From Diabrotica undecimpunctata (lineage: Eukaryota; Arthropoda; Insecta; Coleoptera; Chrysomelidae): DNA of 64,000 nt. The translations under genes were made by a program, and so were the position numbers. The notes beneath the pieces are model-generated. The model saw only the letters and a program-made list of their open reading frames with translations, did no database searches and was not told the origin of the DNA. Shown piece by piece: positions 1 to 64,000 of the stretch (position 1 is the first letter of the stretch; each line of letters begins with the position of its first letter). Where the stretch lies: the NCBI RefSeq assembly GCF_040954645.1, contig NC_092807.1, positions 806,001 to 870,000 on the forward strand, in the 5' to 3' direction.

Positions 1-608
1 AATAATTCCAGACTAGAGTATGTAAGAACGCAAAACGTTGTAAGTTTAAAAGGATTTACCTGAACTTGTGCCAAAATAGACTGTGACGATTTGACACGAA
101 TAAAGAAAACCACCTTCTTTACATTTTTGATAAACAAGGCCCAGTAAAGAGAAAAAGAAGCATTCAAATCATTATTTTATTTTGAAGAGATGTCCACACA
201 TAGTTTTCTTTAACGCAAGCATCAAGCTGTGTAAATAATTCAAAGTTACAAACAGTGAAAGTTCTTTAAACGAACTTTTCTTTTACTCAAGATTTCAAAA
301 AAAAAAAACTTCAAAGATTACAAGTATTCTATAATATTTCCATTCAATGTTTGTCTATATTTGCCACATTAATTGTTATGTATTTCCATCAATTTTCGTA
401 AAATCTCCTCAAGATCTGAAATGTGTAGTAAAAACTTCCAGGATTTCGTGCTGACATTGGGACATAAATACCAACGCTGTCTCTACTTTTTTAAACTTGT
501 CAAAAAGTGGTATTCAAACACTTGATATTATAATTTCTTGTACAGTTATTACATAATATAATTGTATCAGAAAAATCAGTGCATGATAGATGAATCTAAC
601 ATTTTTTT
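1..608. other. AT-rich non-coding sequence, probably Cdep intron
   Basis: No open frame of substance, no RNA gene and no clear repeat is visible. The first exon found downstream (5251) begins in phase 2, so at least one Cdep exon lies to the left of the window, and this stretch is most simply read as intron. Confidence 0.5.
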
Positions 609-704
609 TAATAGATAACGCTCGTCTTCATCGTTTGTATCACTTTGATTTATTTTTAGATTACATCAAAGTTTTTCTTTAATTATTACCGCATTAGAAT
701 TACT

Positions 705-1215
705 TTAACCGTTTGATTGCCCCTGGATTTAATTTATACTTTGAAATTTGCACTAAAATTAAGAAAAAAAGTTGGTAGACCTTGTCGGGTATTCAATTGG
801 ATCTTTTAAAACATATATCGAGGACGTTAAGTGGCCCCATATCGCAAAATTGGCCAACGAATGGAAAAATCCTGCTCGAAGGACCAAGTTCACTAATTCT
901 TCTGAACAACGTTAATAAATTATTTGACGCGACAAGATTACATTAAACGTTTTATTGCCTCTGGATTTAGTTTATATTTTGAATAATTGTAGTAAATGTA
1001 AGAAAAAAAGCATTGATAGATACTAGTTGTGGATTAAATAAGATCTATCTAAACATACATCGAGGAAGTTTACCAAAACGTTCACTAATTCATCTAAACA
1101 ACAGCTATGTATTACTTAAACGTTTTATTATCCCAGGATTTAGTTTATACTTTAAAAGTTTTTACTGAAACTTTTTTGATAGATACTAGTCGGGGGGTAA
1201 AACATAAATCGACAA
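705..1215. repeat. Three degenerate direct repeats
   Basis: Three imperfect copies start near 707, 941 and 1115. Each begins with a version of 'ccgttt(g/t)attgcccctggatttaatttatacttt' (read in pieces), and the first two continue with 'aagaaaaaaag'. The following part, 'atagatactagt...acataaatcga', is shared by the second and third. Spacing is about 235 and 175 bases, so the copies have indels. They look like subterminal repeats of the surrounding element. Confidence 0.6.
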
Positions 1216-1359
1216 TATTAGCGTGAAATTGCTATAGCAAGAAACGATGGCAATCGTTTCTTGCTCGAAACGAGCTCGAACTGCACTGCAAATAAATGGG
1301 AAAAACTTCGACAGGTACAACAATCTTACTTTTTCCTTTATCGTGTCTGTCATTTTATA

Positions 1360-2225
1360 AAATGCCGGCCCAGTATCGGGCTACGTCGGTTCTATCTTTG
1401 TTGGTGAGCTACAAATCTTCGAGGGTACATCGATGAGGACAGTTTCTGCATGTAAGATGTTCCATATTCTGTGTTTCTCCACAGTCACGGTTTACATCGT
1501 CTTGGTCTATTTTTCCCCATTTTGCCATGTTTGATTTTACTGGAGCGACCCCCGTTCTTATCCGATTCATAGTTTTCCACGTTTTAAAGTCTAGGGACTG
1601 GCCGGTCCATTGAACCTGGGGACGAGGAAATTACTCAGGCGGTTCATCCTGCACTGTTCCAAGGAAGCTTTTTCTGGATTTTAGTCGCTTTCGTGGTGTT
1701 CGAGCTTTGTATAGGGCATGCCGCCCTATACATGCCTCAGGGAATTCTGCAGGTAGTACGCTGTCATTGTTTTTAAGGCAGTTTCGAGTTTCTCCTCCAC
1801 TTCTTCAAAACCATTTCCTTGAGCACATATTGCAAGATCGTTAGCATAGAGGAAGTGCTTGGTTTCGGTCGGCGTAGGTTGGTCGTTTGTGTATATATTG
1901 ACGAGCATTGGTGCTAAAACACTTCCGAGGAGAGGCCGTTTTTTGAACTCTCCACCTACGTACTTTACCCTCCAGCATAACGAAAAAACATCTGTTTTGC
2001 AGTAAAGAATATACGACCTTACCCAGATGGTGGTCATTGAGAGTGCTGTATAATTTGCGGAGCAATGTTTTGTGCCTTACTGTGTTACAGGCTGCTGTTA
2101 AATCTACGGTTTTGTTCCAGGTTAAATTCCAGGTACAACAATGACCCCGATATCGACCCCTTTTAACCCAAGAAGTTATATAATGCAATTCATTCTTCCG
2201 AAAATTTAGGTGCGGGAACTGACAA
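1360..2225 (-). pseudogene. Non-LTR retrotransposon reverse transcriptase fragment (Jockey-like)
   Basis: The minus strand encodes pieces of a LINE reverse transcriptase in two frames. One piece (about 2130-1990) reads VDLTAACNTVRHKTLLRKLY, a decayed 'FDTVWH' palm motif. The next (2037-1726) contains GSVLAPMLVNIYTNDQP followed by LYANDLA, a mutated YADD catalytic motif. Further downstream on the minus strand (about 1510-1435) there is a cysteine/histidine pattern, CGETQNMEHLTCRNCPH, typical of the C-terminal zinc knuckle of these proteins. The frames do not join, so it is a dead 5'-truncated copy. The clade is a guess from general similarity. Confidence 0.8.
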
Positions 2226-2255
2226 CATCTCATTTATATGTCATAAATATGTCAC

Positions 2256-2492
2256 TTGGTTCGTTCAAAATTAGATTATGGAAGTTTAATTTACATTCAA
2301 AGTACAGACTCCAAAACTATTCTTAGATATCTGAATCCCGTGTACAATTCTGATCTACGAATCAGGTTTTGGGTCTTTAGATGTAGCCTGTACATGGCAT
2401 CGAACGGTTTGCCATTAGGTAGTGGACGTGAACAGTTATTATTAACACACCTAGCTAGGATTACTGCCAATCCATATAATTTAGCATACTAG
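2256..2492 (+). pseudogene. LINE reverse transcriptase C-terminal fragment
   Basis: The plus-strand frame contains RSKLDYGSLIY followed by ILRYLNPVYNSDLRI and REQLLLTHLARITANPYNL. This arrangement is known from the region just after the polymerase domain of Jockey/R1-type LINE proteins. It lies back to back with the minus-strand LINE piece to its left and has no start or catalytic motif of its own. It is a relic, not a gene. Confidence 0.7.
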
Positions 2493-2784
2493 TGGATTAG
2501 TCACAGATATTTACAGTCTCCCACGAAGGCTCAAACGCGTCCAGAAACAACTGCACATTTCCTTCAAAACATTGATCTGAAATAAACAAATCCCACTCCT
2601 ATCCCATCTGTGGTCCCCTAGGAAAAAGTTATTCTCTTTTTAAACGAATATTCTAACAGTTTTTTTTTAATTCTACACAGGGTGCGGCAGATTAGAAATA
2701 TCTCGAAAACTAAAGGTAACTGAAGCATGAAAATTGAAATGAAGGGGGTTTGAAGAGTGATCTATTTAATGAAAATATTTTCAT

Positions 2785-4384
2785 CTATTTACTACTTCCG
2801 GTTATACCGGAATATATATAAGCGAGTTTCCTACAGATTCTGCCGCTTCTCGCATTTCGACCGCCATCGTTTTCTGTCCTCCATTCGTCTTCTTTGATGG
2901 CTCTATCTCTCATTATATGCCGTACATTTTCTTCCCAGACAACGGAAGTCCTTCCCCTTCTTCTTTGTTGTGGTATGTAATTTAAGGCTTTCTTTGGCCA
3001 TCTATCTTCATTCATTCGCTTCACGTGACCATACCACACTAGTTGCCTTTTGTATTTGTCCTCCTTCTAATATCTTCATTCCTGGTATGATCTTTTTTGG
3101 ATATACCATACGCTCTCCTTAGAAAATCCTTTTCTACTCCTTCTATTCTTTTTCTATCTTTTTTTGTGATCTGCAAAACTTCTGCCCCATAAGTCATAAT
3201 AAGCTCTACCAAGGTTCAATAGATTGTCAATTTCGTTTCTAGTCTAATATCTTTAGGCCATAGTAGAGAGTTTAGAATGTTTACCGCTTTTTTTCCCTGC
3301 TGCGTTCTGTTTTCCATGTTTCTTTAGGTATTGCATTCTTTAGATATTATAGATCCGAGATATTTATATTCATTGCATGTTTTTGTGTTTCTAATTTCTA
3401 ACTCTATATCTTCTTCATCATCTCCTATTTTAAGATACTCTGTTTTTGACATATTCATATTGAGGTCCCATTTTTCATATTCTTTCTTTAGTTTTCTAAA
3501 CATGTAGTCCATGTCTTCCTCATCATTCGCTACGACTACCTGATCATCTACGAAAAATAAAGTTGTTAGACATTTACCACCGCCTATGTCTACTCCTATT
3601 CCGGATCCTCCACTGCTCTAGCGATGATTGAATATATATTTTAAATAAGGTCGGAGATAGACAACATCCTTGTTTAAGCCCCTTTGTTATTGGAAATGAT
3701 TCAGATGTAAAGTTTCCTTCTTTAATGATACTTCTTGCATTTTTGTATTTATTTACGATAGCATCCACATACTCTCTACGGAGATCTACTTTCGTCAATG
3801 TTTGAAACTAAATCTACAAAAATAGGTGGGTAGATAGATTCTTTGCCTTCCGTTTTTCGATTACTTGCTGCAGAACCAATATACCATCAGTGCACGACGA
3901 TCTTCCTGCACGAAATCCATTTTGTTCTTCTATGTCTTCGTATTATTATTCTACTCTTTCTTTTATTATTCGACCGTACAACCTCCCCACTAAGCTGATA
4001 ACAGTACGACCTATAATTTGCGTTTATACCCTTTCTTGAATATTGAGCTGATGTATCCAGCATTCCAATCATCAGGGATATTTTGTCCTTGAGCATTTGT
4101 TAAATAGTTGAACCAACATCTCATGTAATATTTTTGATCCATACTTTACCAACTCAATTGGGATGTCTCCAGGTTCTGTTGCTTTAACGTTTTTAGATCT
4201 TTTGAGGGCATCTATCCTCTGTCAGTAAGACCTCAGAATGGTGTTTCCACTGTTTCAGATCTATTAACTGTAAGTTAGATTTTTCCTTTCCTTCTCTCCG
4301 GATAGACTTTATCACCTTCCACGCTTGCCCAACTCTTGTTCCGCCCATATACCTATCCACCTCTGCACATCTTCGATCCCACAT
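2785..4384 (-). pseudogene. RTE-like LINE reverse transcriptase, heavily broken
   Basis: Five minus-strand frame pieces in order (4384 to 2785) cover one reverse transcriptase. They are the pre-RT linker (LIDLKQWKHHSEVLLTEDR), a palm segment near 3980-3890, the segment KGLKQGCCLSPTLFKIYIQ at 3679-3623, a post-YADD segment (MSKTEYLKIGDDEEDIELE, then CNEYKYLGSIIS), and the C-terminal end WYGHVKRMNEDRWPKKAL. Stops and frameshifts separate the pieces. This protein type (often annotated 'craniofacial development protein 2-like' in insects) belongs to RTE-type LINEs. The copy is about 1.6 kb and not functional. Confidence 0.82.
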
Positions 4385-5250
4385 CTCATTTTTTACTTTT
4401 CACTACTTCTCTTTTTACATCTCGATTTAATTTTTTATATATCTTGTAATCCTCCTCCTTTCTCGTTGACATCCATTTCTGATAAGCAAAAAAGCAATTC
4501 TCAAAAAGAAAAGTCAAATGTTTTAATTGGCAGTAGTAATCCTCTTTTCCCAGCATTTCTATCAAGAAAATAAAAGGTTATAATGCGAAGACTGAGGATA
4601 GGACATATACGCACAGCCGCATTGCTAACGACTTGTACGGTAATTTGGAGACGCCGTTTCTGAAGACTGATAAATTTCTTGAAGACTTCATAGTTGTATA
4701 ATCAAATTTAGGACCTATAATGTTGAAAATAAAGACAATTTGAGAAAAAAACTAACATAAGTTAATTATAGTCTGTTAAATACTTTAATCTGTTAATTAC
4801 TCAAATGTTTAAAAACGTTGAATTACTGTACCTGTGTCAATACCTTTCGTTGTCGAGACACGTTAAATTAAATAAAAAAGAATCTGGCTCAAAGGACCAA
4901 AAGTTCACAATTTTGTCTAACCAACTGCGCTGATAAATTTTTTACTTTAACAATTCATTAGTAATATATTTTTTTGTAATTTGAATCGATATGTATAAAG
5001 AATACATACAAAACGTATGGACGAGCGTTATCTGTTAATATCTAATGAATGTAGCGAATATAGAAACGACATATATAAAACTATTTACTGTGCTCCATAT
5101 ACAAAAAGGAAAAAGTAAAAAATCGACCTATTCACAAAAAGGCTTAACTTAGTTAAATTACGTTAGAGATATGAACTGTTAAGTGTGTAGAAATGATAAT
5201 ACTGATATTATTGTCTTTCTCAATTCCTCGTTCTCTTGTTGTCCCCGCAG

Positions 5251-5375
5251 GTCGCAATCATTTCGGCATTCTAGCGCGCACTCAAGCGCCTCCAACATGC
5301 ATTCACATTCGACAACTGTCGGGAACAGCATTTCCGCGCATCCTCTGTTACCTCTCGCTGACACCAACCTGAGCG
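5251..5375 (+). CDS. Cdep: Cdep exon: Ser/His-rich linker
   Basis: The acceptor is a pyrimidine-rich tract ending in CAG at 5248-5250, and the donor is GTACGT at 5376. Only one frame is open; it reads SQSFRHSSAHSSASN, then HSTTVGNSISAHPLLPLADTNLS. It enters in phase 2 and leaves in phase 1, which joins correctly to the exon at 8858 (AGC G|TG GAA). The sequence is low complexity and probably disordered, as expected for the linker that follows the FERM-adjacent domain in FARP proteins. The other two frames have stops (TAG near 5272, TGA near 5370). Confidence 0.85.
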
Positions 5376-8300
5376 GTACGTACTCCAATCATTTTTTTTT
5401 TCTATTTTTAGTAGGTACTGTGTTTGAGCTTTGTGGTTTGGCTTAGACCCCTCGATATGAGCACATTTTTAACACTTTTTATGCTACTCTAAAACAACGA
5501 TGAATATGCACTACCTCAAAACTAAACACGCAAGCAAATAATACTTTTTTTCAAAGCGGAAAGATGCAGTAGAAACAAATTTATACAGATCAAATGTTCA
5601 GTGATGTTTCTGATCCAAATGTTGCCCAAAGCAATAATAGAAATACTGAAATAATACACTCGCAAAAAAAAACGCAACGGAGAAAATTTTGGTCAAATTC
5701 AAAGTATTTTAGTTTTTTTACTTTTAGCCCTATTTTGATGATTTTTTTAGCACACTGTGTAAAAATTTATAAATTTTAATTTAGTACAGTGAGTTTTTTA
5801 ATAAAATTTTGTATTTGACTTAGTGTACGGGGTTAATTAAAACGTGGTTTTTTATCCTAACTTTGAAACATCCTGTGGAATAATTCGGTTAGCGGATTTT
5901 CGAAAAACCTTGTTTTTCGGTTGCAACCATGTCTTCTAAGTATTATGTTTTTGTTTCATGTGAACATATGGATTGGTTCATTTTTAGGAGCTAAATGACT
6001 TTCCACCCATAATTTACGACTTTTCCTATTATTACCAATATCTTTTGTATTAATTTGTAATACGACGACAGATATCAAAGAAATGTCATATCGACATTCC
6101 AGAAGCACTGTATTTAAATATTGATTAAAAGCAACGACATGATCTTGGTTTTAATGAACAATGATAACAATAACAAAACATAAAAGACAACTTAAATATA
6201 ACTTAACCCCTGTAACTTTGTACGCAAATAACAAAAAAAAACTACTAAAAAATAATACTTTGTATTTGTATTGCCTGCCTATACACGTCGGCTCATGCTG
6301 TCTATGAGGTTGCGAATATCATCTTGATGGATGTTTTGCCATTCCTCTTCTAGAGCCAAGCGAATTTCGTTAATTGATGCTGGTACGACTTCGCGACCTC
6401 TAATATTTCTACCAAGCATGTGCCAAACGTGCTCAATTGGGTTCAGATCTGGCGAACATGCTGGCCAGTTCATTTTATTATAACCAACTCTAAATATTGC
6501 GTGACACACTTTGTAGAGTGGGGTCGCGCATTATCTTGCATTAATAGAAAATCATCGCCGATATATTAAGAAAAGGGTGCTACGTGATTCGCTAAAATTT
6601 CCTCCATATACCGGTGTGCAGTCAACGAACCCTCAATAAATATCAATTCAGTGTGCGCCTCTAGGGATATTCCTGCCCATACTATCACCGAACCCCCTGC
6701 ATGGCTAACGCGGGGACTGAAAGCGCACTCTGCAACTCTCTCTAGTTCGACGCCATACTCGTTCTCTCCCATCTGATGAGTGAAAACAGTATCTCGACTC
6801 ATCCGTAAAAAGAACATTACTCCATTGTCCTAAATTCCAATGTAAATGTTCCATGGAAAATTGTAGTCTAGCCACTCTGTGCCGTGGAAGTAATTTGGGC
6901 CCAGTTGCTGGTCTGCAACTTTGCAAACCAAATTCATGTAATCTTCGACGTACTGTAAATACACTTACATTATTGTCTCGAACCTCTTGAAGCTGATTTC
7001 TTATTTGCACCGCTGTTAACCCTACACTGCTCAATGTATCATATATGAAACATACCGAGAATTTACATGTATAACACAGTGCAATAATATTAAGTCCAAA
7101 CAGCACTATGTAACATATTCGATATATACCACTTTATTATATTATACACATTTTGTAACCTTGCAACGTCGTCTAATATTTTATAAAGCGCGCGAATTAG
7201 TCAATTATCACTTAACCGTCGTGTTGACGATAACGCTGAGTTTAAAATATTTTATATAGGTGGTTATTAATCAAAATTAAATGTGCAAAATTGCGTTTTC
7301 TACTTATTACACGTCCACAAGTCATCCAGTATTAGTTTTATTTAGCATCTACTATTATTTTTAAAGGTATGGTAAAGAATTTGTTTGTATCATTTATGAT
7401 ACATAATGTAATTTGGGTATCATTTTAGATGTCTAGCTGGTATATGAAGAGGCCTTTATCAGATAAAGAATTGCAAGTTATAGTCGACAATTGGGATGAT
7501 AGTGAAGATGATTGTGATGTAAGTGATATTGGCGACTTGAATAATGATGCAGATGTAGAAAATATAGACGTATCAAATATTCCAGTGGTATTTGAAGATG
7601 AGCTGAGTGAAGCAGAAATGGAAGATACAGCAGAAAATGAGCGGGGACGACTATCTACAAGTTCTATTGAACAGGATATACAATTGAAGAAAAACAACGG
7701 GCCAATAAGCTATATTCCTGCAAAAGATATTCGAACAGATGCTGTAAGACATTGGCCAATCTACACTAGCGATCGAATCCGATGCAAAAAGCTAAATTGT
7801 AAAAAATTAACCTATATTAAATGTGACAAATGTGGCTTGCACTTATGTTTTAATAAGGATTCAAACTGTTTCTTTCAATTTCATCAATAAAAATATTATA
7901 CTATAAAGGTACTTAAGTATTTTATTTCCTATATATAATTTTGCCCAAATGCACTTTGTATCAAATTTGATACATTACCGAAAATGTCCTGAAATTTAAA
8001 AATAAATAACTTTAAATTTTTTTAAGCATTTTTTTCGGACTTCTTTATAAAATAGCTATACATATAATTTTTTCCAATCTAAAATTAAAAATTGAGCAGT
8101 GTAGGGTTAAATAACGATTTCGTGATGAATGTAGTACTCTAGCCACATATTCATAATTTCGCCCAGAGCAACGGCCTTCGCACAATCTTCGACACTAAGA
8201 ACCATGATCAATCAGTTATTACAAAATAACTCCAAAATAATCATAATTAAAAAAGTTCTAAATTGTGGGTGGCAAATTCATTTGGCTCTAAAAAATGAAC

Positions 8301-11300
8301 CAAGGCATATTTTGACATTAAACAAAAACACAATGCTTAGGAGACATGGTTGCAACCGAAAAATAAGGTTTTACGAAAATTCGTAAACGGAATTATTCCA
8401 CAGGATGTTTCAAAGTTAGGATAATAAAACCACGTTTTAATTAACCCCGTACAATAAAAATTTATAAATTTATACACAGTGTGCTAAAAAAATCATCAAA
8501 ATAGGGCTAAATTAAAAAAATTTAAATACTTTGAATTTGACCAAAATTTTCTCCGTTGCGTTTTTTTTTTTTCACCTGAGTGTAGATTATTTCGTGTTTA
8601 GAGTTACGGTAGCGGATATTTTCATTAATGAACTTATTATTATAACATAAAAAGAAGCAATCTGAAGTTTTTAGTGTTTTGAGGTGGAGCTTGAAGTTCA
8701 TAAACTTTTTTGTGGCATATAAGTCGCCAATCAATAGAGTTTACTTAAGGTTCATTTAAATTGATATAATGGTTTTGGTGTACTGATCGTGGTAGTAGTT
8801 GTGGGAGATATGTAGTGAATAGAGAAATCCTTGTGTAATAATCGCTTAATTTCACAGTGGAAGTGTCCAAACTCTCGGCGTCGCTGGGTTCGATGGGGGC
8901 CCATGTGGGCCAACGACCGGGTTCTCCGACGACGAAATCAGCCTCTCGCCACCTCGGCACAGCTACATCTTGGAGCTCGGTCCCCGACACCAGGCCTTCC
9001 ACTCTGCCCCCCAATCAGACGATGAGCTCTCCCGAGGAGTCTGCGATCACGAGCCCAATCCATACGAAAGCCACTATTACCAGCTCTCCGCTCGCCGTCC
9101 GCGCAGCTGTTCACAGGGCAGATACAGGTACCACTCGCACCCACATTACTTCCCAGATGCCCTCTAGTCACACCTTCGCTAACAATTATCCCTCGCAGAC
9201 GCAGTCGCAAAATGATCTAGGCCACGAGATCCTCGATACCACACCTGATTATACCTACCAAGCAATCACTACTCACCCCAAACGCCAAGTATGGCGTCGT
9301 AGCGCTAGTTGTAAAGATCTCTATGACTTCAGCTTCGAAGAAACCGGTCAAGCTAAACGTAGAGCTCATCCCCCGAAACCGCTCGAGAAGGCAGTTATTA
9401 GCTTCGAGGAGCGTAAGTTAGAGTCTCCGATCACGCGTTACGATGATCACCCGATCTATAGCGCTAGTTCCCGCGATAGTAGCTTAGAGATTCACCAAGA
9501 TATTATGGTGGCCGACGAAAAGGTATATTCTAGTAGCTATCCCGGTACCACCTCGTATTCCCAAGAATCCGTCGAAGATCCAGGTAATTACGATCTTCGC
9601 GATTCGCAAGACGACCTCTCCCACGACAGTTACGAGCTTATAGAAAAATCCGACGACGATTACAGTACTTCGGGCGAATATAAGTACCGAAAACGCAAAC
9701 CCTTCAACACTAGAAGCTGTAGTTTAGATTCTAACAATTATTTGCCATCGGATAGTGAATCCGAGCACGAGAAACGGCATAAATGCAAGAGTAGTTCGGA
9801 CGTACACGAAAACCTCTTCACTACAGAAGACCCGAGAGATTTCCCGAGGGAAATCATTCCGAGAAAATCAGACGGTAGTTATTACAAACAATTCAAGCAA
9901 CTCTCTCGAAATTCCAGTGTCGAATCCAAAACGTCGAAATCTAGTAGGGAAAGTCTTAAGAAATCCCATAGAGAGCGGAGTTTTGGATCTCGCACGTCTA
10001 GTCAAGAATCTCGATCAGACCACGAAGCCAAAATACCGGAACGCAGAAATAAAAGCCTAGAACAAATCGATAGTAGAAACGGATTTATTGATTCTAGAAC
10101 GTCCAGTGTCGAATCTAAGAGCGAATACTATGACGCACCTTCTAGATTCATGGACAACGTCGTCTTCCAACATCCTTACGATAGAAAAATCAATTTCGAA
10201 AGAAACTACGGTATTCACAAACTTCCAACACACGACAATATGGAAATGAATCGCAATTTCGCCCATGTTCATTCGATAAGCCTACAAAATGTCGAAACGG
10301 AACAAAACATTAAAATAAATCGTCTTCTAGCAAATCTCGAACAAAACACTGTCCCTAGAACGCAAAAATCATCGCATAGTTACCGATCTCACACGGTGGA
10401 CCACGAAAGACACAAGTCAGAACCCATTTGGCCAGAGGATATTCCTCCGGTTTGGCCGTCTCAACAAGCGAGCACACAGCGATCCACCGAATCGGAAAGT
10501 AACATATTCAGCTTTGACGAAGAAAAAATACAGTCGCTTCAAGACAGTCTGGAGTCGGACGTGTGCCCTGACCATGCCTTTAGAGTAGTCCCTAATATCG
10601 ACAACAAATTAAAGAAAGTCGAAGAACGTAAACCCTACAGAGACGTTTTTATGGAGATAGAGCCTCGTATTGTACACGACCTACCAATGCACCAACCTAT
10701 TGAACGGACAAAGTCTGATCCCAACTCACTAGCTCGTCAAAGACTCAACTCTAACAACAGAAGAATGTTATTGATGCATCAAAAGTCCATAGACCTCACA
10801 CCGGCCGAGTCTAGCGATGAAGATTACTTGTATAAGCAAATACCCAGTGCTCCACCTATCATGAAGTACAGAGGAACTCATTTCGAAATGCCCACAGCTG
10901 AATTCGGACACTTCGATATCATAAAGAGGGAAGGCGAAGGCTTGAAAACGAAATTTGAAGTGCCGAAGAGTCAATTCGAGGTTTTAGGAGCTAAAACACA
11001 GTCAGATTTGATCAACTTACCCCCTAAGGACGAAGATCTTACCTACATCCTACATAAACGGCACGTGATGAACGGAGCAGCTAGAAATGAAGAATTGAAA
11101 CCGTACGAAATACCAGACGTGCCCAAGAAGTCGCAAGCAGAAGTAGAAGAAACCCCCAAGACTGATGAAACGAAAAAATCGAATTTCAAACAAAAGACTG
11201 ATCCTCCAGAGACATCGTTTCTCTTTACACAAAATATCGATTTATCCAAAATAGATCCAGTTACGTTAGAAGTAGACAAAAGTCAGATGCCCGTACAGCA

Positions 11301-14300
11301 CCTTTCCAGTCCAAAGAGGGACATCACTCACATCGATCCGGTGCTATTAGAAGCTTTGAATTCAAAATTGAGTCAGATCGAAAGCGATTCGCCTACAAGC
11401 TCCAAAACTGAGAGCATCCATCCTCTTAAGAAAATAGTAATAATTCAACCGGACAAACAAATTAAAAAGGAACTTCCCAAACCAGAAGACAAACCTCTTC
11501 CAAAGATAGAATTAAAAAAGGAAATCGAAAAGCCGAAGACTAAAATCAAAACTGATATAAAGCCGAAACGAATTATAAAACCTAGGATGCAACCTGGCAA
11601 AAAAGGAGGAAAGTCGAACAAAACCAAAGTTAGAATAACTTCGTTTAGTTCCGACGACGAATCGCTGGACTCCGATGACGTATTTGGTAGCGCAGAAGCC
11701 ACACCTACAAGAATAGAATTCTCGCCTCCACAGATGAGAAAAGAAATGGAATCTATTTTGAAATTTGAGTCGGAAAGGAAGTATCTTCAGTATACGATGT
11801 CATCGACGGAAGTCGAAGGTTCTCCGCCGACTTCGAGAAAGAAGAAGGATAAACAAAATGAAAACGGACTAGATGCTATTCCTACAGAGCTTCGACGTAT
11901 ATCCGAAAGATCCTTCTCGATTCCTAGTTCTGAAGATGACTTCAATATAAAAACGACGGATCTTCAACCAGTTTTCACAGACCCTCTTCCCGAACCTCTA
12001 GTAACTGTAGATGAAAACTCTATGGACGAAACGCTCAAAGAAGATTATTCTACTGACAAGGAATTGACTACGATCGACGATGAAAGAGAGAAAGAACGGG
12101 AAAAACAGTTACTGCAAGCCGAAATAGAGAACGACTTGAAAAATTTGCGAGTGCCTTCGAAGACAAGAATAACCGAAATACCTTCACCTAGCTTAAGAAA
12201 ACAAGGCCAGAGTCCTTTGTTATTTGCTCACGCGCGTTTGAATCTCTCAGAAGGATCGGCCTTTTCCCTTTTACAAAAACAGCAAGCGTTAGAATCTCCT
12301 ATAGCCGGTAGAAGAGCTAAAAGCCTCGACGCACCTGTAATAGCTGTAACTAGGTTACCACCGCTGAATGCCTTTTCTAGTAAAGACGATACTGTAGCCG
12401 AAGAAGACCAACAGATGACGGACAAAGATAGCGGCTTAGAAAACTATTTGGTGAGCGATAAATCGACGGAAGAAAAATCTGACACGGACGACGGTTTTAG
12501 AGCACCAGAAATAAGAACCCCTTTGCCAGACGAAGCTCCCAATAAGCCTCTACCAGATCCTCCAAGACCACCAAAGCCTTTGCCCAAAATTCCTACGAAA
12601 CTAGCTAAAACAGATATCTTGAAGAAGGATCCTTCTTCAAACAATGAGAAAGAACGAGATCAAATAGTGCCCGATGTTACCAGTAAAGCAAAGAAAACAA
12701 GCAGGACCACTTTGCAAACCAAGCACACTCCGAAAGTTACCAAATCGAAACCGCCGATTAAACCTTCGAAAGAAAAAGAAAAAGTCCCACCTAAATCAGT
12801 ACCGGCCAAGATAAAAGTTACAGCCAAACCGGAAAGTCCAAAAACAGCTAAACCTGTACCTCAAAAGGCGTCATCAACAGAAGGTGCTATCAAAAACGAA
12901 AAAGACGAACAAAAATCTCTTTCTGCTCAAAGTTCGTTGAATCTACCCGAAGTAAAGAGAACAAAGAGTCAAGAAATCGAAACTACAAAGAAGTCTATAC
13001 CTAAAGAAAAAGCAAGATCGCTGGAAAAACTAGAGTTGAAGAGAATAGGAAGTAAAGAACGTACTAAATCTCAAGAAGACTCTGAACCGGACGTAGCTAA
13101 GAGAATAGAAAAGCAGCAAATGCTGTACGAAATTGCCATACAACAAACTAAAACTTTAAAAAGCCCTGTTAAGGACGTTCTTCCCGTTTTTCCTCAAGTA
13201 GAGGAAATGGTGAGAGAACGTGGTGGCAAGTTAGAAATTAGCATCAATACGATTGAACCGAACGTGAGTTTAGAAGAAGCTATCATCATTACGAAGTCGC
13301 CCAAGAAACTGGACAAGAAAATGGGAGAAAAACTTACAAAGAGTCTGGATCTAAACGTACCCGACGAAAACGAGAAGGCTGTGTCACGTCTTGGAAAGAG
13401 TTTGGATCTAGAAAACCGCCAACAAGACAGCGAGCAGTCAGGAAATGAATTTGACTTTAAACCTGAAACGATCAAGAGTATTCAAGCGAAAGATTTGGAA
13501 GAGAACTCACCTGATGCTGCAGTAGTACAAGAAACGATCACCGCAGATGTTCATACCGCTCCAGAAGCTACAGAACAAGAAATAACTATAAAAGAAGTCG
13601 CTCGAAAACCTAACGATTTTTTTGAGAAACGTATGTCGCCGAAGCCTCCAGACTTGGGCAAAGTTGACACCAAAAGTTCCTCAGATTCACAAAGTATAGA
13701 AAAGATAAGTTTGGGCGATTCATTGGATATCAGATACATCGACGAATCTACAGGAGATTCGTCCTATAAATCCGAAAAAGATGCTAAGCTAATAGCGGAA
13801 ATGCAAAAGGCATCAAACACTGTAAGTAAATTCTTAAGGAAGAAAATAGAAAAAAAACGACGTGATGAGCAAGTCGTACGAATAACCAGCGAGGAAGAGT
13901 CTCTGACAGAAGTTAGTGAATTGAAAGGGGAAATCGACAAGAATCTTCTCGTAGTATCGGAAGGACAAAAAGACGCATTGCACAAGCTAAACATAGAAAG
14001 AAGCAGATCTGAAGATACCGGATCTTGGATAACAGTCGAATGTGAAGAATATATGGGCACGGAAGAATCCCTCGACTACGATAATGTCACGTTGGAATCG
14101 CCTGAGAAAAATCTAGACGTAGAAACTGAACTGAAAACACCAACAAACATTAACTTACTAACCGCAACGACAAAAAGCAAACTAGATATGCTGAAACGAA
14201 GCTCCGACCAGTCTAGGTCGAGCGATACAGGCTCGTGGACCAGCGGAGAAAAAGATATTTCCCCCGGAAAGGAAATTAAAGAGACAGATGAATCTAGCAC

Positions 14301-17300
14301 CAGTTGTGCCATCGGCAGAGCTATAGGACTAAGTCAAAACATAGAAATGTTCACGACGAAAGATCTGTTAGATAAAGGCTCACCTTCGGAATCGGAAGGT
14401 CCGAAAAGTCCTAGAAGCCCTAGAATATGCGTATTAGGTAGAGCTTTCACCATCGACGAAGGTTCGTCTTCTCTAAAACTCGACGATTCAAGTTCAGATG
14501 AAGCTAATGATATCCCCAAAGATCTCACTCCTATTCAGGAAAGCCAAAAAGAAGAAATGGAAGAGCCGACTGTGCAGAAAAAGTCTCCGTATCCTTTCGA
14601 AGAAAAATGGTCCAATGATTCAGAATTGAGTCAACGCTTGCATTTGAAACTAACTAAAAAGCTGTCATCGGCAGAGAAAGGTAGTATCTCGTCCATAGAC
14701 GATTCTTTGTCTGACAGAAGAAAGAACGGGAATGTTTTAGATAAACCTACTCTTTATTTATCGGAACGTTTGTCTACCGAATCAAGAAATTCTCTAGATA
14801 CCGAGTCCAGTTCTGGAAGTATCGGGGCAGTATGTAAAGGAGCTAAATCCAACGATATTCCCAAAGGGCTCAGTTCTACGTGGAAAGCTTTTCCACTAGA
14901 CAGTTCAGGTTCTGAAAGTTTTGAAGATAATTTGCTCCCACCCGATCAGGATTTAGAACGGGAATACTTTCTTTGCAAGGATAATAATGGAGAGTATTCG
15001 GCAATGTCTGATGTTTATTACAAACAAGACAGTGATGCTACACCTACTAAAGATGACACTGAGCTACCTGAAGATTTGGCTAACTTCCCAGCCAACTTCG
15101 GGTATCCTCTGTCATCGATGACGGGTCTTGGATTGTCCGGACCTGATATATTACAAGGATATGCCGGTGGAGGCTACATTTCTAGAACTCTATCTAGAAT
15201 ATCTGAAAGAAGTACCAACTCCGAAAAATCCAGCGTCGATGACGATTCCACCAAAGCTAGTACTCAAAGTGACAGCTTAAATGACGAGTCTCTTGCGTCT
15301 AGCAACCCTCAAATTAGCATCAGTTCTGAGTCGCCTAGTCATGCGAGACTATCAGAAAATGAAAAGAAAACTCCCACAAACAACGAACCGAAAGAGGAGG
15401 ATGATAAACTTAGCGATTTGAGCAAGCCTAGCGAGAGACAGGAGCCTCTTCCACATCTAGCTAGTTTACTACAGAGGCAAATATCAGATGATAGAAGAAC
15501 TTCCGCAGAAATGGCTGAACTATCAATGGATGATATTGAAATAATAACTTCCGAAAGGGGATTGAGATTGAGACGACAAGGTTCTGATGATACCATTATC
15601 GATGAGGAGTGTTTCGAACCGGAAGCAAGAGAAATCCGGTCTAGTAGTCAAGAGAGCGAAGATTGGCCCCTCCCAGAGATTCCTCAACAGGGCCAAAAAC
15701 TTCTCGCAATGCACGAATTCCCTAGTAGTGATACTTCCCAACAGACAACTCAAGTCTTTAGACCTCCTTCCAAGACCATTCCGAAAACGTTCGGTCTGAA
15801 GGGCTCCTTAAAGAGTCAAGACTCAGAGCAATGGCCCAGTCCACCTTCGAGCGTTGTAGAGCCTCCTATAATAGGTAATGTAGAAACGTTCTATATAACA
15901 CCACCGCAGGAAGCCTATAAAGTCGTAGTAGATTCAAGTACCGTGAGTACTTACGACAACGATTCTAATTCAGATAACGAAAATAGAACTATAGATCCTG
16001 ATACAGAAAAAACTCATACCTACGAAAATGTAGCTTGCGAAAATATTAGCGAAAGTATTTCGGAAAGTTTAAGTGTAGGGCCGAGTGGCGTAAAGATAAT
16101 ATTGGAAAAGAAATCCCAGGGATCGAATTCTGACGAAGATCTGAACATTTCGAATCTTAACGATGATGTTTTTGTCGACGCTCTAGATAGTAGTAAGCAT
16201 GAATTAAGACCACCGACCGCAATGAGAAGAAGTACCGCTTCTGACGATTCCTCTCATTCGCACAAGAGTGAACGAAAAGGTTCAAGAGGCTCCCACGGTT
16301 CGTACTCCGAAGAAGACTGTACCAGTTCAATGGGAACGAATTTAGAAGACGGTACCGTTAGATATGCCCTGAAACCTACCAAATGCACGCACAGTTCTCA
16401 TTCTGAAGATACGTCGATAGCTCTAAGTCTTTCTGAGTGGTCAAACAGCACAAACACCGTAAAGTTCCAGAATTTATCTAGTACCAGCGGTACTACTAAA
16501 AGTAGTTCAGGTTTAAAAAGTGATGAAAACTCTCTGACCGATATAGCACACTCCATATCCGAATGGTCGACTAGCAATACTAGTAGTACTTTAAAAGCAC
16601 AGCAGAGTCCTGGACTGCAGTTTCAGAAGTTATCATCGACGTCTACAGGGGATAGTACTTTAACAGAACGAATGTCCAATATAAGCGACTGGTCGGCGTC
16701 AGAAACCAAACCGTTTTTCCCGACGACCATACCAGAACGAAATGCTCCCACTAGATTGGGATCTAGCATCGACATCGAGGAATTCTCGCTTAATGCGGAT
16801 CCTAAAGGAGTTCCCAGTCCTAAGAACATACCATCCGAAGATCTAGCGTTATTGTCCACCAATATACCAACTAGATTAGAAGTAAAATGTTTCTCTAAGT
16901 CAACAGAGAGACCGATTGTTATACCGCAAAACTTATCCGATACAGATAAGTCCAGTAGCTCAATGGAACAACGAACAGTCCACACGCAACGGTACGACAA
17001 AGACAAACAGAAGTACATGCAGAAGCATCCACCTACGAAGAGTACCGAGAGACCGGTCAAAGTGCCACTTAAATTATCGAAATGTGCGCCTTACTATTCT
17101 AGCAGCTTGAGTTCTGAATCGACGCCTTTGGCTGGTACCAGTCCAGTGCCGGCGGTTTACAAGACAGCGACAGTACCACTAACTAGAACTCACAGAAAGC
17201 CGATCACCAAGACTTTATGTCAGGCTAAAAGTCCTCCTAGCGAGAACGACTCTACAAGCAGTGTAGAATCTCCTAAGAGTAAATCAGAGAGAGATAGAAG

Positions 17301-20300
17301 GGGTTATAGGAGGAAAAGACAGATGCAAAACCAGCGTAGAGCAAGATTGGAGAAGGAACAGCAAAGTGTTGATGAGTACTACTTCGTGGAGCACGAAGCT
17401 GGTCTAACCGAGTACAACGAGTACATACGGAATCGAAACATGGAGGAAATGGCATCGAATTTCCAGTACGAGAGCGTTCTGGCAGAAGACAGTCCCATAA
17501 TGCAGTACTCCGAAACTTTAGAAGAGGGATACTATCCGGACGATTCCCAATCGGGCTCGGACATTATGAGAATGGAACGGGAAGATGACGATCGCTTCGA
17601 GATCGTAGAAGTCTTCGACGTCAATAACATTCCTCCGCCGTTGCTAGAAGACGATTACGAGAACGAGACTTCGCCGCAGATTTGATTTTAATGACATTTT
17701 GTAGGGGTTCTTGATCGGGCATGGGTATGTCGTCGTATTCGGTTGTCTTTTGCTCCTCGCGTATTTCCTTTTGATCCTCTTGTTCCACTTATTGATTTTC
17801 CTCGGAGTTTTGGAAGTTTGTTAGTAGAGTTCTTTAAACAAAATATATTTTTAGGTAAATATTGAGTTTTGTTCGCGAATAAAAATAATAAACTCAAGGC
17901 AATAACAAAGGACAGCAAATTAAAGAAATATAAAGTTAGTATTTTTTCTATTTTTGACGAATTTTGCCTAAAGATAAATAAGTAGCTGCATATTTTGGAA
18001 GTAATGCAAGGGATTTCAAAATACTAGCTAATTTGTCTCTGTTTAAAAACGTGTTAAATATTAGTACCAGTTAGATGGAGTTCTACTGAGTATCTGTAAG
18101 TTCGTCTATCGATGTTATCTAATAATCCTATTATAGATAGACTTAAAAATAAATAGGGGAGAAGAGGGAGACTTGATCCCACCGTTACATTTTTTCAGAT
18201 ATTTTTTTTATTTAACCGATCTAGAACATTGATAGTTTAGTGGAACATTACAAATTTATCACAATATTACTTACCTTAACCCCTAACATATTTCGAACAT
18301 TGATTTTACTGTTAAAATACACTCAGGTGCAAAAAAATCGATCCATTCCTTATTTCTTATTTATTTGAAGTTTTATAATTTTAGAGACATTAAATTACGT
18401 ATGTAAATTTAGGTGTACCCTCGTATACGAGAAATAAAATAATATTTTTAATATTGCTTTTTATATTTCTTAAAAAAATTGGTATTTCAGGTTTTTGTCA
18501 AAAAGGGTCTGAAGCAAGTAGATATTTATTGAATGTTGTTTTTAATTTAACAACCATACTAGTGTAGTGATTTTATTTTCAAAACGTGTTATATTTTTAT
18601 TTAATTATCCTTCCTAAATGTCTCTAACTCCGAAAGATGCTGCAAGGGAGGTGACTTTAGTTCAAGATGGTCGTAGCCAATATTATGCATCTGAAATGTT
18701 GGGTGTTAGTCAATCTTCGGTTCAAAGAGCAGTTCGGCGTTTTAGCGACACCGGTAACTTCACAAGAAGACCAGGATCAAGTCGTAGAAGGGTAACATCC
18801 GAAAGAGATGATCGATTTCTGGTCTCATCATGTTTGAGAAATCGGCATCTAACTTCAGTTGAACTAGCAAATCGTCTGAACGAAGTGAGAAATGTGGATG
18901 TAAGCAGATGGACAGTTCGTCGACGACTTGTAGAAGGTAATTTATTATCCAGAAGGTCAGCCCTATCTCCAATACTATCCATAGAACATCGCAGAGCTCG
19001 CCTTGCTTTTGCAAGAGAACATGAAAACTGGAGTGATGCAGATTGGAGCAAGGTATTGTTCTCAGATAAGTCCAGATTTTGTCTAAGGTCACCAGAAGGC
19101 CGAGAAAGGGCTTGGAGAAGACACGGAGAGCGATATTTTCAATGTAATATTGCGGAAAGAATAAGTTTCGGAGGGGACTCCGTTATGGTTTGGGCTGGTA
19201 TCAGTTCAGAAGCCCATACTGATTATAGATAGAGGTTCTATGACTGCTGCAAGATACATAATAAGTATTTTAGATCAGCATGTGTTACCTTTTGCTCCTT
19301 TCATTGGACATAATTTTATTTTTATGGAGGACAACGCGCGTCCTCACCGTGCTAGAATCGTCAACCAATATATAGAGGAGGTGGGAATTGTCCGTATGAA
19401 CTGGCCAGTTTGCAATCCCGATCTCAATCCCATAGAACATCTATGGGATATGATGGGAGGACGTCTTCGAGCACGAGTACCCCGTCCAAACAACTTGGCT
19501 GAACTTATAGCGGCTCTTCAAGAAATATGGGACCAATTGGATCAATTTGATATCGAGAGGTTAATTACCTCAACGCCTAGACGTGTACAGGCTGTTATAA
19601 GGGACCGAGGGGGAAACACTAGATATTGATTTATTATCAATGTTTTTCTTAATTTCAGGAAGTTTTGAATATTCTTGTATTTTTGAGTTTTGGCGTATGT
19701 CTCTATAAATAAATGATTTTTTTGGATAATCTGTAAAAATTATTTTAATCTAACATATACTTTTACATATATCCCTGATTTAAAACTAATATCTTCAAAC
19801 GTTTTCTTTTTTCAGCAAATAATACCCATGGATCGATTTTTTTGCACCTGAGTGTAGTATGTTCATATGGGATCAGTGTATAGTAAAATAAATTTTAGTG
19901 TGCATTTATAGGGACTTTCGGTCAAAACCATTTCGTTTTGTGCTGTTCCCTTCTTGGATTTTTTTTATCTATCACTAGTTTTTTAGTAGGCCTAGTGGGT
20001 GTAGTAGTCGTAGCTTAAACTCTTTTTTAGGACTAAGTAGTTCAGGCCGGATTATTTCGTACTCTGTATTAGCTCCTGTTGTATACCTAAGTGGTTCCTT
20101 GTTTGTCTCCTTAGACTCTTCATTTTCACCATCTTCCTTAGTTTCACTGCCTTTATGGTCCTTTAAATTTTCAGCCGCATAAAAGTCATGATCTTTGAAC
20201 ACCATCCGATCACAGGCTATACTCAACTAGTTCGGAAACAATTGACTGCAATTTCAATGCTTGCTGCTCTCCCATAAGCTTCAGAAATCAAGTCTTCGTC

Positions 20301-23300
20301 AAAATAGTCATTCTTTCTTGGTCTTCTTTGTTTACCTTTCATGCCTAGTAATTCTTCAGCTGCTTCTTTCATGATGTTTCTGCACCCTTCCCACTCTTTA
20401 TTTATGTTTTCATATTTTAGGCTATTTTCTAGTTTGATATTTGGCTATTTTGTTTATATTCTCTTTGTTGTGTATTCTAACAAACACTAAATTACATGGA
20501 ATCTAATGCCATACTAACAGCTACGCTATGTTGCTGGTTTTAAGTCTGTTTTAGACTATACCATAAAATGATATAAGAAAATGGTATACTAAGTTTTGTC
20601 ATAATGTAAAACAGAAAACAAAATCTGTTAACAAAAAATGTTATAGAAATTAGAACATGTGCTATTTTGATACCAATTATTAGTACATACACATGCGCAG
20701 TTAGGTTCTTCTTCTTGGAATGCAATGGAAGCGGCAGATAATAGGAGTATTTTCTTATCCATCATAAATATATATGTCTTGTTAAAGCAAAGGTAAAACG
20801 TGGGTAAAACTAACTAGGTTTTTACGTTGGTAAAAAACTAGGTTAAATTTTTTTAGAAAATGAGCTTACGTTACAATAACAAAAAGAAGAATAAGAACAT
20901 TGAGGTTAAGAGTACATGTAAACCAACATAATAATTTAAAAAAGGACTTTTTTAGCATGTAATGCGCAGAATCACATAACATATTTTGATACCAAAATGT
21001 GACAATGTAATACACAAAACTTCTTGTATTAATATTGAACACACTTATTTCATGTAAGTTTTTGTTATACCATTTTCTTATATCCTTTTATGTTATAGTT
21101 TAAAACAGACTTTATTATTTTAGACTGCATATTTATTGAAATTTTAGGGAGTAATCAAGTCTCCCATATGATCAAGTCTCCCTCTTCTCCCTTGATCTTC
21201 CTTGAAGAACATCCAGGGACGAACTTTATATATTTTTTAATACTTTTTTAATAAAACAGGTTGCAATTCTGAACAAATATTCAGCTACTTCGATCGAAAG
21301 ATCTCTACAATGTTGTGATACCTATACCAAAGAATTATTTTTAAACGGAGTGCCATATAATACGCGACACTGAGACAAAGAAGCTTGCGAGTATAAGTCG
21401 ATATTAGATTATATACTGACATCTAGTTAATTACAAAAAAAAATCAATGTGTTTGTCATAACCTAAATGTTCATTATATTGGATTTTTTACAATTTTCAA
21501 TCATAGTGTAGATTTAAAATATTTTTCCTATATCCTCGAAGAATTCGAAAAATGATCATCCAAATATTGTCAGTACGATCAATTGGGTTATCGTTTTACA
21601 ATACAGACAAACTTCACAGCTGTGGATAAGCAAGAAAACTATATTACCGATATCAGTTTAGCAAGATTCGTACCATGCATGACTGTGACAAAACATGAAA
21701 AAAACTACGTAAAATTGCATTTTTGTTTAAATCACCGATTTGTACCAAGTGTAGAGAACTTACAGTTTCTCGTATCGTTGTCAGGGTTTCAGTTTTTCCT
21801 TAAATAAACTGATAAAATTCCTTGACACAACTTAAAGGAAGAAATAATTGCTAATTACTTACACTTTTAACGACATATCGTCATCTATTAGTCATGCTCA
21901 GAACGAATACTTTACGTTGATGTCAGTAATGCAGATTCCGTGCTTTTCACCAGGTGTGAAATTGGAGCTCGTTATATAGTGACTTAAATAGTACGGAGGA
22001 TAGTTACTATTACGGAGCCGTTTTGTGTGACTGGCTGTATTTGGATGGCGATTTTCCGAACTGTATTTCCTGACTGAAAAATCAGTATTTTAAAAGTGAA
22101 ATAAAAATACAGATATAAAAAAAGTATCTTATGTGATCGATTCGTTAGCTCAATATATTTGTAAGAAAATTTATTGGATTTGTTATGCCGCAGGAAGGTA
22201 GAATCAGTTTAAATCGAAAAAAAATAGGAAATGATAGGGCTAGGAAGTGTACTGCATCCAAAAAATACGGTTCGATATTTGTCGAAATAGTTGTTTCATA
22301 CTTATATCTAAAGTTGTGCTCTTCTGTTCGTTTGAACATCGTTGCTGTGATTGGGAGTTTCTATTTGTCTTTAAATCTACTATATATTAGAGTACCATAT
22401 TCTATATTTGCCACAAGTTCTGCTCTTATGCTTGTAGAGTGTAGATTATGGTGCCTTAAGGTACTATCTGCAATTCATAGTTGTTACAGCTCGTAAATTG
22501 TAGACAAAGTCTTCAGGTCATCTTCAGAGTAGTTTTTAGGCACTGGTGAGCACAAACATTCATTTCTAGTACTGATATCCTTTTTATCGTAACTAATTCT
22601 AGAGTGTGCAAATTTCTGCTTTGTACATTCTTTCTGCTTCTGATGCCATAGATATACAGGGTAAGTTTTTAATGCGACATCGGTCGATAATTTCATTGTG
22701 GTACAAGTTATCCAAAGATCTTATTTAGAAAAAATGTAGGCAATGATATTCTTCATACTTGGAAAATATGTGAACATTAAGTTTAATTGAAATCAATGAC
22801 AAAAATTTGTATACAGGGTGAACTATAAAACAAAATTACGATTTTCTCAATTTTTTAAATGGATCACCCTATATTTTATTTTTTAGAAATATTGTATTTA
22901 TGATACTCTTTTATTTTTATATAGCATTCCCTATACAGAAACTCATTACTTTCCGAAATATTTTTAGTTTTCTTCAAATTTCGGAAATACATTTAATTTT
23001 TTTAAGTAGAAATAAGTATTGAATATGCAATGAATGTATCAAATCAATAAATGTGATATTATGTAAATTTCATATTTCCTTAATGAAGTACAAGATTCCT
23101 AAAATTCCTACAATATAATGTTTTGTATAATAGCAAGGTTATTTTTATTCAATAAATTACTCACACAAAACAGAATGCAAAACAATGTACAATTGACGTA
23201 ACAATTTTTAGATTGTTATATCAACAGTATTCTAAGCCAGGAATTTTTTATAAAACATTTTTAACTTCCGATTGTGACGCGCAGGTATTAATAAGTAAAA

Positions 23301-26300
23301 GGCCATTTGTGTCAGTTACAAAGGTAAAATAGCAGGCTTTGAAAAAATGACAGTTTTTATATTATTACCTTTTTAATCGGTTTGTGTGGCTTGTCTTTAT
23401 TGTTAAAAAATGAATTTTTCTCTAAAGTAGTTAACAGATATAATCTGGATATTAGGAGAAATTTCGAGAAATTATAGAAAACATATATATATAGAACATA
23501 TATACATAACATATAGAAAAAAATTTTTTTATATGAAAAAAATGGGAGAACCAAAACTGTTTTAAGTGAAGAAAAGGAATATGATGTACTGATAGATACT
23601 ACTGAAAATTCCTACATGAGCTCTCATGAAATTTCACGTCAACATGACATTAATCAAATTTCGGGGACAAAAATCCTTCGTAAACATAAACTGCATCCTT
23701 ATCGCATACAATTACATCAAGAATTGACAGTCGATGATTATAAACCCAGATTAGGTTTTTGTCAATAGTCTCAGCAACAAGTACAAAAAGTCCGAATTTT
23801 TTTTCAATTATGTGCTTCTTAGCAATAAGCAATTCCTATTTTGTTATCATTTAATAGTCAAACTAAGTGGTCTATAAATGTTTGGGGTATTGTTGGAGAT
23901 TAGGTGATTGGTCCACATTTTTTTGAGGGTCGTGTGAATGGTGCCATACATCTGAATTTTCTAAATAATCATTTGCCAATACTACTGCAAAATGTACCGC
24001 TTAATATTCGACAAGAAATGCGGATTTTACACGAAGGTGCTCAGTTCACCTAACTGCTCCTATTCACAATCATCTAAATAATAACTGATTTGAACAAAAT
24101 TGATTTTTTCATGTGGACTATATAAAAGGCCTTGTATACCAGAAACCTCCAACAACACTAGATGATATGAAAAATGGAATAAGAGAAGCTTTTAATAAAA
24201 TTTACTCACAAATGTAAGAAATGTGTTACAAACTTGTATATACATGTATATACGTTGAAGGTGGACATTTTGAACGTTTACTTTAGTCTTATTTACTTAA
24301 TATCACATTAATTGTTACATTTGTAACGAAATATTTTGCTTACCACATAGGGTATTATTATAAGGGGTTGAAAATTGGGGTTAGAGATAGGGCAAGCAAA
24401 ATAAACGAAACTTATGCGAACTGTACTCAGGGTTTATTTGGAGAGCTTGAGTCGTGGATAAGTGAATGAAACAGGGGGATTAGATTGAGGCAACTACAAA
24501 AAATGAAACAAAGGAGTACTTACATGAATCTCCTGGACAAATTGGCAAACAAAACAACAAGAAGGACCTCTAGCTATTTAAAATGGGACGCCGCTTCGAG
24601 GAAACTTCCTGCTGGAGGAAAGAAAAGGTTCTTCCGTCCTTGATTTCACTAAAATTTCCTTTACATATTTTCTGAGGTTGGAACTGGAGATTGACTGCCA
24701 CACAAAAAACTGCATGAGGATGGAAGCTAGCACTGGAACGCAAACCTGGGAAACTCGTCTCCTTAAAAAACTGGAACAGGTACAACTGAACACAATGGCA
24801 ACATGTGGTTATCTTCAAAATTGTTGTAAAACGTTATTTTACAAATCTCTTACATGAGATACGGCATACAACAAAAGACAGTGATTACTCGTTCATAATT
24901 GACACATTACTTTGAGTAAAAATCACATTTCTCACAAACGTGCCGGTTCCCTCCGACTAAATTAAACACCACTGCTTTCAATGGACCATCTTCCAAACCT
25001 CACTGTGACTACACATGAACTTTACACTGCTACACATTTTCCATGAAAAAGGACAAAAAACGAGAAAACATTACAAATTTGACGTAAAATTTGGGCAAGC
25101 GCTGAAGTTAACTGTCCCTAACAGTCATCTCAGCGAAGGTCAGTAAATTCTTAAAAATCATTCGCTTAACTTGGTATAAACAAAATACTTAAAACGGGAA
25201 CGAGAACGCAAAATATCCTAAAGCGGCTCTGATCAAAGAATACCGAGGAAATACCCATCTGTGAAATATAAACAAATTTTAAAATGGTTTATTATCGACA
25301 TCTGCGACCCAAATAGGATTGAAAATACTTTGGTGTTTTAATACAAACGATAGGAAATGAAATACACTAAAAATATTCTTCGGTATTTTAGCAAATACGA
25401 GGCGATTTCAATATATACCAATGAATTTAGAAATGCTACACATTCATTGCATATTATTATGGTTTGTATTTTTTGTTAGTTACTTATCGAATAAAAATAA
25501 TTTTGTTATATTATCACTCAATATTCAATACCTATTTCCACTTACAAAAATTAAATGTATTTCCGAAATTTGAAGAAAACTAAAAATATTTCGGAAAGTA
25601 TCTGTATAGGGAATGCTATATAATAATAAAAGAGTATCATAAATAAAATATTTTAAGAAAATAAAATACAGAGTAATCTATTTAAAAAAGTTGAGAAAAT
25701 CGTAATTTCGTTTTGTAGTTCACCCTGTATATAAATTTTAGTCAATGATTTCAATTAAATTTAATTTAAAAATTACAGTATATTGTTTTTTGGATATATT
25801 GTACCACAATGGAGTTATCAACCGATGTCGTACTAAAAACTCACCCTGTATAGCTATCTCAAATATGTACTAAATGCTTCCAAAAGCTCAAAAATCAATA
25901 CTGAAGTATTTTTCAAATGCATCCTTTTCACGATGGTTCTCGGTAAGTTATATGTTGCTCACTAATGTTAATCGATTGAGTACGGAATGTCAACTCACGA
26001 TGATCTCGTGGTATTTTTTTATCATTTTTTGGTTGCAGTACAGTATCATGCCGTTATTGAACACGTACGAAGTAATTTTAAATATTTACCTAGTTAACTA
26101 AAATTTTCTCCCCAAATATGCACTTGTACTGTACCAGAACACTAAACTGATTCATCCCCCAATTTGATCGATATCTAACCTGTTTTGTGCACTTAATTTC
26201 ACATCCACACCGGCCACGTTTATAACGATCTATGATATCCAATGTCCCAACAAAAATAATAATTAATCAGCGGTAAATGTACTTTCGGAGTTTCCCTCGT

Positions 26301-29300
26301 ATAATATACGAGAATGTACAAAAATTAGTTTACATTCTCCCTCTTTGTAATTAAATATAATATATACGGGGTATAATCAAAAATGTTTCTTTCGTTTTTG
26401 TTCGAGACATTAGATAATTTGTGCTAAAATAATTTGTGCCAAAATTTGTAACATTCACACACATACAGGAAGTTTTGCGATTGGTCTGTACTAACAACCT
26501 TTAACAAAGACATTTTTAACGATTTTACACTAACACGAAATGTTTCTGTCTTCTGTACACTAACCTTAATAACATTTGGACAGTGCACACTTGTTTATAC
26601 ATTAACCATTAGAAATTAATTGGGCTTTCCGAATTTTTTCACGAGAATATATTATAATTATTGAACTTTTTTAAATTGAAGGTGGAAAATTGCTCTGGGG
26701 TGTACATATACATTGTTTTCGGGGTTTTTTTGGCAGTGGTCTGGAATTATTTTCTTCTGAAGTTTCGTCTATTACTGCGACAGACTTATCAAAGTCCATG
26801 CGCTGACTATTCTAACTGTCACTCGCGGATAGTTGCTAATACGATAGTTTTGTGTCCTTGTGTCCGAGTTGTTGTGCAATCACACCATTATCTTTGAATT
26901 ATTAGCCAAGCATTCGTTTTCTTGCCACACTTATTTTGCTCTATACGAGCGTCTTCCCATATCAGTTGGTCCAACCTTTTAGATTGATAAGAAAATTAAA
27001 TTTTAGATAACAAAAATAAAAGCGCAGTGTAAATTTTAGAAATTTTAATGCATCGAACAACATTTTTGATTTTCCTTATTATAGAAAATATTTTATAACG
27101 TAATGAAAACTATTGTTTAAATAATTGTTTAAATAGATCATGACAGACGCAGGAAATTTGACTTTTCTCTTCAGACAGTCGGGATCGAAAGCTTCATTTT
27201 TCCTGCGAATGTCGCGACTCCCACTGAGTCCAACACACACTTCAAATCTGGGCTCATCACTCCATTGGATTGAATCCCATTGCGACTGAGTCCAATCTTT
27301 ATGCTCTTTTTACCATCTTAGTCTATTTTTCTTTTGTTGTAATGTTAAAAGTGTCTTTTCCTTGGCATAAAATAAAATGAAATTTATTAAAAACAATTCG
27401 TACTCATTTTTTCAACTATAAAACTTACTTTGTAAGTACCAAATCCTAATTTGTGGGTCTATCGGTAACATGTTGATCTAGAAACGTGTCATTCCATAAA
27501 ACGCTTAACTCCATATAATTTGCTCATCGATTTTTCACTATAATGCGTATTAATGCCCTTCGATCTGCTTCGGTTATTTTACTTTTTTTATATACATTTC
27601 TAGGTTGTGACGACCGAACCTGTATTTTTGTATCTTCTGACTATATTTCTTACGATATTTGACAATTGCAACATATTCGCGATTTCCGAATTAAATTTTC
27701 CAGAAATAAAAGATCTAATAATGATTGAACAAATTTTTGACGATCGATAATTTTACCTCGGCCCATTGTACAATCCACAAACGGCAAAAAACTTTACAAT
27801 ACTACAAAATACTTTTTACATTCTTCTTCTGGTTCCTATCCGTTTCGGATGTTGGAAATCATATTGGCAATCATGACCTTGCTCGCTGCGGCTCGAAACA
27901 GCTCCGTTGAGGTTTTCTTAAACCATGTTCTTAAATTCCGCAGCCATGATATTCTCCTTCTACCGGGTCCTCGCTTACCTTTGACTTTACCTTGCAATAT
28001 AGGCTGCAGCAGGGAGTAACGGTGCTGATTTCTCATAACGTGTCCCAGATATTGCAATTTTATGCGTTTGATCGTAAACACAATCTCTGGTTCCTTCTTC
28101 ATTTTTTCTAGAACTTCCTTGTTCGTGATCCTTGCTGTCTATGATATTCTCAGCATTCTTCTATAAAGCCACATCTCAAATGCTTCAAGTTTTTTAATAG
28201 TGGTGTCTGTAAGCGTCCATGCCTCCGCCCCGTACAACAACACAGAGAAAACATAGCATCTCAAATGTCTCATTTTTGTATCTAGGGATGTGTTGTGACT
28301 TTTGAAGATGGCGCTCATTTTGTTAAAGGCCGTTCTTGCCTTTCCTATCCGGCACTTTATTTCCTGTACATTGCTCCACTGTTCGTTTATAATAGTTCCC
28401 AGGTAGCAATACTGTTTTACTCGCTCTATCTGCGTCCCATTAATGTATAGATGAGCCCCATTTATATTCTCCTTGCTGATAATCATTTGTTTCGTTTTGT
28501 GGGTATTAATGTTTAGTCCGTACTGTTGACTTACGTCCGTACTGTACTTTTTACATTAACTGGGCGTATTACCCAGAGAAAGGTAGAGAAGGCCGAAAAT
28601 CACGAGGAAGATCCCCAACAAGATGAATCGATCAAATTACAGGAATATGCAGAAGAAGAAGAAAATCTATCATGAGTTAAAAGAAATGACCAGAGGTAAA
28701 GGTCTTTGGAGACGGACAATACACGACATCACGATGGCCACTAAACTTCCTCTGGGGGTCAGGATTGAAGAGAGAGAGAGAGAGCAGAAGATTTTTAGGG
28801 TTAATGTCAGATTTCTACTACAAAGAATCTTTTTCAGTTTTATAATCTTTTTTAATTTTATGATATTTAATGTTGATACTCCTTTGACACATTAGCAATT
28901 GTTTTTCCCTACTGTCTTTTGTTATAGATCTGTCTGATGAAGATAATATTGTAATTTTCATAATTATTCGATTTAATCCGAGTAATTTCAGTGTAAAAAG
29001 TTTTTTGATCTAGTGGTCCAATCGTTGCTGACCCAATGCCACATCGCCCTTGATAATCTTCGGAGCGTAGATGAAACGTAAAGCAGAAACCATTCCATTC
29101 GACGGCCTATGGCCCTGTAAAATATTGTATCGTCACAAAACACCAGACGTGAAGCTTAAACTCCTTTATTAGGATTTAGTAGCCTTTGAGTAACATAAAA
29201 ACGATACGTTTTGGAAAAATGTATAAATTTATTTTTTTTTTAATTTTATTTTTACTTTCACTGACGGTAGAAGGCGCTGAAACATAGTCAATTATAATTA

Positions 29301-32300
29301 TTGGTTAGTCTATAATAATTGTTGTAAATATTCTTTTTGTTATCGAACGTTGAATGCAGTTCGTTACAAATTGTTATCTCAGTAGCCTCACGTGTCAATG
29401 AGCTAGTTTTTCGTTTGCAACATATATACAGGTGCAAAAGCAGGCTGTTACCTGTATCAAAGAGTGTCTTGGAAAAATTGTCATTTTCCTAGTTTGTGTA
29501 TTAATGCTAATCGTGAAAGGCTAATACGATATGGTATTTCTACGACCCGTTTGCGGTCTATCACACGATTAACGACTACACTTCGCGTGGATAACGACTC
29601 ATGGACGAATTGGGTAAATTATATCATTTAAGGGATTTGTCACTTTCCAGAAATCGAAGCTTAAATAAATGATTTCATGTCTTTAATACATTTTTCCTTA
29701 GTCTTGTTCCCATTATTTCAATTATTTCCCATCAATCGTTAGTTTTGACATAATTTAATTATTGTAGCTCTTTTTTTTTTTGGTGTTTGTCAATTGTAAT
29801 CAAAATATATAAAAAAATCATTAGATACTTAAAATATAAAGATTTATTATATTTATTTACAAATTTAAGGTTGTGATTTCGAATCATTTTAATAAACAAG
29901 CTTGCACTGTTCAACAATTTCGCTTTGATATAAAATAAAGCAGCCCGAAGACTGATGAAATATTGTAAATAGTTATAAAAACTTAAAAAAAAATCAAAAA
30001 AATGAAATAAAGATAATATTATTGTTCAATTTAAATTGGAATTCGATGTACAAGATTCTGATGGCGAGTTTTGTGATATTGTTTTTGTTGTTGTTTCTTT
30101 CGTTGTTGTTGTTGTTTTTTTAATTGACCATACGATGTTTTTGGATATAATTCGGTTAAACATCATTTAAATTCTTGATTGTGGAATGAACGGATATGTT
30201 CGCGGTTTGATGGTTTTATTTTTGTCGTTAAATTGAATCTATGAGGGGAAAATGGAAAGCTTCGGTTGAATAGTGAAAAAAAAATTGTAAAAATCGTTTT
30301 TATTATTGGTAATTGAAATGCCGAATCTTAATACACTTCAAAGTTGCTAACCGTGAACTTATCACTCGGCCCTCATATATTCACTTTAAAATTACGACAT
30401 CGTTAATATCCACCTAAATTTTGCACCGTTTGATGTTGCTGTTCTAGAATATGGTCAATTAAAACTCTCTCGGTCTAAAATAGGGTGTCAAAATAGTTTT
30501 GTATCACCTCGTAGTACAAAATGAGTTGTGTATATATATTTTTTTAAATACTTTTAACACTTGTTTCGATTCTTCCATTCATTGTGATTGTTTGAGATTA
30601 ACAAAAAAAACGTAAATGTAGGCCTAAAGAAATGGTTGCAGAAGAATTCGAGAGTTTTGTCGAAACTTTCTTTTAATTATTAATTAGTGCCAAATTTTTT
30701 TATTGTCGTAAGTGCCAAATTAAATGTATTAAAGTTTTATAAAGATGGTATACGCCACGAAGAAATTACGTGGAGTAAAACAAGGTTCCACTTGGTAGCC
30801 AGTGCTCTTCAGTATATATGTTACAATTTTGTTTTTTGGAAAAATATGTGATAAATGCATATCTACTAAAAGCCCAACGAAAGATACGCTGAAGAGAGAA
30901 TCATCATAAAATTTATTTAACCACTGAAAAAAATGTTATAGGTTTTCAAATATAAATTATGCCAATACTAAATGTATAATGAACATATTTATATGGTATA
31001 AGTGTATTATAAGTCTACTGAACAACAAAACCAGAAGAATGGTTTAAAGTAAGTATACTATACTTCAGTTCAGATGTCCATGCAGTAAAAGAATGTACCC
31101 GCGGCTATATTCCAATAGCACACTATTTCAACATTCTTTAGGGTCTCAGCTAGGATCTATAAAATCTTATATAATTTTTTAATACGTCTTTATTAATAAA
31201 TTTATGATATCTATTACATTTTAATGATTACGAATAATGATTATACCTGGTAATACTTGGTTAAATTGCATACCTTCATGGAATCCATTTTAATAATTTG
31301 TACTTAATGTGCATGAGCAATTATTTAATTACTGTCTGATGTAATTATTTAATTACTTTTAAAATGGACAACTTCCAAATGTTGTAAACACCGTACCTAT
31401 ATATATTTTGAATCTTTGGAAATCTCAAATACTCGTTTGTAGATTTTCGTAACGGCGTCATCGCGGATTTTTCTTCAGCAAAACGGCTAAAGCTCACTGC
31501 GTTTTCGGCCAACTAAAAGATCATCATATTAAATATTTTCAAAGCATAATAAGGAGGGGGGTCATCACGAATCTTGTAAAATCAGGGAGACAACCACTGG
31601 ATATTAATGAAAATGTTAAAAGTGCAATTCGAAGAAAAGTTCATTCTTTTTATTTGCCAAGGAAATTCCAACAATTTCACAAATTCATGCCGCATTGCAA
31701 GATGATGATGTACTGTGATACTTCTTCATATGTAACTTTTACAAATGCTGTAATAAAACACATTTGCACGCCCATGCACGTTTTACACTTGTAAATAAAA
31801 CCATTATAAGCTTATTAACTATTTTCTAGAGAATAGCTGTGTTGAGGTCTTTCTATACCATGCTCTCAGGTTAGCAAGTCAGAATATTCTTCTTCGTCCT
31901 GGGGCCGTTTTTCCTTCAATTTTACCTTGCATAATGCATTGGAGTAACTCATATCTGCCTTGATTTTTCATTATATGTCCCAAGTTCTTCAGCTTACGTA
32001 CCTTCACGATGTTGACCAAATCCCCGGTTGTGTTCATCTTCCGTAGTACTTCTTCATTGGTGATTTTGTCTGTAAATGGTATCTTCAGGATCCTTCTGTA
32101 TAACCATAGCTCAAAAGCCTGAAGTTTTGATAGTGTTTCCGCCTTCAATGTCCACGTTTCTACTCCGTACATAAGCACTGAGTACACGTAACATTTAAGA
32201 AGCCTTATTTTTGTTTCTAGTGTGAGGTCATGGCTCTTGAACACAGAGCTCATTTTCAAGAATGCACTTTTTCCCTTTCCGATGCGACATTTAATCTCTT

Positions 32301-35300
32301 GGGTATTGTACCACGACTCATTGATTATAGTTCTATTATGTTTAGATATCTTCCGTCAACCCCTGTCCTCTTCAGCACTTCCATGATTTGTTCATGCCTG
32401 ACTCTATCGAAAGCCTTCTTGTAGTCATTAAGTAGTGTAGCTGACATTCTGGCAGCATGACCCTTCGCAATAATATCTTCTCCTTAAGTTACTGCACCTA
32501 CATCGATGTGTAGTAAGGCATTTTCTCTACTAACACCACTCTGATATAATGAGCTGTCAGTATAACTACGTTAAACCATTCTTTTTGTATTGTTACGTAA
32601 ATATAATTATAATACACTTATACCATATAAATATACTCAGTATAGACTTAGGATTGGCATAATTTATATTTAAAAACCTGTAACAACTGTAACATTTCTT
32701 TTTTAGCATTTTAGTGACCTTAATCGGGGACCTGACGATGGCTAGAAATTGTAGAGCCTGAAATCGGTCGTTCAAGTTACAATAAAATAAGTTATGAGTC
32801 ACTTCTTTCTTATTTTTTACCTATTGAAAATGACTGACGTATGTAAACAATTCATCATTTTGATCATTTCAAAATGCTCGAATTCTCCCGCTTATCAATG
32901 AATGAATTGAATGATAATAGTAAAAATGATTTCAAAAATATGTGTAGTCAATAATATTTTTCGTTCTGTTTTTCTTTACGATGTTTAATGAGAAAAAAAA
33001 TGTTGATATAATAATCATATAGTAATAGATTTAGTCTAAAAATATATACTTTAAACAACTCTGATAATGTTTCCGTTGTCCATTTTTAGTCGATTGTCTT
33101 GCTTTTGACAGTTGTTTTAATGTAGACAGTCATAACAGTTAACCGTTCAACAAGAAACATTAATAAGCATTTATTATATGTAAAACCAATTGCTAAATTA
33201 TATGTTTAATGGTTAAGATCTCATTATAGAGACGGCAATTTGTATAGCAGACACTATCACATCGATTTAATTACGTTATAATGCGATTTAGTGTGTACCA
33301 AGTTCTGCGTGGTTTTCAAATCAGCTCTTTCAGTTATGCAAGGCATATTGTTTTTGGGTTGTGCTTCAGACCAAAGATAAACCAAAGATCGTCGAACTTA
33401 CAGGTCACCATTAGTCGTTTGTGGGTTCCACTTTATTATATTCCCTTTTATTGGGGCTACGCCGGTTCGTATATTCTTTAAAGTTAACAAGCTCTTCCAG
33501 ACAAGACTACTACGTGAATGTCTTCCTTCTTGGGGTGAAGGGTACACAGTGCAAAAACCCTTTTAGTGAGAAGTCGTAAAATAGAATAATAAAAAATGCA
33601 GGTGTTTAGAAAGATTTGATTCAAATTCTTTTTTTGTCTTTTGAGAATCTCTGACCTAGTTTTAGTGACCTGCACGTCTTGCAGAAGTCACAGATGCATC
33701 CACCCAACCTTTTGATTTTTTATGACCAGCATTTATCAATGTTTTGTCCAAATAATAAATTGTTCTATTTTCAGCTCCATATTGCCTGATCTTTTGCAGA
33801 TATCTCTATAATCTCTACAATATCACGCGGGGACTTGTGTTTATTCTGTCCGTAGCTTGAAGTTGAATTTACTTTAGTTTTATGGTGCCTCAGATATTGT
33901 GTAAAGAATATTTCGTTGAATATTTACAAAAGGGTCTGATTTATGAGGTAATAAAGTTTTAGAAAGACATTTAACGAAACTGGAATTTTTTACGGTAAAG
34001 AAAATATGTTATAGAGCCGTAACACCTTGTTTTAGTCCTTAATTTGTTTTTTATCAGTTCTCTTTTGTGTTTCTGCGAAGCGAGACACTCAACTAGACGT
34101 GATTAATAAATTATTTTTGTCTATAGTAACTTCGAATAAGTTTCAGAGTTGTTTGAACCACCAGGGATTTATCCAAACTTTTGTTAACTAATGCTAAGAG
34201 CATATAAAACCGATTGAACATGTTGTTTTTTATTAATTGATAATTTTATTCGATAAATACGTATCGGTAGAGTTCTTCATATTTGTGCTGTGTACAATCA
34301 TTTGAATTTATCAGAACAATTTTTTAATATTATTATTATAAAAACACATAATAGTATCATTCCACTGTAAACGATCAGTTTTCTCGAAATAAATCATACG
34401 ATTTGTCAAAATTTGTGGCTTTTCAATGTTTTCTCTTGACGCTTACCTAACAGGAAGAAGGTGAGCTTATTAACAATTGATTTGGTGTGTCAAATTTTTA
34501 TTTTTTCAGGTAGATTGCTTTAAAAAATAGCCGTCTTGAATTAGAACGTAATTAGAGAATCGCTCCATTTCTAATAAGCGCTTTACAAGTTACTTCGCTT
34601 TTTATTAACTTGTTACAATCACGATCCCATTTATATCAATCAAATTTTACATATTCTTAACCACGATCTTTTATTATTTTGTCATATCAACTACGATTTG
34701 CTTTATTAATTGATATCAAAATTTTTTTTTCGTTTCTATAATTTTTTTTGGTACTATTTTATATGTGCCTCTTACAAAATCCTAAAATTGTTATTTTTCT
34801 AATTTGAACCGATAAAATTTGATTTTGTTTTTTTAACATTTTTAAAACGAACATTTTTAAAGCAATCTATTCCGTTTTGTAGTATTTATTATCGTGTGAA
34901 CACCTTTTTATATTTAGTTCCCTTTTTTTTTACCTTTTTTTCGTACACTCTTATTATATTTGGCTTTTTTTTTGTAATATTTTTACCCTAACAGTTTCTC
35001 TAATATTTCTTACAATTTATAGACGATAGCAAGAAGGAGCTCCTCGAAAGAACCAAAGCCGAAGATGCTAAAATACGCGACAACAACAACTTCTACACTT
35101 CCACTCCGCTCAGGTCAGCTAACGGCAACGTTTCGGAATTGTCGTTGGCAGCTTCAAACGGCAACTACAGTACCACCAATACTCTTAATAGCGACGACAG
35201 TCCTTCTAAGGTTTTAGCTAAAGAACAGCTGATGAACAGTATCAACGCAAATACAATGGTAAATGGTGAGTAAATGCTTTTTGAATAATTGTTCAAACGG

Positions 35301-38300
35301 TTTGATCCATGCAGCTCCATCCAATATTTCAAAAATTGTGTTAATTTCAGGCAACTCAACCAATACGACGACAATCATCGCTGAAATTGAAGGAGAAACA
35401 AAGAAGAAGTCGAAGCATGTCGTTGACAAGACTTATTACATAGCAAAAGAAATTTTAATGACAGAACTGACGTACAAAAAAGATTTGGATGTGATCAATG
35501 TTGTAAGTACACTTTAATTTTTCTCAGATTTATCTGTCCAAGATTTATATACCATACAGTTTCACTAAAATAAGTTTTATAATCAATGTTTAATTTATCG
35601 CCATCAAAAAGGGCACATTATCATTGTCCACATCAGCATATTTTAACTATTAAAACAATTATAATCAAGATTGGCCTTATTCTCATTAAAAGAAGCAAAT
35701 GTGTACCAAAAAACAATCATACTTGTCAAAATCAGTATTATTATCAAAGTGAGCATTACGTAACCAAAATCAGCATATTTTTTTATTGAAAAAAATCGGT
35801 TGCCTGTAAAGTCAGAATTTACGGGCGAAGATTTTACGTGACAACGTCTTTTTCTCGGTAGTATATTTATTGATATGAATATTATTAAATTGCACAATAG
35901 TTGTTTGCAGTTGAAACGCGCTGTTTCTTCTCAATCGACTGAATTACGATTGATTGCAGAGTGATTTAAACTAATAATTTACTTAACACTATCAACATTT
36001 GTCAATAGTATGACATAACCTGTAAACTCAGTTTCTCAACTTTTGTGTCAATCTAACAATTAATCAATCAATCATAGTTTACGATAATGAAATATTAGTG
36101 AACAATTATTTACCTTTATTGTTGTAGTTGTTGTAAATGACGAATCTAAGCACTCCACATTTTCACTACAGACACAGCTGACGATACTTTAACCACACGT
36201 GTGAACTTGTATTATGACGCTTTCTCGGTTTTCCAACGCCAAGAACGCTCGAGAAAGACAGAGACACAAGCACGCACCGATTCAACGCGCCTAATTCTCT
36301 AGTGCTGCGCGCGCAGCGGACCGATCATGTTTGAGTGGGAGAGAGACGCAAGGCATTCGCCGGTCCGGCGGGCCTCTCTCTCGTTCGGTGACTCATCGTA
36401 ACAGACGTGAGCGGGAGTTACACTTTTTCATGAGTGACTCCGAGCCACAACCTAATTTAAGACGTTGTCACGTCAAAAAGTTTTGCAGTCAAGTTCAACC
36501 TTATTGTCAGTGGAGAAGCATACAATCAGCATATTTATACTGTTAAAAGAAACTTTACAATCAAAGTCGGGCCTATTGTCATTCAAATAAGCATATTATC
36601 ATCAAAATAAAGGATAGTCATTGTCAAAATCAGCATTATTGTCAAAGTAATCATCGTAATCAAAATCAGCATATTTTATTATTGAAGGAAGCTTTTCAAT
36701 TAAGTTAAACTTTATTGTCATTAAAGTAAACATTATCGTCAGAAAAATCAGCATATCTTTGCTATAAAGAACCTTGATAATAAAAATGGGCCTTATTGTT
36801 ATTAAAAGAAGCATATTATTGCTGAAAAAGGATTATCGTTATCAAAATCAGCATATCATCAATGTAAGCAATATCGTAATTAAAATCAGCGTATTTTCGC
36901 TATTAAAAGAAGCTTTACAATCAAAGTAGGGCCTATTGTCATTCAAATAAGCATATCATCGAAATAAGCATTATCGTAATTAAAATCGGCGTATTTTTGC
37001 TATTAAAACAAGCTTTACAATCAAAGTAGGGCCTATTGTCATTCAAATAAGCATTTTCTCATCAAAAGAAAGGATCGTCATTGGTACAATAAGCATTATG
37101 GTAATCAAAATCGGCATATTTTTGTTATTGAAACAAACTTTCTAATCGAGTTTATCATTATTGTTGTTAATGAAGCATATTATCAACAAAAAGTGATTAT
37201 ATAGTTATCAAAATGATGATCACCATGAAAGTCAGCATTCTCGTAATCAAAATCGTCTATTAAAATAAGCTTTACAATAAAAATCAACCTTATTATCATT
37301 AAAAGACGCATAATATTGCAAAAAAGGATTTTCGTGATCAAAATCCGCATATCATCAAAGTAAGCATTATCGTAATTAAAATCAGCGTATTTTTGCTATT
37401 AAAACAAGCTTTACATTTAAGTACGGCCTATTGTCATTCAAATAAGCATATTTTCATGAAAAGAAAGAATCGTCATTGTCACAATAAACATATTATCGAA
37501 ATAAGCATTATCGTAATTAAAATCTTCGTATTTTTGCTATTAAAACAAGCTTTACAATCAAAGTAGGGCCTATTGTCATTCAAATAAGCATTTTCTCATC
37601 AAAAGAAAGGATCGTCATTGTTACAATAAGCATTATGGTAATCAAAATCGGCATATTTTTGTTATTGAAACAAACTTTCTAATCGAGTTTATCATTATTG
37701 TTGTTAATGAAGCATATTATCAACAAAAAGTGATTATATGGTTATCAAAATGATGATCATCATGAAAGTCAGCATTCTCGTAATCAAAATCGTCTATTAA
37801 AATAAGCTTTACAATAAAAATCAACCTTATTATTATTAAAAGAAGCATAATATTGCAAAAAAAGGATTTTCGTGATCAAAATCCGCATATCATGAAAGTA
37901 AGCATTATCGTAATTAAAATCAGCGTATTTTTGCTATTAAAACAAGCTTTAAATTTAAGTACGGCCTATTGTCATTCAAATAAGTATATTGTCATCAAAA
38001 GAAAGGATCGTCATTTTCACAATAAACATTATCATCGAAATAAGCATTTTCGTAATCAAAATTAGAATATTTTTGTTATTAAAACAAGCTTTTAAAATCG
38101 AGTTCAACATTATTGTCATTAAAGAAGCATATTATCAACAAAAAAGTGATTATATGGTTATCAAAATTAAGATCATCATGAAAGTCAGCATTATCGTAAT
38201 CAAAATTATCTATTAAAACCAGCTTTATTCCAATAAAAATCAACCTTATTATCATTAAAAGAAGCATATTGTTGCTAAAAAATTATTCTCTTTGCCAAAA

Positions 38301-41300
38301 TCAGTATTATCATCAAAGTAAGAATTATGGTAATTAAAAGGCGTATTTTTGCTATTAAAACAAGCTTTACAACTAAAGTTGAGATTATTGTCATAAAAAA
38401 AAAAGATCGTCTTTGTCAAAATTAACATTATCATCGAAGTAAGCACTATCGTAATTAAAATCGCCGTATTTTAGCTATGATAACAAGCTCGGGTCTTATT
38501 GTCATTAAAAGAAGCATATTACCACCAAAAAAAAACATTATCGTTACCAAATTCAACGAATGATCGCAATCGAACTCATCACTGAACGGTTTTAAATTAT
38601 ATTAGGACCTTTTTCAACCCAAAATACTTTCTCATCGTCATTTTAGTGCCAGCATATTATATTGTATTGTCGTATTCAAATAATAAACCTCAAGTTCATT
38701 CAAATCGTTTACTGTTTTAGTGGTTCAGGGATGAAGTAGGAAAAGAAGAGCCTGAAGAATGTCAAATCCTCTTGTCACTAATAGCGCCTTTAGCCCAGGC
38801 GCACGGTCTCCTGGTAAAAGATCTAGAAAAGAGGCTAAAGAGTTGGGACATCAAAGGAGGTCCGAGGGCTGTACCTATGGCGGAAAAAATTGCCGATGTC
38901 CTCCTGGCACATCTTCCGCCTCTCTTGCCGGTAAGAACTGTGTTTTCTACGTTAAGAATAGATTCTTTTGGCATTTATCTCATCCCTACAATTATCTTGT
39001 AGACGTTTTAAGAACTTTTTTTTTCGTTTAGATTTATGAAGAGTACCTAGACGGCCACATGCTAGTCCTAGAACGTCTCGATACAGCTTTCAAACAGAAC
39101 AACCGCTTCGAGCAGCTCTACCGCGACTTCGAAACTCAAAAAGTCTGTTATCTTCCGCTCACGACGTTCGTTCTGAAACCTCTCCACAGGCTGCTCCAAT
39201 ATCAGTCGCTCTTGAAACGGCTTCTGAACTACTATGACGAAAACCATCCCGACAGAACGGACTGCAGAACCGCCATAGATACGTTGAAAGACTTGATGCA
39301 GCCAGTTTCGGAAACTCTGGAACAATCCAAGAACCTCGCCACGTTGTGCGAGCTGCAAAGAGATATCGTCGGTTTCGACAATCTGGTACAACCTGGAAGA
39401 ACGTTCATCAGGCACGGGTGTCTCTTGAAGCATTCGCGGAAGGGCTATCAACAAAGAATGTTCTTTTTGGTAAGTGTTTTTGATTAAATGTTTTCTTTAT
39501 ATTTTGCTTTCTCCTACCGTTTCTGAAATTGATTTCATTTCCCTTTTATATTCTTTTTTGTTGTCTTTATTATTTTCTTGTTATTAATATTGCTTGTTAT
39601 TTGTACACGTTGCCTTCATTTCTTTAATTTTTCTATTAAGTAAAAGAAGAACCATTATTGTTGATTACCCACCCTTTTTTCTTCTCACTTTTATTACTAT
39701 TTCATTTCCTCCTTCTCCTTTTACTCTATTATTTCATTTTCTCCATTTTTATCTGTATCGTTAACTCTTATTTCTTTACTAGTGATTTTGCTCGTCACCA
39801 TGCGACGGGGGATCCAATCAATTATATCTACAATCACTCCACTTATTTTTTTCTCTTTCTGTTCTTTAAGGTTAGGATGACAACAGAATAATATTTTAAT
39901 CTGTTGTACAACTTTCATAAGAAATAAGTCACTTTTGGAGAGTCGCTGAACTTTTTGCGTAAAGTCGCCTTATGAAATCGACCTACGTATGAAATCAGCG
40001 TAATTCTCGAAAGCTCGAGTTTTGTATTATATTTTTTACCCATAACCAAATTCAGTGTTCACATTGTCCAATGTCAGTAGTTCAGATTTCGTTGTTTAGA
40101 TGGCGTTAGGATATGTAATCAATACAGTATTATAAATTGAACGTATCGTTTCAAGAACAAAATATGATTGACATATGGTAGTTCGTATTACTTTCTTAGA
40201 TGGCGCCGTTACCTTAGATTAGATTAGATTAGATTATGTGAGGTCGTTAAGGCCATGCGGCCTCACCGCACTTCGACCTATAGAGGTCTTTTGTGCATAC
40301 CTTAATCTAGTTAAACTCTAGAATGCCAATACTTCTGATGAAGTTGATTAGCTTCCTAGGTGACTTGTTTCCTATGTCAGAGGATGCCAGACTGACCTCT
40401 CCTAGGAATTTTAGTCTTTTGCAGAACAGTGCTACGCAGTTGCATAGTATATGTTCTGCCGTTTCTTTTTCATTGTGACAGAAACGACAGTTCTCACTAT
40501 CTGATTTGCCCATCTTCTTGAGATGATATCTCAGAGGGCAGTGACCAGTGAGAAGGCCAGTGACCATTTTGATATCTTTTTTACTCATTTCGAGAAGGCG
40601 GTTTGTTGCAGTAGGCGACACTTTTATGAGCCTTTTTGCTTGCCTTTGTCCTGGTGTGTTAGACCAATATGATCTTAGTTGATTGAGTTCCCAGCTACGG
40701 AGTTCCTCTCTGATGTGGCTTTTCGATAGTCCACAGAAGGATTCCGGACCCTGGAATGGGGTATTAGCTCCTTCTTTTGCGAGGCTGTCAGCTTCCTCAT
40801 TTCCTGCAATTCCCTTGTGACCTGGCACCCACATCACAGTTACATTGTTGCGTTCCGCCAGCTTCTTGAGAGATTGTTTACAGTCCCAAACCAACTTCGA
40901 CTCACATGTAAATGACTTTAGAGCCTTTAAGGCGGCTTGGCTGTCTGATAAAATAAGGACTCTTGCCCTAGGGGTGTCTCGGTTGAGACATTCTTGGGCA
41001 CTTATGTCTATAGCATGTATTTCTACCTGGAAGATAGTTGGGGCGTTTCCAAGAGATTTAGATAGCCTGAAATTGGGCCCAGTAACTCCCACTCCTGCCC
41101 TTTCATCTATCTTAGATCCATCCGTATACCATACGAGTAAACCTTCTTCCACTTTTGGTTCAATTTCTTCACCCATTTGGTGGTTTTTTATGACCACTTC
41201 AAAGGGTGTTTCAAAGTCGAATTTGACTGGCATAGCATCTGTCGGCATGTCCTTAGAATCCAATGGAATTTCTTCTAAGATTTTCAGGTGGCCAACTAGA

Positions 41301-44300
41301 TCTCCAGGTTTCATTATTTGTGTCTGTCGCAGTTTTAAGGCGGTAGTTACTGCCTCCCTCCTTATGCAGAACTGCAAGGGAGGAAGGTTCAGCATCGCCT
41401 CTAGAGCTGCAGTGGGACATGTTGACATTGCCCCTGTGATTCCCAGACAAGCTAGCCGCTGCACTTTATGAAGCTTGGCGTTAGCTGTTGTTTGTTGTGT
41501 TTTTGGCCACCATACGAATGATGCGTATGTGACCATGGGCCTAATTATTGTTTTATATGACCAGAGAGTCATTTTCGGTTGTAGGCCCCAAGTTTTTCCA
41601 AACGTCTTGCGGCAGGTCCAACTTGCCACCAAAGCTCTGGATAAATTTTTTCAATATGACTATTCCAGGTGAGTTTTTGATCTAGGGTTACCCCAGATAT
41701 TTTACTTCGTTGGAATAGTCTAATGTGATGCCATTCATAGTTGGAGCCTGTAAATTGTATTTACGTCTCCTTGTGAAAGGTATCAAAGTCGTTTTACTGG
41801 GGTTGACATTTAAGCCCTCTTTCGAGCACCAACTTTTAATTTCGTTAAGAGCAGTTTGCATGAGACTAGATATAGTCTGGTCATGCTTGCCTCTAATTGT
41901 AACAACTAGGTCATCTGCGTAACCTTGGGTTATAAAACCAGAATCATGCAACTTAGTGAGAAGGTCATCCACAACCAAAGACCACAGCAGAGGCGATAAT
42001 ACTCCCCCTTGAGGGCACCCCTTTACCGCTGTCACAGTCACAGATTCTCCTCCAATACTAGCAGTGATGATTCTCGTTTTTAGCATTGACTGAATCCATT
42101 GTATTAGTGAGACTTCAATGCTCCTCTTTACTAGTGCTCTTACTGCACAAACGGTGTGTCTTGTCATCATAGCTTTTTATATAGATAGATTAACCCTACT
42201 TTATTTTCTTTCTGCTTTATGTTCCCTTTTACACTCTGTACTTTTTTGTCCTCTGATTGTTTGTTATTTGAACCTGTTGATTTTCTTTACTCTCTCTAGT
42301 TTTAAGTAAAAGACGAGTCGATTTAGCTCTTTCTTATCCTATTCTTTGATTTTACCCTTTTCCGGTAAATAGGATTAAAAAGATCAATTCGGTTATTAAT
42401 ACCTTCTCATTTTTTTAGTTCTCCGATATTTTATTATATACATCACGATCGCAAGCCACTCTACAGTTCAAAGTCCATGGACACATGCCCCTTAGGGGCG
42501 TATTGATAGAAGAACCGGACGGTGATTTGATGTTTAACGGTTTGATCATTTATGGCGGTAATAGAGCACTAACTGTAGCTGCTAATTCGTTGGAAGAGAA
42601 GGAGAAATGGAAGAACGACCTCCAACGCGCGATACAGATGGCCAGAGATAAATCCGATACAAAAATTACATATTTGAGTCTTAAAAGTTGTAGTAAGTTT
42701 CTATTAATATTTACAAAAAAAAACATCAGCAGCAAAAACAGGTCAGAAATTTGCAGTTTTATCTATTTCCTTAGGTTCTTCGGACGAACACATTGATCAG
42801 GTTGGCAACAATGACGTTGGCACTCAGACTAAACCGCAGGCACAGAGAAGCAACACCACTGTACACGTGTGCTGGCATAGGAGCACCAGTATTAGCATGA
42901 AAGACGAGTTATTGGCTGTGGAGGTAAGTTATTTCCGTTTATTTTGAATTTAGTACCAAGAACTACCAAAACTGTATTGGCATGTGGTTATTTCGAGGTT
43001 AATCTGGAAAAGTTTTTGAAATATTATTGAAAAAAATAATTTTCTTATCTAAAAATGCAGTTGTTTCTCATGGTAGTCTATCTTTGACTCATTTCTTTTT
43101 GTCCGGGTGTTTTTCCTGAACGTCTAATTTAAAAAATCTATTTGAAATCAAAAAATCTTAAGCCATAATGTTGCCAGTCCCCAAAGCGACACCGAGGTTA
43201 CTAAAAACATTCTTACATTTAGTTTATGGTGTATAGTATGTGATATCTCTTTACTGGAAGCATATTATTACCATAAAAAGGATTACTGGAAGCATATTAT
43301 TGCCATAAAAAGGATTATCGTTGTCAAAATCAGCAATTTTATGCATTGTCGTAATTAAAATTAGCACATTTTAGTAATCAAAACAAGTTTTGTAATCATA
43401 GTTGGATATTGACATGAAAAGAAGCATATTATCTGCAAAAAGCATATTATCCTGTCAAAATCAGCATTATCATTAAAGTAAGCATTGCCGTAATTAAAAC
43501 CAACATATTTTTAGCAGTTAAAACAAGCTCTATGATCAATCTCGGCCGTATTGTCATTAAAGAAAGCATACATGGCCATAAAAGGTTTATAGTTGTCAAA
43601 AGAGCATTATTAACGAAGTAAGCATTATCAAAATTAAAATCACTGTAATTTAGCTATACAAATAAGCTTTATACTTAATGTCGGCCCTTATTGTCATTAA
43701 AGGAAGCATATTACCATCAAAAAAAGGATTATCTTTGTCAAAACCAGCATTATCATTAAAGTAGGCCTTATCGTAATTAAAATCAATATATTATTGGCAG
43801 TCAAAACAAGCTTTATGATCAAAGTCAGCCGTATTGTCATTAAAGAAAGCATACATGGCCATAAAAGCGTTTACAGTTGTCAAAATCAGCATTATCATCG
43901 AAGTAAGCATTATTGTAATTAAAATCACCGTATTTTATCCAAGAACAAGCTGTACAATTAATGTCGGGCCTTTTTGTCATTAAAAGAAGCATATTACCAC
44001 CAAAAAACATTATCTTTGTCAAAATTAGCATTATTATTAAAGTAGACATTACCGTAATTGAAATCAACATATTTTTGACAGTTAAAACAAGATTTATCGT
44101 TTGTATTGTCATTAAAGAAAGCATACATGGTCATACCAAGGTTTACAATTGTCAAGATTAGCGTTATCACCGAAGTAAGCGTTATCGTAATTTAAATCAG
44201 GCTATTCTCATGCTTAATTTTTATTGTAAAATATGCGGTATCTCGTTTTTTGGTGTGCCTACTGCCTCTTACATATTTAATCCTCATTTATCTAGAATCA

Positions 44301-44993
44301 CATTTTCTTCGGTAGTTTTAACTGATCGAATCTACACAAACAAAAACAATATAACAAGGCAGTAATTTAATAAGTAGTTGTGCTACCTAGACCGATAACT
44401 TTTTCACCTAATCCTTGAATACTAAAAATATAATTTTTCTTTCAGAATCAACTCTCTGGCTATCTTTTAAGGAAATTTAAAAGCAGCAACGGTTGGCAGA
44501 AACTTTGGGTGGTATTCACGTCCTTCTGTCTATTCTTCTACAAAGGTTGCATCGACGATTTCCCCCTAGCGTCGCTACCCCTGCTGGGGTACACCGTCAG
44601 TCCCCCTTTGCGAGAAGATATGATCTCGAAGGACTACGTATTCAAGCTGCAATATAAAAATCACGTCTATTTCTTCAGAGCGGAATCCGAGTACACGTAC
44701 AATAGGTGAGCTTTATTGATTTGATTAAGGCTTTTGATAGGGTACAATAAGTACAAGTTGCATCAATCTATTGTATTTCTATGTATTTTTTATCTATTTC
44801 TATTCTGTTCGTTCCTCAGTGAGAAATTTAAGTGCCTTGTTAGATTGTAGTAGAAAGAAAAGCTTCTTAAATGTAATTAAACATATATGTTGTTTATAGA
44901 TGGATGGAGGTGATTGGTAGCGCCACTCAAATCAGGAAGAGGAAGGCGGCAGTGGTAAACGAAAACCAAATTGAAACTTCTTCGGAGAAGTAG
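5251..44993 (+). CDS. Cdep: Cdep/FARP gene model, RhoGEF isoform (5'-partial, 10 exons)
   Basis: Joining 5251-5375, 8858-9127, 35023-35265, 35351-35502, 38721-38930, 39032-39469, 42419-42692, 42775-42923, 44446-44705 and 44900-44993 gives one frame of 738 codons, counted from 5252 and ending in TAG. Every junction is GT/AG and every phase agrees. The product has a Ser/His-rich linker, a DH (RhoGEF) domain, a PH domain, a short linker and a second PH domain close to the C-terminus. FARP proteins are FERM-FA-DH-PH-PH. The tandem PH arrangement without a FYVE finger, and the FARP-like second PH, argue against FGD. FARPs are plasma-membrane Rho-family exchange factors acting in neurite and dendrite growth. 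The FERM part must lie left of the window: 737 residues plus about 350 for FERM/FA matches the usual family length. Introns hold many mobile elements. Confidence 0.92.
6279..7015 (-). pseudogene. Tc1-like transposase, C-terminal two thirds, frameshifted
   Basis: Read on the minus strand from 7015: AVQIRNQLQEVRDNNVSVFT is a Tc1 DNA-binding helix region. It is followed by WSNVLFTDESRY (first catalytic Asp), SVIVWAGISLEAHTELIFIE, and finally NWPACSPDLNPIEHVWHMLG, whose Glu in NPIEH is the third DDE residue. The pieces are in different frames (7106-6705, 6817-6566 and 6509-6279), so the enzyme is dead. The N-terminus lies on the far side of the piggyBac insertion: ATG at 8205 begins MVLSVEDCAKAVAL, and a frameshift follows. 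Part of the helix-turn-helix also seems to be missing. Confidence 0.85.
7020..8106. mobile_element. Non-autonomous piggyBac-type element
   Basis: Perfect 16-bp inverted ends (CCCTACACTGCTCAAT at 7020-7035 and its complement at 8091-8106) are flanked on both sides by TTAA (7016-7019 and 8107-8110), the target duplication that defines piggyBac. Further inside there are matching 'gtatcat' and 'tgatac' words. The element is 1,087 bp; full piggyBac copies are about 2.4 kb or more. It keeps an ORF (7429-7890) that fuses the two ends of a transposase, so it is an internal-deletion derivative. Confidence 0.95.
7429..7890 (+). CDS. Internally deleted piggyBac transposase (N-terminus fused to C-terminal Cys-rich domain)
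   Basis: The 153-residue frame is intact. It starts MSSWYMKRPLSDKELQ, continues with a long acidic stretch (residues about 18-75, rich in D, E and N) typical of piggyBac N-termini, then jumps to a cysteine-rich end. That end has C-x4-C (CKKLNC), C-x2-C (CDKCGLHLC) and a final C/H region (CFFQFHQ), the zinc-binding domain that normally binds the element ends. The whole catalytic DDD core is missing, and the join is in frame near residue 85. The deletion is in frame and stop-free, so a small DNA-binding protein could still be made; whether it is expressed is unknown. Confidence 0.82.
   Translation: MSSWYMKRPLSDKELQVIVDNWDDSEDDCDVSDIGDLNNDADVENIDVSNIPVVFEDELSEAEMEDTAENERGRLSTSSIEQDIQLKKNNGPISYIPAKDIRTDAVRHWPIYTSDRIRCKKLNCKKLTYIKCDKCGLHLCFNKDSNCFFQFHQ
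8858..9127 (+). CDS. Cdep: Cdep exon, short form of the giant exon
   Basis: This is the first 270 bases of the giant exon, ended by a donor GTACCA at 9128. It leaves in phase 1 (ACA G|), and the next RhoGEF-side exon at 35023 begins AC GAT AGC, giving T-D-D-S and continuing open. The alternatives fail: the same donor in the second open frame gives an immediate TAG. This makes 9127 the switch point between a RhoGEF mRNA and the giant-tail mRNA. The encoded part is Ser/Thr/Pro-rich linker (for example SASLGSMGAHVGQRPGSPTT). Confidence 0.75.
8858..17685 (+). CDS. Cdep: Cdep giant alternative terminal exon, 2,942-codon disordered tail
   Basis: The acceptor is TTTCACAG at 8850-8857, in phase with the exon ending at 5375. 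The frame runs 8.8 kb without a stop to TGA at 17683-17685. The product is very rich in Ser, Glu, Lys, Asp, Pro and Thr, with no globular domain, signal peptide or membrane segment that I can recognise. Visible blocks are SSVESK/SRTSSQESRS repeats (residues about 353-420), the proline-rich PLPDPPRPPKPLPKIP (about 1230-1246), Lys/Pro-rich 1298-1338, two SDTGSW-type motifs (about 1715 and 1785), three SEWS/SDWS motifs (about 2522, 2565, 2608) and two STERP motifs (about 2681, 2728). A basic RRKRQMQNQRRARLEKEQ (about 2817) leads into a Tyr/Glu-rich conserved-looking end. Spliced to upstream FERM exons it would make a FERM protein without DH/PH. An intact frame of this length shows strong selection. 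Confidence 0.92.
9128..9133 (+). promoter_or_regulatory. Cdep: Alternative 5' splice site inside the giant exon
   Basis: CAG|GTACCA. It is a moderate donor (G at +1, T at +2, A at +3, C instead of A/G at +4). Use gives the DH-PH-PH mRNA after a 25.9-kb intron; non-use retains the giant frame. The weak +4 position fits regulated rather than constitutive use. Confidence 0.6.
17686..18156 (+). other. Putative 3' UTR of the giant-tail mRNA and intron
   Basis: The frame stops at 17685 and AT content rises at once. A canonical polyadenylation signal follows about 190 bases later (17878). Beyond about 17910 nothing recognisable is present until the inverted-repeat element at 18157. Confidence 0.55.
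17878..17883 (+). terminator. Cdep: Polyadenylation signal of the giant-tail mRNA
   Basis: AATAAA about 193 bases after the TGA stop, followed by further 'aataataaa' and an AT-rich stretch. It supports reading 8858-17685 as a true last exon rather than a retained coding fragment that must splice onward. Confidence 0.6.
18320..19854 (+). mobile_element. Tc1-like transposon (1,535 bp)
   Basis: Inverted ends CACTCAGGTGCAAAAAAATC at 18320 and its complement ending at 19854, continuing to about 25 bp (GATCC), are flanked by TA duplications at 18318-18319 and 19855-19856. It carries a transposase on the plus strand with one frameshift. Length, ends and target are typical of Tc1. It sits inside the GGGAGAAG element and is therefore the younger insertion. 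Confidence 0.93.
18618..19629 (+). pseudogene. Tc1 DD34E transposase with one frameshift
   Basis: The first part (18618-19232) starts MSLTPKDAAREVTLVQDGRS and has a helix-turn-helix (YYASEMLGVSQSSVQRAVRR) and a second one (TSVELANRLNE...RWTVRRRL). It then has WSKVLFSDKSRF with catalytic Asp 1, and GDSVMVWAGISSEAHT. The second part (from about 19210 in the next frame, through 19629) continues LIIDRGSMTAARY, then FMEDNARPH (Asp 2) and NPDLNPIEHLWD (Glu). I count 34 residues between Asp 2 and Glu, the Tc1 DD34E spacing. A single one-base change near 19210-19216 separates the two frames; otherwise the protein of about 338 residues is complete, so inactivation is recent. Confidence 0.92.
20226..20420 (-). 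pseudogene. LINE pre-RT fragment
   Basis: The minus strand at about 20400-20290 reads EWEGCRNIMKEAAEELLGMK, then RRPRKNDYFDEDL. This is the linker between endonuclease and reverse transcriptase of RTE-type LINEs. There are no catalytic motifs. The adjacent minus frame 20226-19975 (Glu/Lys-rich, 83 residues) is of unknown meaning. Confidence 0.6.
20541..21117. repeat. MITE-like inverted repeat
   Basis: About 50 bases at 20541-20595 ('aagtctgttttagactatacc', then 'gatataagaaaatggtat') recur inverted at 21068-21117 with a few mismatches. The 470 bases between are AT-rich and non-coding. It looks like a small non-autonomous DNA element nested in the GGGAGAAG element. Confidence 0.7.
21192..22656 (+). 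other. Intronic sequence, no gene recognised
   Basis: Between the two inverted-repeat elements only short frames occur (for example 21583-21807 and 22185-22496), with no recognisable motif or splice-supported coding. Under the RhoGEF model this is intron 9128-35022. Confidence 0.5.
23650..24220 (+). pseudogene. IS630/Tc3-like transposase remains
   Basis: Plus-strand frame pieces read KHKLHPYRIQLHQELTVDDY, then SQQQVQK, then NVWGIVGD and GPHFFEGRVNGAIHLNFLNN, LPILLQNVPLNIRQEM, HEGAQFT and RRPCIPETPT-like text. This is the order seen in insect mariner-like transposases ('HPYKIQLHQEL', then the strand before the second Asp, 'HDGAPAH'). The catalytic Asp in the second motif is replaced (HEGAQ) and several stops are present. 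It is dead. Confidence 0.72.
24350..25430. other. Unassigned interior of the long inverted-repeat element
   Basis: There is a sharper GC level than its surroundings, short minus-strand frames (24818-24570, 24793-24578) without recognisable motifs, and no terminal repeats that I could pair. It may be an insertion of unknown type. Confidence 0.4.
25850..27130. other. AT-rich intron sequence, nothing recognised
   Basis: Only short open frames (25874-26101, 26661-26897) without motifs. No pairing repeats and no RNA gene were found. Confidence 0.4.
27130..27765 (-). pseudogene. Tc1-like transposase remains
   Basis: The minus strand begins MGRGKIIDRQKFVQSLLDLL at 27762. After several frame changes it reaches KEHKDWTQSQWDSIQWSDEP (first catalytic Asp in WSDEP) and ends at FDPDCLKRKVKFPASVMIW-like sequence near 27140. 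The C-terminal half with the other catalytic residues is absent. The order of motifs matches Tc1 transposases; many stops show that it is old. Confidence 0.75.
27836..28530 (-). pseudogene. RTE-like LINE, 3' part
   Basis: Minus-strand frames 28486-28139 and 28102-27836 encode the C-terminal third of an RTE-like reverse transcriptase: VKQYCYLGTIINEQWS, then LRCYVFSVLLYGAEAWTLTD, LWLYRRMLRIS, and finally IKLQYLGHVMRNQHRYSLLQ and GKRGPGRRRISWLRNL. One frame break separates the two parts. It ends next to a short 'ttcttcttctgg' tail, the same 3' end as the fragment at 62604-62767. It is a 5'-truncated insertion. Confidence 0.85.
28555..28795 (+). pseudogene. LINE C-terminal fragment with GA-rich end
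   Basis: The plus strand reads a Lys/Arg-rich LINE C-terminus (RGRSPTRWIDQIT-like, then RRTIHDITMATKLP) and ends in a short (GA)n run near 28770-28785. It is in opposite orientation to the adjoining RTE piece and therefore a separate insertion. Confidence 0.6.
28800..30940. other. AT-rich intron sequence with a (GTT)n tract
   Basis: No gene or mobile-element motif recognised. A GTT-rich stretch lies at about 30078-30118. Confidence 0.4.
31560..31740 (+). pseudogene. DDE transposase N-terminal fragment
   Basis: The frame VITNLVKSGRQPLDINENVK, then SAIRRKVHSFYLPRKF, resembles the helix-turn-helix to catalytic-core linker of insect IS630-like DDE transposases (pattern 'D..a.RR.Vh.fY..rk..Pt'). 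It breaks after about 60 residues. Confidence 0.5.
31879..32430 (-). pseudogene. RTE-like LINE fragment with internal deletion
   Basis: The minus frame 32259-31879 has MKMSSVFKSHDLTLETKIRL, CYVYSVLMYGVETWTL, LWLYRRILKIPF and LKNLGHIMKNQGRYELLQ. Upstream (to 32430) an RT-palm piece reads LNDYKKAFDRVRHEQIMEVL directly before an INESWY.TQEIKCRIGKGKS segment, so the catalytic middle has been deleted. It is related to the copy at 27836-28530 but distinct. Confidence 0.8.
32690..33480. other. Intron sequence, nothing coding recognised
   Basis: Beyond the hammerhead-like motif near 32732 the stretch is AT-rich. A short plus frame at 33281-33481 has no recognisable motif. Confidence 0.4.
33690..33850 (-). 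pseudogene. DDE transposase core fragment
   Basis: On the minus strand one frame reads IRQYGAENRTIYYLDKTLIN, then AGHKKSKGWVDASVTSA. Insect IS630-like transposases have 'iYLDETwvn.gH...k.W' here; the catalytic D is kept, and the following E is replaced by K. No further motif follows. Confidence 0.5.
33860..35022 (+). other. Cdep intron end
   Basis: T-rich sequence running into the polypyrimidine tract and the acceptor at 35021-35022 (ACAATTTATAG). No gene or repeat was found. Confidence 0.5.
35023..35265 (+). CDS. Cdep: Cdep exon: pre-DH linker
   Basis: Acceptor TTTATAG, donor GTGAGT at 35266. Phase 1 in and phase 1 out. It reads DSKKELLERTKAEDAKIRD, then FYTSTPLRSANGNVSELSLA, then DDSPSKVLAKEQLMNSINA. 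It is a Lys/Glu-rich then Ser/Asn-rich linker before the exchange domain. Joining to 9127 gives T-D-D-S without a stop. No enzymatic motif is present. Confidence 0.88.
35351..35502 (+). CDS. Cdep: Cdep exon: start of the RhoGEF (DH) domain
   Basis: Acceptor TTTCAG, donor GTAAGT at 35503; phase 1 in, 0 out. After a Thr/Lys-rich linker it carries KTYYIAKEILMTELTYKKDL, the first conserved helix (CR1) of Dbl-homology domains, where the Glu of the 'E.Tyv..L' signature contacts the GTPase. The next exon continues the helix directly (DVINV|WFRDE). Confidence 0.93.
35590..38560 (+). repeat. Intronic tandem-repeat array, about 140-bp unit
   Basis: Some twenty diverged units alternate three words: 'ctattgtcattcaaataagc', 'attatcgtaattaaaatcag' and 'ttgctattaaaacaagcttt'. 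Unit spacing is mostly about 130-145 bases. A larger block starting near 36993 recurs at about 37531 with near identity over roughly 450 bases, so a higher-order unit of about 538 bases exists. The array fills most of the intron between the two parts of the DH domain and is broken by an unrelated element at 35836-36473. Confidence 0.85.
35836..36473. mobile_element. GC-rich non-autonomous inverted-repeat element
   Basis: ACGTGACAACGTCTT at 35836-35850 recurs as a perfect inverted copy at 36459-36473. The 638-bp body is unlike its AT-rich host array: about 36190-36420 is GC-rich with runs such as 'gctgcgcgcgcagc' and 'cgccggtccggcgggcc'. No protein motif is visible. It is inserted in the tandem array, whose units resume directly after it. 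Confidence 0.7.
38721..38930 (+). CDS. Cdep: Cdep exon: RhoGEF (DH) domain, middle
   Basis: Acceptor TTTTAG, donor GTAAGA at 38931; phase 0 both ends, 70 codons. It reads WFRDEVGKEEPEECQILLSL, then IAPLAQAHGLLVKDLEKRLK, then AEKIADVLLAHLPPLLP. It matches the DH helices between CR1 and CR2 in FARP-type exchange factors ('i..l..H..ll..L..R...W', then 'igdil...l'). Confidence 0.93.
39032..39469 (+). CDS. Cdep: Cdep exon: RhoGEF C-terminal half and start of PH1
   Basis: Acceptor CGTTTAG, donor GTAAGT at 39470; 146 codons, phase 0. It begins IYEEYLDGHMLVLERLDTAF (CR2 region) and contains TTFVLKPLHRLLQYQSLLKR, the CR3 helix that forms most of the GTPase-binding surface ('lLkP.qRl..Y.lLL..ll'). It then has the last DH helix (ETLEQSKNLATLCELQRDIV). 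The end, FIRHGCLLKHSRKGYQQRMF, is strand 1-2 of the first PH domain, continued in the exon at 42419. All the main conserved DH positions are present, so exchange activity is likely. Confidence 0.95.
40307..41632 (-). CDS. LINE ORF2 C-terminal part: RT thumb, RNase H, zinc knuckle
   Basis: The 441-codon open frame is intact. Residues 1-130 are the RT thumb region (TIIRPMVTYASFVWWPKT). Residues about 185-315 are an RNase H domain with the catalytic set D (WYTDGSK), E (VEIHAI), D (ILSDSQAALKAL) and D (GNEEADSLAKEGA), and the HKG motif of WVPGHKGI. Near residues 380-400 is a C-x2-C-x4-H-x4-C-like pattern (CRFCHNEKETAEHILCNC), and the frame ends at ILEFN. Its upstream continuation (YADD part, 42170-41688) is in another frame. 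The long open frame suggests a fairly young insertion. Confidence 0.88.
   Translation of the reverse strand: MVASWTCRKTFGKTWGLQPKMTLWSYKTIIRPMVTYASFVWWPKTQQTTANAKLHKVQRLACLGITGAMSTCPTAALEAMLNLPPLQFCIRREAVTTALKLRQTQIMKPGDLVGHLKILEEIPLDSKDMPTDAMPVKFDFETPFEVVIKNHQMGEEIEPKVEEGLLVWYTDGSKIDERAGVGVTGPNFRLSKSLGNAPTIFQVEIHAIDISAQECLNRDTPRARVLILSDSQAALKALKSFTCESKLVWDCKQSLKKLAERNNVTVMWVPGHKGIAGNEEADSLAKEGANTPFQGPESFCGLSKSHIREELRSWELNQLRSYWSNTPGQRQAKRLIKVSPTATNRLLEMSKKDIKMVTGLLTGHCPLRYHLKKMGKSDSENCRFCHNEKETAEHILCNCVALFCKRLKFLGEVSLASSDIGNKSPRKLINFIRSIGILEFN
41688..42170 (-). pseudogene. LINE reverse transcriptase palm, out of frame with the rest
   Basis: 160 residues contain KGCPQGGVLSPLLWSLVVDD (RT motif B region), then GYADDLVV, the intact catalytic YADD, then KEGLNVNPSKTTLIPFTRR and NEVKYLG. 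It belongs to the same insertion as 40307-41632, but a frame change between 41690 and 41632 separates them. The N-terminal fingers domain and endonuclease are absent because of truncation. Confidence 0.88.
42419..42692 (+). CDS. Cdep: Cdep exon: PH domain 1
   Basis: Acceptor TTTTTTAG, donor GTAAGT at 42693; phase 0 in, 1 out. FSDILLYTSRSQATLQFKVH is PH strands 3-4, then GHMPLRGVLIEEPDG, and finally LTVAANSLEEKEKWKNDLQR, the C-terminal helix with the Trp conserved in all PH domains. This PH packs on the DH domain in FARPs and is thought to inhibit it. Confidence 0.94.
42775..42923 (+). CDS. Cdep: Cdep exon: linker between the PH domains
   Basis: Acceptor TTCCTTAG, donor GTAAGT at 42924; phase 1 in, 0 out. 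It reads SSDEHIDQVGNNDVGTQ, then RSNTTVHVCWHRSTSISMKD. The 'T.HVCWhR.TS.S' stretch is characteristic of the inter-PH linker of FARP1/FARP2, which supports the family call. Confidence 0.93.
43250..44215 (+). repeat. Second intronic array of the same repeat family
   Basis: Units with 'aaagaaagcatacatggccat', 'tcaaaatcagcattatcatt' and 'gtaattaaaatca' follow each other at about 130-150 bases, clearly the same family as at 35590-38560 but a diverged subfamily ('catacatggccataaaag' is specific here). It lies in the intron between the PH linker and PH2. Confidence 0.82.
44446..44705 (+). CDS. Cdep: Cdep exon: PH domain 2
   Basis: Acceptor TTTCTTTCAG, donor GTGAGC at 44706; phase 0 in, 2 out. It begins LSGYLLRKFKSSNGWQKLWV, then FFYKGCIDDFPLASLPLLGY and DYVFKLQYKNHVYFFRAESE. 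This is a complete PH core closely matching the second PH of FARP proteins. The final helix with its Trp is in the last exon (R|WMEVIGSAT). Confidence 0.95.
44900..44993 (+). CDS. Cdep: Cdep last exon of the RhoGEF isoform
   Basis: Acceptor TTTATAG at 44893-44899; the first base completes Arg (AG|A). It reads WMEVIGSATQIRKRKAAVVN, then ENQIETSSEK and TAG. This gives the last PH2 helix plus a short basic then acidic tail. The chain of ten exons adds up to 2,214 bases, an exact multiple of three. Confidence 0.93.
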
Positions 44994-46690
44994 AGCTCAA
45001 GGATATTACTTAATATTTGTTTTGATATTATTCATAAAAAAAACGTCCTAAAAAGCAGCTAATCAGTTTATATCATACGTCAAACCTGGTGAACACGTAG
45101 AACCCTATAATATCCATACTATTTTATTGTATTTTTTTTTTTCTATAAATGTGAGCAAAGTGAAGATATAAACAATTGAGAAGGAAAAAGTAGTGTTTAA
45201 CCATTGTTCACCTGGTTTAGCGTTCTTTGTACTATTTAAAATGCATCAGCCATATATATTTTTTTTAAATTTAACACTCTTACATGAAATATTTTAAAAA
45301 TTTGCTGTGAAAAACGAATTTACTAGTATCCTTCATTTAGTTAATTGTCTAATTGATATTTTAACCTTTTTATTGGTCTGGAAATGATATTTTAGAAATC
45401 GTTCAGGATCGGTCTTCCACATTCAGTATTTAATAAAGCAATTTTTAGACTTTTATAATAAGAACTGACGTGTACATTCCATAAAACGTTAAATTTTTAT
45501 TATTGATTTAAGGAAAACTTCATCAGCGCCATCTATTAATGACAAAACTATTTTATTTCACAGAACATAAACTTGGACGCCGTAGAATGTCCGTAGGTGT
45601 CGCTGTTGACGTTTCCTAAACTCACAGGATATTTATAAATATTAATTTTCTATTCGTACCAACTGTGTAACAAAGTGCCGTCTAAAAAATAATACAGCTA
45701 CTAACATTTACATTATTTTTAAATATAATTAAAATTTTAAGTGTGATTTTTTACGGAGCAGCTACAAATATTGATAATTTATTAATAAAGAAATTAAAAT
45801 ATGCATTTAATTTAGATAAAATATTTATGAACTACTTTTTTAACATATAAAAATATGTTTAAAAGACATGTAATGAATTTTGAGGGCTTAAATTTACTTT
45901 GTCCCGCACATTGTCTAAGAATTTTTTGAATATATACAATCAAAAATTTAATTTTGCTCTGTATGAGATTTGTTGATTTTAAAGAGGTCTTTTGTAGTGT
46001 ATAACAACTCGAAAATGGTGAAATATAACTCCTAAATAATGCTTTTTACATCAAGGAGTAAGTGGCTAGGACAGATAAGGAGAATTCCAAACTGTTGCAG
46101 CAGTTAAGACATTTAAAGGAACTATAACGACTAAGACAAGAGTAAATATAAAAGGAAAATGATTGACTGAAAATTTTACACATTTTTCTCCAAATTTCTT
46201 CTAATTATCTGTCCATATCGAGAAGAAACATTGTTGAAACTACCGTAGAGGCATAAACAGAATAAAAAAAGAAATAAATTCGGAAATGAAATGATAATAA
46301 AGATTTTATTTACATACAGGTTTGAGCAAGTGTTGGGAAAAAGTTAATTTCGGCCCATAACACAACGATTCGACGACATCGTCACAAAATATTTATATCT
46401 ATTTGATCCTAAAGTATTAAAAAAGAAAACTATGCGTAGCTTTATTAAATCCATTCCTGTATTTATACGAGTGCCTTCGAAATTTTCTAGAATTTTTGTA
46501 AATATGTATAATAGGAGGGAATCCACTGTACTTTTGTGACTTATTGTGAACTAAGAGGCAGCTGAGTGATTTTATTTTATTTTATTTGTGAAAGGATATG
46601 AATATATTTATCGATTAATGTATTAATTTTAAACTTATTGTAATTTTAATTGTTATTTTATTTAAACAAAATAAAATGGTTTATTAAAAG
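44994..46690 (+). other. Cdep 3' UTR and intergenic sequence
   Basis: AT-rich and without coding potential. Candidate polyadenylation signals AATAAA are at 45432, 45784 and 46670; the first is about 440 bases after the stop. Nothing else is recognised. Confidence 0.5.
45432..45437 (+). terminator. Cdep: Candidate polyadenylation signal for the RhoGEF mRNA
   Basis: AATAAA, the first canonical signal after the stop at 44993. Later ones (45784, 46670) could serve longer 3' UTRs. Confidence 0.4.
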
Positions 46691-46954
46691 TGATTTCTGA
46701 TTATTTCTTTTTATTTATCCAACATATATTCTGGTATCTATGTTAAGGATATGTAGGCAAAACGATAAATATTAAAAAATTCTGATAAAAATTTAGAATT
46801 TTGGCGAATGATCCTAATTTTAAAAAGTTTGGTGAATGCGCGAGGTGTAAAACTCATTAAAATGAAAAGTAATTAACGAAAAAACTGATACAGCACTTAA
46901 GGATATTTTCTACATTTAAATGCAAAATAAATAATATGAAACTATCCTTCAGCT

Positions 46955-47190
46955 TTAAACAGTTCATCATGGACAAACCATGATTTGTATAATAGATTTG
47001 TGATTTTCTTATTGAAAAAAGAATGTTCATTGTCAAAAAGTTTAAGAAGCGGTTTATTTTACATATTTATTTATACTCAGAAGAAGGACTTTTTGAATAA
47101 TATAAAAACATGTTTCACCAGTGCACTGGATGAATTTAAGATGGTTGCCTGATATTGAAATTCTGAAAGAAATTCGCAGATAAAACTGGG
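46955..47190 (-). pseudogene. Decayed CRAL-TRIO paralogue, last two exons
   Basis: On the minus strand, about 47185-47120 aligns with the end of exon 2 of the CRAL-TRIO gene: ANFFQNFNIRQ..HLKFI against VNCWQNYHIRPKHLEFI, followed by a GT donor-like site. About 47015-46955 reads NLLYKSWFVHDELFKAE against ISYKSWFLDDEQYKAD at the gene's C-terminus. Between them exon 3 is mostly destroyed. A two-base deletion breaks exon 2. It points to an old tandem duplication next to the living gene 6 kb away, in the same orientation. Confidence 0.75.
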
Positions 47191-47606
47191 CAGTACTTGT
47201 TCGATAATTTATTTTGGGAATTATAAATAAATTTTAAATTAAAAAATGATTAAACCAACAAGTAATCTAATAAATTTAAAGTTTTGGTGAATGATCGGCA
47301 AAATTTTTAAAAGTTTGGTGAAGGTGCCGGAACAAACATCTCTTAAAGTTCGTTAAAATGATATAGAATTGACGAGAAATGCTATAAAATATACTAAAAT
47401 TAGTAATTTTTCTGCTGTTCATCGTATACTACGGTATATAGATGTTCCAATTGATCTGGTAACTGATTTCCTCATTATTTATCTTAATTTATTGCTTATG
47501 AATCTATAGCGACAAGCTAATTTTATTACGAATTAAATTTTTGTATTCAAAAATTAATTAAAACAATCTCATATTAAAATTTACATTTTCGCAAATGGTC
47601 TATATA

Positions 47607-48937
47607 CGAGGCGTGTTTTTTAAGTAAGTACCGTTTTGGAATTAAAAAAAGACGTGCAAAGATATGGCAATAATTTTATTTTTACATGAAAGCCTGTACC
47701 TTAATCTACTTTTCTACATAATTTACGTGAATATTGAGGCACTTGTCATAACGTGGCACCAGTTTTTGAATACCCTCCTAATAAAATCTGCCGCCTGACT
47801 TGTTAACCACTGCATCACAAATGTTTTGACTTCGTTATCGTCTTGAAGACGCTGACAGCCCAGGTGTTTCTTCAAGTGCTGGAACAAATGGTAGTCGCTG
47901 GGCGCCAGAGCAGGGCTGTATGGAGGATGATCTAGAGTTTCCCATTTAAATGATTTGATGAGATCTTTGGTCTGATTAGCCACATGTGGACGGGCATTGT
48001 CATGCAGCAAAACGATACCCTTACTCAACTTGCCACGTCTTTTGTTCTGGATTGCACGACGCAGATTTTTCAATGTCTCACAATAAGACGCTGCATTGAT
48101 TCTCTCATTACGAGGCAGAAACTCCACTAGCAATACTTCTTTTCTGTCCCAAAAAACTGTGCACATGATTTTCCGGGCAGAAATTGTTTGCTTAAACTTC
48201 ACTCTTTTGGGTGATGATGAATGTCGCCATTCCATGGATTGTTGTTTCGATTCTGGTGTTACGTAGGCCACCCACGTTTCGTCACCAGTAACAATTTGGT
48301 CTAAAAAATCTTCACCTTCACTGTGCTACCGCTCAAGGAAAGTCAATGCACTGCCTAAACGTTGGGTTTTGTGCAAATCCGTCAACATTTTTGGAACCCA
48401 ACGTGAACACAATTTCCGGTAATTCAAATACTCGGTAACAATGCGATACAAAACACTACGAGAATACTGAGGAAAGCAGTCGGACAATGATGAAATTGTA
48501 AAGCGTCTGTTTTCTCTCACCTTTTCGTCCACTTTCTGCACCAAATTTTCATTAACGACCGAAGGACGACCACTCCGTTCTTCATCATGCACATTTGTGC
48601 GGCCATCTTTGAATGCTCTCACCCATTTCCTTACCATTCCATCACTCATAATGTTTTGTCCGTAAACTTCAACGATCCCACGATGAATATCGATCGGTTT
48701 TACGCCTTTAGCACTAAGAAATCGTATAACAGTCCGTACTTCACAATCAGCGTGACTCACGATTGTTGGAGGCATCTTAAACACTGTAGTAAACAAGTAT
48801 ACAATGAAGAATCAAACTGTAATGGCGTCAGTGCGTAGACAAGAGATGTAGGTAACCAGCGCTCATGCGCGGAACGCCGACCGTAGCGCTGCGGCGGCGG
48901 AATCGCAAAACGGTACTTACTTAAAAAACATGCCTCG
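47607..48937 (-). mobile_element. mariner transposon, 1,331 bp
   Basis: Inverted ends CGAGGC(G/A)TGTTTTTTAAGT at 47607 and mirrored at 48937 (about 28 bp) are flanked by TA (47605-47606 and 48938-48939). The length is the canonical 1.3 kb. One transposase on the minus strand fills the interior and is interrupted only by one nonsense codon. Confidence 0.94.
47723..48796 (-). pseudogene. mariner DD34D transposase with one nonsense codon
   Basis: Frame 48796-48326 starts upstream of MPPTIVSHADCEVRTVIRFL and has the paired helix-turn-helix region (KPIDIHRGIVEVYGQNIMSD, then MVRKWVRAFKDGR and ERSGRPS). After a single in-frame TAG (48326-48328) the same frame continues HSEGEDFLDQIVTGDETWVA with the first Asp, then GIVLLHDNARPHVAN with the second, and APSDYHLFQHLKKHL with the third Asp, the mariner signature. 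The stop stands where related proteins usually have Tyr (YHS). No other defect is seen, so the copy died recently or is still read through. Confidence 0.93.
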
Positions 48938-48939
48938 TA

Positions 48940-49713
48940 CATAAGAAATGGAAATGTGTTTTTTCATATGTTTATTTACTACAGATATTAGATATGCTCG
49001 ACACTTTAATTACTTATACATTTTGAGTGCGTTGCATTTATGGGAAACGAAATTAATATAACGACCAGCCCCATAATAAAATTTTATGGCCTGGTTTTTA
49101 AAAACAAAGAACGCGTGTTCTGTGTTGAGTTTTAGTATTCAGTAATCATTGAGACACAATTTGGATCGGTCAGCGATACATACAATCCCTGTAATCATTG
49201 AGACACCATTTGCATCGGTCCGCGATACATACAATACCTTCGAGAATTAATTACGCTTTATGATTATTAACAACTTTTTTCAACGTTTTATTCAATTTTA
49301 TTTTTGTTTTCGTGGTAAATAAGTTTATCAGACGCATCCACACAACCACGGAACAAATCTTTTGAATAAGGATGAAACCACATGTGTAGCGGTTTAAACC
49401 ATAAAGGGATTAGGAAAGAATTTTAAGAATGATATATCAATAAAATAAACTAAAAAATTTGAACCGTTATTCAGAATATAAGCTTAAAATAAACATACTG
49501 AGAAGGTAATATATAATTTATATGGACATTCTTTCGAAAAAAATAGGATTTTGGAATAAATTTTTGGTCGAACTGGGCAGTAATTGCTTAATTATATACG
49601 AAAGAAAATTTAGAAAGATAATAAATTCATCTAAAAATCAAAATTAATAAACTTGAATATTTAAAAATTTGGTGGATGTGCCCGGTACATTTTTAAAAAA
49701 TTGGTGAAAATAC
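48940..49713. repeat. Repeat-derived sequence with a 50-bp tandem duplication
   Basis: At 49143-49190 and 49191-49240 a 50-base unit ('gtaatcattgagacac', then 'atcggtc(a/c)gcgatacatac') stands twice in tandem. At 49560-49713 the words 'actgggcagta', 'aaaaatttggtg' and 'tgtgcccgg' repeat the layout of 47190-47350 (and partly 46795-46870), so a diffuse repeat family flanks the mariner on both sides. Confidence 0.6.
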
Positions 49714-50648
49714 CATGGTACAATGAATACACAAGGTATGATATTGCGCATGACATTTGACAGCTGGCCCAGGAGTGTGACGTAGTTAAGATCGCCTGAA
49801 CCACCTCGAACCCATTATTACAGCTTAACGTACACATTAAATTTGAAATTATGGTTAAAAAGTGATCTAATTTTTTTTTAAATGTTTTGTTTTGGTTATA
49901 ATTGAATAAAAAATATATTTTCAGTAGCGTAAAACCTTTACTTCTCCTAGAGATTCAGGCGAAATATTTATTTTTGTTTTAATACATATACTAATAATCT
50001 AAGTACTCTTTTTGTATGCAAATCCCTTGAAATTTAAAAATTTTCTGCAGAGGAAATACTGTGAATAGGTAAATAGTAGTAGATTTGCTTATTCCGATTC
50101 ACTGTCACTCGCTTCCAAGCAGTTTTACTGAAATAAAAACAAAATAGAGTACAATAGAGAAAAATCTGTTTTAGAATTCAATATGGTATTTTAGATGAGT
50201 TATAATGAAATTTAGTAAAATAAAAAATATACGCATTACTATAACTTACCGATTATTATATGCAAAATTTACTTATCAAACAATATAATAATATGAAAAT
50301 AAGACACAAATTAGTTCAAACGCAAAACACAATAAATATCGACTTCAGACGACTTTACACCGGCAAGACAGAAAGCTTGTATAAAAACAAAAGTTCAACA
50401 ATAATATCGGTTATCAATGGTGACTATTGCAAATTGCAAGTTATGAGATAATAAATATATTTTAAAGTATCTCAATACTGACTGAGTCGTCTATTTTATA
50501 ATAGAAAAATAATTTAGATATATGCTTATATATGTGTCTTTATACAAATGGTGTTTAGTTACTATTTATTTATACTGTATAGTATTTTTTTGTAAAACTG
50601 AAAGTTTTTATTTGCCATTGTATATCTGGTTTTGTACCTTTTTCAAAG

Positions 50649-51027
50649 TACGCTGTGCAATTGCTTGTTGCAATAGTGACAATGAAGATAAAATCTTTAG
50701 GTTTCATACATTTCCTAAAGATAGCGTGACCAGAAAACTGTGGATTATATCTTGTTTTAGATAGGATAATTTTAATTGTAATACTGCAAGAATTTGTTAT
50801 ACACATTTTAAAACTGAAGATTACCAAAGAAATCTACAACAGGAACTTTTAAATTACGTTTCTAAAAAGGGTCTAAAACTCAAACCTGAGGCAATATCTA
50901 GTCTTTATTTGCCTAAATCAACATCGGCTACCCTTTTAACCAACCAAAAGAAACGCGTACAAGGAGGCGAACACAGAGAGTCCAAAATGTATGTTGAGCA
51001 GCTTCTTACTACTTCTAGGTCAACGAC
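50649..51027 (+). pseudogene. P-element THAP DNA-binding domain, one nonsense codon
   Basis: The plus frame gives CAIACCNSDNEDKIFRFHTF, PKDSVTRKLWIISCFR, then TAG (50762-50764), and in the same frame NFNCNTARICYTHFKTEDYQ and GLKLKPEAISSLYLPKST. This is a THAP zinc finger: C-x4-C near the start, the F.FP segment, the conserved Trp, and C-x2-H (ICYTHF) with a following Phe. The exon is bounded by a possible acceptor (CAAAG, 50648) and a good donor GTAAGT at 51028. Only the TAG, in place of a residue usually Lys or Arg, breaks it. THAP domains recognise the element's own ends. Confidence 0.82.
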
Positions 51028-51083
51028 GTAAGTCTAAATCTTTATTTTTATTAATTATTAGTCATGAAACCTTACATGGTTTT

Positions 51084-51190
51084 TTCATATCGATTTGTTA
51101 AGTAAGAAACTAGCCTCAGCCTGCTATGCAATTTGCAATAAGAACTGTTTCGGAGGAAATCAATTTAGCATCTTCCAAAATAACATATTT
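51084..51190 (+). repeat. LINE fragment matching the copy at 59083-59190
   Basis: About 100 bases beginning 'gatttgttaagtaagaaact' are nearly identical to 59084-59190 in the CR1/Jockey-like LINE, with a small insertion ('atttgcaataagaac') and some changes. It is a relic inside the P-type element. Confidence 0.85.
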
Positions 51191-51796
51191 TTCTTTGTTA
51201 AATCATGTTATCATTATTAAAATATACAATGTTATCATTATTATAAACAATACCAAGATAATTTTATGTGTGAATATTACAAAAATGTCATTTTAAATGT
51301 TGTGCAATATTGTGTGCCCTCACTACACTCATATTCGATGGCCAGCTAGCTCATTCGATATAAATAAAGTTGACTTTGTCATTATTTATTTTGTTTTTGT
51401 GTTTAGTGCAGTAGGTATATACACGTACAAATTTTGTGTACCTCCATTACCACTTTTCTGTATCTTTTTAAACATCTGAAATATCGAACTCTGGAGTATA
51501 AGTTAATTAACCTGTACCTACGTGTAATAAAAGATAATTAAAACTTGTCTTATAAAGGATATATATGTTTTATAAAGGATAAATATTATAATAACATAAT
51601 TGTATCATCTCTTTATAATTACTATAATTAAATTAGCCAAATTATATAAAAAACTTAAAATTAAAAGTCTTTCCTATACAACTACATTCAAATGTTGCGG
51701 GAATAAGCGATCTTGACTACGTCATGCGCGAAAGCGAACCGATTTTGGAACATTATGTATCATACCTTGTGTATTCATTGTACCATGTGAAAATAC

Positions 51797-52920
51797 AGCT
51801 ACAAAAAATATCTAAATAGAATAGAATCTTTCTACATGGAAAAAACCTGTACATTCCATCTAATTTACTTACCGTTGCACGTCATTATCATTGACAGAGA
51901 TCGAAGTTTCCAAATCACAGTTGCCAAAGTATAAAAACATCCTGAATCCATTTTAAATCAAATAGGTCACATAATTATTGCAAAAGTGGATTATACAACA
52001 AAACAAATTAATATTTAATGTAAATAAATAGAAACAAAACAAGAGTTACAAAATAATCTTGTTAAAAACAATTTGAGCCGCTTGTATGCGTCGTATAAAG
52101 ATGTAAAATGGAATACTTAAACAAAAACAACACTTTTTTCATTACGTATTTACTTTGAAACGTTTTGTTACAACTAAATTTTTAAATGCCTTTTTCTTTA
52201 GATTTATTTAACTTTCGGTTTTCTGGTCGATAGTAATTAGATAGAGATCGATTATTTAACTTTCGGTTTTCTGATCGATAGTAATTAGATAGAGATCGAT
52301 TATTCGATTTCGTTTCCATCCTTTACAACGAGTATTTAAATTCTTACGTGACATTTTTGAAATAAAACACACTAATTTTGTTATAAAAAGAACAGATTTT
52401 ATTAAATAGGTAAAAATATAAAACAAGAGGTATTATTCACTTTAAAATTCAAAATAATAAAGTACAAAAAGTGTCAACACCGCAACTGTCAAATAAGTGT
52501 TACCCATTTATGCCCAAATATCACCTTCGTTCGATTACAGTTACAGTGCGTTCCGAACAAATATTCTCATAAAAAACGCTTTATAGTGCATTTATACAAA
52601 TTAAATGAAACATATTATTGTGTATTTCTTTAAGTTAACATTAATAGAAATCTTTAAATATTTCTACGCGTATATAATAAAATATGTAGTGGCTGTAATG
52701 CCAGTGTACTCGGCAAAGTGATTCTAAAAAAGAACACACCTACCGCCTAAATATTTTGTGTTGGTATCATGTGCCCTCACGGGATATGATGCAGATGACG
52801 TGCAACGGTAAGTAAATTAGATGAAGTATATGTATCCTATAAAATAAATAAAGAAAAACAAAAGTAAAACTATTTGTATATTTAAAACACTTTTGAACAT
52901 TTAAAATATAAATAAAAAAT
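51797..52920. other. Intergenic or 3'-flanking sequence with a 51-bp tandem duplication
   Basis: At about 52200-52250 and 52251-52302 a 51-base unit ('atttaactttcggttttctg', then 'tcgatagtaattagatagag') is present twice. Otherwise AT-rich, with no coding signal. The CRAL-TRIO 3' UTR probably extends into the right part, since the gene is on the minus strand. Confidence 0.55.
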
Positions 52921-52929
52921 ATAAAATAA

Positions 52930-53172
52930 TCAGTCAGCCTTGTACTGTTCGTCGTCAAGGAACCACGATTTGTAGCTAATATATTTGTGGTTCCAATAGT
53001 CAATAAGCTCTTGCATCGTCTCCCCCTCACCGCCGTATTCCGGAGGAAGAATTTTGGGGTCTACTACAGTGTACAAATCTTCCAGTTGGCCTGGCAAGTG
53101 GGTCCTGACCCTTTCTCTTAGTTTACTGTTCATGAAACTTTTGAATATGGATATAACTACGTGTACGGGGGT
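52930..53172 (-). CDS. CRAL-TRIO gene, exon 3
   Basis: Acceptor TCTTAG at 53173-53178 on the minus strand; phase 0. It encodes the last 80 residues and the stop, including the 'LP.EYGG' motif (ILPPEYGGEG) that closes the ligand pocket. It ends YKSWFLDDEQYKAD. Confidence 0.92.
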   Translation of the reverse strand, partial: TPVHVVISIFKSFMNSKLRERVRTHLPGQLEDLYTVVDPKILPPEYGGEGETMQELIDYWNHKYISYKSWFLDDEQYKAD

Positions 53173-53617
53173 CTAAGACAGAAATATTACTAAATTTTAG
53201 AATGGTCATTATGACATTGAACGTTTTAAATTAAACAAAATTGTTCAAAATACTAGTGTAAAATAAACACTGTAAACAAACTTGCAAAAACCGTTAATTT
53301 TACAATATAAATCCAATTTTTACCGGTGCATTGATGAACTCAAGATGCTTCGGCCTGATATGGTAATTCTGCCAACAATTCACAGCTTTCCTAACTATAC
53401 CGGGCGTCAATTGTCTAATATGGGAAAAACTCTCTCCGGCCATGTCAAAAATAGCAGTTACTCCGTAAAGGTGGGCAGAAATAACGTTCTCCATAGCAGC
53501 TACGTCCATCATCATGGTGCCGGCTTTAAAGACGTCGTCCTGGGTGTGTATGCTTGGGTTATGGGCGGCTGTTCGGACAATTACTACTATTCTAGAAATA
53601 AAACTACGTTAAATATG

Positions 53618-53694
<77 letters not shown>

Positions 53695-56600
53695 AACAAC
53701 ATAGTTTATTAGGGTTGCAGTCAGAAAATTGGCCGGGATGTTAATGAAACACTCTTTTGACTTTTTGTCTAGCTTTCGGAATGGTTTTATTCCTTTTTCA
53801 AGACACTGTAATAAGAAAAATATGTAAATATTTATAAAATATCACAATTCTTCAGTGCAACTTACTAGTCGTTGAGATTATTTATAAAAGCATTGCCACT
53901 CAACATTAATAACACATATAAAATATAAAATAATGGACAAAATACATTCTAAATTTTTTAAAATTTAGGTAAAGATAGTAAAACTTAGTTTATGGCATCT
54001 TTTACTCATCATCATCATCAATGGCGCTACAACTCTTCGTGAGTCTTTGCCGCGTTTACTATTGCCATGTTTGTCGGTCCTGTGCCAGTAATTCCCATTG
54101 TCGCACTCCTATTTTCTCTAGATCTTCTTTGACTGCATCTTTCCACCTTTTTCTAGGCCGCCCTATAGACCTACTTCCCTCTGGCCTTTCCCAGAACACA
54201 TTGTTTATAAGACGATTGTCGTTACTAGACTTCGGCAAATATGCAAATAAAAATGTAGAAAATATGCGCATAAATATGCACGTGTTTACCCGAAAATATG
54301 CAAATATTTTACAAAAGATGCATACAAATAAATAAAAAAATCGTAAAATAGTAACAATTTTATTTAAAAAAAAAGTGTACATAACTAAATATTTCCTACT
54401 ATTCATTAAGATTTACATTTATTTTAAGTAACTACATCATTTTTAAGTATGAATAAACTTATTTAGAATTATGGTAACAATAAATGACCAAGTGGTGTTC
54501 AAAATTTTCTAACAAAAACTTGTGGCTTCTGTCTGAGTACATATATTTATATATGGAAAAACTTCGTTCAACATCAACTGATGTAACGGGAGCATTTTTC
54601 AAACTAACCAAAACATTTGGTTCTAAATTAATTGTTTCCGAAATATTTCCAGCTAGAACACTGACTACTTCAGAAAGAATATGGTAACCTTTATTTTTTT
54701 CCATAGTAGCTTCAAATTTTTTTAAAATATCTTTTCCAATATTACCTCTAACGTTCCGACAACATGGCGCAAATTCTTTTATTAATGCTGTACTTTCGAA
54801 CAATGACAGTTTTGGTGATTCTAACTGAGTAATTGTTTTTTGAACAAAACTAAAATTTGATTTTATAAATGAAAGTTCTTGTTGAAGCAAGTTACTCTAA
54901 AAAGTTTGTTTAGAATCCAAAAGAGATTGGGAACTTTCATCTGTTAACTTATCAATTATGTTCTTTATTTTAACAAAATGATCTGCATAAAAATTAGCTG
55001 CTTCTAACCATGTTCCCCATCGCGTTAAAATAGGTTGTGGTGGAAGAGGAATGTTAGGTAGCATTTCTTTATAAAGTTGAATTCTTATAGGAGATTTAAG
55101 GAATACTTTTTTGACACTGGATATCATGGTATTTACAAGAGGAAACTTTTTTCGTATTTCCTCTGCAACTCTGTTTAATCCATGCGCTACACAAGTAACA
55201 TGTATTAAATCTGGGAAAAATATTTTTAAATTTTGTCCTGCTTTCACCCTATAAGGAGCAGCATCCGATAAAATAAGCAGTAATTTATTAGAAGGAATAG
55301 TTGTCGGAAGAAAAAAAGTTGCTAATGTTTCTTGTATAAAACGCGAAATTGTTAAAGCATTTGTTTTCTCAAGTTGCTGGCATGAAATAAGATGAGATTT
55401 TGGTAAGGTATCTTCTTTAAGAACACCAATCAATAAATGAGCAATATACTTTCCTGAGGAATCAGTGGTTTCGTCTACAGATATGTAAAAATTATTATCT
55501 GCAATTTCTTCCTTAATATTAATTAACACCGACGAGTATAGCCCGTTCACATGATTTCTTCTTAGAGACCGATCACTTGGAACATTAAGTTTGCAATATT
55601 TTTTTAGAAACGAACTAAAATTTACATTTGCTAATTTTAAAAGCGGTATGTTTGCAGACACTAATGCGCGACACAAGTCTTCATTAAAAGTTTCTTGCTC
55701 ATCTAATTTTTTTGAAGTAGATGTTTGATGTTTTCCTCCTATTTTTCCTTTTTTTGCAATGTGTGAAGCAGTTCTCACATGTTGGTCTATCTGAAATTTC
55801 TTCTCACATGCTATCTATAAATAAAAATAAAAACCTTTATTTTAACCCAACCTTTAAAATATAAAAATATACAAGGTGTTTTTGGTTAATCAAATAACTG
55901 GTTTGGAAAAAAAACACTCGCTAAGTGTTTTAAATGCAGTATTAATCCACAAATTAGTTTTTGTTACTAACCATTAGTACATCATATAACTTATTTTAAA
56001 ATTCAACAAAAGTTTTTTTTTGTTAATTCAATTACAATAAAAATAATTGTGTTTTAGAATAGCTGACTTCATAAAAAAAAGTAAAGGTGAAAAATTTTTC
56101 TAAATACACACCATTGTATTGTGCCATGGACAATTTTTTCTCACTAAAGGAAGCTATTTTTCATTTAAAAACAACCTACGAGTACTAAATTTCAAGTAAA
56201 TACGTTTATTGGTTTTAAAGTTATTGTTGTTATGAACTAAAAGAATTTAATTTTTTTTTAATTTTAACACCCTGTATCTCGAAAAGTAAATAAGTTTGAC
56301 CCCTCATTAACTATATCGTTTTGTTCAATTTTTCGAGAAGTATCTACAGTCAAACGTTGTAAGTGTCATTTGGAAACACCCTGTATGTATGAAATATTAG
56401 ATATTTAATAGAAAATATTAGATACTTACAATTTTGCCACAGACTGAACAGTAGATTTTTCCCATATCCATAGACAGCTCTTTATAAGGTTTAATCCAAG
56501 TTGAAGCACTGGTTGTTTTAGGCATTATAAAATCACAATCTTCCTTTTTGTTACGCACAACGAGTGTTTCCGCTTTGAATATCAAAACAAAAATGATTTA

Positions 56601-59600
56601 CAAATCTGAGCATCAAATTAGAAATGTTTAGGTACCTAATTCAATAAACTGGGAGATTTTGGAAAATCCCTAAATTAGGAACAAAACTATTAGCCGTTTA
56701 CCTGCTGTTAAGATACAATAAATTGTAGATAGATTTGGGGATTAGATCATAAAATGCAAATGAGCGAACCCTTAGCGATTATCCAATAACTGAATGCCTC
56801 AGTGACCGAGACTTTCTAAGAATGTTGAGGGCTACTTAAATTGATCTTCTTTGAAATTGTAAATGCTTTGTACCTGTAGAGATTACGTACTTAGATCATT
56901 TCTTGATTAAAATGACTACAAAATTTTATACAAGAATTGAAATAAATTGGTATGTTTAAAAATTTTCAAATACAGTATAAAAATCTGAACTTTTATGCAC
57001 TTTATGCAAACTTTTATACAAATATGCCAAAATATGAAATATTTGCATAAAATATGCACAATATGCAAAATATGCAATATGCATATTTGCCGAAGTCTAG
57101 TCGTTACTGCGTATCACGTGGTCTTTTACTGGTGTGTTTTAACTCTGACACAGAGAACAGAAAGTAAAAACCTTTTTTTTTACTTTTTTTATTGGTATAT
57201 ACCAATAAATACAAAGTTTAACACTCTTAACAAACAATCTTCGAAAACCCAACGTTTAGGTAGGATTTTTTCCGCTCAGAACTTTCGTAAATTCCAAAAT
57301 TTATCCTTGACTTCTGGGTGGTACTTTCTTTCTGTGGACGTGGACTATAATTGCAGTAATTTTTTAGCTGTATTTTCAATAAGGCATTTCCTTTAATTAA
57401 GATTAAGTCAAAACATCACAAACTCTGGACTACCAAAGGTATCCGCATATCAGCCAAGAATATGCGTTCACTACTGTACATCAAGAAATTTACTACCAAT
57501 GTCTTTGTCACTGAATATATCTCCAAGTACAGAGGAACCTATCTAAAACTTATCAAAACAGCTAAAAAAATGTACTATAGTTCATTCGTTTAGCAAATTC
57601 CCATCTGTCAACATAAGCACGTGTTGATATTCGCCGTCTCATTCGTCAAGAGGCTATTAAATATAATTTATTGCCTTAAGCCAGACAGATTCTCATGTTA
57701 CAGATCCACACTTGCCAGCATGTTTAAATTCAAATTGTATCGTGTTGCTTTTTAAGTTAATATATTGTGTTATATTTATGTTATAGTTATTGTTAAGTTA
57801 TTTACTGGTCGCGTTATTTTTTAGAGTTTAGTTTAATTGTGATTTAATAATTAAATTTCAAGAAATTCTTACACTAATAGTTTCAAAAGTAAATATTTTT
57901 AAAAATCATATGATACACATCAGTACGACTCTGTTTGGCTTTCATGTGCTTCTATTGACAATAAAATTGGGAATTTGGAAAATGAATACGGTTTATGAGA
58001 GTCCTCTGGGAAGCTCTAAAAATGTTGCAAGAGCAACTTGGTCCATAATAAACGATCTTCGAAATAAAACTAACACAGTTCAAACATTTGCTCTTCCAAA
58101 CCCTCAAAATCTAAATTTTTAGTTCGTTAATGTGAGTAAAAATATAACATCAACTATTTTGCCACAACAAGATCCTATTTCCTATCTCCCCGATTCTAAA
58201 AAAGGTCTCGAATTCATTCTTTATAGGACCAGTTGATAAATCTGAACTGATCCAAACAATCAGTAGTATCAAAAGCAAATCTTCCTATTGTACTAATGGA
58301 CTATAAAAATGTTCTTAAATCTCCCAAATAATGTGTTGGATGTCCTGTCTGCAACTATAGACCTTACTACCGGCCCTATCCAAAATTATTGAAAGACTTA
58401 TAAAAGCTCGACTTACGTCCTTTCTCGTTGAAAACAACATTTTTTCACAAAGTCAGTTCGGTTTTTTATCTAATTAATGTACCAGCGATGCCATGTTTTC
58501 TGTACTACATTATGAGATCTATCAAGCACTAAACAATAATGTTTATACTGCCACTGTTTTTTGTGACTATGCTACAGCTTTTTATTGTGCAAATCATGAC
58601 ATTTTGATAAAAAAACTAAATTTCTACGGAATTTGAGGCATTTCTTTGAATTGGTTCCAATCTTACTAACGAGTAGTAAACAACTAGTTGGAGCAAATAA
58701 TACTGACTCTAGTCACACAAGCATTGTATGTGGAGTATCGCAAGGTTCAGTATTGGGTCCTCTACTTTTTCTTATCTTTATAAATGACATTACTAACTTA
58801 AAAATCGATGGAAAAATTTTTCTTTTTGATGATGATACCAGTATCACCTGGAGGAACTCTAATATTTCAACTCTTCGTGCAACTATAACTTCTGATCTAC
58901 TTAAAATAAAAACTTGGTCCGACTCTAATTTACTCTCTTTTAACGTGGATAAGGCAGTAGCATTATCCCATAAAGGACGACTTTAACCCTTTCTTCTTAA
59001 TAACAGCCAGATCAATATCGTTGATTCTGTAAAATTTCTTGGTATTTTTATAGACAGCAACCTTAAATGGTCCCTTCATATGGATTTGTTAAGTAAGAAA
59101 CTAGCCTCAGTCTGCTATGCAATAAGATCTGTTTCGAAGGAAATCAATTTAGCATCTTCCAAAATAACATATTTTTCTTTGTTCAAGTCTCATCTTCGAT
59201 ATGTCCTTCCTTTTTGGGGTTCTAGTACAGCTGACCAATCTAATGTTATTTTTAAATTACAAAAAAGAGCAATACGGTATCTTTTTGACCTCAGTAGAGT
59301 AACACATTGCAGAAGCTACTTCAAAAATCAAGGGATTTTAACTCTTCCCTCTTTATATATTCTAGAAACTGTTTGCTTAATTCGTAAACACCAACATGTT
59401 TTTCCAGCAAGACCTAATCATGACCACTCCACCAGAAATTCAACCTTTGATCTGTATTTACTGATCCCCTCCACTGAGTTAGTAATGGAATCTATATGAC
59501 ATTAGGCAAAAAAATTATACAACCATTTCCCTTTGCAATTTAAATCTACAACTTCTTTTCTTAAGTTCCGTAAATTGACAAAAGCCTATCTGAAAGACGA

Positions 59601-60848
59601 TATTATTCAGTGGAAGAGTTTCTTAACGAATAACTAAGAAATTACAGTACGTTTAGGTACAAGCAACAAAGTATTTTTATATTATATATATTTGGGTATC
59701 ACATGCAACAGCTTAAACTTATTCGTAAGGTTTTATTATGCAATTTGCAATTTAGTGAAATTTTGCAATGGATTGTATATTTTATTATCTTTTATTTTGT
59801 TATTTTGACAATTAATATAATTTTAGTAAATTTTAATTGTTATTGTTATTATTTTGACTTTTTGTAAAGTGACAAAAAAGCATCTTTCTATTCTATTCTA
59901 TTAAGATAATTAGGATTCATTATATTAAAAAAAAATTCATTTGAAAAAGTGATATTTTTACAAAAAGAAAAAAATATATCATAACAGTGGCGTGTTAATA
60001 TCGATTTGCACTTTGATTGAACGATTGTATTGGAGGTCACTAAGAACATTTAATTGGTTAATTTGGTGACATTTTATGATTGTCTTGTTATTACGGATAT
60101 TCAACCAATAAATTAGTTAAATTCAAAATTATGTTCAAAGTTATTAAAAAATAGAGTGTCGTGTAGAGAAAAAAATTACCTTTGAAATGATGTGCCACTC
60201 GACCACACTCGCTATTTAAATAAAAACTGGGGGTTGATGCGGGGCAGTAGGGGGTTTCATTTGAGGGAATGAATTTTGCATGAAAAGTCGTCCCTTTCCC
60301 AATACAAATTGACGTTCTTACTTGAATTTTAAAAGAACTCTTTGTTTCTGAGTTTCTGGGGGATCAAATTTTCCTTGGAACACACTGTATTTCTTTTATA
60401 TTTGTACTAGTCTCCATTTTTAAACACTTTCAAACAAAATATAACATTTTTAAAGCCTGTACTGTATTTTTCAAATAACACACACACAAATGATTGATTA
60501 CCTGTTATCTTGTTTCTCTTTTAATGGCACAAAACATCCCAATTTGATCAATTCTTGCAGTCCATTCAACTCTGGATCCCGATTCGAAAACCATTCGGGA
60601 ACATCCCTCCTCATCGTGTAATAATTCTTTACTTTCTTCTTTGTTTTTTCCATGTCGAACTTAGACCCTCTCAAAAACGCCAGTAAATACTGGTCTTCTA
60701 ATCGAGCGTGTAGTTGAGGTTCTTCTTCGTGTAACCATCGTTTAAGCTCCTCCAAGGCACTGGCCCTAGATTCGTCCGTTTCGTTTAGTTCTACTTCGGC
60801 GAATTTTTGAGCTTCTTGGTTATCGGATAAGTCGATTGCACTGGCCAT
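52930..60848 (-). CDS. CRAL-TRIO domain protein (alpha-TTP/CRALBP-like), three exons
   Basis: The exons are 60848-60502, 53591-53324 and 53172-52930, spliced in phases 2 and 0; together they give 858 bases, 285 residues and a stop. The N-terminal CRAL-TRIO-N helix bundle (LEELKRWLHEEEPQLHARLE, then DQYLLAFLRGSKFDMEK) is followed by the lipid-binding SEC14 fold: RIVVIVRTAAHNPSIHTQDD, GVTAIFDMAGESFSHIRQLT, KHLEFINAPVHVVISIFKSF, and GGEGETMQELIDYWNHK, the 'YGG..g.s..el' motif. The family moves small hydrophobic ligands such as retinoids, tocopherol or phosphoinositides in the cytosol. There is no signal peptide. The ligand cannot be told from sequence. Insects have dozens of these genes, so no symbol is given. 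Confidence 0.93.
53324..53591 (-). CDS. CRAL-TRIO gene, exon 2
   Basis: Acceptor TTTCTAG, donor GTAAAA at 53323. Phase 2 in, 0 out. It contributes the core strands and helices of the SEC14 fold (IVVIVRTAAHNPS to KHLEFINAP). The intron before it carries a 72-base (TA)n run ending only about 29 bases upstream of the acceptor. Confidence 0.92.
53621..53692. repeat. (TA)36 microsatellite
   Basis: 72 bases of pure TA. On the gene strand it lies 30 to 101 bases upstream of the CRAL-TRIO exon-2 acceptor, where the branch point is expected. Confidence 0.97.
54015..54217 (-). pseudogene. RTE-like LINE C-terminal fragment, target of the hAT insertion
   Basis: The minus strand reads FWERPEGSRSIGRPRKRWKD, then DLEKIGVRQWELLAQDRQTW, the extreme C-terminus of RTE-type LINE proteins. 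The fragment continues beyond the hAT element (57100 onward), which shows the order of events. Confidence 0.75.
54459..56525 (-). pseudogene. hAT transposase, two exons, one nonsense codon
   Basis: Exon 1 (56525-56430) is MPKTTSASTWIKPYKELSMD, then GKIYCSVCGKI, with donor GTAAGT. Exon 2 (from 55814, acceptor TTTATAG) continues ACEKKFQIDQHVRTASH, completing a C-x2-C...H-x5-H BED-like zinc finger. The catalytic core follows: ISVDETTDSSGKYIAHLLIG (Asp), LILSDAAPYRVKAG, IHVTCVAHGLNRVAEEIR (the hAT 'C..H.lnl' motif), RWGTWLEAANFY (the 'RW' motif), and the C-terminal dimerisation region APVTSVDVERSFSIYKYMYS. A single in-frame TAG at 54897-54899 splits exon 2 after about 338 residues of the total 483. 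Otherwise it is intact. Confidence 0.92.
55872..56383. mobile_element. MITE in the hAT transposase intron
   Basis: CAAGGTGTTTTTGG at 55872 and CCAAATGACAC...-flanked GGAAACACCCTG ending at 56383 form imperfect inverted ends with flanking TA (55870-55871, 56384-56385). The ends resemble the common Tc1/mariner-type CA(A/G)GGTGTTT terminus. 512 bp, non-coding. Confidence 0.7.
57340..59895 (+). pseudogene. CR1/Jockey-like LINE, decayed
   Basis: Plus-strand pieces in order: an endonuclease-RT linker (about 57340-57600, KHHKLWTTKGI-like text), 57910-58122, and a palm region (58633-58986) with CGVSQGSVLGPLLFLIFIND and LFDDDTS, a mutated YADD. Then comes 59080-59499 with LLSKKLASVCYAIRSVSKEI, YFSLFKSHLRYVLPFWGSST and LQKRAIRYLFDLS. 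The 3' end carries 'ctattctattctatt' near 59885-59900. Multiple stops and frameshifts. It lies in the first intron of the CRAL-TRIO gene, antisense to it. Confidence 0.85.
59900..60500. other. Intron sequence, possible MITE remnant
   Basis: Non-coding. About 60180-60380 has more GC and words such as 'gaaaagtcgtcc' and 'ctgggggatcaaattttcc' that look repeat-derived, but no paired ends were found. Confidence 0.35.
60502..60848 (-). CDS. CRAL-TRIO gene, exon 1 with start codon
   Basis: ATG at 60848-60846 begins MASAIDLSDNQEAQKFAEVE. It encodes the complete CRAL-TRIO-N helical region and ends KEKQDNR in phase 2 at the donor GTAATC (60501). Upstream of the ATG the sequence is AT-rich with stops in frame, so this start is chosen. 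No TATA box can be assigned with confidence. Confidence 0.92.
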
Positions 60849-61440
60849 TATGTTATGGTTTACCGTATCAACGTACTAAACAGCAAGTTTGTTTATACAT
60901 ATGCTACATATCGTATATGTTCCAGTCAGATAACTCGCAGAAAATATCGGTCATTTGTATTTAATTTCACCTCAGATAAAACACGGGTCCGTGACCTTGA
61001 GTTAAATTTAATCAGAAAGTAGAGCATATTACAACAATCTTGTAACAATCTTTATTTATAGACCAGTACAAAGATGACATTTACTTTGTATATCGAGTAA
61101 GCAATAATTTTGCTGATAAAAGAAAAATGTATTTAAATTAGAATATTAATTTGAATAAATATTTACGAAATATTTCTAATTTGTTTGTCGATTTTGTTCT
61201 ACTTTTTAAATTGATACATTATCGCGAAAGTAGAAAACCAAAGATTTCTATTGGCGAAACCAAAATTCAGATTTTGCTTTAATCTGTGCCTTTTAAGAAT
61301 TGCAAGGCAAAACAAACGATGCCAAAAGATATAAAGAGAGAAAATGGGGAATCTAAAAATTGCATTCCAGAACATATCTCCTTAACTAAGCATAAATCCT
61401 TGGCGAAATGGTTTCTTGTATTCATAAAGAGTACCTATAT
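60849..61440. other. 5' flank of the CRAL-TRIO gene
   Basis: AT-rich. The promoter should lie here, but no motif is clear enough to name. Confidence 0.4.
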
Positions 61441-61466
61441 CGAAATAAAATAAAGACAGTTAAGAT

Positions 61467-61793
61467 TTGATTTCACGTGTAATGTCTCTGTATCTCCAAC
61501 AAAACCTAGAAGGAGCTCTTTCTTTAGACAAAGTAGTTAGTGAACCTGAGAGCACTTGGATCTATCTCAAAGATAAGGTAATCCAGGCTGCAAAAGACTG
61601 TCAGGCAGCGGTTTCCACGTGCTGTAAGCCGTTGATATCCGATAATAAGTGGACTGTAATTCAACGCAGAAAAGAACATAAAACTAGATACGGAACAAAC
61701 GATGAATACAGAACGTTATCGAAAGAAATCAGAAAACAGTGCCGTAAAGACAAAACGGATTACATCTCTCAAATATGTAGAGAGATAGAGTAA
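61467..61793 (+). pseudogene. LINE endonuclease-RT linker fragment
   Basis: An open frame of 108 residues with STWIYLKDKVIQAAKDCQAA, then KQCRKDKTDYISQICREIE. The Lys/Arg/Glu-rich helical text with 'a...c' spacing is typical of the stretch between endonuclease and reverse transcriptase in LINE ORF2. No catalytic motif. The hAT element at 61847 starts shortly after. Confidence 0.6.
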
Positions 61794-62057
61794 CGTGGCT
61801 GATGAAATGAACCGAGGGATTTATTTCAGAAGATCAAACTCCTTACCAGGGCCGTTCCTGGCGGGTATGCAATGAATGCCCCACACGCAGGCGCTAAATT
61901 TTAGGGGCGCCAAATATTTGGTTACCATCACAAAAATATTCTCACTTCTAAAACAAAAAATGTCAGTGTTCAGTACTTCCCCGGTAAGCGCTAAAGCAAT
62001 CACTTCATCCGATTGCTATTCCCTATTATAATACCAAAATTACTAATTAAATTACAA

Positions 62058-62390
62058 TTTTTTGAATAAAATCCTTTATAAAAAGGTATATAAAAACCCA
62101 GTTGGGCTATGTTAAATTGACAAAACGTTTTCGGAATAAGTATTCCATCATCAGTGTTCTAAAAGTATTTAACCACTTAATTAAAAAGAACATGAAATGT
62201 TCTTTTTAATTAAGTGTTCATTAAGTGGTTAAATACTTTTAGGAGACTGTCATGTTAAATGTTCATTAAGTGGTTAAATACTTTTAGGACGCTGATGATG
62301 GAATACTTATTCCGAAAACGTTTTGTCAATTTAACATAGCCCAACTGGGTTTTTATATACCTTTTTATAAAGGATTTTATTCAAAAATTT
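62058..62390. repeat. Foldback element with hammerhead-like core in each arm
   Basis: About 123 bases at 62059-62181 ('gaataaaatcctttataaaa', then 'aacccagttgggctatg', then 'acgttttcggaataagtatt') recur inverted at about 62266-62389. The spacer holds a further short inverted pair ('aattaaaaagaaca' / 'tgttctttttaatt') and a direct repeat of 'gttcattaagtggttaaata'. The right arm carries CTGATGA (62292), a 6-bp stem GGAATA/TATTCC, then GAAA (62314) and GTC (62325); the left arm has the same in reverse. Confidence 0.88.
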
Positions 62391-62579
62391 TTAATATATG
62401 GTATACAGCCAAATACAGGAACTTAGTTTCCTTGTGGATAATTAAATTACCACCCTACAATTTTATTAGTGTCAGCACACGAAGCGCCGTCTAATGCCGC
62501 TCGCCGCATTTGAGTAAAGAATGTAATGAATGTAGAATCATTAAAAGAATGATTTGTATTATGAAGTATTTACCTGGCC

Positions 62580-63652
62580 AAAATTTAGCTTTTAGGGGTG
62601 ACAAAAGGTAAGCGAGGACCCGGTAGAAGGAGAATATCATGGCTGCGGAATTTAAGAACATGGTTTAAGAAAACCTCAACAGAGCTGTTTCGAGCCGCAG
62701 CGAACAAGGTCATGATTGCCAATATAATTTCCAACATCCGAAACGGATAGGAACCAGAAGAAGAAGAAGGGGTGACAGTACGAATCTTTATGAGACTAAT
62801 AATGGCAATTTTTTGAAATTAGTTGAAATGATTGCTAAATTCGATCTAATTATGATGGAACACCTGAGCAATATTCGAAGGTCTAAAGGGTTGTGCCGAA
62901 ATATGCCTCATTACCTGAGCAATCACTTCCAAAATGAATTAATTCATTTATTTTCAAGAAATATTCAGAAAGAAATTCTGAGTTGCCTCAGAACAGCAAA
63001 ATATTACTCAATTATTTTGGATGAATCTCCAGATGCTAGCCATGTTGAGCAGCTGACGGTCATAATTCGCTTCGTTTATTGTTCTCCATATGAAGTCGAA
63101 ATTGGAGAACACTTTCTGGGTTTTTTCAAAGTTTTAAATACTAGAGAAGGGCTCTTCAATTTTTTAAAAGAAGAAATATTATCAAAATTTGAAATAAACC
63201 TTGATGACATGAGAGGTCAGGGTTACGACAATGGGGCAAATATGTCTGGCAAGCATGTGGGCCTTCAAGCTCAAATTCTACAAATTAATCCCAGAGCAAT
63301 GTTTTTGCCTTGTTCAGCTCACACTTTTAATTTAAGTGTCAACGATGCAGCTAAAATTTCATATGAGACTAGTTTTTTTTCAATTATTCAGGAGTTGTTC
63401 AATTTTTTTTCTGCTTCACCCTACAGATGGGACATTTTAAAAAGGAATGTACCAAACTCAACTTTAAAATCAGTAAGTGAAGCACGGTGGGAAAGCAGAG
63501 TCAACGCCATTCACCCTCTTAGGTTTCAATTCCTCGAAATTTGTAAAAGTTTACATGATTTGGTGGAAGATAATTCTAGAGATATGAACACGAAACTGTT
63601 AGCAAGGTCACTATTAGACAAAATTAAAACAAATGCATTTTTTCTATTATAA
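62580..63652 (+). pseudogene. ZMYM1-like hAT transposase, interrupted and frameshifted
   Basis: Before the LINE insertion one reads QNLAFRGD; after it, in the same frame once the insert and one target copy are removed, STNLYETNNGNFLKLVEMIA. The frame 62813-63652 continues SIILDESPDASHVEQLTVII (first Asp), DMRGQGYDNGANMSGKHVGL (second, 'GQgYDgA.nM'), FLPCSAHTFNLSVNDAAKIS ('C.aH.lnL') and SEARWESRVNAIHPL (the RW motif). A one-base frameshift near 63645 ends it; beyond, the next frame goes on with ILHDVLTKVNIVSKMVQNPY to the window edge. These proteins belong to the hAT superfamily, often listed as 'zinc finger MYM-type protein 1-like'. Confidence 0.88.
62604..62767 (+). mobile_element. 5'-truncated RTE-like LINE insertion with target duplication
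   Basis: AGGGGTGACA stands at 62594-62603 and again at 62768-62777. The insert between them matches the 3' end of the RTE copy at 27836-28000 (encoding KRGPGRRRISWLRNLRTWFK) and ends in 'accagaagaagaaga'. It is an exemplary short LINE insertion. Confidence 0.93.
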
Positions 63653-64000
63653 TTTTGCATGATGTGTTAACAAAAGTTAATATAGTAAGTAAAATGGTCC
63701 AGAATCCATATACAACTTTAAATGAATGCCATACAGAAATAAAACATCTTATTATTTATTTCACTGAAAAAAGGTCAGACAAACATTTCGAGATTTTCAG
63801 GAATGAGCCTGTAACAGAAGCAGAAAAAAGTTATGTAGAGCAAACATTTCCATTATTAAGACAAAGAAAGACGAAGCTTCAATTTTCGTATGAAGGTACA
63901 GATGAAACAGTATTCGATCCAAAACAAAAATTTAAGATCAGTTTTTATTTTCAAATCTTGGACACAACAATTCAATCCCTACAAAGACGCTTTGGGGGAA

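Follow-up and report, generated by a model that had tools for sequence, protein, structure and literature searches.

Work on FARP/Cdep has treated the protein as a Rho-family GEF, in dendrites, at synapses and during morphogenesis. In its Diabrotica undecimpunctata locus, an uninterrupted 8.8-kb reading frame stands between the linker exon and the exons of the exchange module. An earlier note on this DNA had proposed that the frame encodes an alternative tail of the Cdep protein. We followed up this proposal in a 64,000-nucleotide stretch of contig NC_092807.1 (the window, to which all coordinates refer) and consider it probable that the frame is a Cdep exon read through, yielding a predicted 3,366-residue FERM protein that lacks RhoGEF and would serve as a scaffold at the membrane.

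A giant open frame in phase with the Cdep linker exon

The frame runs from stop to stop over 8842-17685 on the forward strand (2947 codons), with 2,942 residues encoded 3' of a splice acceptor, tttcacag/TGG, at 8858. The linker exon (5251-5375) ends in ...AGC G/gtacgt, in phase 1, and is in phase with the giant frame, as the earlier note had claimed. Its further observations, that the frame ends in a stop of its own, is followed by a poly(A) signal and lies upstream of the DH/PH exons, were also borne out: a candidate signal, AATAAA, occurs at 17878, 193 bases past the stop, and the DH/PH exons map to 35023-44993. When the linker and DH/PH exons were translated, 648 of 648 residues matched the D. 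undecimpunctata protein P0123. No FERM exons were found within the 64-kb window (tblastn with residues 1-385 of P0003, E<=1); the Diabrotica FERM exons lie outside it and were deduced from P0123 and P0122. The features of the locus are as follows.

5251-5375, forward strand: 125-nt Cdep linker exon that follows FERM-FA and ends in phase 1, with 8858 or 35023 as its splice partner
8858-9127, forward strand: shared cassette, 270 nt, 90 codons; serves GEF isoform X1 as an internal exon and opens the giant terminal exon
9128-9133, forward strand: internal 5' splice site CAG/GTACCA; used, it gives the GEF isoform; ignored, it would give the giant tail
9128-17685, forward strand: read-through part of the composite terminal exon, coding for the giant tail; stop codon 17683-17685
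17878-17883, forward strand: AATAAA poly(A) signal, 193 bases past the stop
35023-35265, forward strand: pre-DH exon, taking phase 1 from linker or cassette
35351-35502, forward strand: exon in which the DH (RhoGEF) domain begins
38721-38930, forward strand: DH exon
39032-39469, forward strand: exon with the DH end and PH1 start
42419-42692, forward strand: PH1 exon
42775-42923, forward strand: exon between PH1 and PH2
44446-44705, forward strand: PH2 exon
44900-44993, forward strand: last exon of the GEF isoform, ending in TAG

Skipping of the linker puts 8858-9164 in another frame that is open for 103 codons, part of which is present in Aromia and Callosobruchus models, so that dual coding of this stretch is conceivable.

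A cassette shared with the GEF isoform

The D. virgifera Cdep isoform X1 (P0122) contains a 90-codon cassette joined to the DH exon at the internal donor, whereas isoform X2 is without it; the translation of 8858-9127 differs from P0122 at two residues within the cassette. The opening 90 codons of the giant frame are thus common to the GEF isoform, indicating that the exon is probably a composite terminal exon and the tail its read-through form. The proposal of an alternative tail therefore holds in part: the frame is in phase and ends before DH/PH, but it is not a wholly separate exon, and the internal donor had gone unnoticed in the earlier note. The use of an internal 5' splice site in other transcripts, which characterizes composite terminal exons, was found in protein models (isoform X1 and the Euwallacea pair described below); the use of the 9127/9128 donor in annotated isoform X1 is likewise a matter of protein models, not RNA. 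This donor ranks sixth in strength among the nine donors of the gene by U1 pairing and opens a 25.9-kb intron. A model in which the choice rests on a weak donor was rejected, as a site of this rank is only moderately weak.

The same boundary recurs in other insects. In Euwallacea fornicatus (from a second search, the best 120 of 196 matches being listed), the giant 'Cdep isoform X1' and the GEF-bearing 'FERM, ARHGEF... isoform X3' are identical over their first 547 residues and part exactly after ...AAVHRADT, one entering the tail and the other DH. Among 20 chosen tail/GEF pairs, eight stop matching at the cassette boundary (three beetle, two Hymenoptera and one each termite-like, Auchenorrhyncha-like and Heteroptera-like, one of the Hymenoptera pairs diverging one residue early), three were fuzzy and four uninformative; the boundary was legible by eye in five further cases (the window, Rhynchophorus, Zootermopsis and two aphid pairs). 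Orders of the lgn, jgi and ena proteins were deduced from the best named GEF relative, and named genera were assigned to their orders by genus. The comparison covers the GEF isoforms among the matches listed, and among these no cassette was common to the tails and GEF isoforms of Diptera, Trichoptera and Lepidoptera, so that the tail there may be reached by different splicing or belong to a separate gene.

Homologues of the tail

The best 120 of 127 matches to the tail were listed, and 34 of these 120 combine FERM and tail in a single protein model, with the linker motif kept in 32 of the 34. The other 86 are without FERM. Many lie on contigs of about 10-20 kb that we take to be genomic, in which case introns would hide the FERM region; the FERM-less proteins that are NCBI gene models come from Tribolium, Photinus, Onthophagus, Lutzomyia and Eupeodes. 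Over its whole length, the assembled 3,366-residue product can be aligned with Diorhabda isoform X1 (82.6% identity over 3,412 columns), with Euwallacea X1 (65.4%) and with Harmonia (58.3%), whereas the Hymenoptera giant P0073 matches it only in pieces (76% over 449, 70% over 76 and 27% over 567 columns). Identity to D. virgifera is 97.6% for the tail and 99.0% for the GEF isoform.

The tail models carry database names as diverse as 'uncharacterized', 'titin-like', 'MAP1B-like' and 'Cdep isoform X1'. The statement that known FARP proteins have no such tail agrees with the vertebrate proteins, which are not known to have a giant tail, but not with insects, whose database models carry it. No D. 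melanogaster tail occurred among the named proteins of the matches listed, and no description of the insect giant form was found in searches of the open-licence PMC literature.

Domain content and conserved islands

Pfam FERM_N/M/C and FA were found in both P0123 (the GEF isoform) and the Diorhabda giant P0003; P0123 also has RhoGEF, PH (two stretches) and SOS1_NGEF_PH. In the PDB, the Diabrotica GEF isoform is matched best by 4gzu (FARP2) and 4h6y (FARP1). In precomputed Pfam annotation, 33 of the 34 FERM-bearing giants are without DH/PH, the exception being P0011, which has PH. Together with the stop at 17683-17685, which precedes the DH exons, this supports the earlier suggestion that the giant form lacks exchange activity: as predicted from the exon order, the gene would encode it, yet it would carry no GEF module.

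Within the tail, no Pfam family exceeded the cut-off (one sub-threshold match, TBD, E 0.075) and no PDB sequence matched at E<=1. Titin, MAP1B or futsch identity was rejected, Ig/FN3 and MAP1 domains being absent at these thresholds; the titin and MAP1B names probably reflect composition. Conservation is instead concentrated in two groups of islands:

10642-12426, forward strand: first group, with ERTKSDPNSLA, HQKSIDLTPA, RITSFSSDDES, FAHARLNLSEGSA, RRAKSLD and NAFSSKDDT
14719-16821, forward strand: second group, with RTLSRISERSTNSEKSS, WPSPPSS, HSSHSEDTS and SEWS repeats

These near-invariant, Ser-rich islands are kept across beetles, Hymenoptera, Diptera, Trichoptera and Timema, in alignments of the window with 25 and with 20 tail proteins, picked for spread from the 120; two further sets for the island regions comprised 28 and 26 homologues. 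The basic, Tyr/Glu-rich end that had been expected to be conserved is alike among beetles, but across orders the internal islands are the best conserved parts. AlphaFold gave a mean pLDDT of 44.4 for 10642-12426, with helices solely at model residues 61-64, 233-248, 370-379 and 478-500, and of 41.6 for 14719-16821. Both regions are predicted to be disordered, which argues against a folded domain. A reading of the islands as basophilic-kinase or 14-3-3 sites was rejected, since Arg at -3 was not enriched at the conserved serines (10/95 versus 15/193, P = 0.51); one near-invariant RTKSDP fits a 14-3-3 pattern.

Alternative explanations

The window is rich in transposon fragments, and a frame of this kind might be a mobile-element remnant or an accident. 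We regard this as extremely improbable. The longest frame in 300 base shuffles of 8858-17685 was 203 codons (the longest frame per shuffle averaged 112), compared with 2,941 in the real sequence, full-length homologues exist in beetles, and motifs are near-invariant over several insect orders. Chance is excluded by the shuffles and this conservation, a mobile element by the conservation and the empty Pfam result, and the frame is coding, as had been argued from its length. It is also very unlikely that the tail is normally joined to DH/PH in one FERM-tail-GEF giant. The Callosobruchus analis model P0011 (3,779 aa) does run from FERM through the tail to DH/PH, but it is one of 120 listed proteins, it is without DH residues that the window encodes and it begins the tail in a different frame, which are marks of an automatic model; in the window the tail ends in a stop, AATAAA stands 193 bases beyond it, and no GT occurs in 17642-17685.

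A more serious alternative, although still unlikely, is a nested gene: the tail would lie in a Cdep intron as a gene in its own right, driven by a promoter of its own and starting at an internal codon near 9157. NCBI annotates the D. virgifera tail separately in just this way (LOC114325326, starting at window position 9157), there are standalone models in D. virgifera (P0002), Psylliodes, Tribolium ('titin-like'), Photinus and Onthophagus, and dipteran and lepidopteran tails share no cassette. However, the proposed Met is poorly conserved: the PSSH motif occurs in 30 of the 51 proteins P0002-P0052 (taken as beetles), and the residue before it is Thr in 20 of these 30 and Met in 10. Moreover, beetle similarity extends upstream right to the splice acceptor (VEVSKLSASLGSMG) and spans the 90 codons common to the GEF isoform, and FERM and tail are joined in the 34 models noted above. 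A combination of both forms, in which the composite-exon isoform coexists with a candidate internal promoter that would make the tail alone in certain tissues or lineages (Diptera, Lepidoptera), seems somewhat less doubtful than the nested gene; annotation is mixed among species, and dipteran tails begin with a long sequence of their own that lacks the cassette. We favour the read-through of a Cdep exon.

A proposed splice choice and its implications

We infer that a joined FERM-tail mRNA is made in Diabrotica and that the choice of donor is regulated. The linker exon would splice from 5375 to 8858. If the donor at 9128 is used, the 25.9-kb intron would be removed and DH-PH-PH would follow; if it is passed over, the giant tail would be made, with the transcript ending near 17.9 kb. 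As a third option, splicing of the linker straight to 35023 would give the short GEF isoform X2. In the giant form, FERM-FA may contact lipids of the membrane and the tails of receptors, which has been reported for vertebrate FARP1 and for worm FRM-3, and the predicted disordered tail may present numerous Ser-rich docking islands, perhaps phosphorylated, to putative partners. By analogy with C. elegans FRM-3A, a scaffold role of the giant form is plausible; the competitive role that the earlier note also put forward is hypothetical.

If many insects make a GEF-less form of more than 3,000 residues, knock-downs or tags directed at the shared FERM exons would have hit both forms, and non-GEF phenotypes may stem from the giant one. 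Several insect genes now called 'titin-like' or 'MAP1B-like' would then be renamed as Cdep tails.

Comparison with known systems

Vertebrate FARP1/FARP2 and Drosophila Cdep share the order FERM, FA, DH, PH, PH, and C. elegans frm-3 is the FARP1/2 orthologue. According to one report, frm-3 encodes both a GEF-less FERM-FA protein and a FERM-GEF-PH-PH protein, and frm-3b is produced by splicing inside the last frm-3a exon (PMC7260190), which we read as a composite terminal exon. In the worm, FERM-FA is reported to be enough for GABA-A receptor clustering and to recruit CASK, and FRM-3A has no recognised C-terminal domain (PMC7260190). The likeness is one of architecture only: like frm-3, the insect locus would obtain a GEF-less FERM-FA protein by splicing in a shared last exon. 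The insect tail differs in its length, about 2,850 residues past the cassette, and carries conserved islands. The Cdep giant form would offer a concrete test of whether the worm split between scaffold and GEF is ancestral. Tentatively, and with less confidence than we place in the read-through itself, an ancestral donor switch within a composite terminal exon of ecdysozoan FARP might direct FERM-FA either to a Rho GEF or to a GEF-free receptor-clustering scaffold, the scaffold having become giant in insects, conserved, phospho-tunable and able to organise synapses or junctions.

Composite terminal exons with intronic poly(A), such as those of the IgM secreted/membrane switch and CstF-77 intron 3, are described as having a 5' splice site within them and lying in a large intron (PMC3708835). 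The Cdep exon is alike, with an internal 5' splice site in a 25.9-kb intron, but its read-through consists of 8.6 kb of coding sequence that would make a larger, not a shorter, protein, and its internal donor is just moderately weak. In the giant-exon ankyrins (AnkG 480 kDa; Drosophila Ank2), one giant exon, an internal cassette, adds a very long disordered chain to a membrane-binding adaptor. The giant exon of Cdep, in contrast, would be terminal and remove a catalytic module, and the likeness to the ankyrins is drawn from architecture.

Exon structure of the giant frame

In a frame scan of the window, no stop interrupts the frame 8842-17685, from which 2,942 residues are encoded from the acceptor at 8858 onward; the longest frame among 300 shuffles was 203 codons, confirming the long frame reported in the earlier note. 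The exons concerned are as follows.

Exons of the Cdep (insect FARP) locus
5251-5375, + strand: linker exon after FERM-FA, ending in phase 1
8858-9127: cassette, the opening 270 bases of the giant exon
35023-44993: DH/PH exons

Phase 1 is accepted by both 8858 and 35023, and translation of the linker and the exons after it gives a product identical at 648/648 residues to P0123, the FERM/ARHGEF protein of Diabrotica undecimpunctata; this match and the tail's 97.6% identity to LOC114325326 of D. virgifera mark the window as beetle DNA. In D. virgifera, VEVSKLSASLGSMG...AAVHRADT separates the linker from the DH exon in isoform X1 (P0122, 1,119 aa) and is absent from isoform X2 (P0124, 1,029 aa); these 90 codons are the cassette in the same frame. 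Comparison of P0122 with the window places the splice to 35023 at an internal donor, CAG/GTACCA (9127/9128), followed by a 25,895-base intron. Because the 90 codons are common to GEF isoform X1 and the giant exon, the tail exon is, judging from protein models, a composite terminal exon: use of the internal donor would yield the GEF form, and ignoring it would yield the tail. The earlier interpretation, an alternative tail following the linker, was therefore right in outline but wrong in its exon anatomy, as the opening 90 codons are shared with a GEF isoform.

The cassette also holds an overlapping 103-codon frame (about 8858-9165, +; GSVQTLGVAGFDGG...SDDEISLSP...SDDEL), which would be entered on skipping of the linker exon and is used in part by Aromia and Callosobruchus models; dual coding here is possible. 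An antisense 155-codon frame beneath the tail (16623-17090, -) was taken as chance.

Distribution of the tail and its boundary

A homologue search with the tail returned 127 proteins, and the 120 listed include beetles, Hymenoptera, a caddisfly, a moth, Diptera (Lutzomyia, Eupeodes) and Timema. A second search, with an alignment of 21, returned 85, adding Parnassius and proteins that resemble the GEF forms of termites, hemipterans and aphids. Among the named matches listed, neither search had a tail from Drosophila melanogaster, from a crustacean or from outside the arthropods; this is weak evidence of absence, because either search picks up only proteins that share 5-residue words and fall within a length window, and because some rows carry no species. 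A single model holds both FERM and tail in 34 of the 120 rows, 32 of which keep the linker motif; with at least 34 such models, the claim that known FARP proteins have no such tail does not hold for other insects.

The giant 'Cdep isoform X1' (P0016) of Euwallacea fornicatus equals its GEF 'isoform X3' (P0133) over 547 residues, and after ...HRADT the former continues with G and the latter with DD. When 20 chosen tail/GEF pairs were aligned, this boundary ended the shared stretch in eight.

Pairs with the same boundary
Beetles: Euwallacea; Callosobruchus; one tenebrionid-like pair
Hymenoptera: Lasioglossum/Polistes; Solenopsis/Polistes (one residue early)
Further pairs: one with Coptotermes; one with Clastoptera; one Heteroptera-like

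In five pairs (window/D. virgifera, Rhynchophorus/Sitophilus, and one each with Zootermopsis, Cinara and Rhopalosiphum), the aligner overran a boundary readable by eye; three were fuzzy there (Nasonia, Timema/Bacillus, Proconiini) and four uninformative (P0248-P0250 versus Cloeon or Ladona). No cassette was common to the dipteran, trichopteran and lepidopteran tails and GEF proteins listed. In Anopheles, the 574-residue FERM-only AGAP001287-PC (P0183) keeps the GEF isoform's linker up to ...QDGHSS, after which it and the AGAP001287-PB-like P0178 end in a short unrelated stub; these isoforms may represent the switch in reduced form.

That the tail is instead a separate gene with its own start Met is unlikely. 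NCBI annotation does set it apart in D. virgifera (LOC114325326, 97.6% identical to the window tail), Tribolium and others, but the proposed Met is conserved in 10 of the 30 rows with the adjacent PSSH motif. For Diorhabda, a separate model covers the DH/PH part (P0148, 591 residues) and not the tail. Further observations count against the composite-exon reading. One Callosobruchus analis model (P0011, 3,779 residues) unites FERM, giant tail and DH/PH, and is probably an automatic-annotation join; the hymenopteran giant P0073 matches the assembled product in pieces only.

Properties of the tail

The predicted joined product has 3,366 residues (about 379 kDa, computed pI 5.7), and the window frame contains 13.8% Ser, 9.6% Glu and 8.8% Lys. 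The tail gave nothing above cut-off in Pfam and no match among PDB sequences, and two conserved stretches are predicted to be disordered. In alignments of the window with 25 and with 20 listed tail proteins, chosen for spread, conservation is concentrated in islands (ERTKSDPNSLA, HQKSIDLTPA, RITSFSSDDES, RLNLSEGSA, RRAKSLD, RTLSRISERSTNSEKSS and HSSHSEDTS...SEWS). In columns with at least 14 rows, 95 of 288 serines are conserved in at least 85% of rows, a share exceeded by Trp alone (5/10); Arg at -3 is not enriched at these 95 serines.

Mobile elements

In the intron that leads from the linker to the giant exon, inverted repeats at 5664-8569 (61 nt at 95%, with 74-nt and 174-nt inner arms) point to a transposon some 2.9 kb long, whose 153-codon frame (7429-7890) had no Pfam match.

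Other mobile elements
18618-19629, + strand: Tc1-like transposase, two overlapping frames (HTH_Tnp_Tc3_2, DDE_3; Pfam), starting ~0.9 kb downstream of the tail stop
40307-42176, - strand: fragment of a retrotransposon, with reverse transcriptase, RNase H and weak zf-RVT matches, lying in the intron 39469 to 42419
47723-48811 (-), 54897-55814 (-), 62669-63652 (+): Mariner-like transposase pieces (Transposase_1, HTH_48) and DUF659 and DUF4371 frames, all 3' of Cdep

Comparison with known systems

A literature search of open-licence PMC papers found no description of the giant conserved insect tail. The FERM domain of FARP1 reportedly binds phospholipid, SynCAM 1 and Plexin A, and autoinhibition is seen in the DH-PH-PH structures (PMC6041286). 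C. elegans frm-3 has two products, FRM-3A (FERM-FA, no GEF) and FRM-3B (GEF, PH, PH), the transcript of the latter being produced by a splice inside the final frm-3a exon (PMC7260190); clustering of GABA-A receptors requires the FERM-FA of FRM-3, which also suffices for it, and LIN-2/CASK is recruited by FRM-3 (PMC7260190; also PMC9632837). On our reading of frm-3, a composite-terminal-exon switch is thus already known, and the giant conserved tail would be the new part. Since the insect locus appears to share the frm-3 logic, with a far larger tail, we infer by analogy that the giant form may be a GEF-free scaffold whose partners are docked by the tail.
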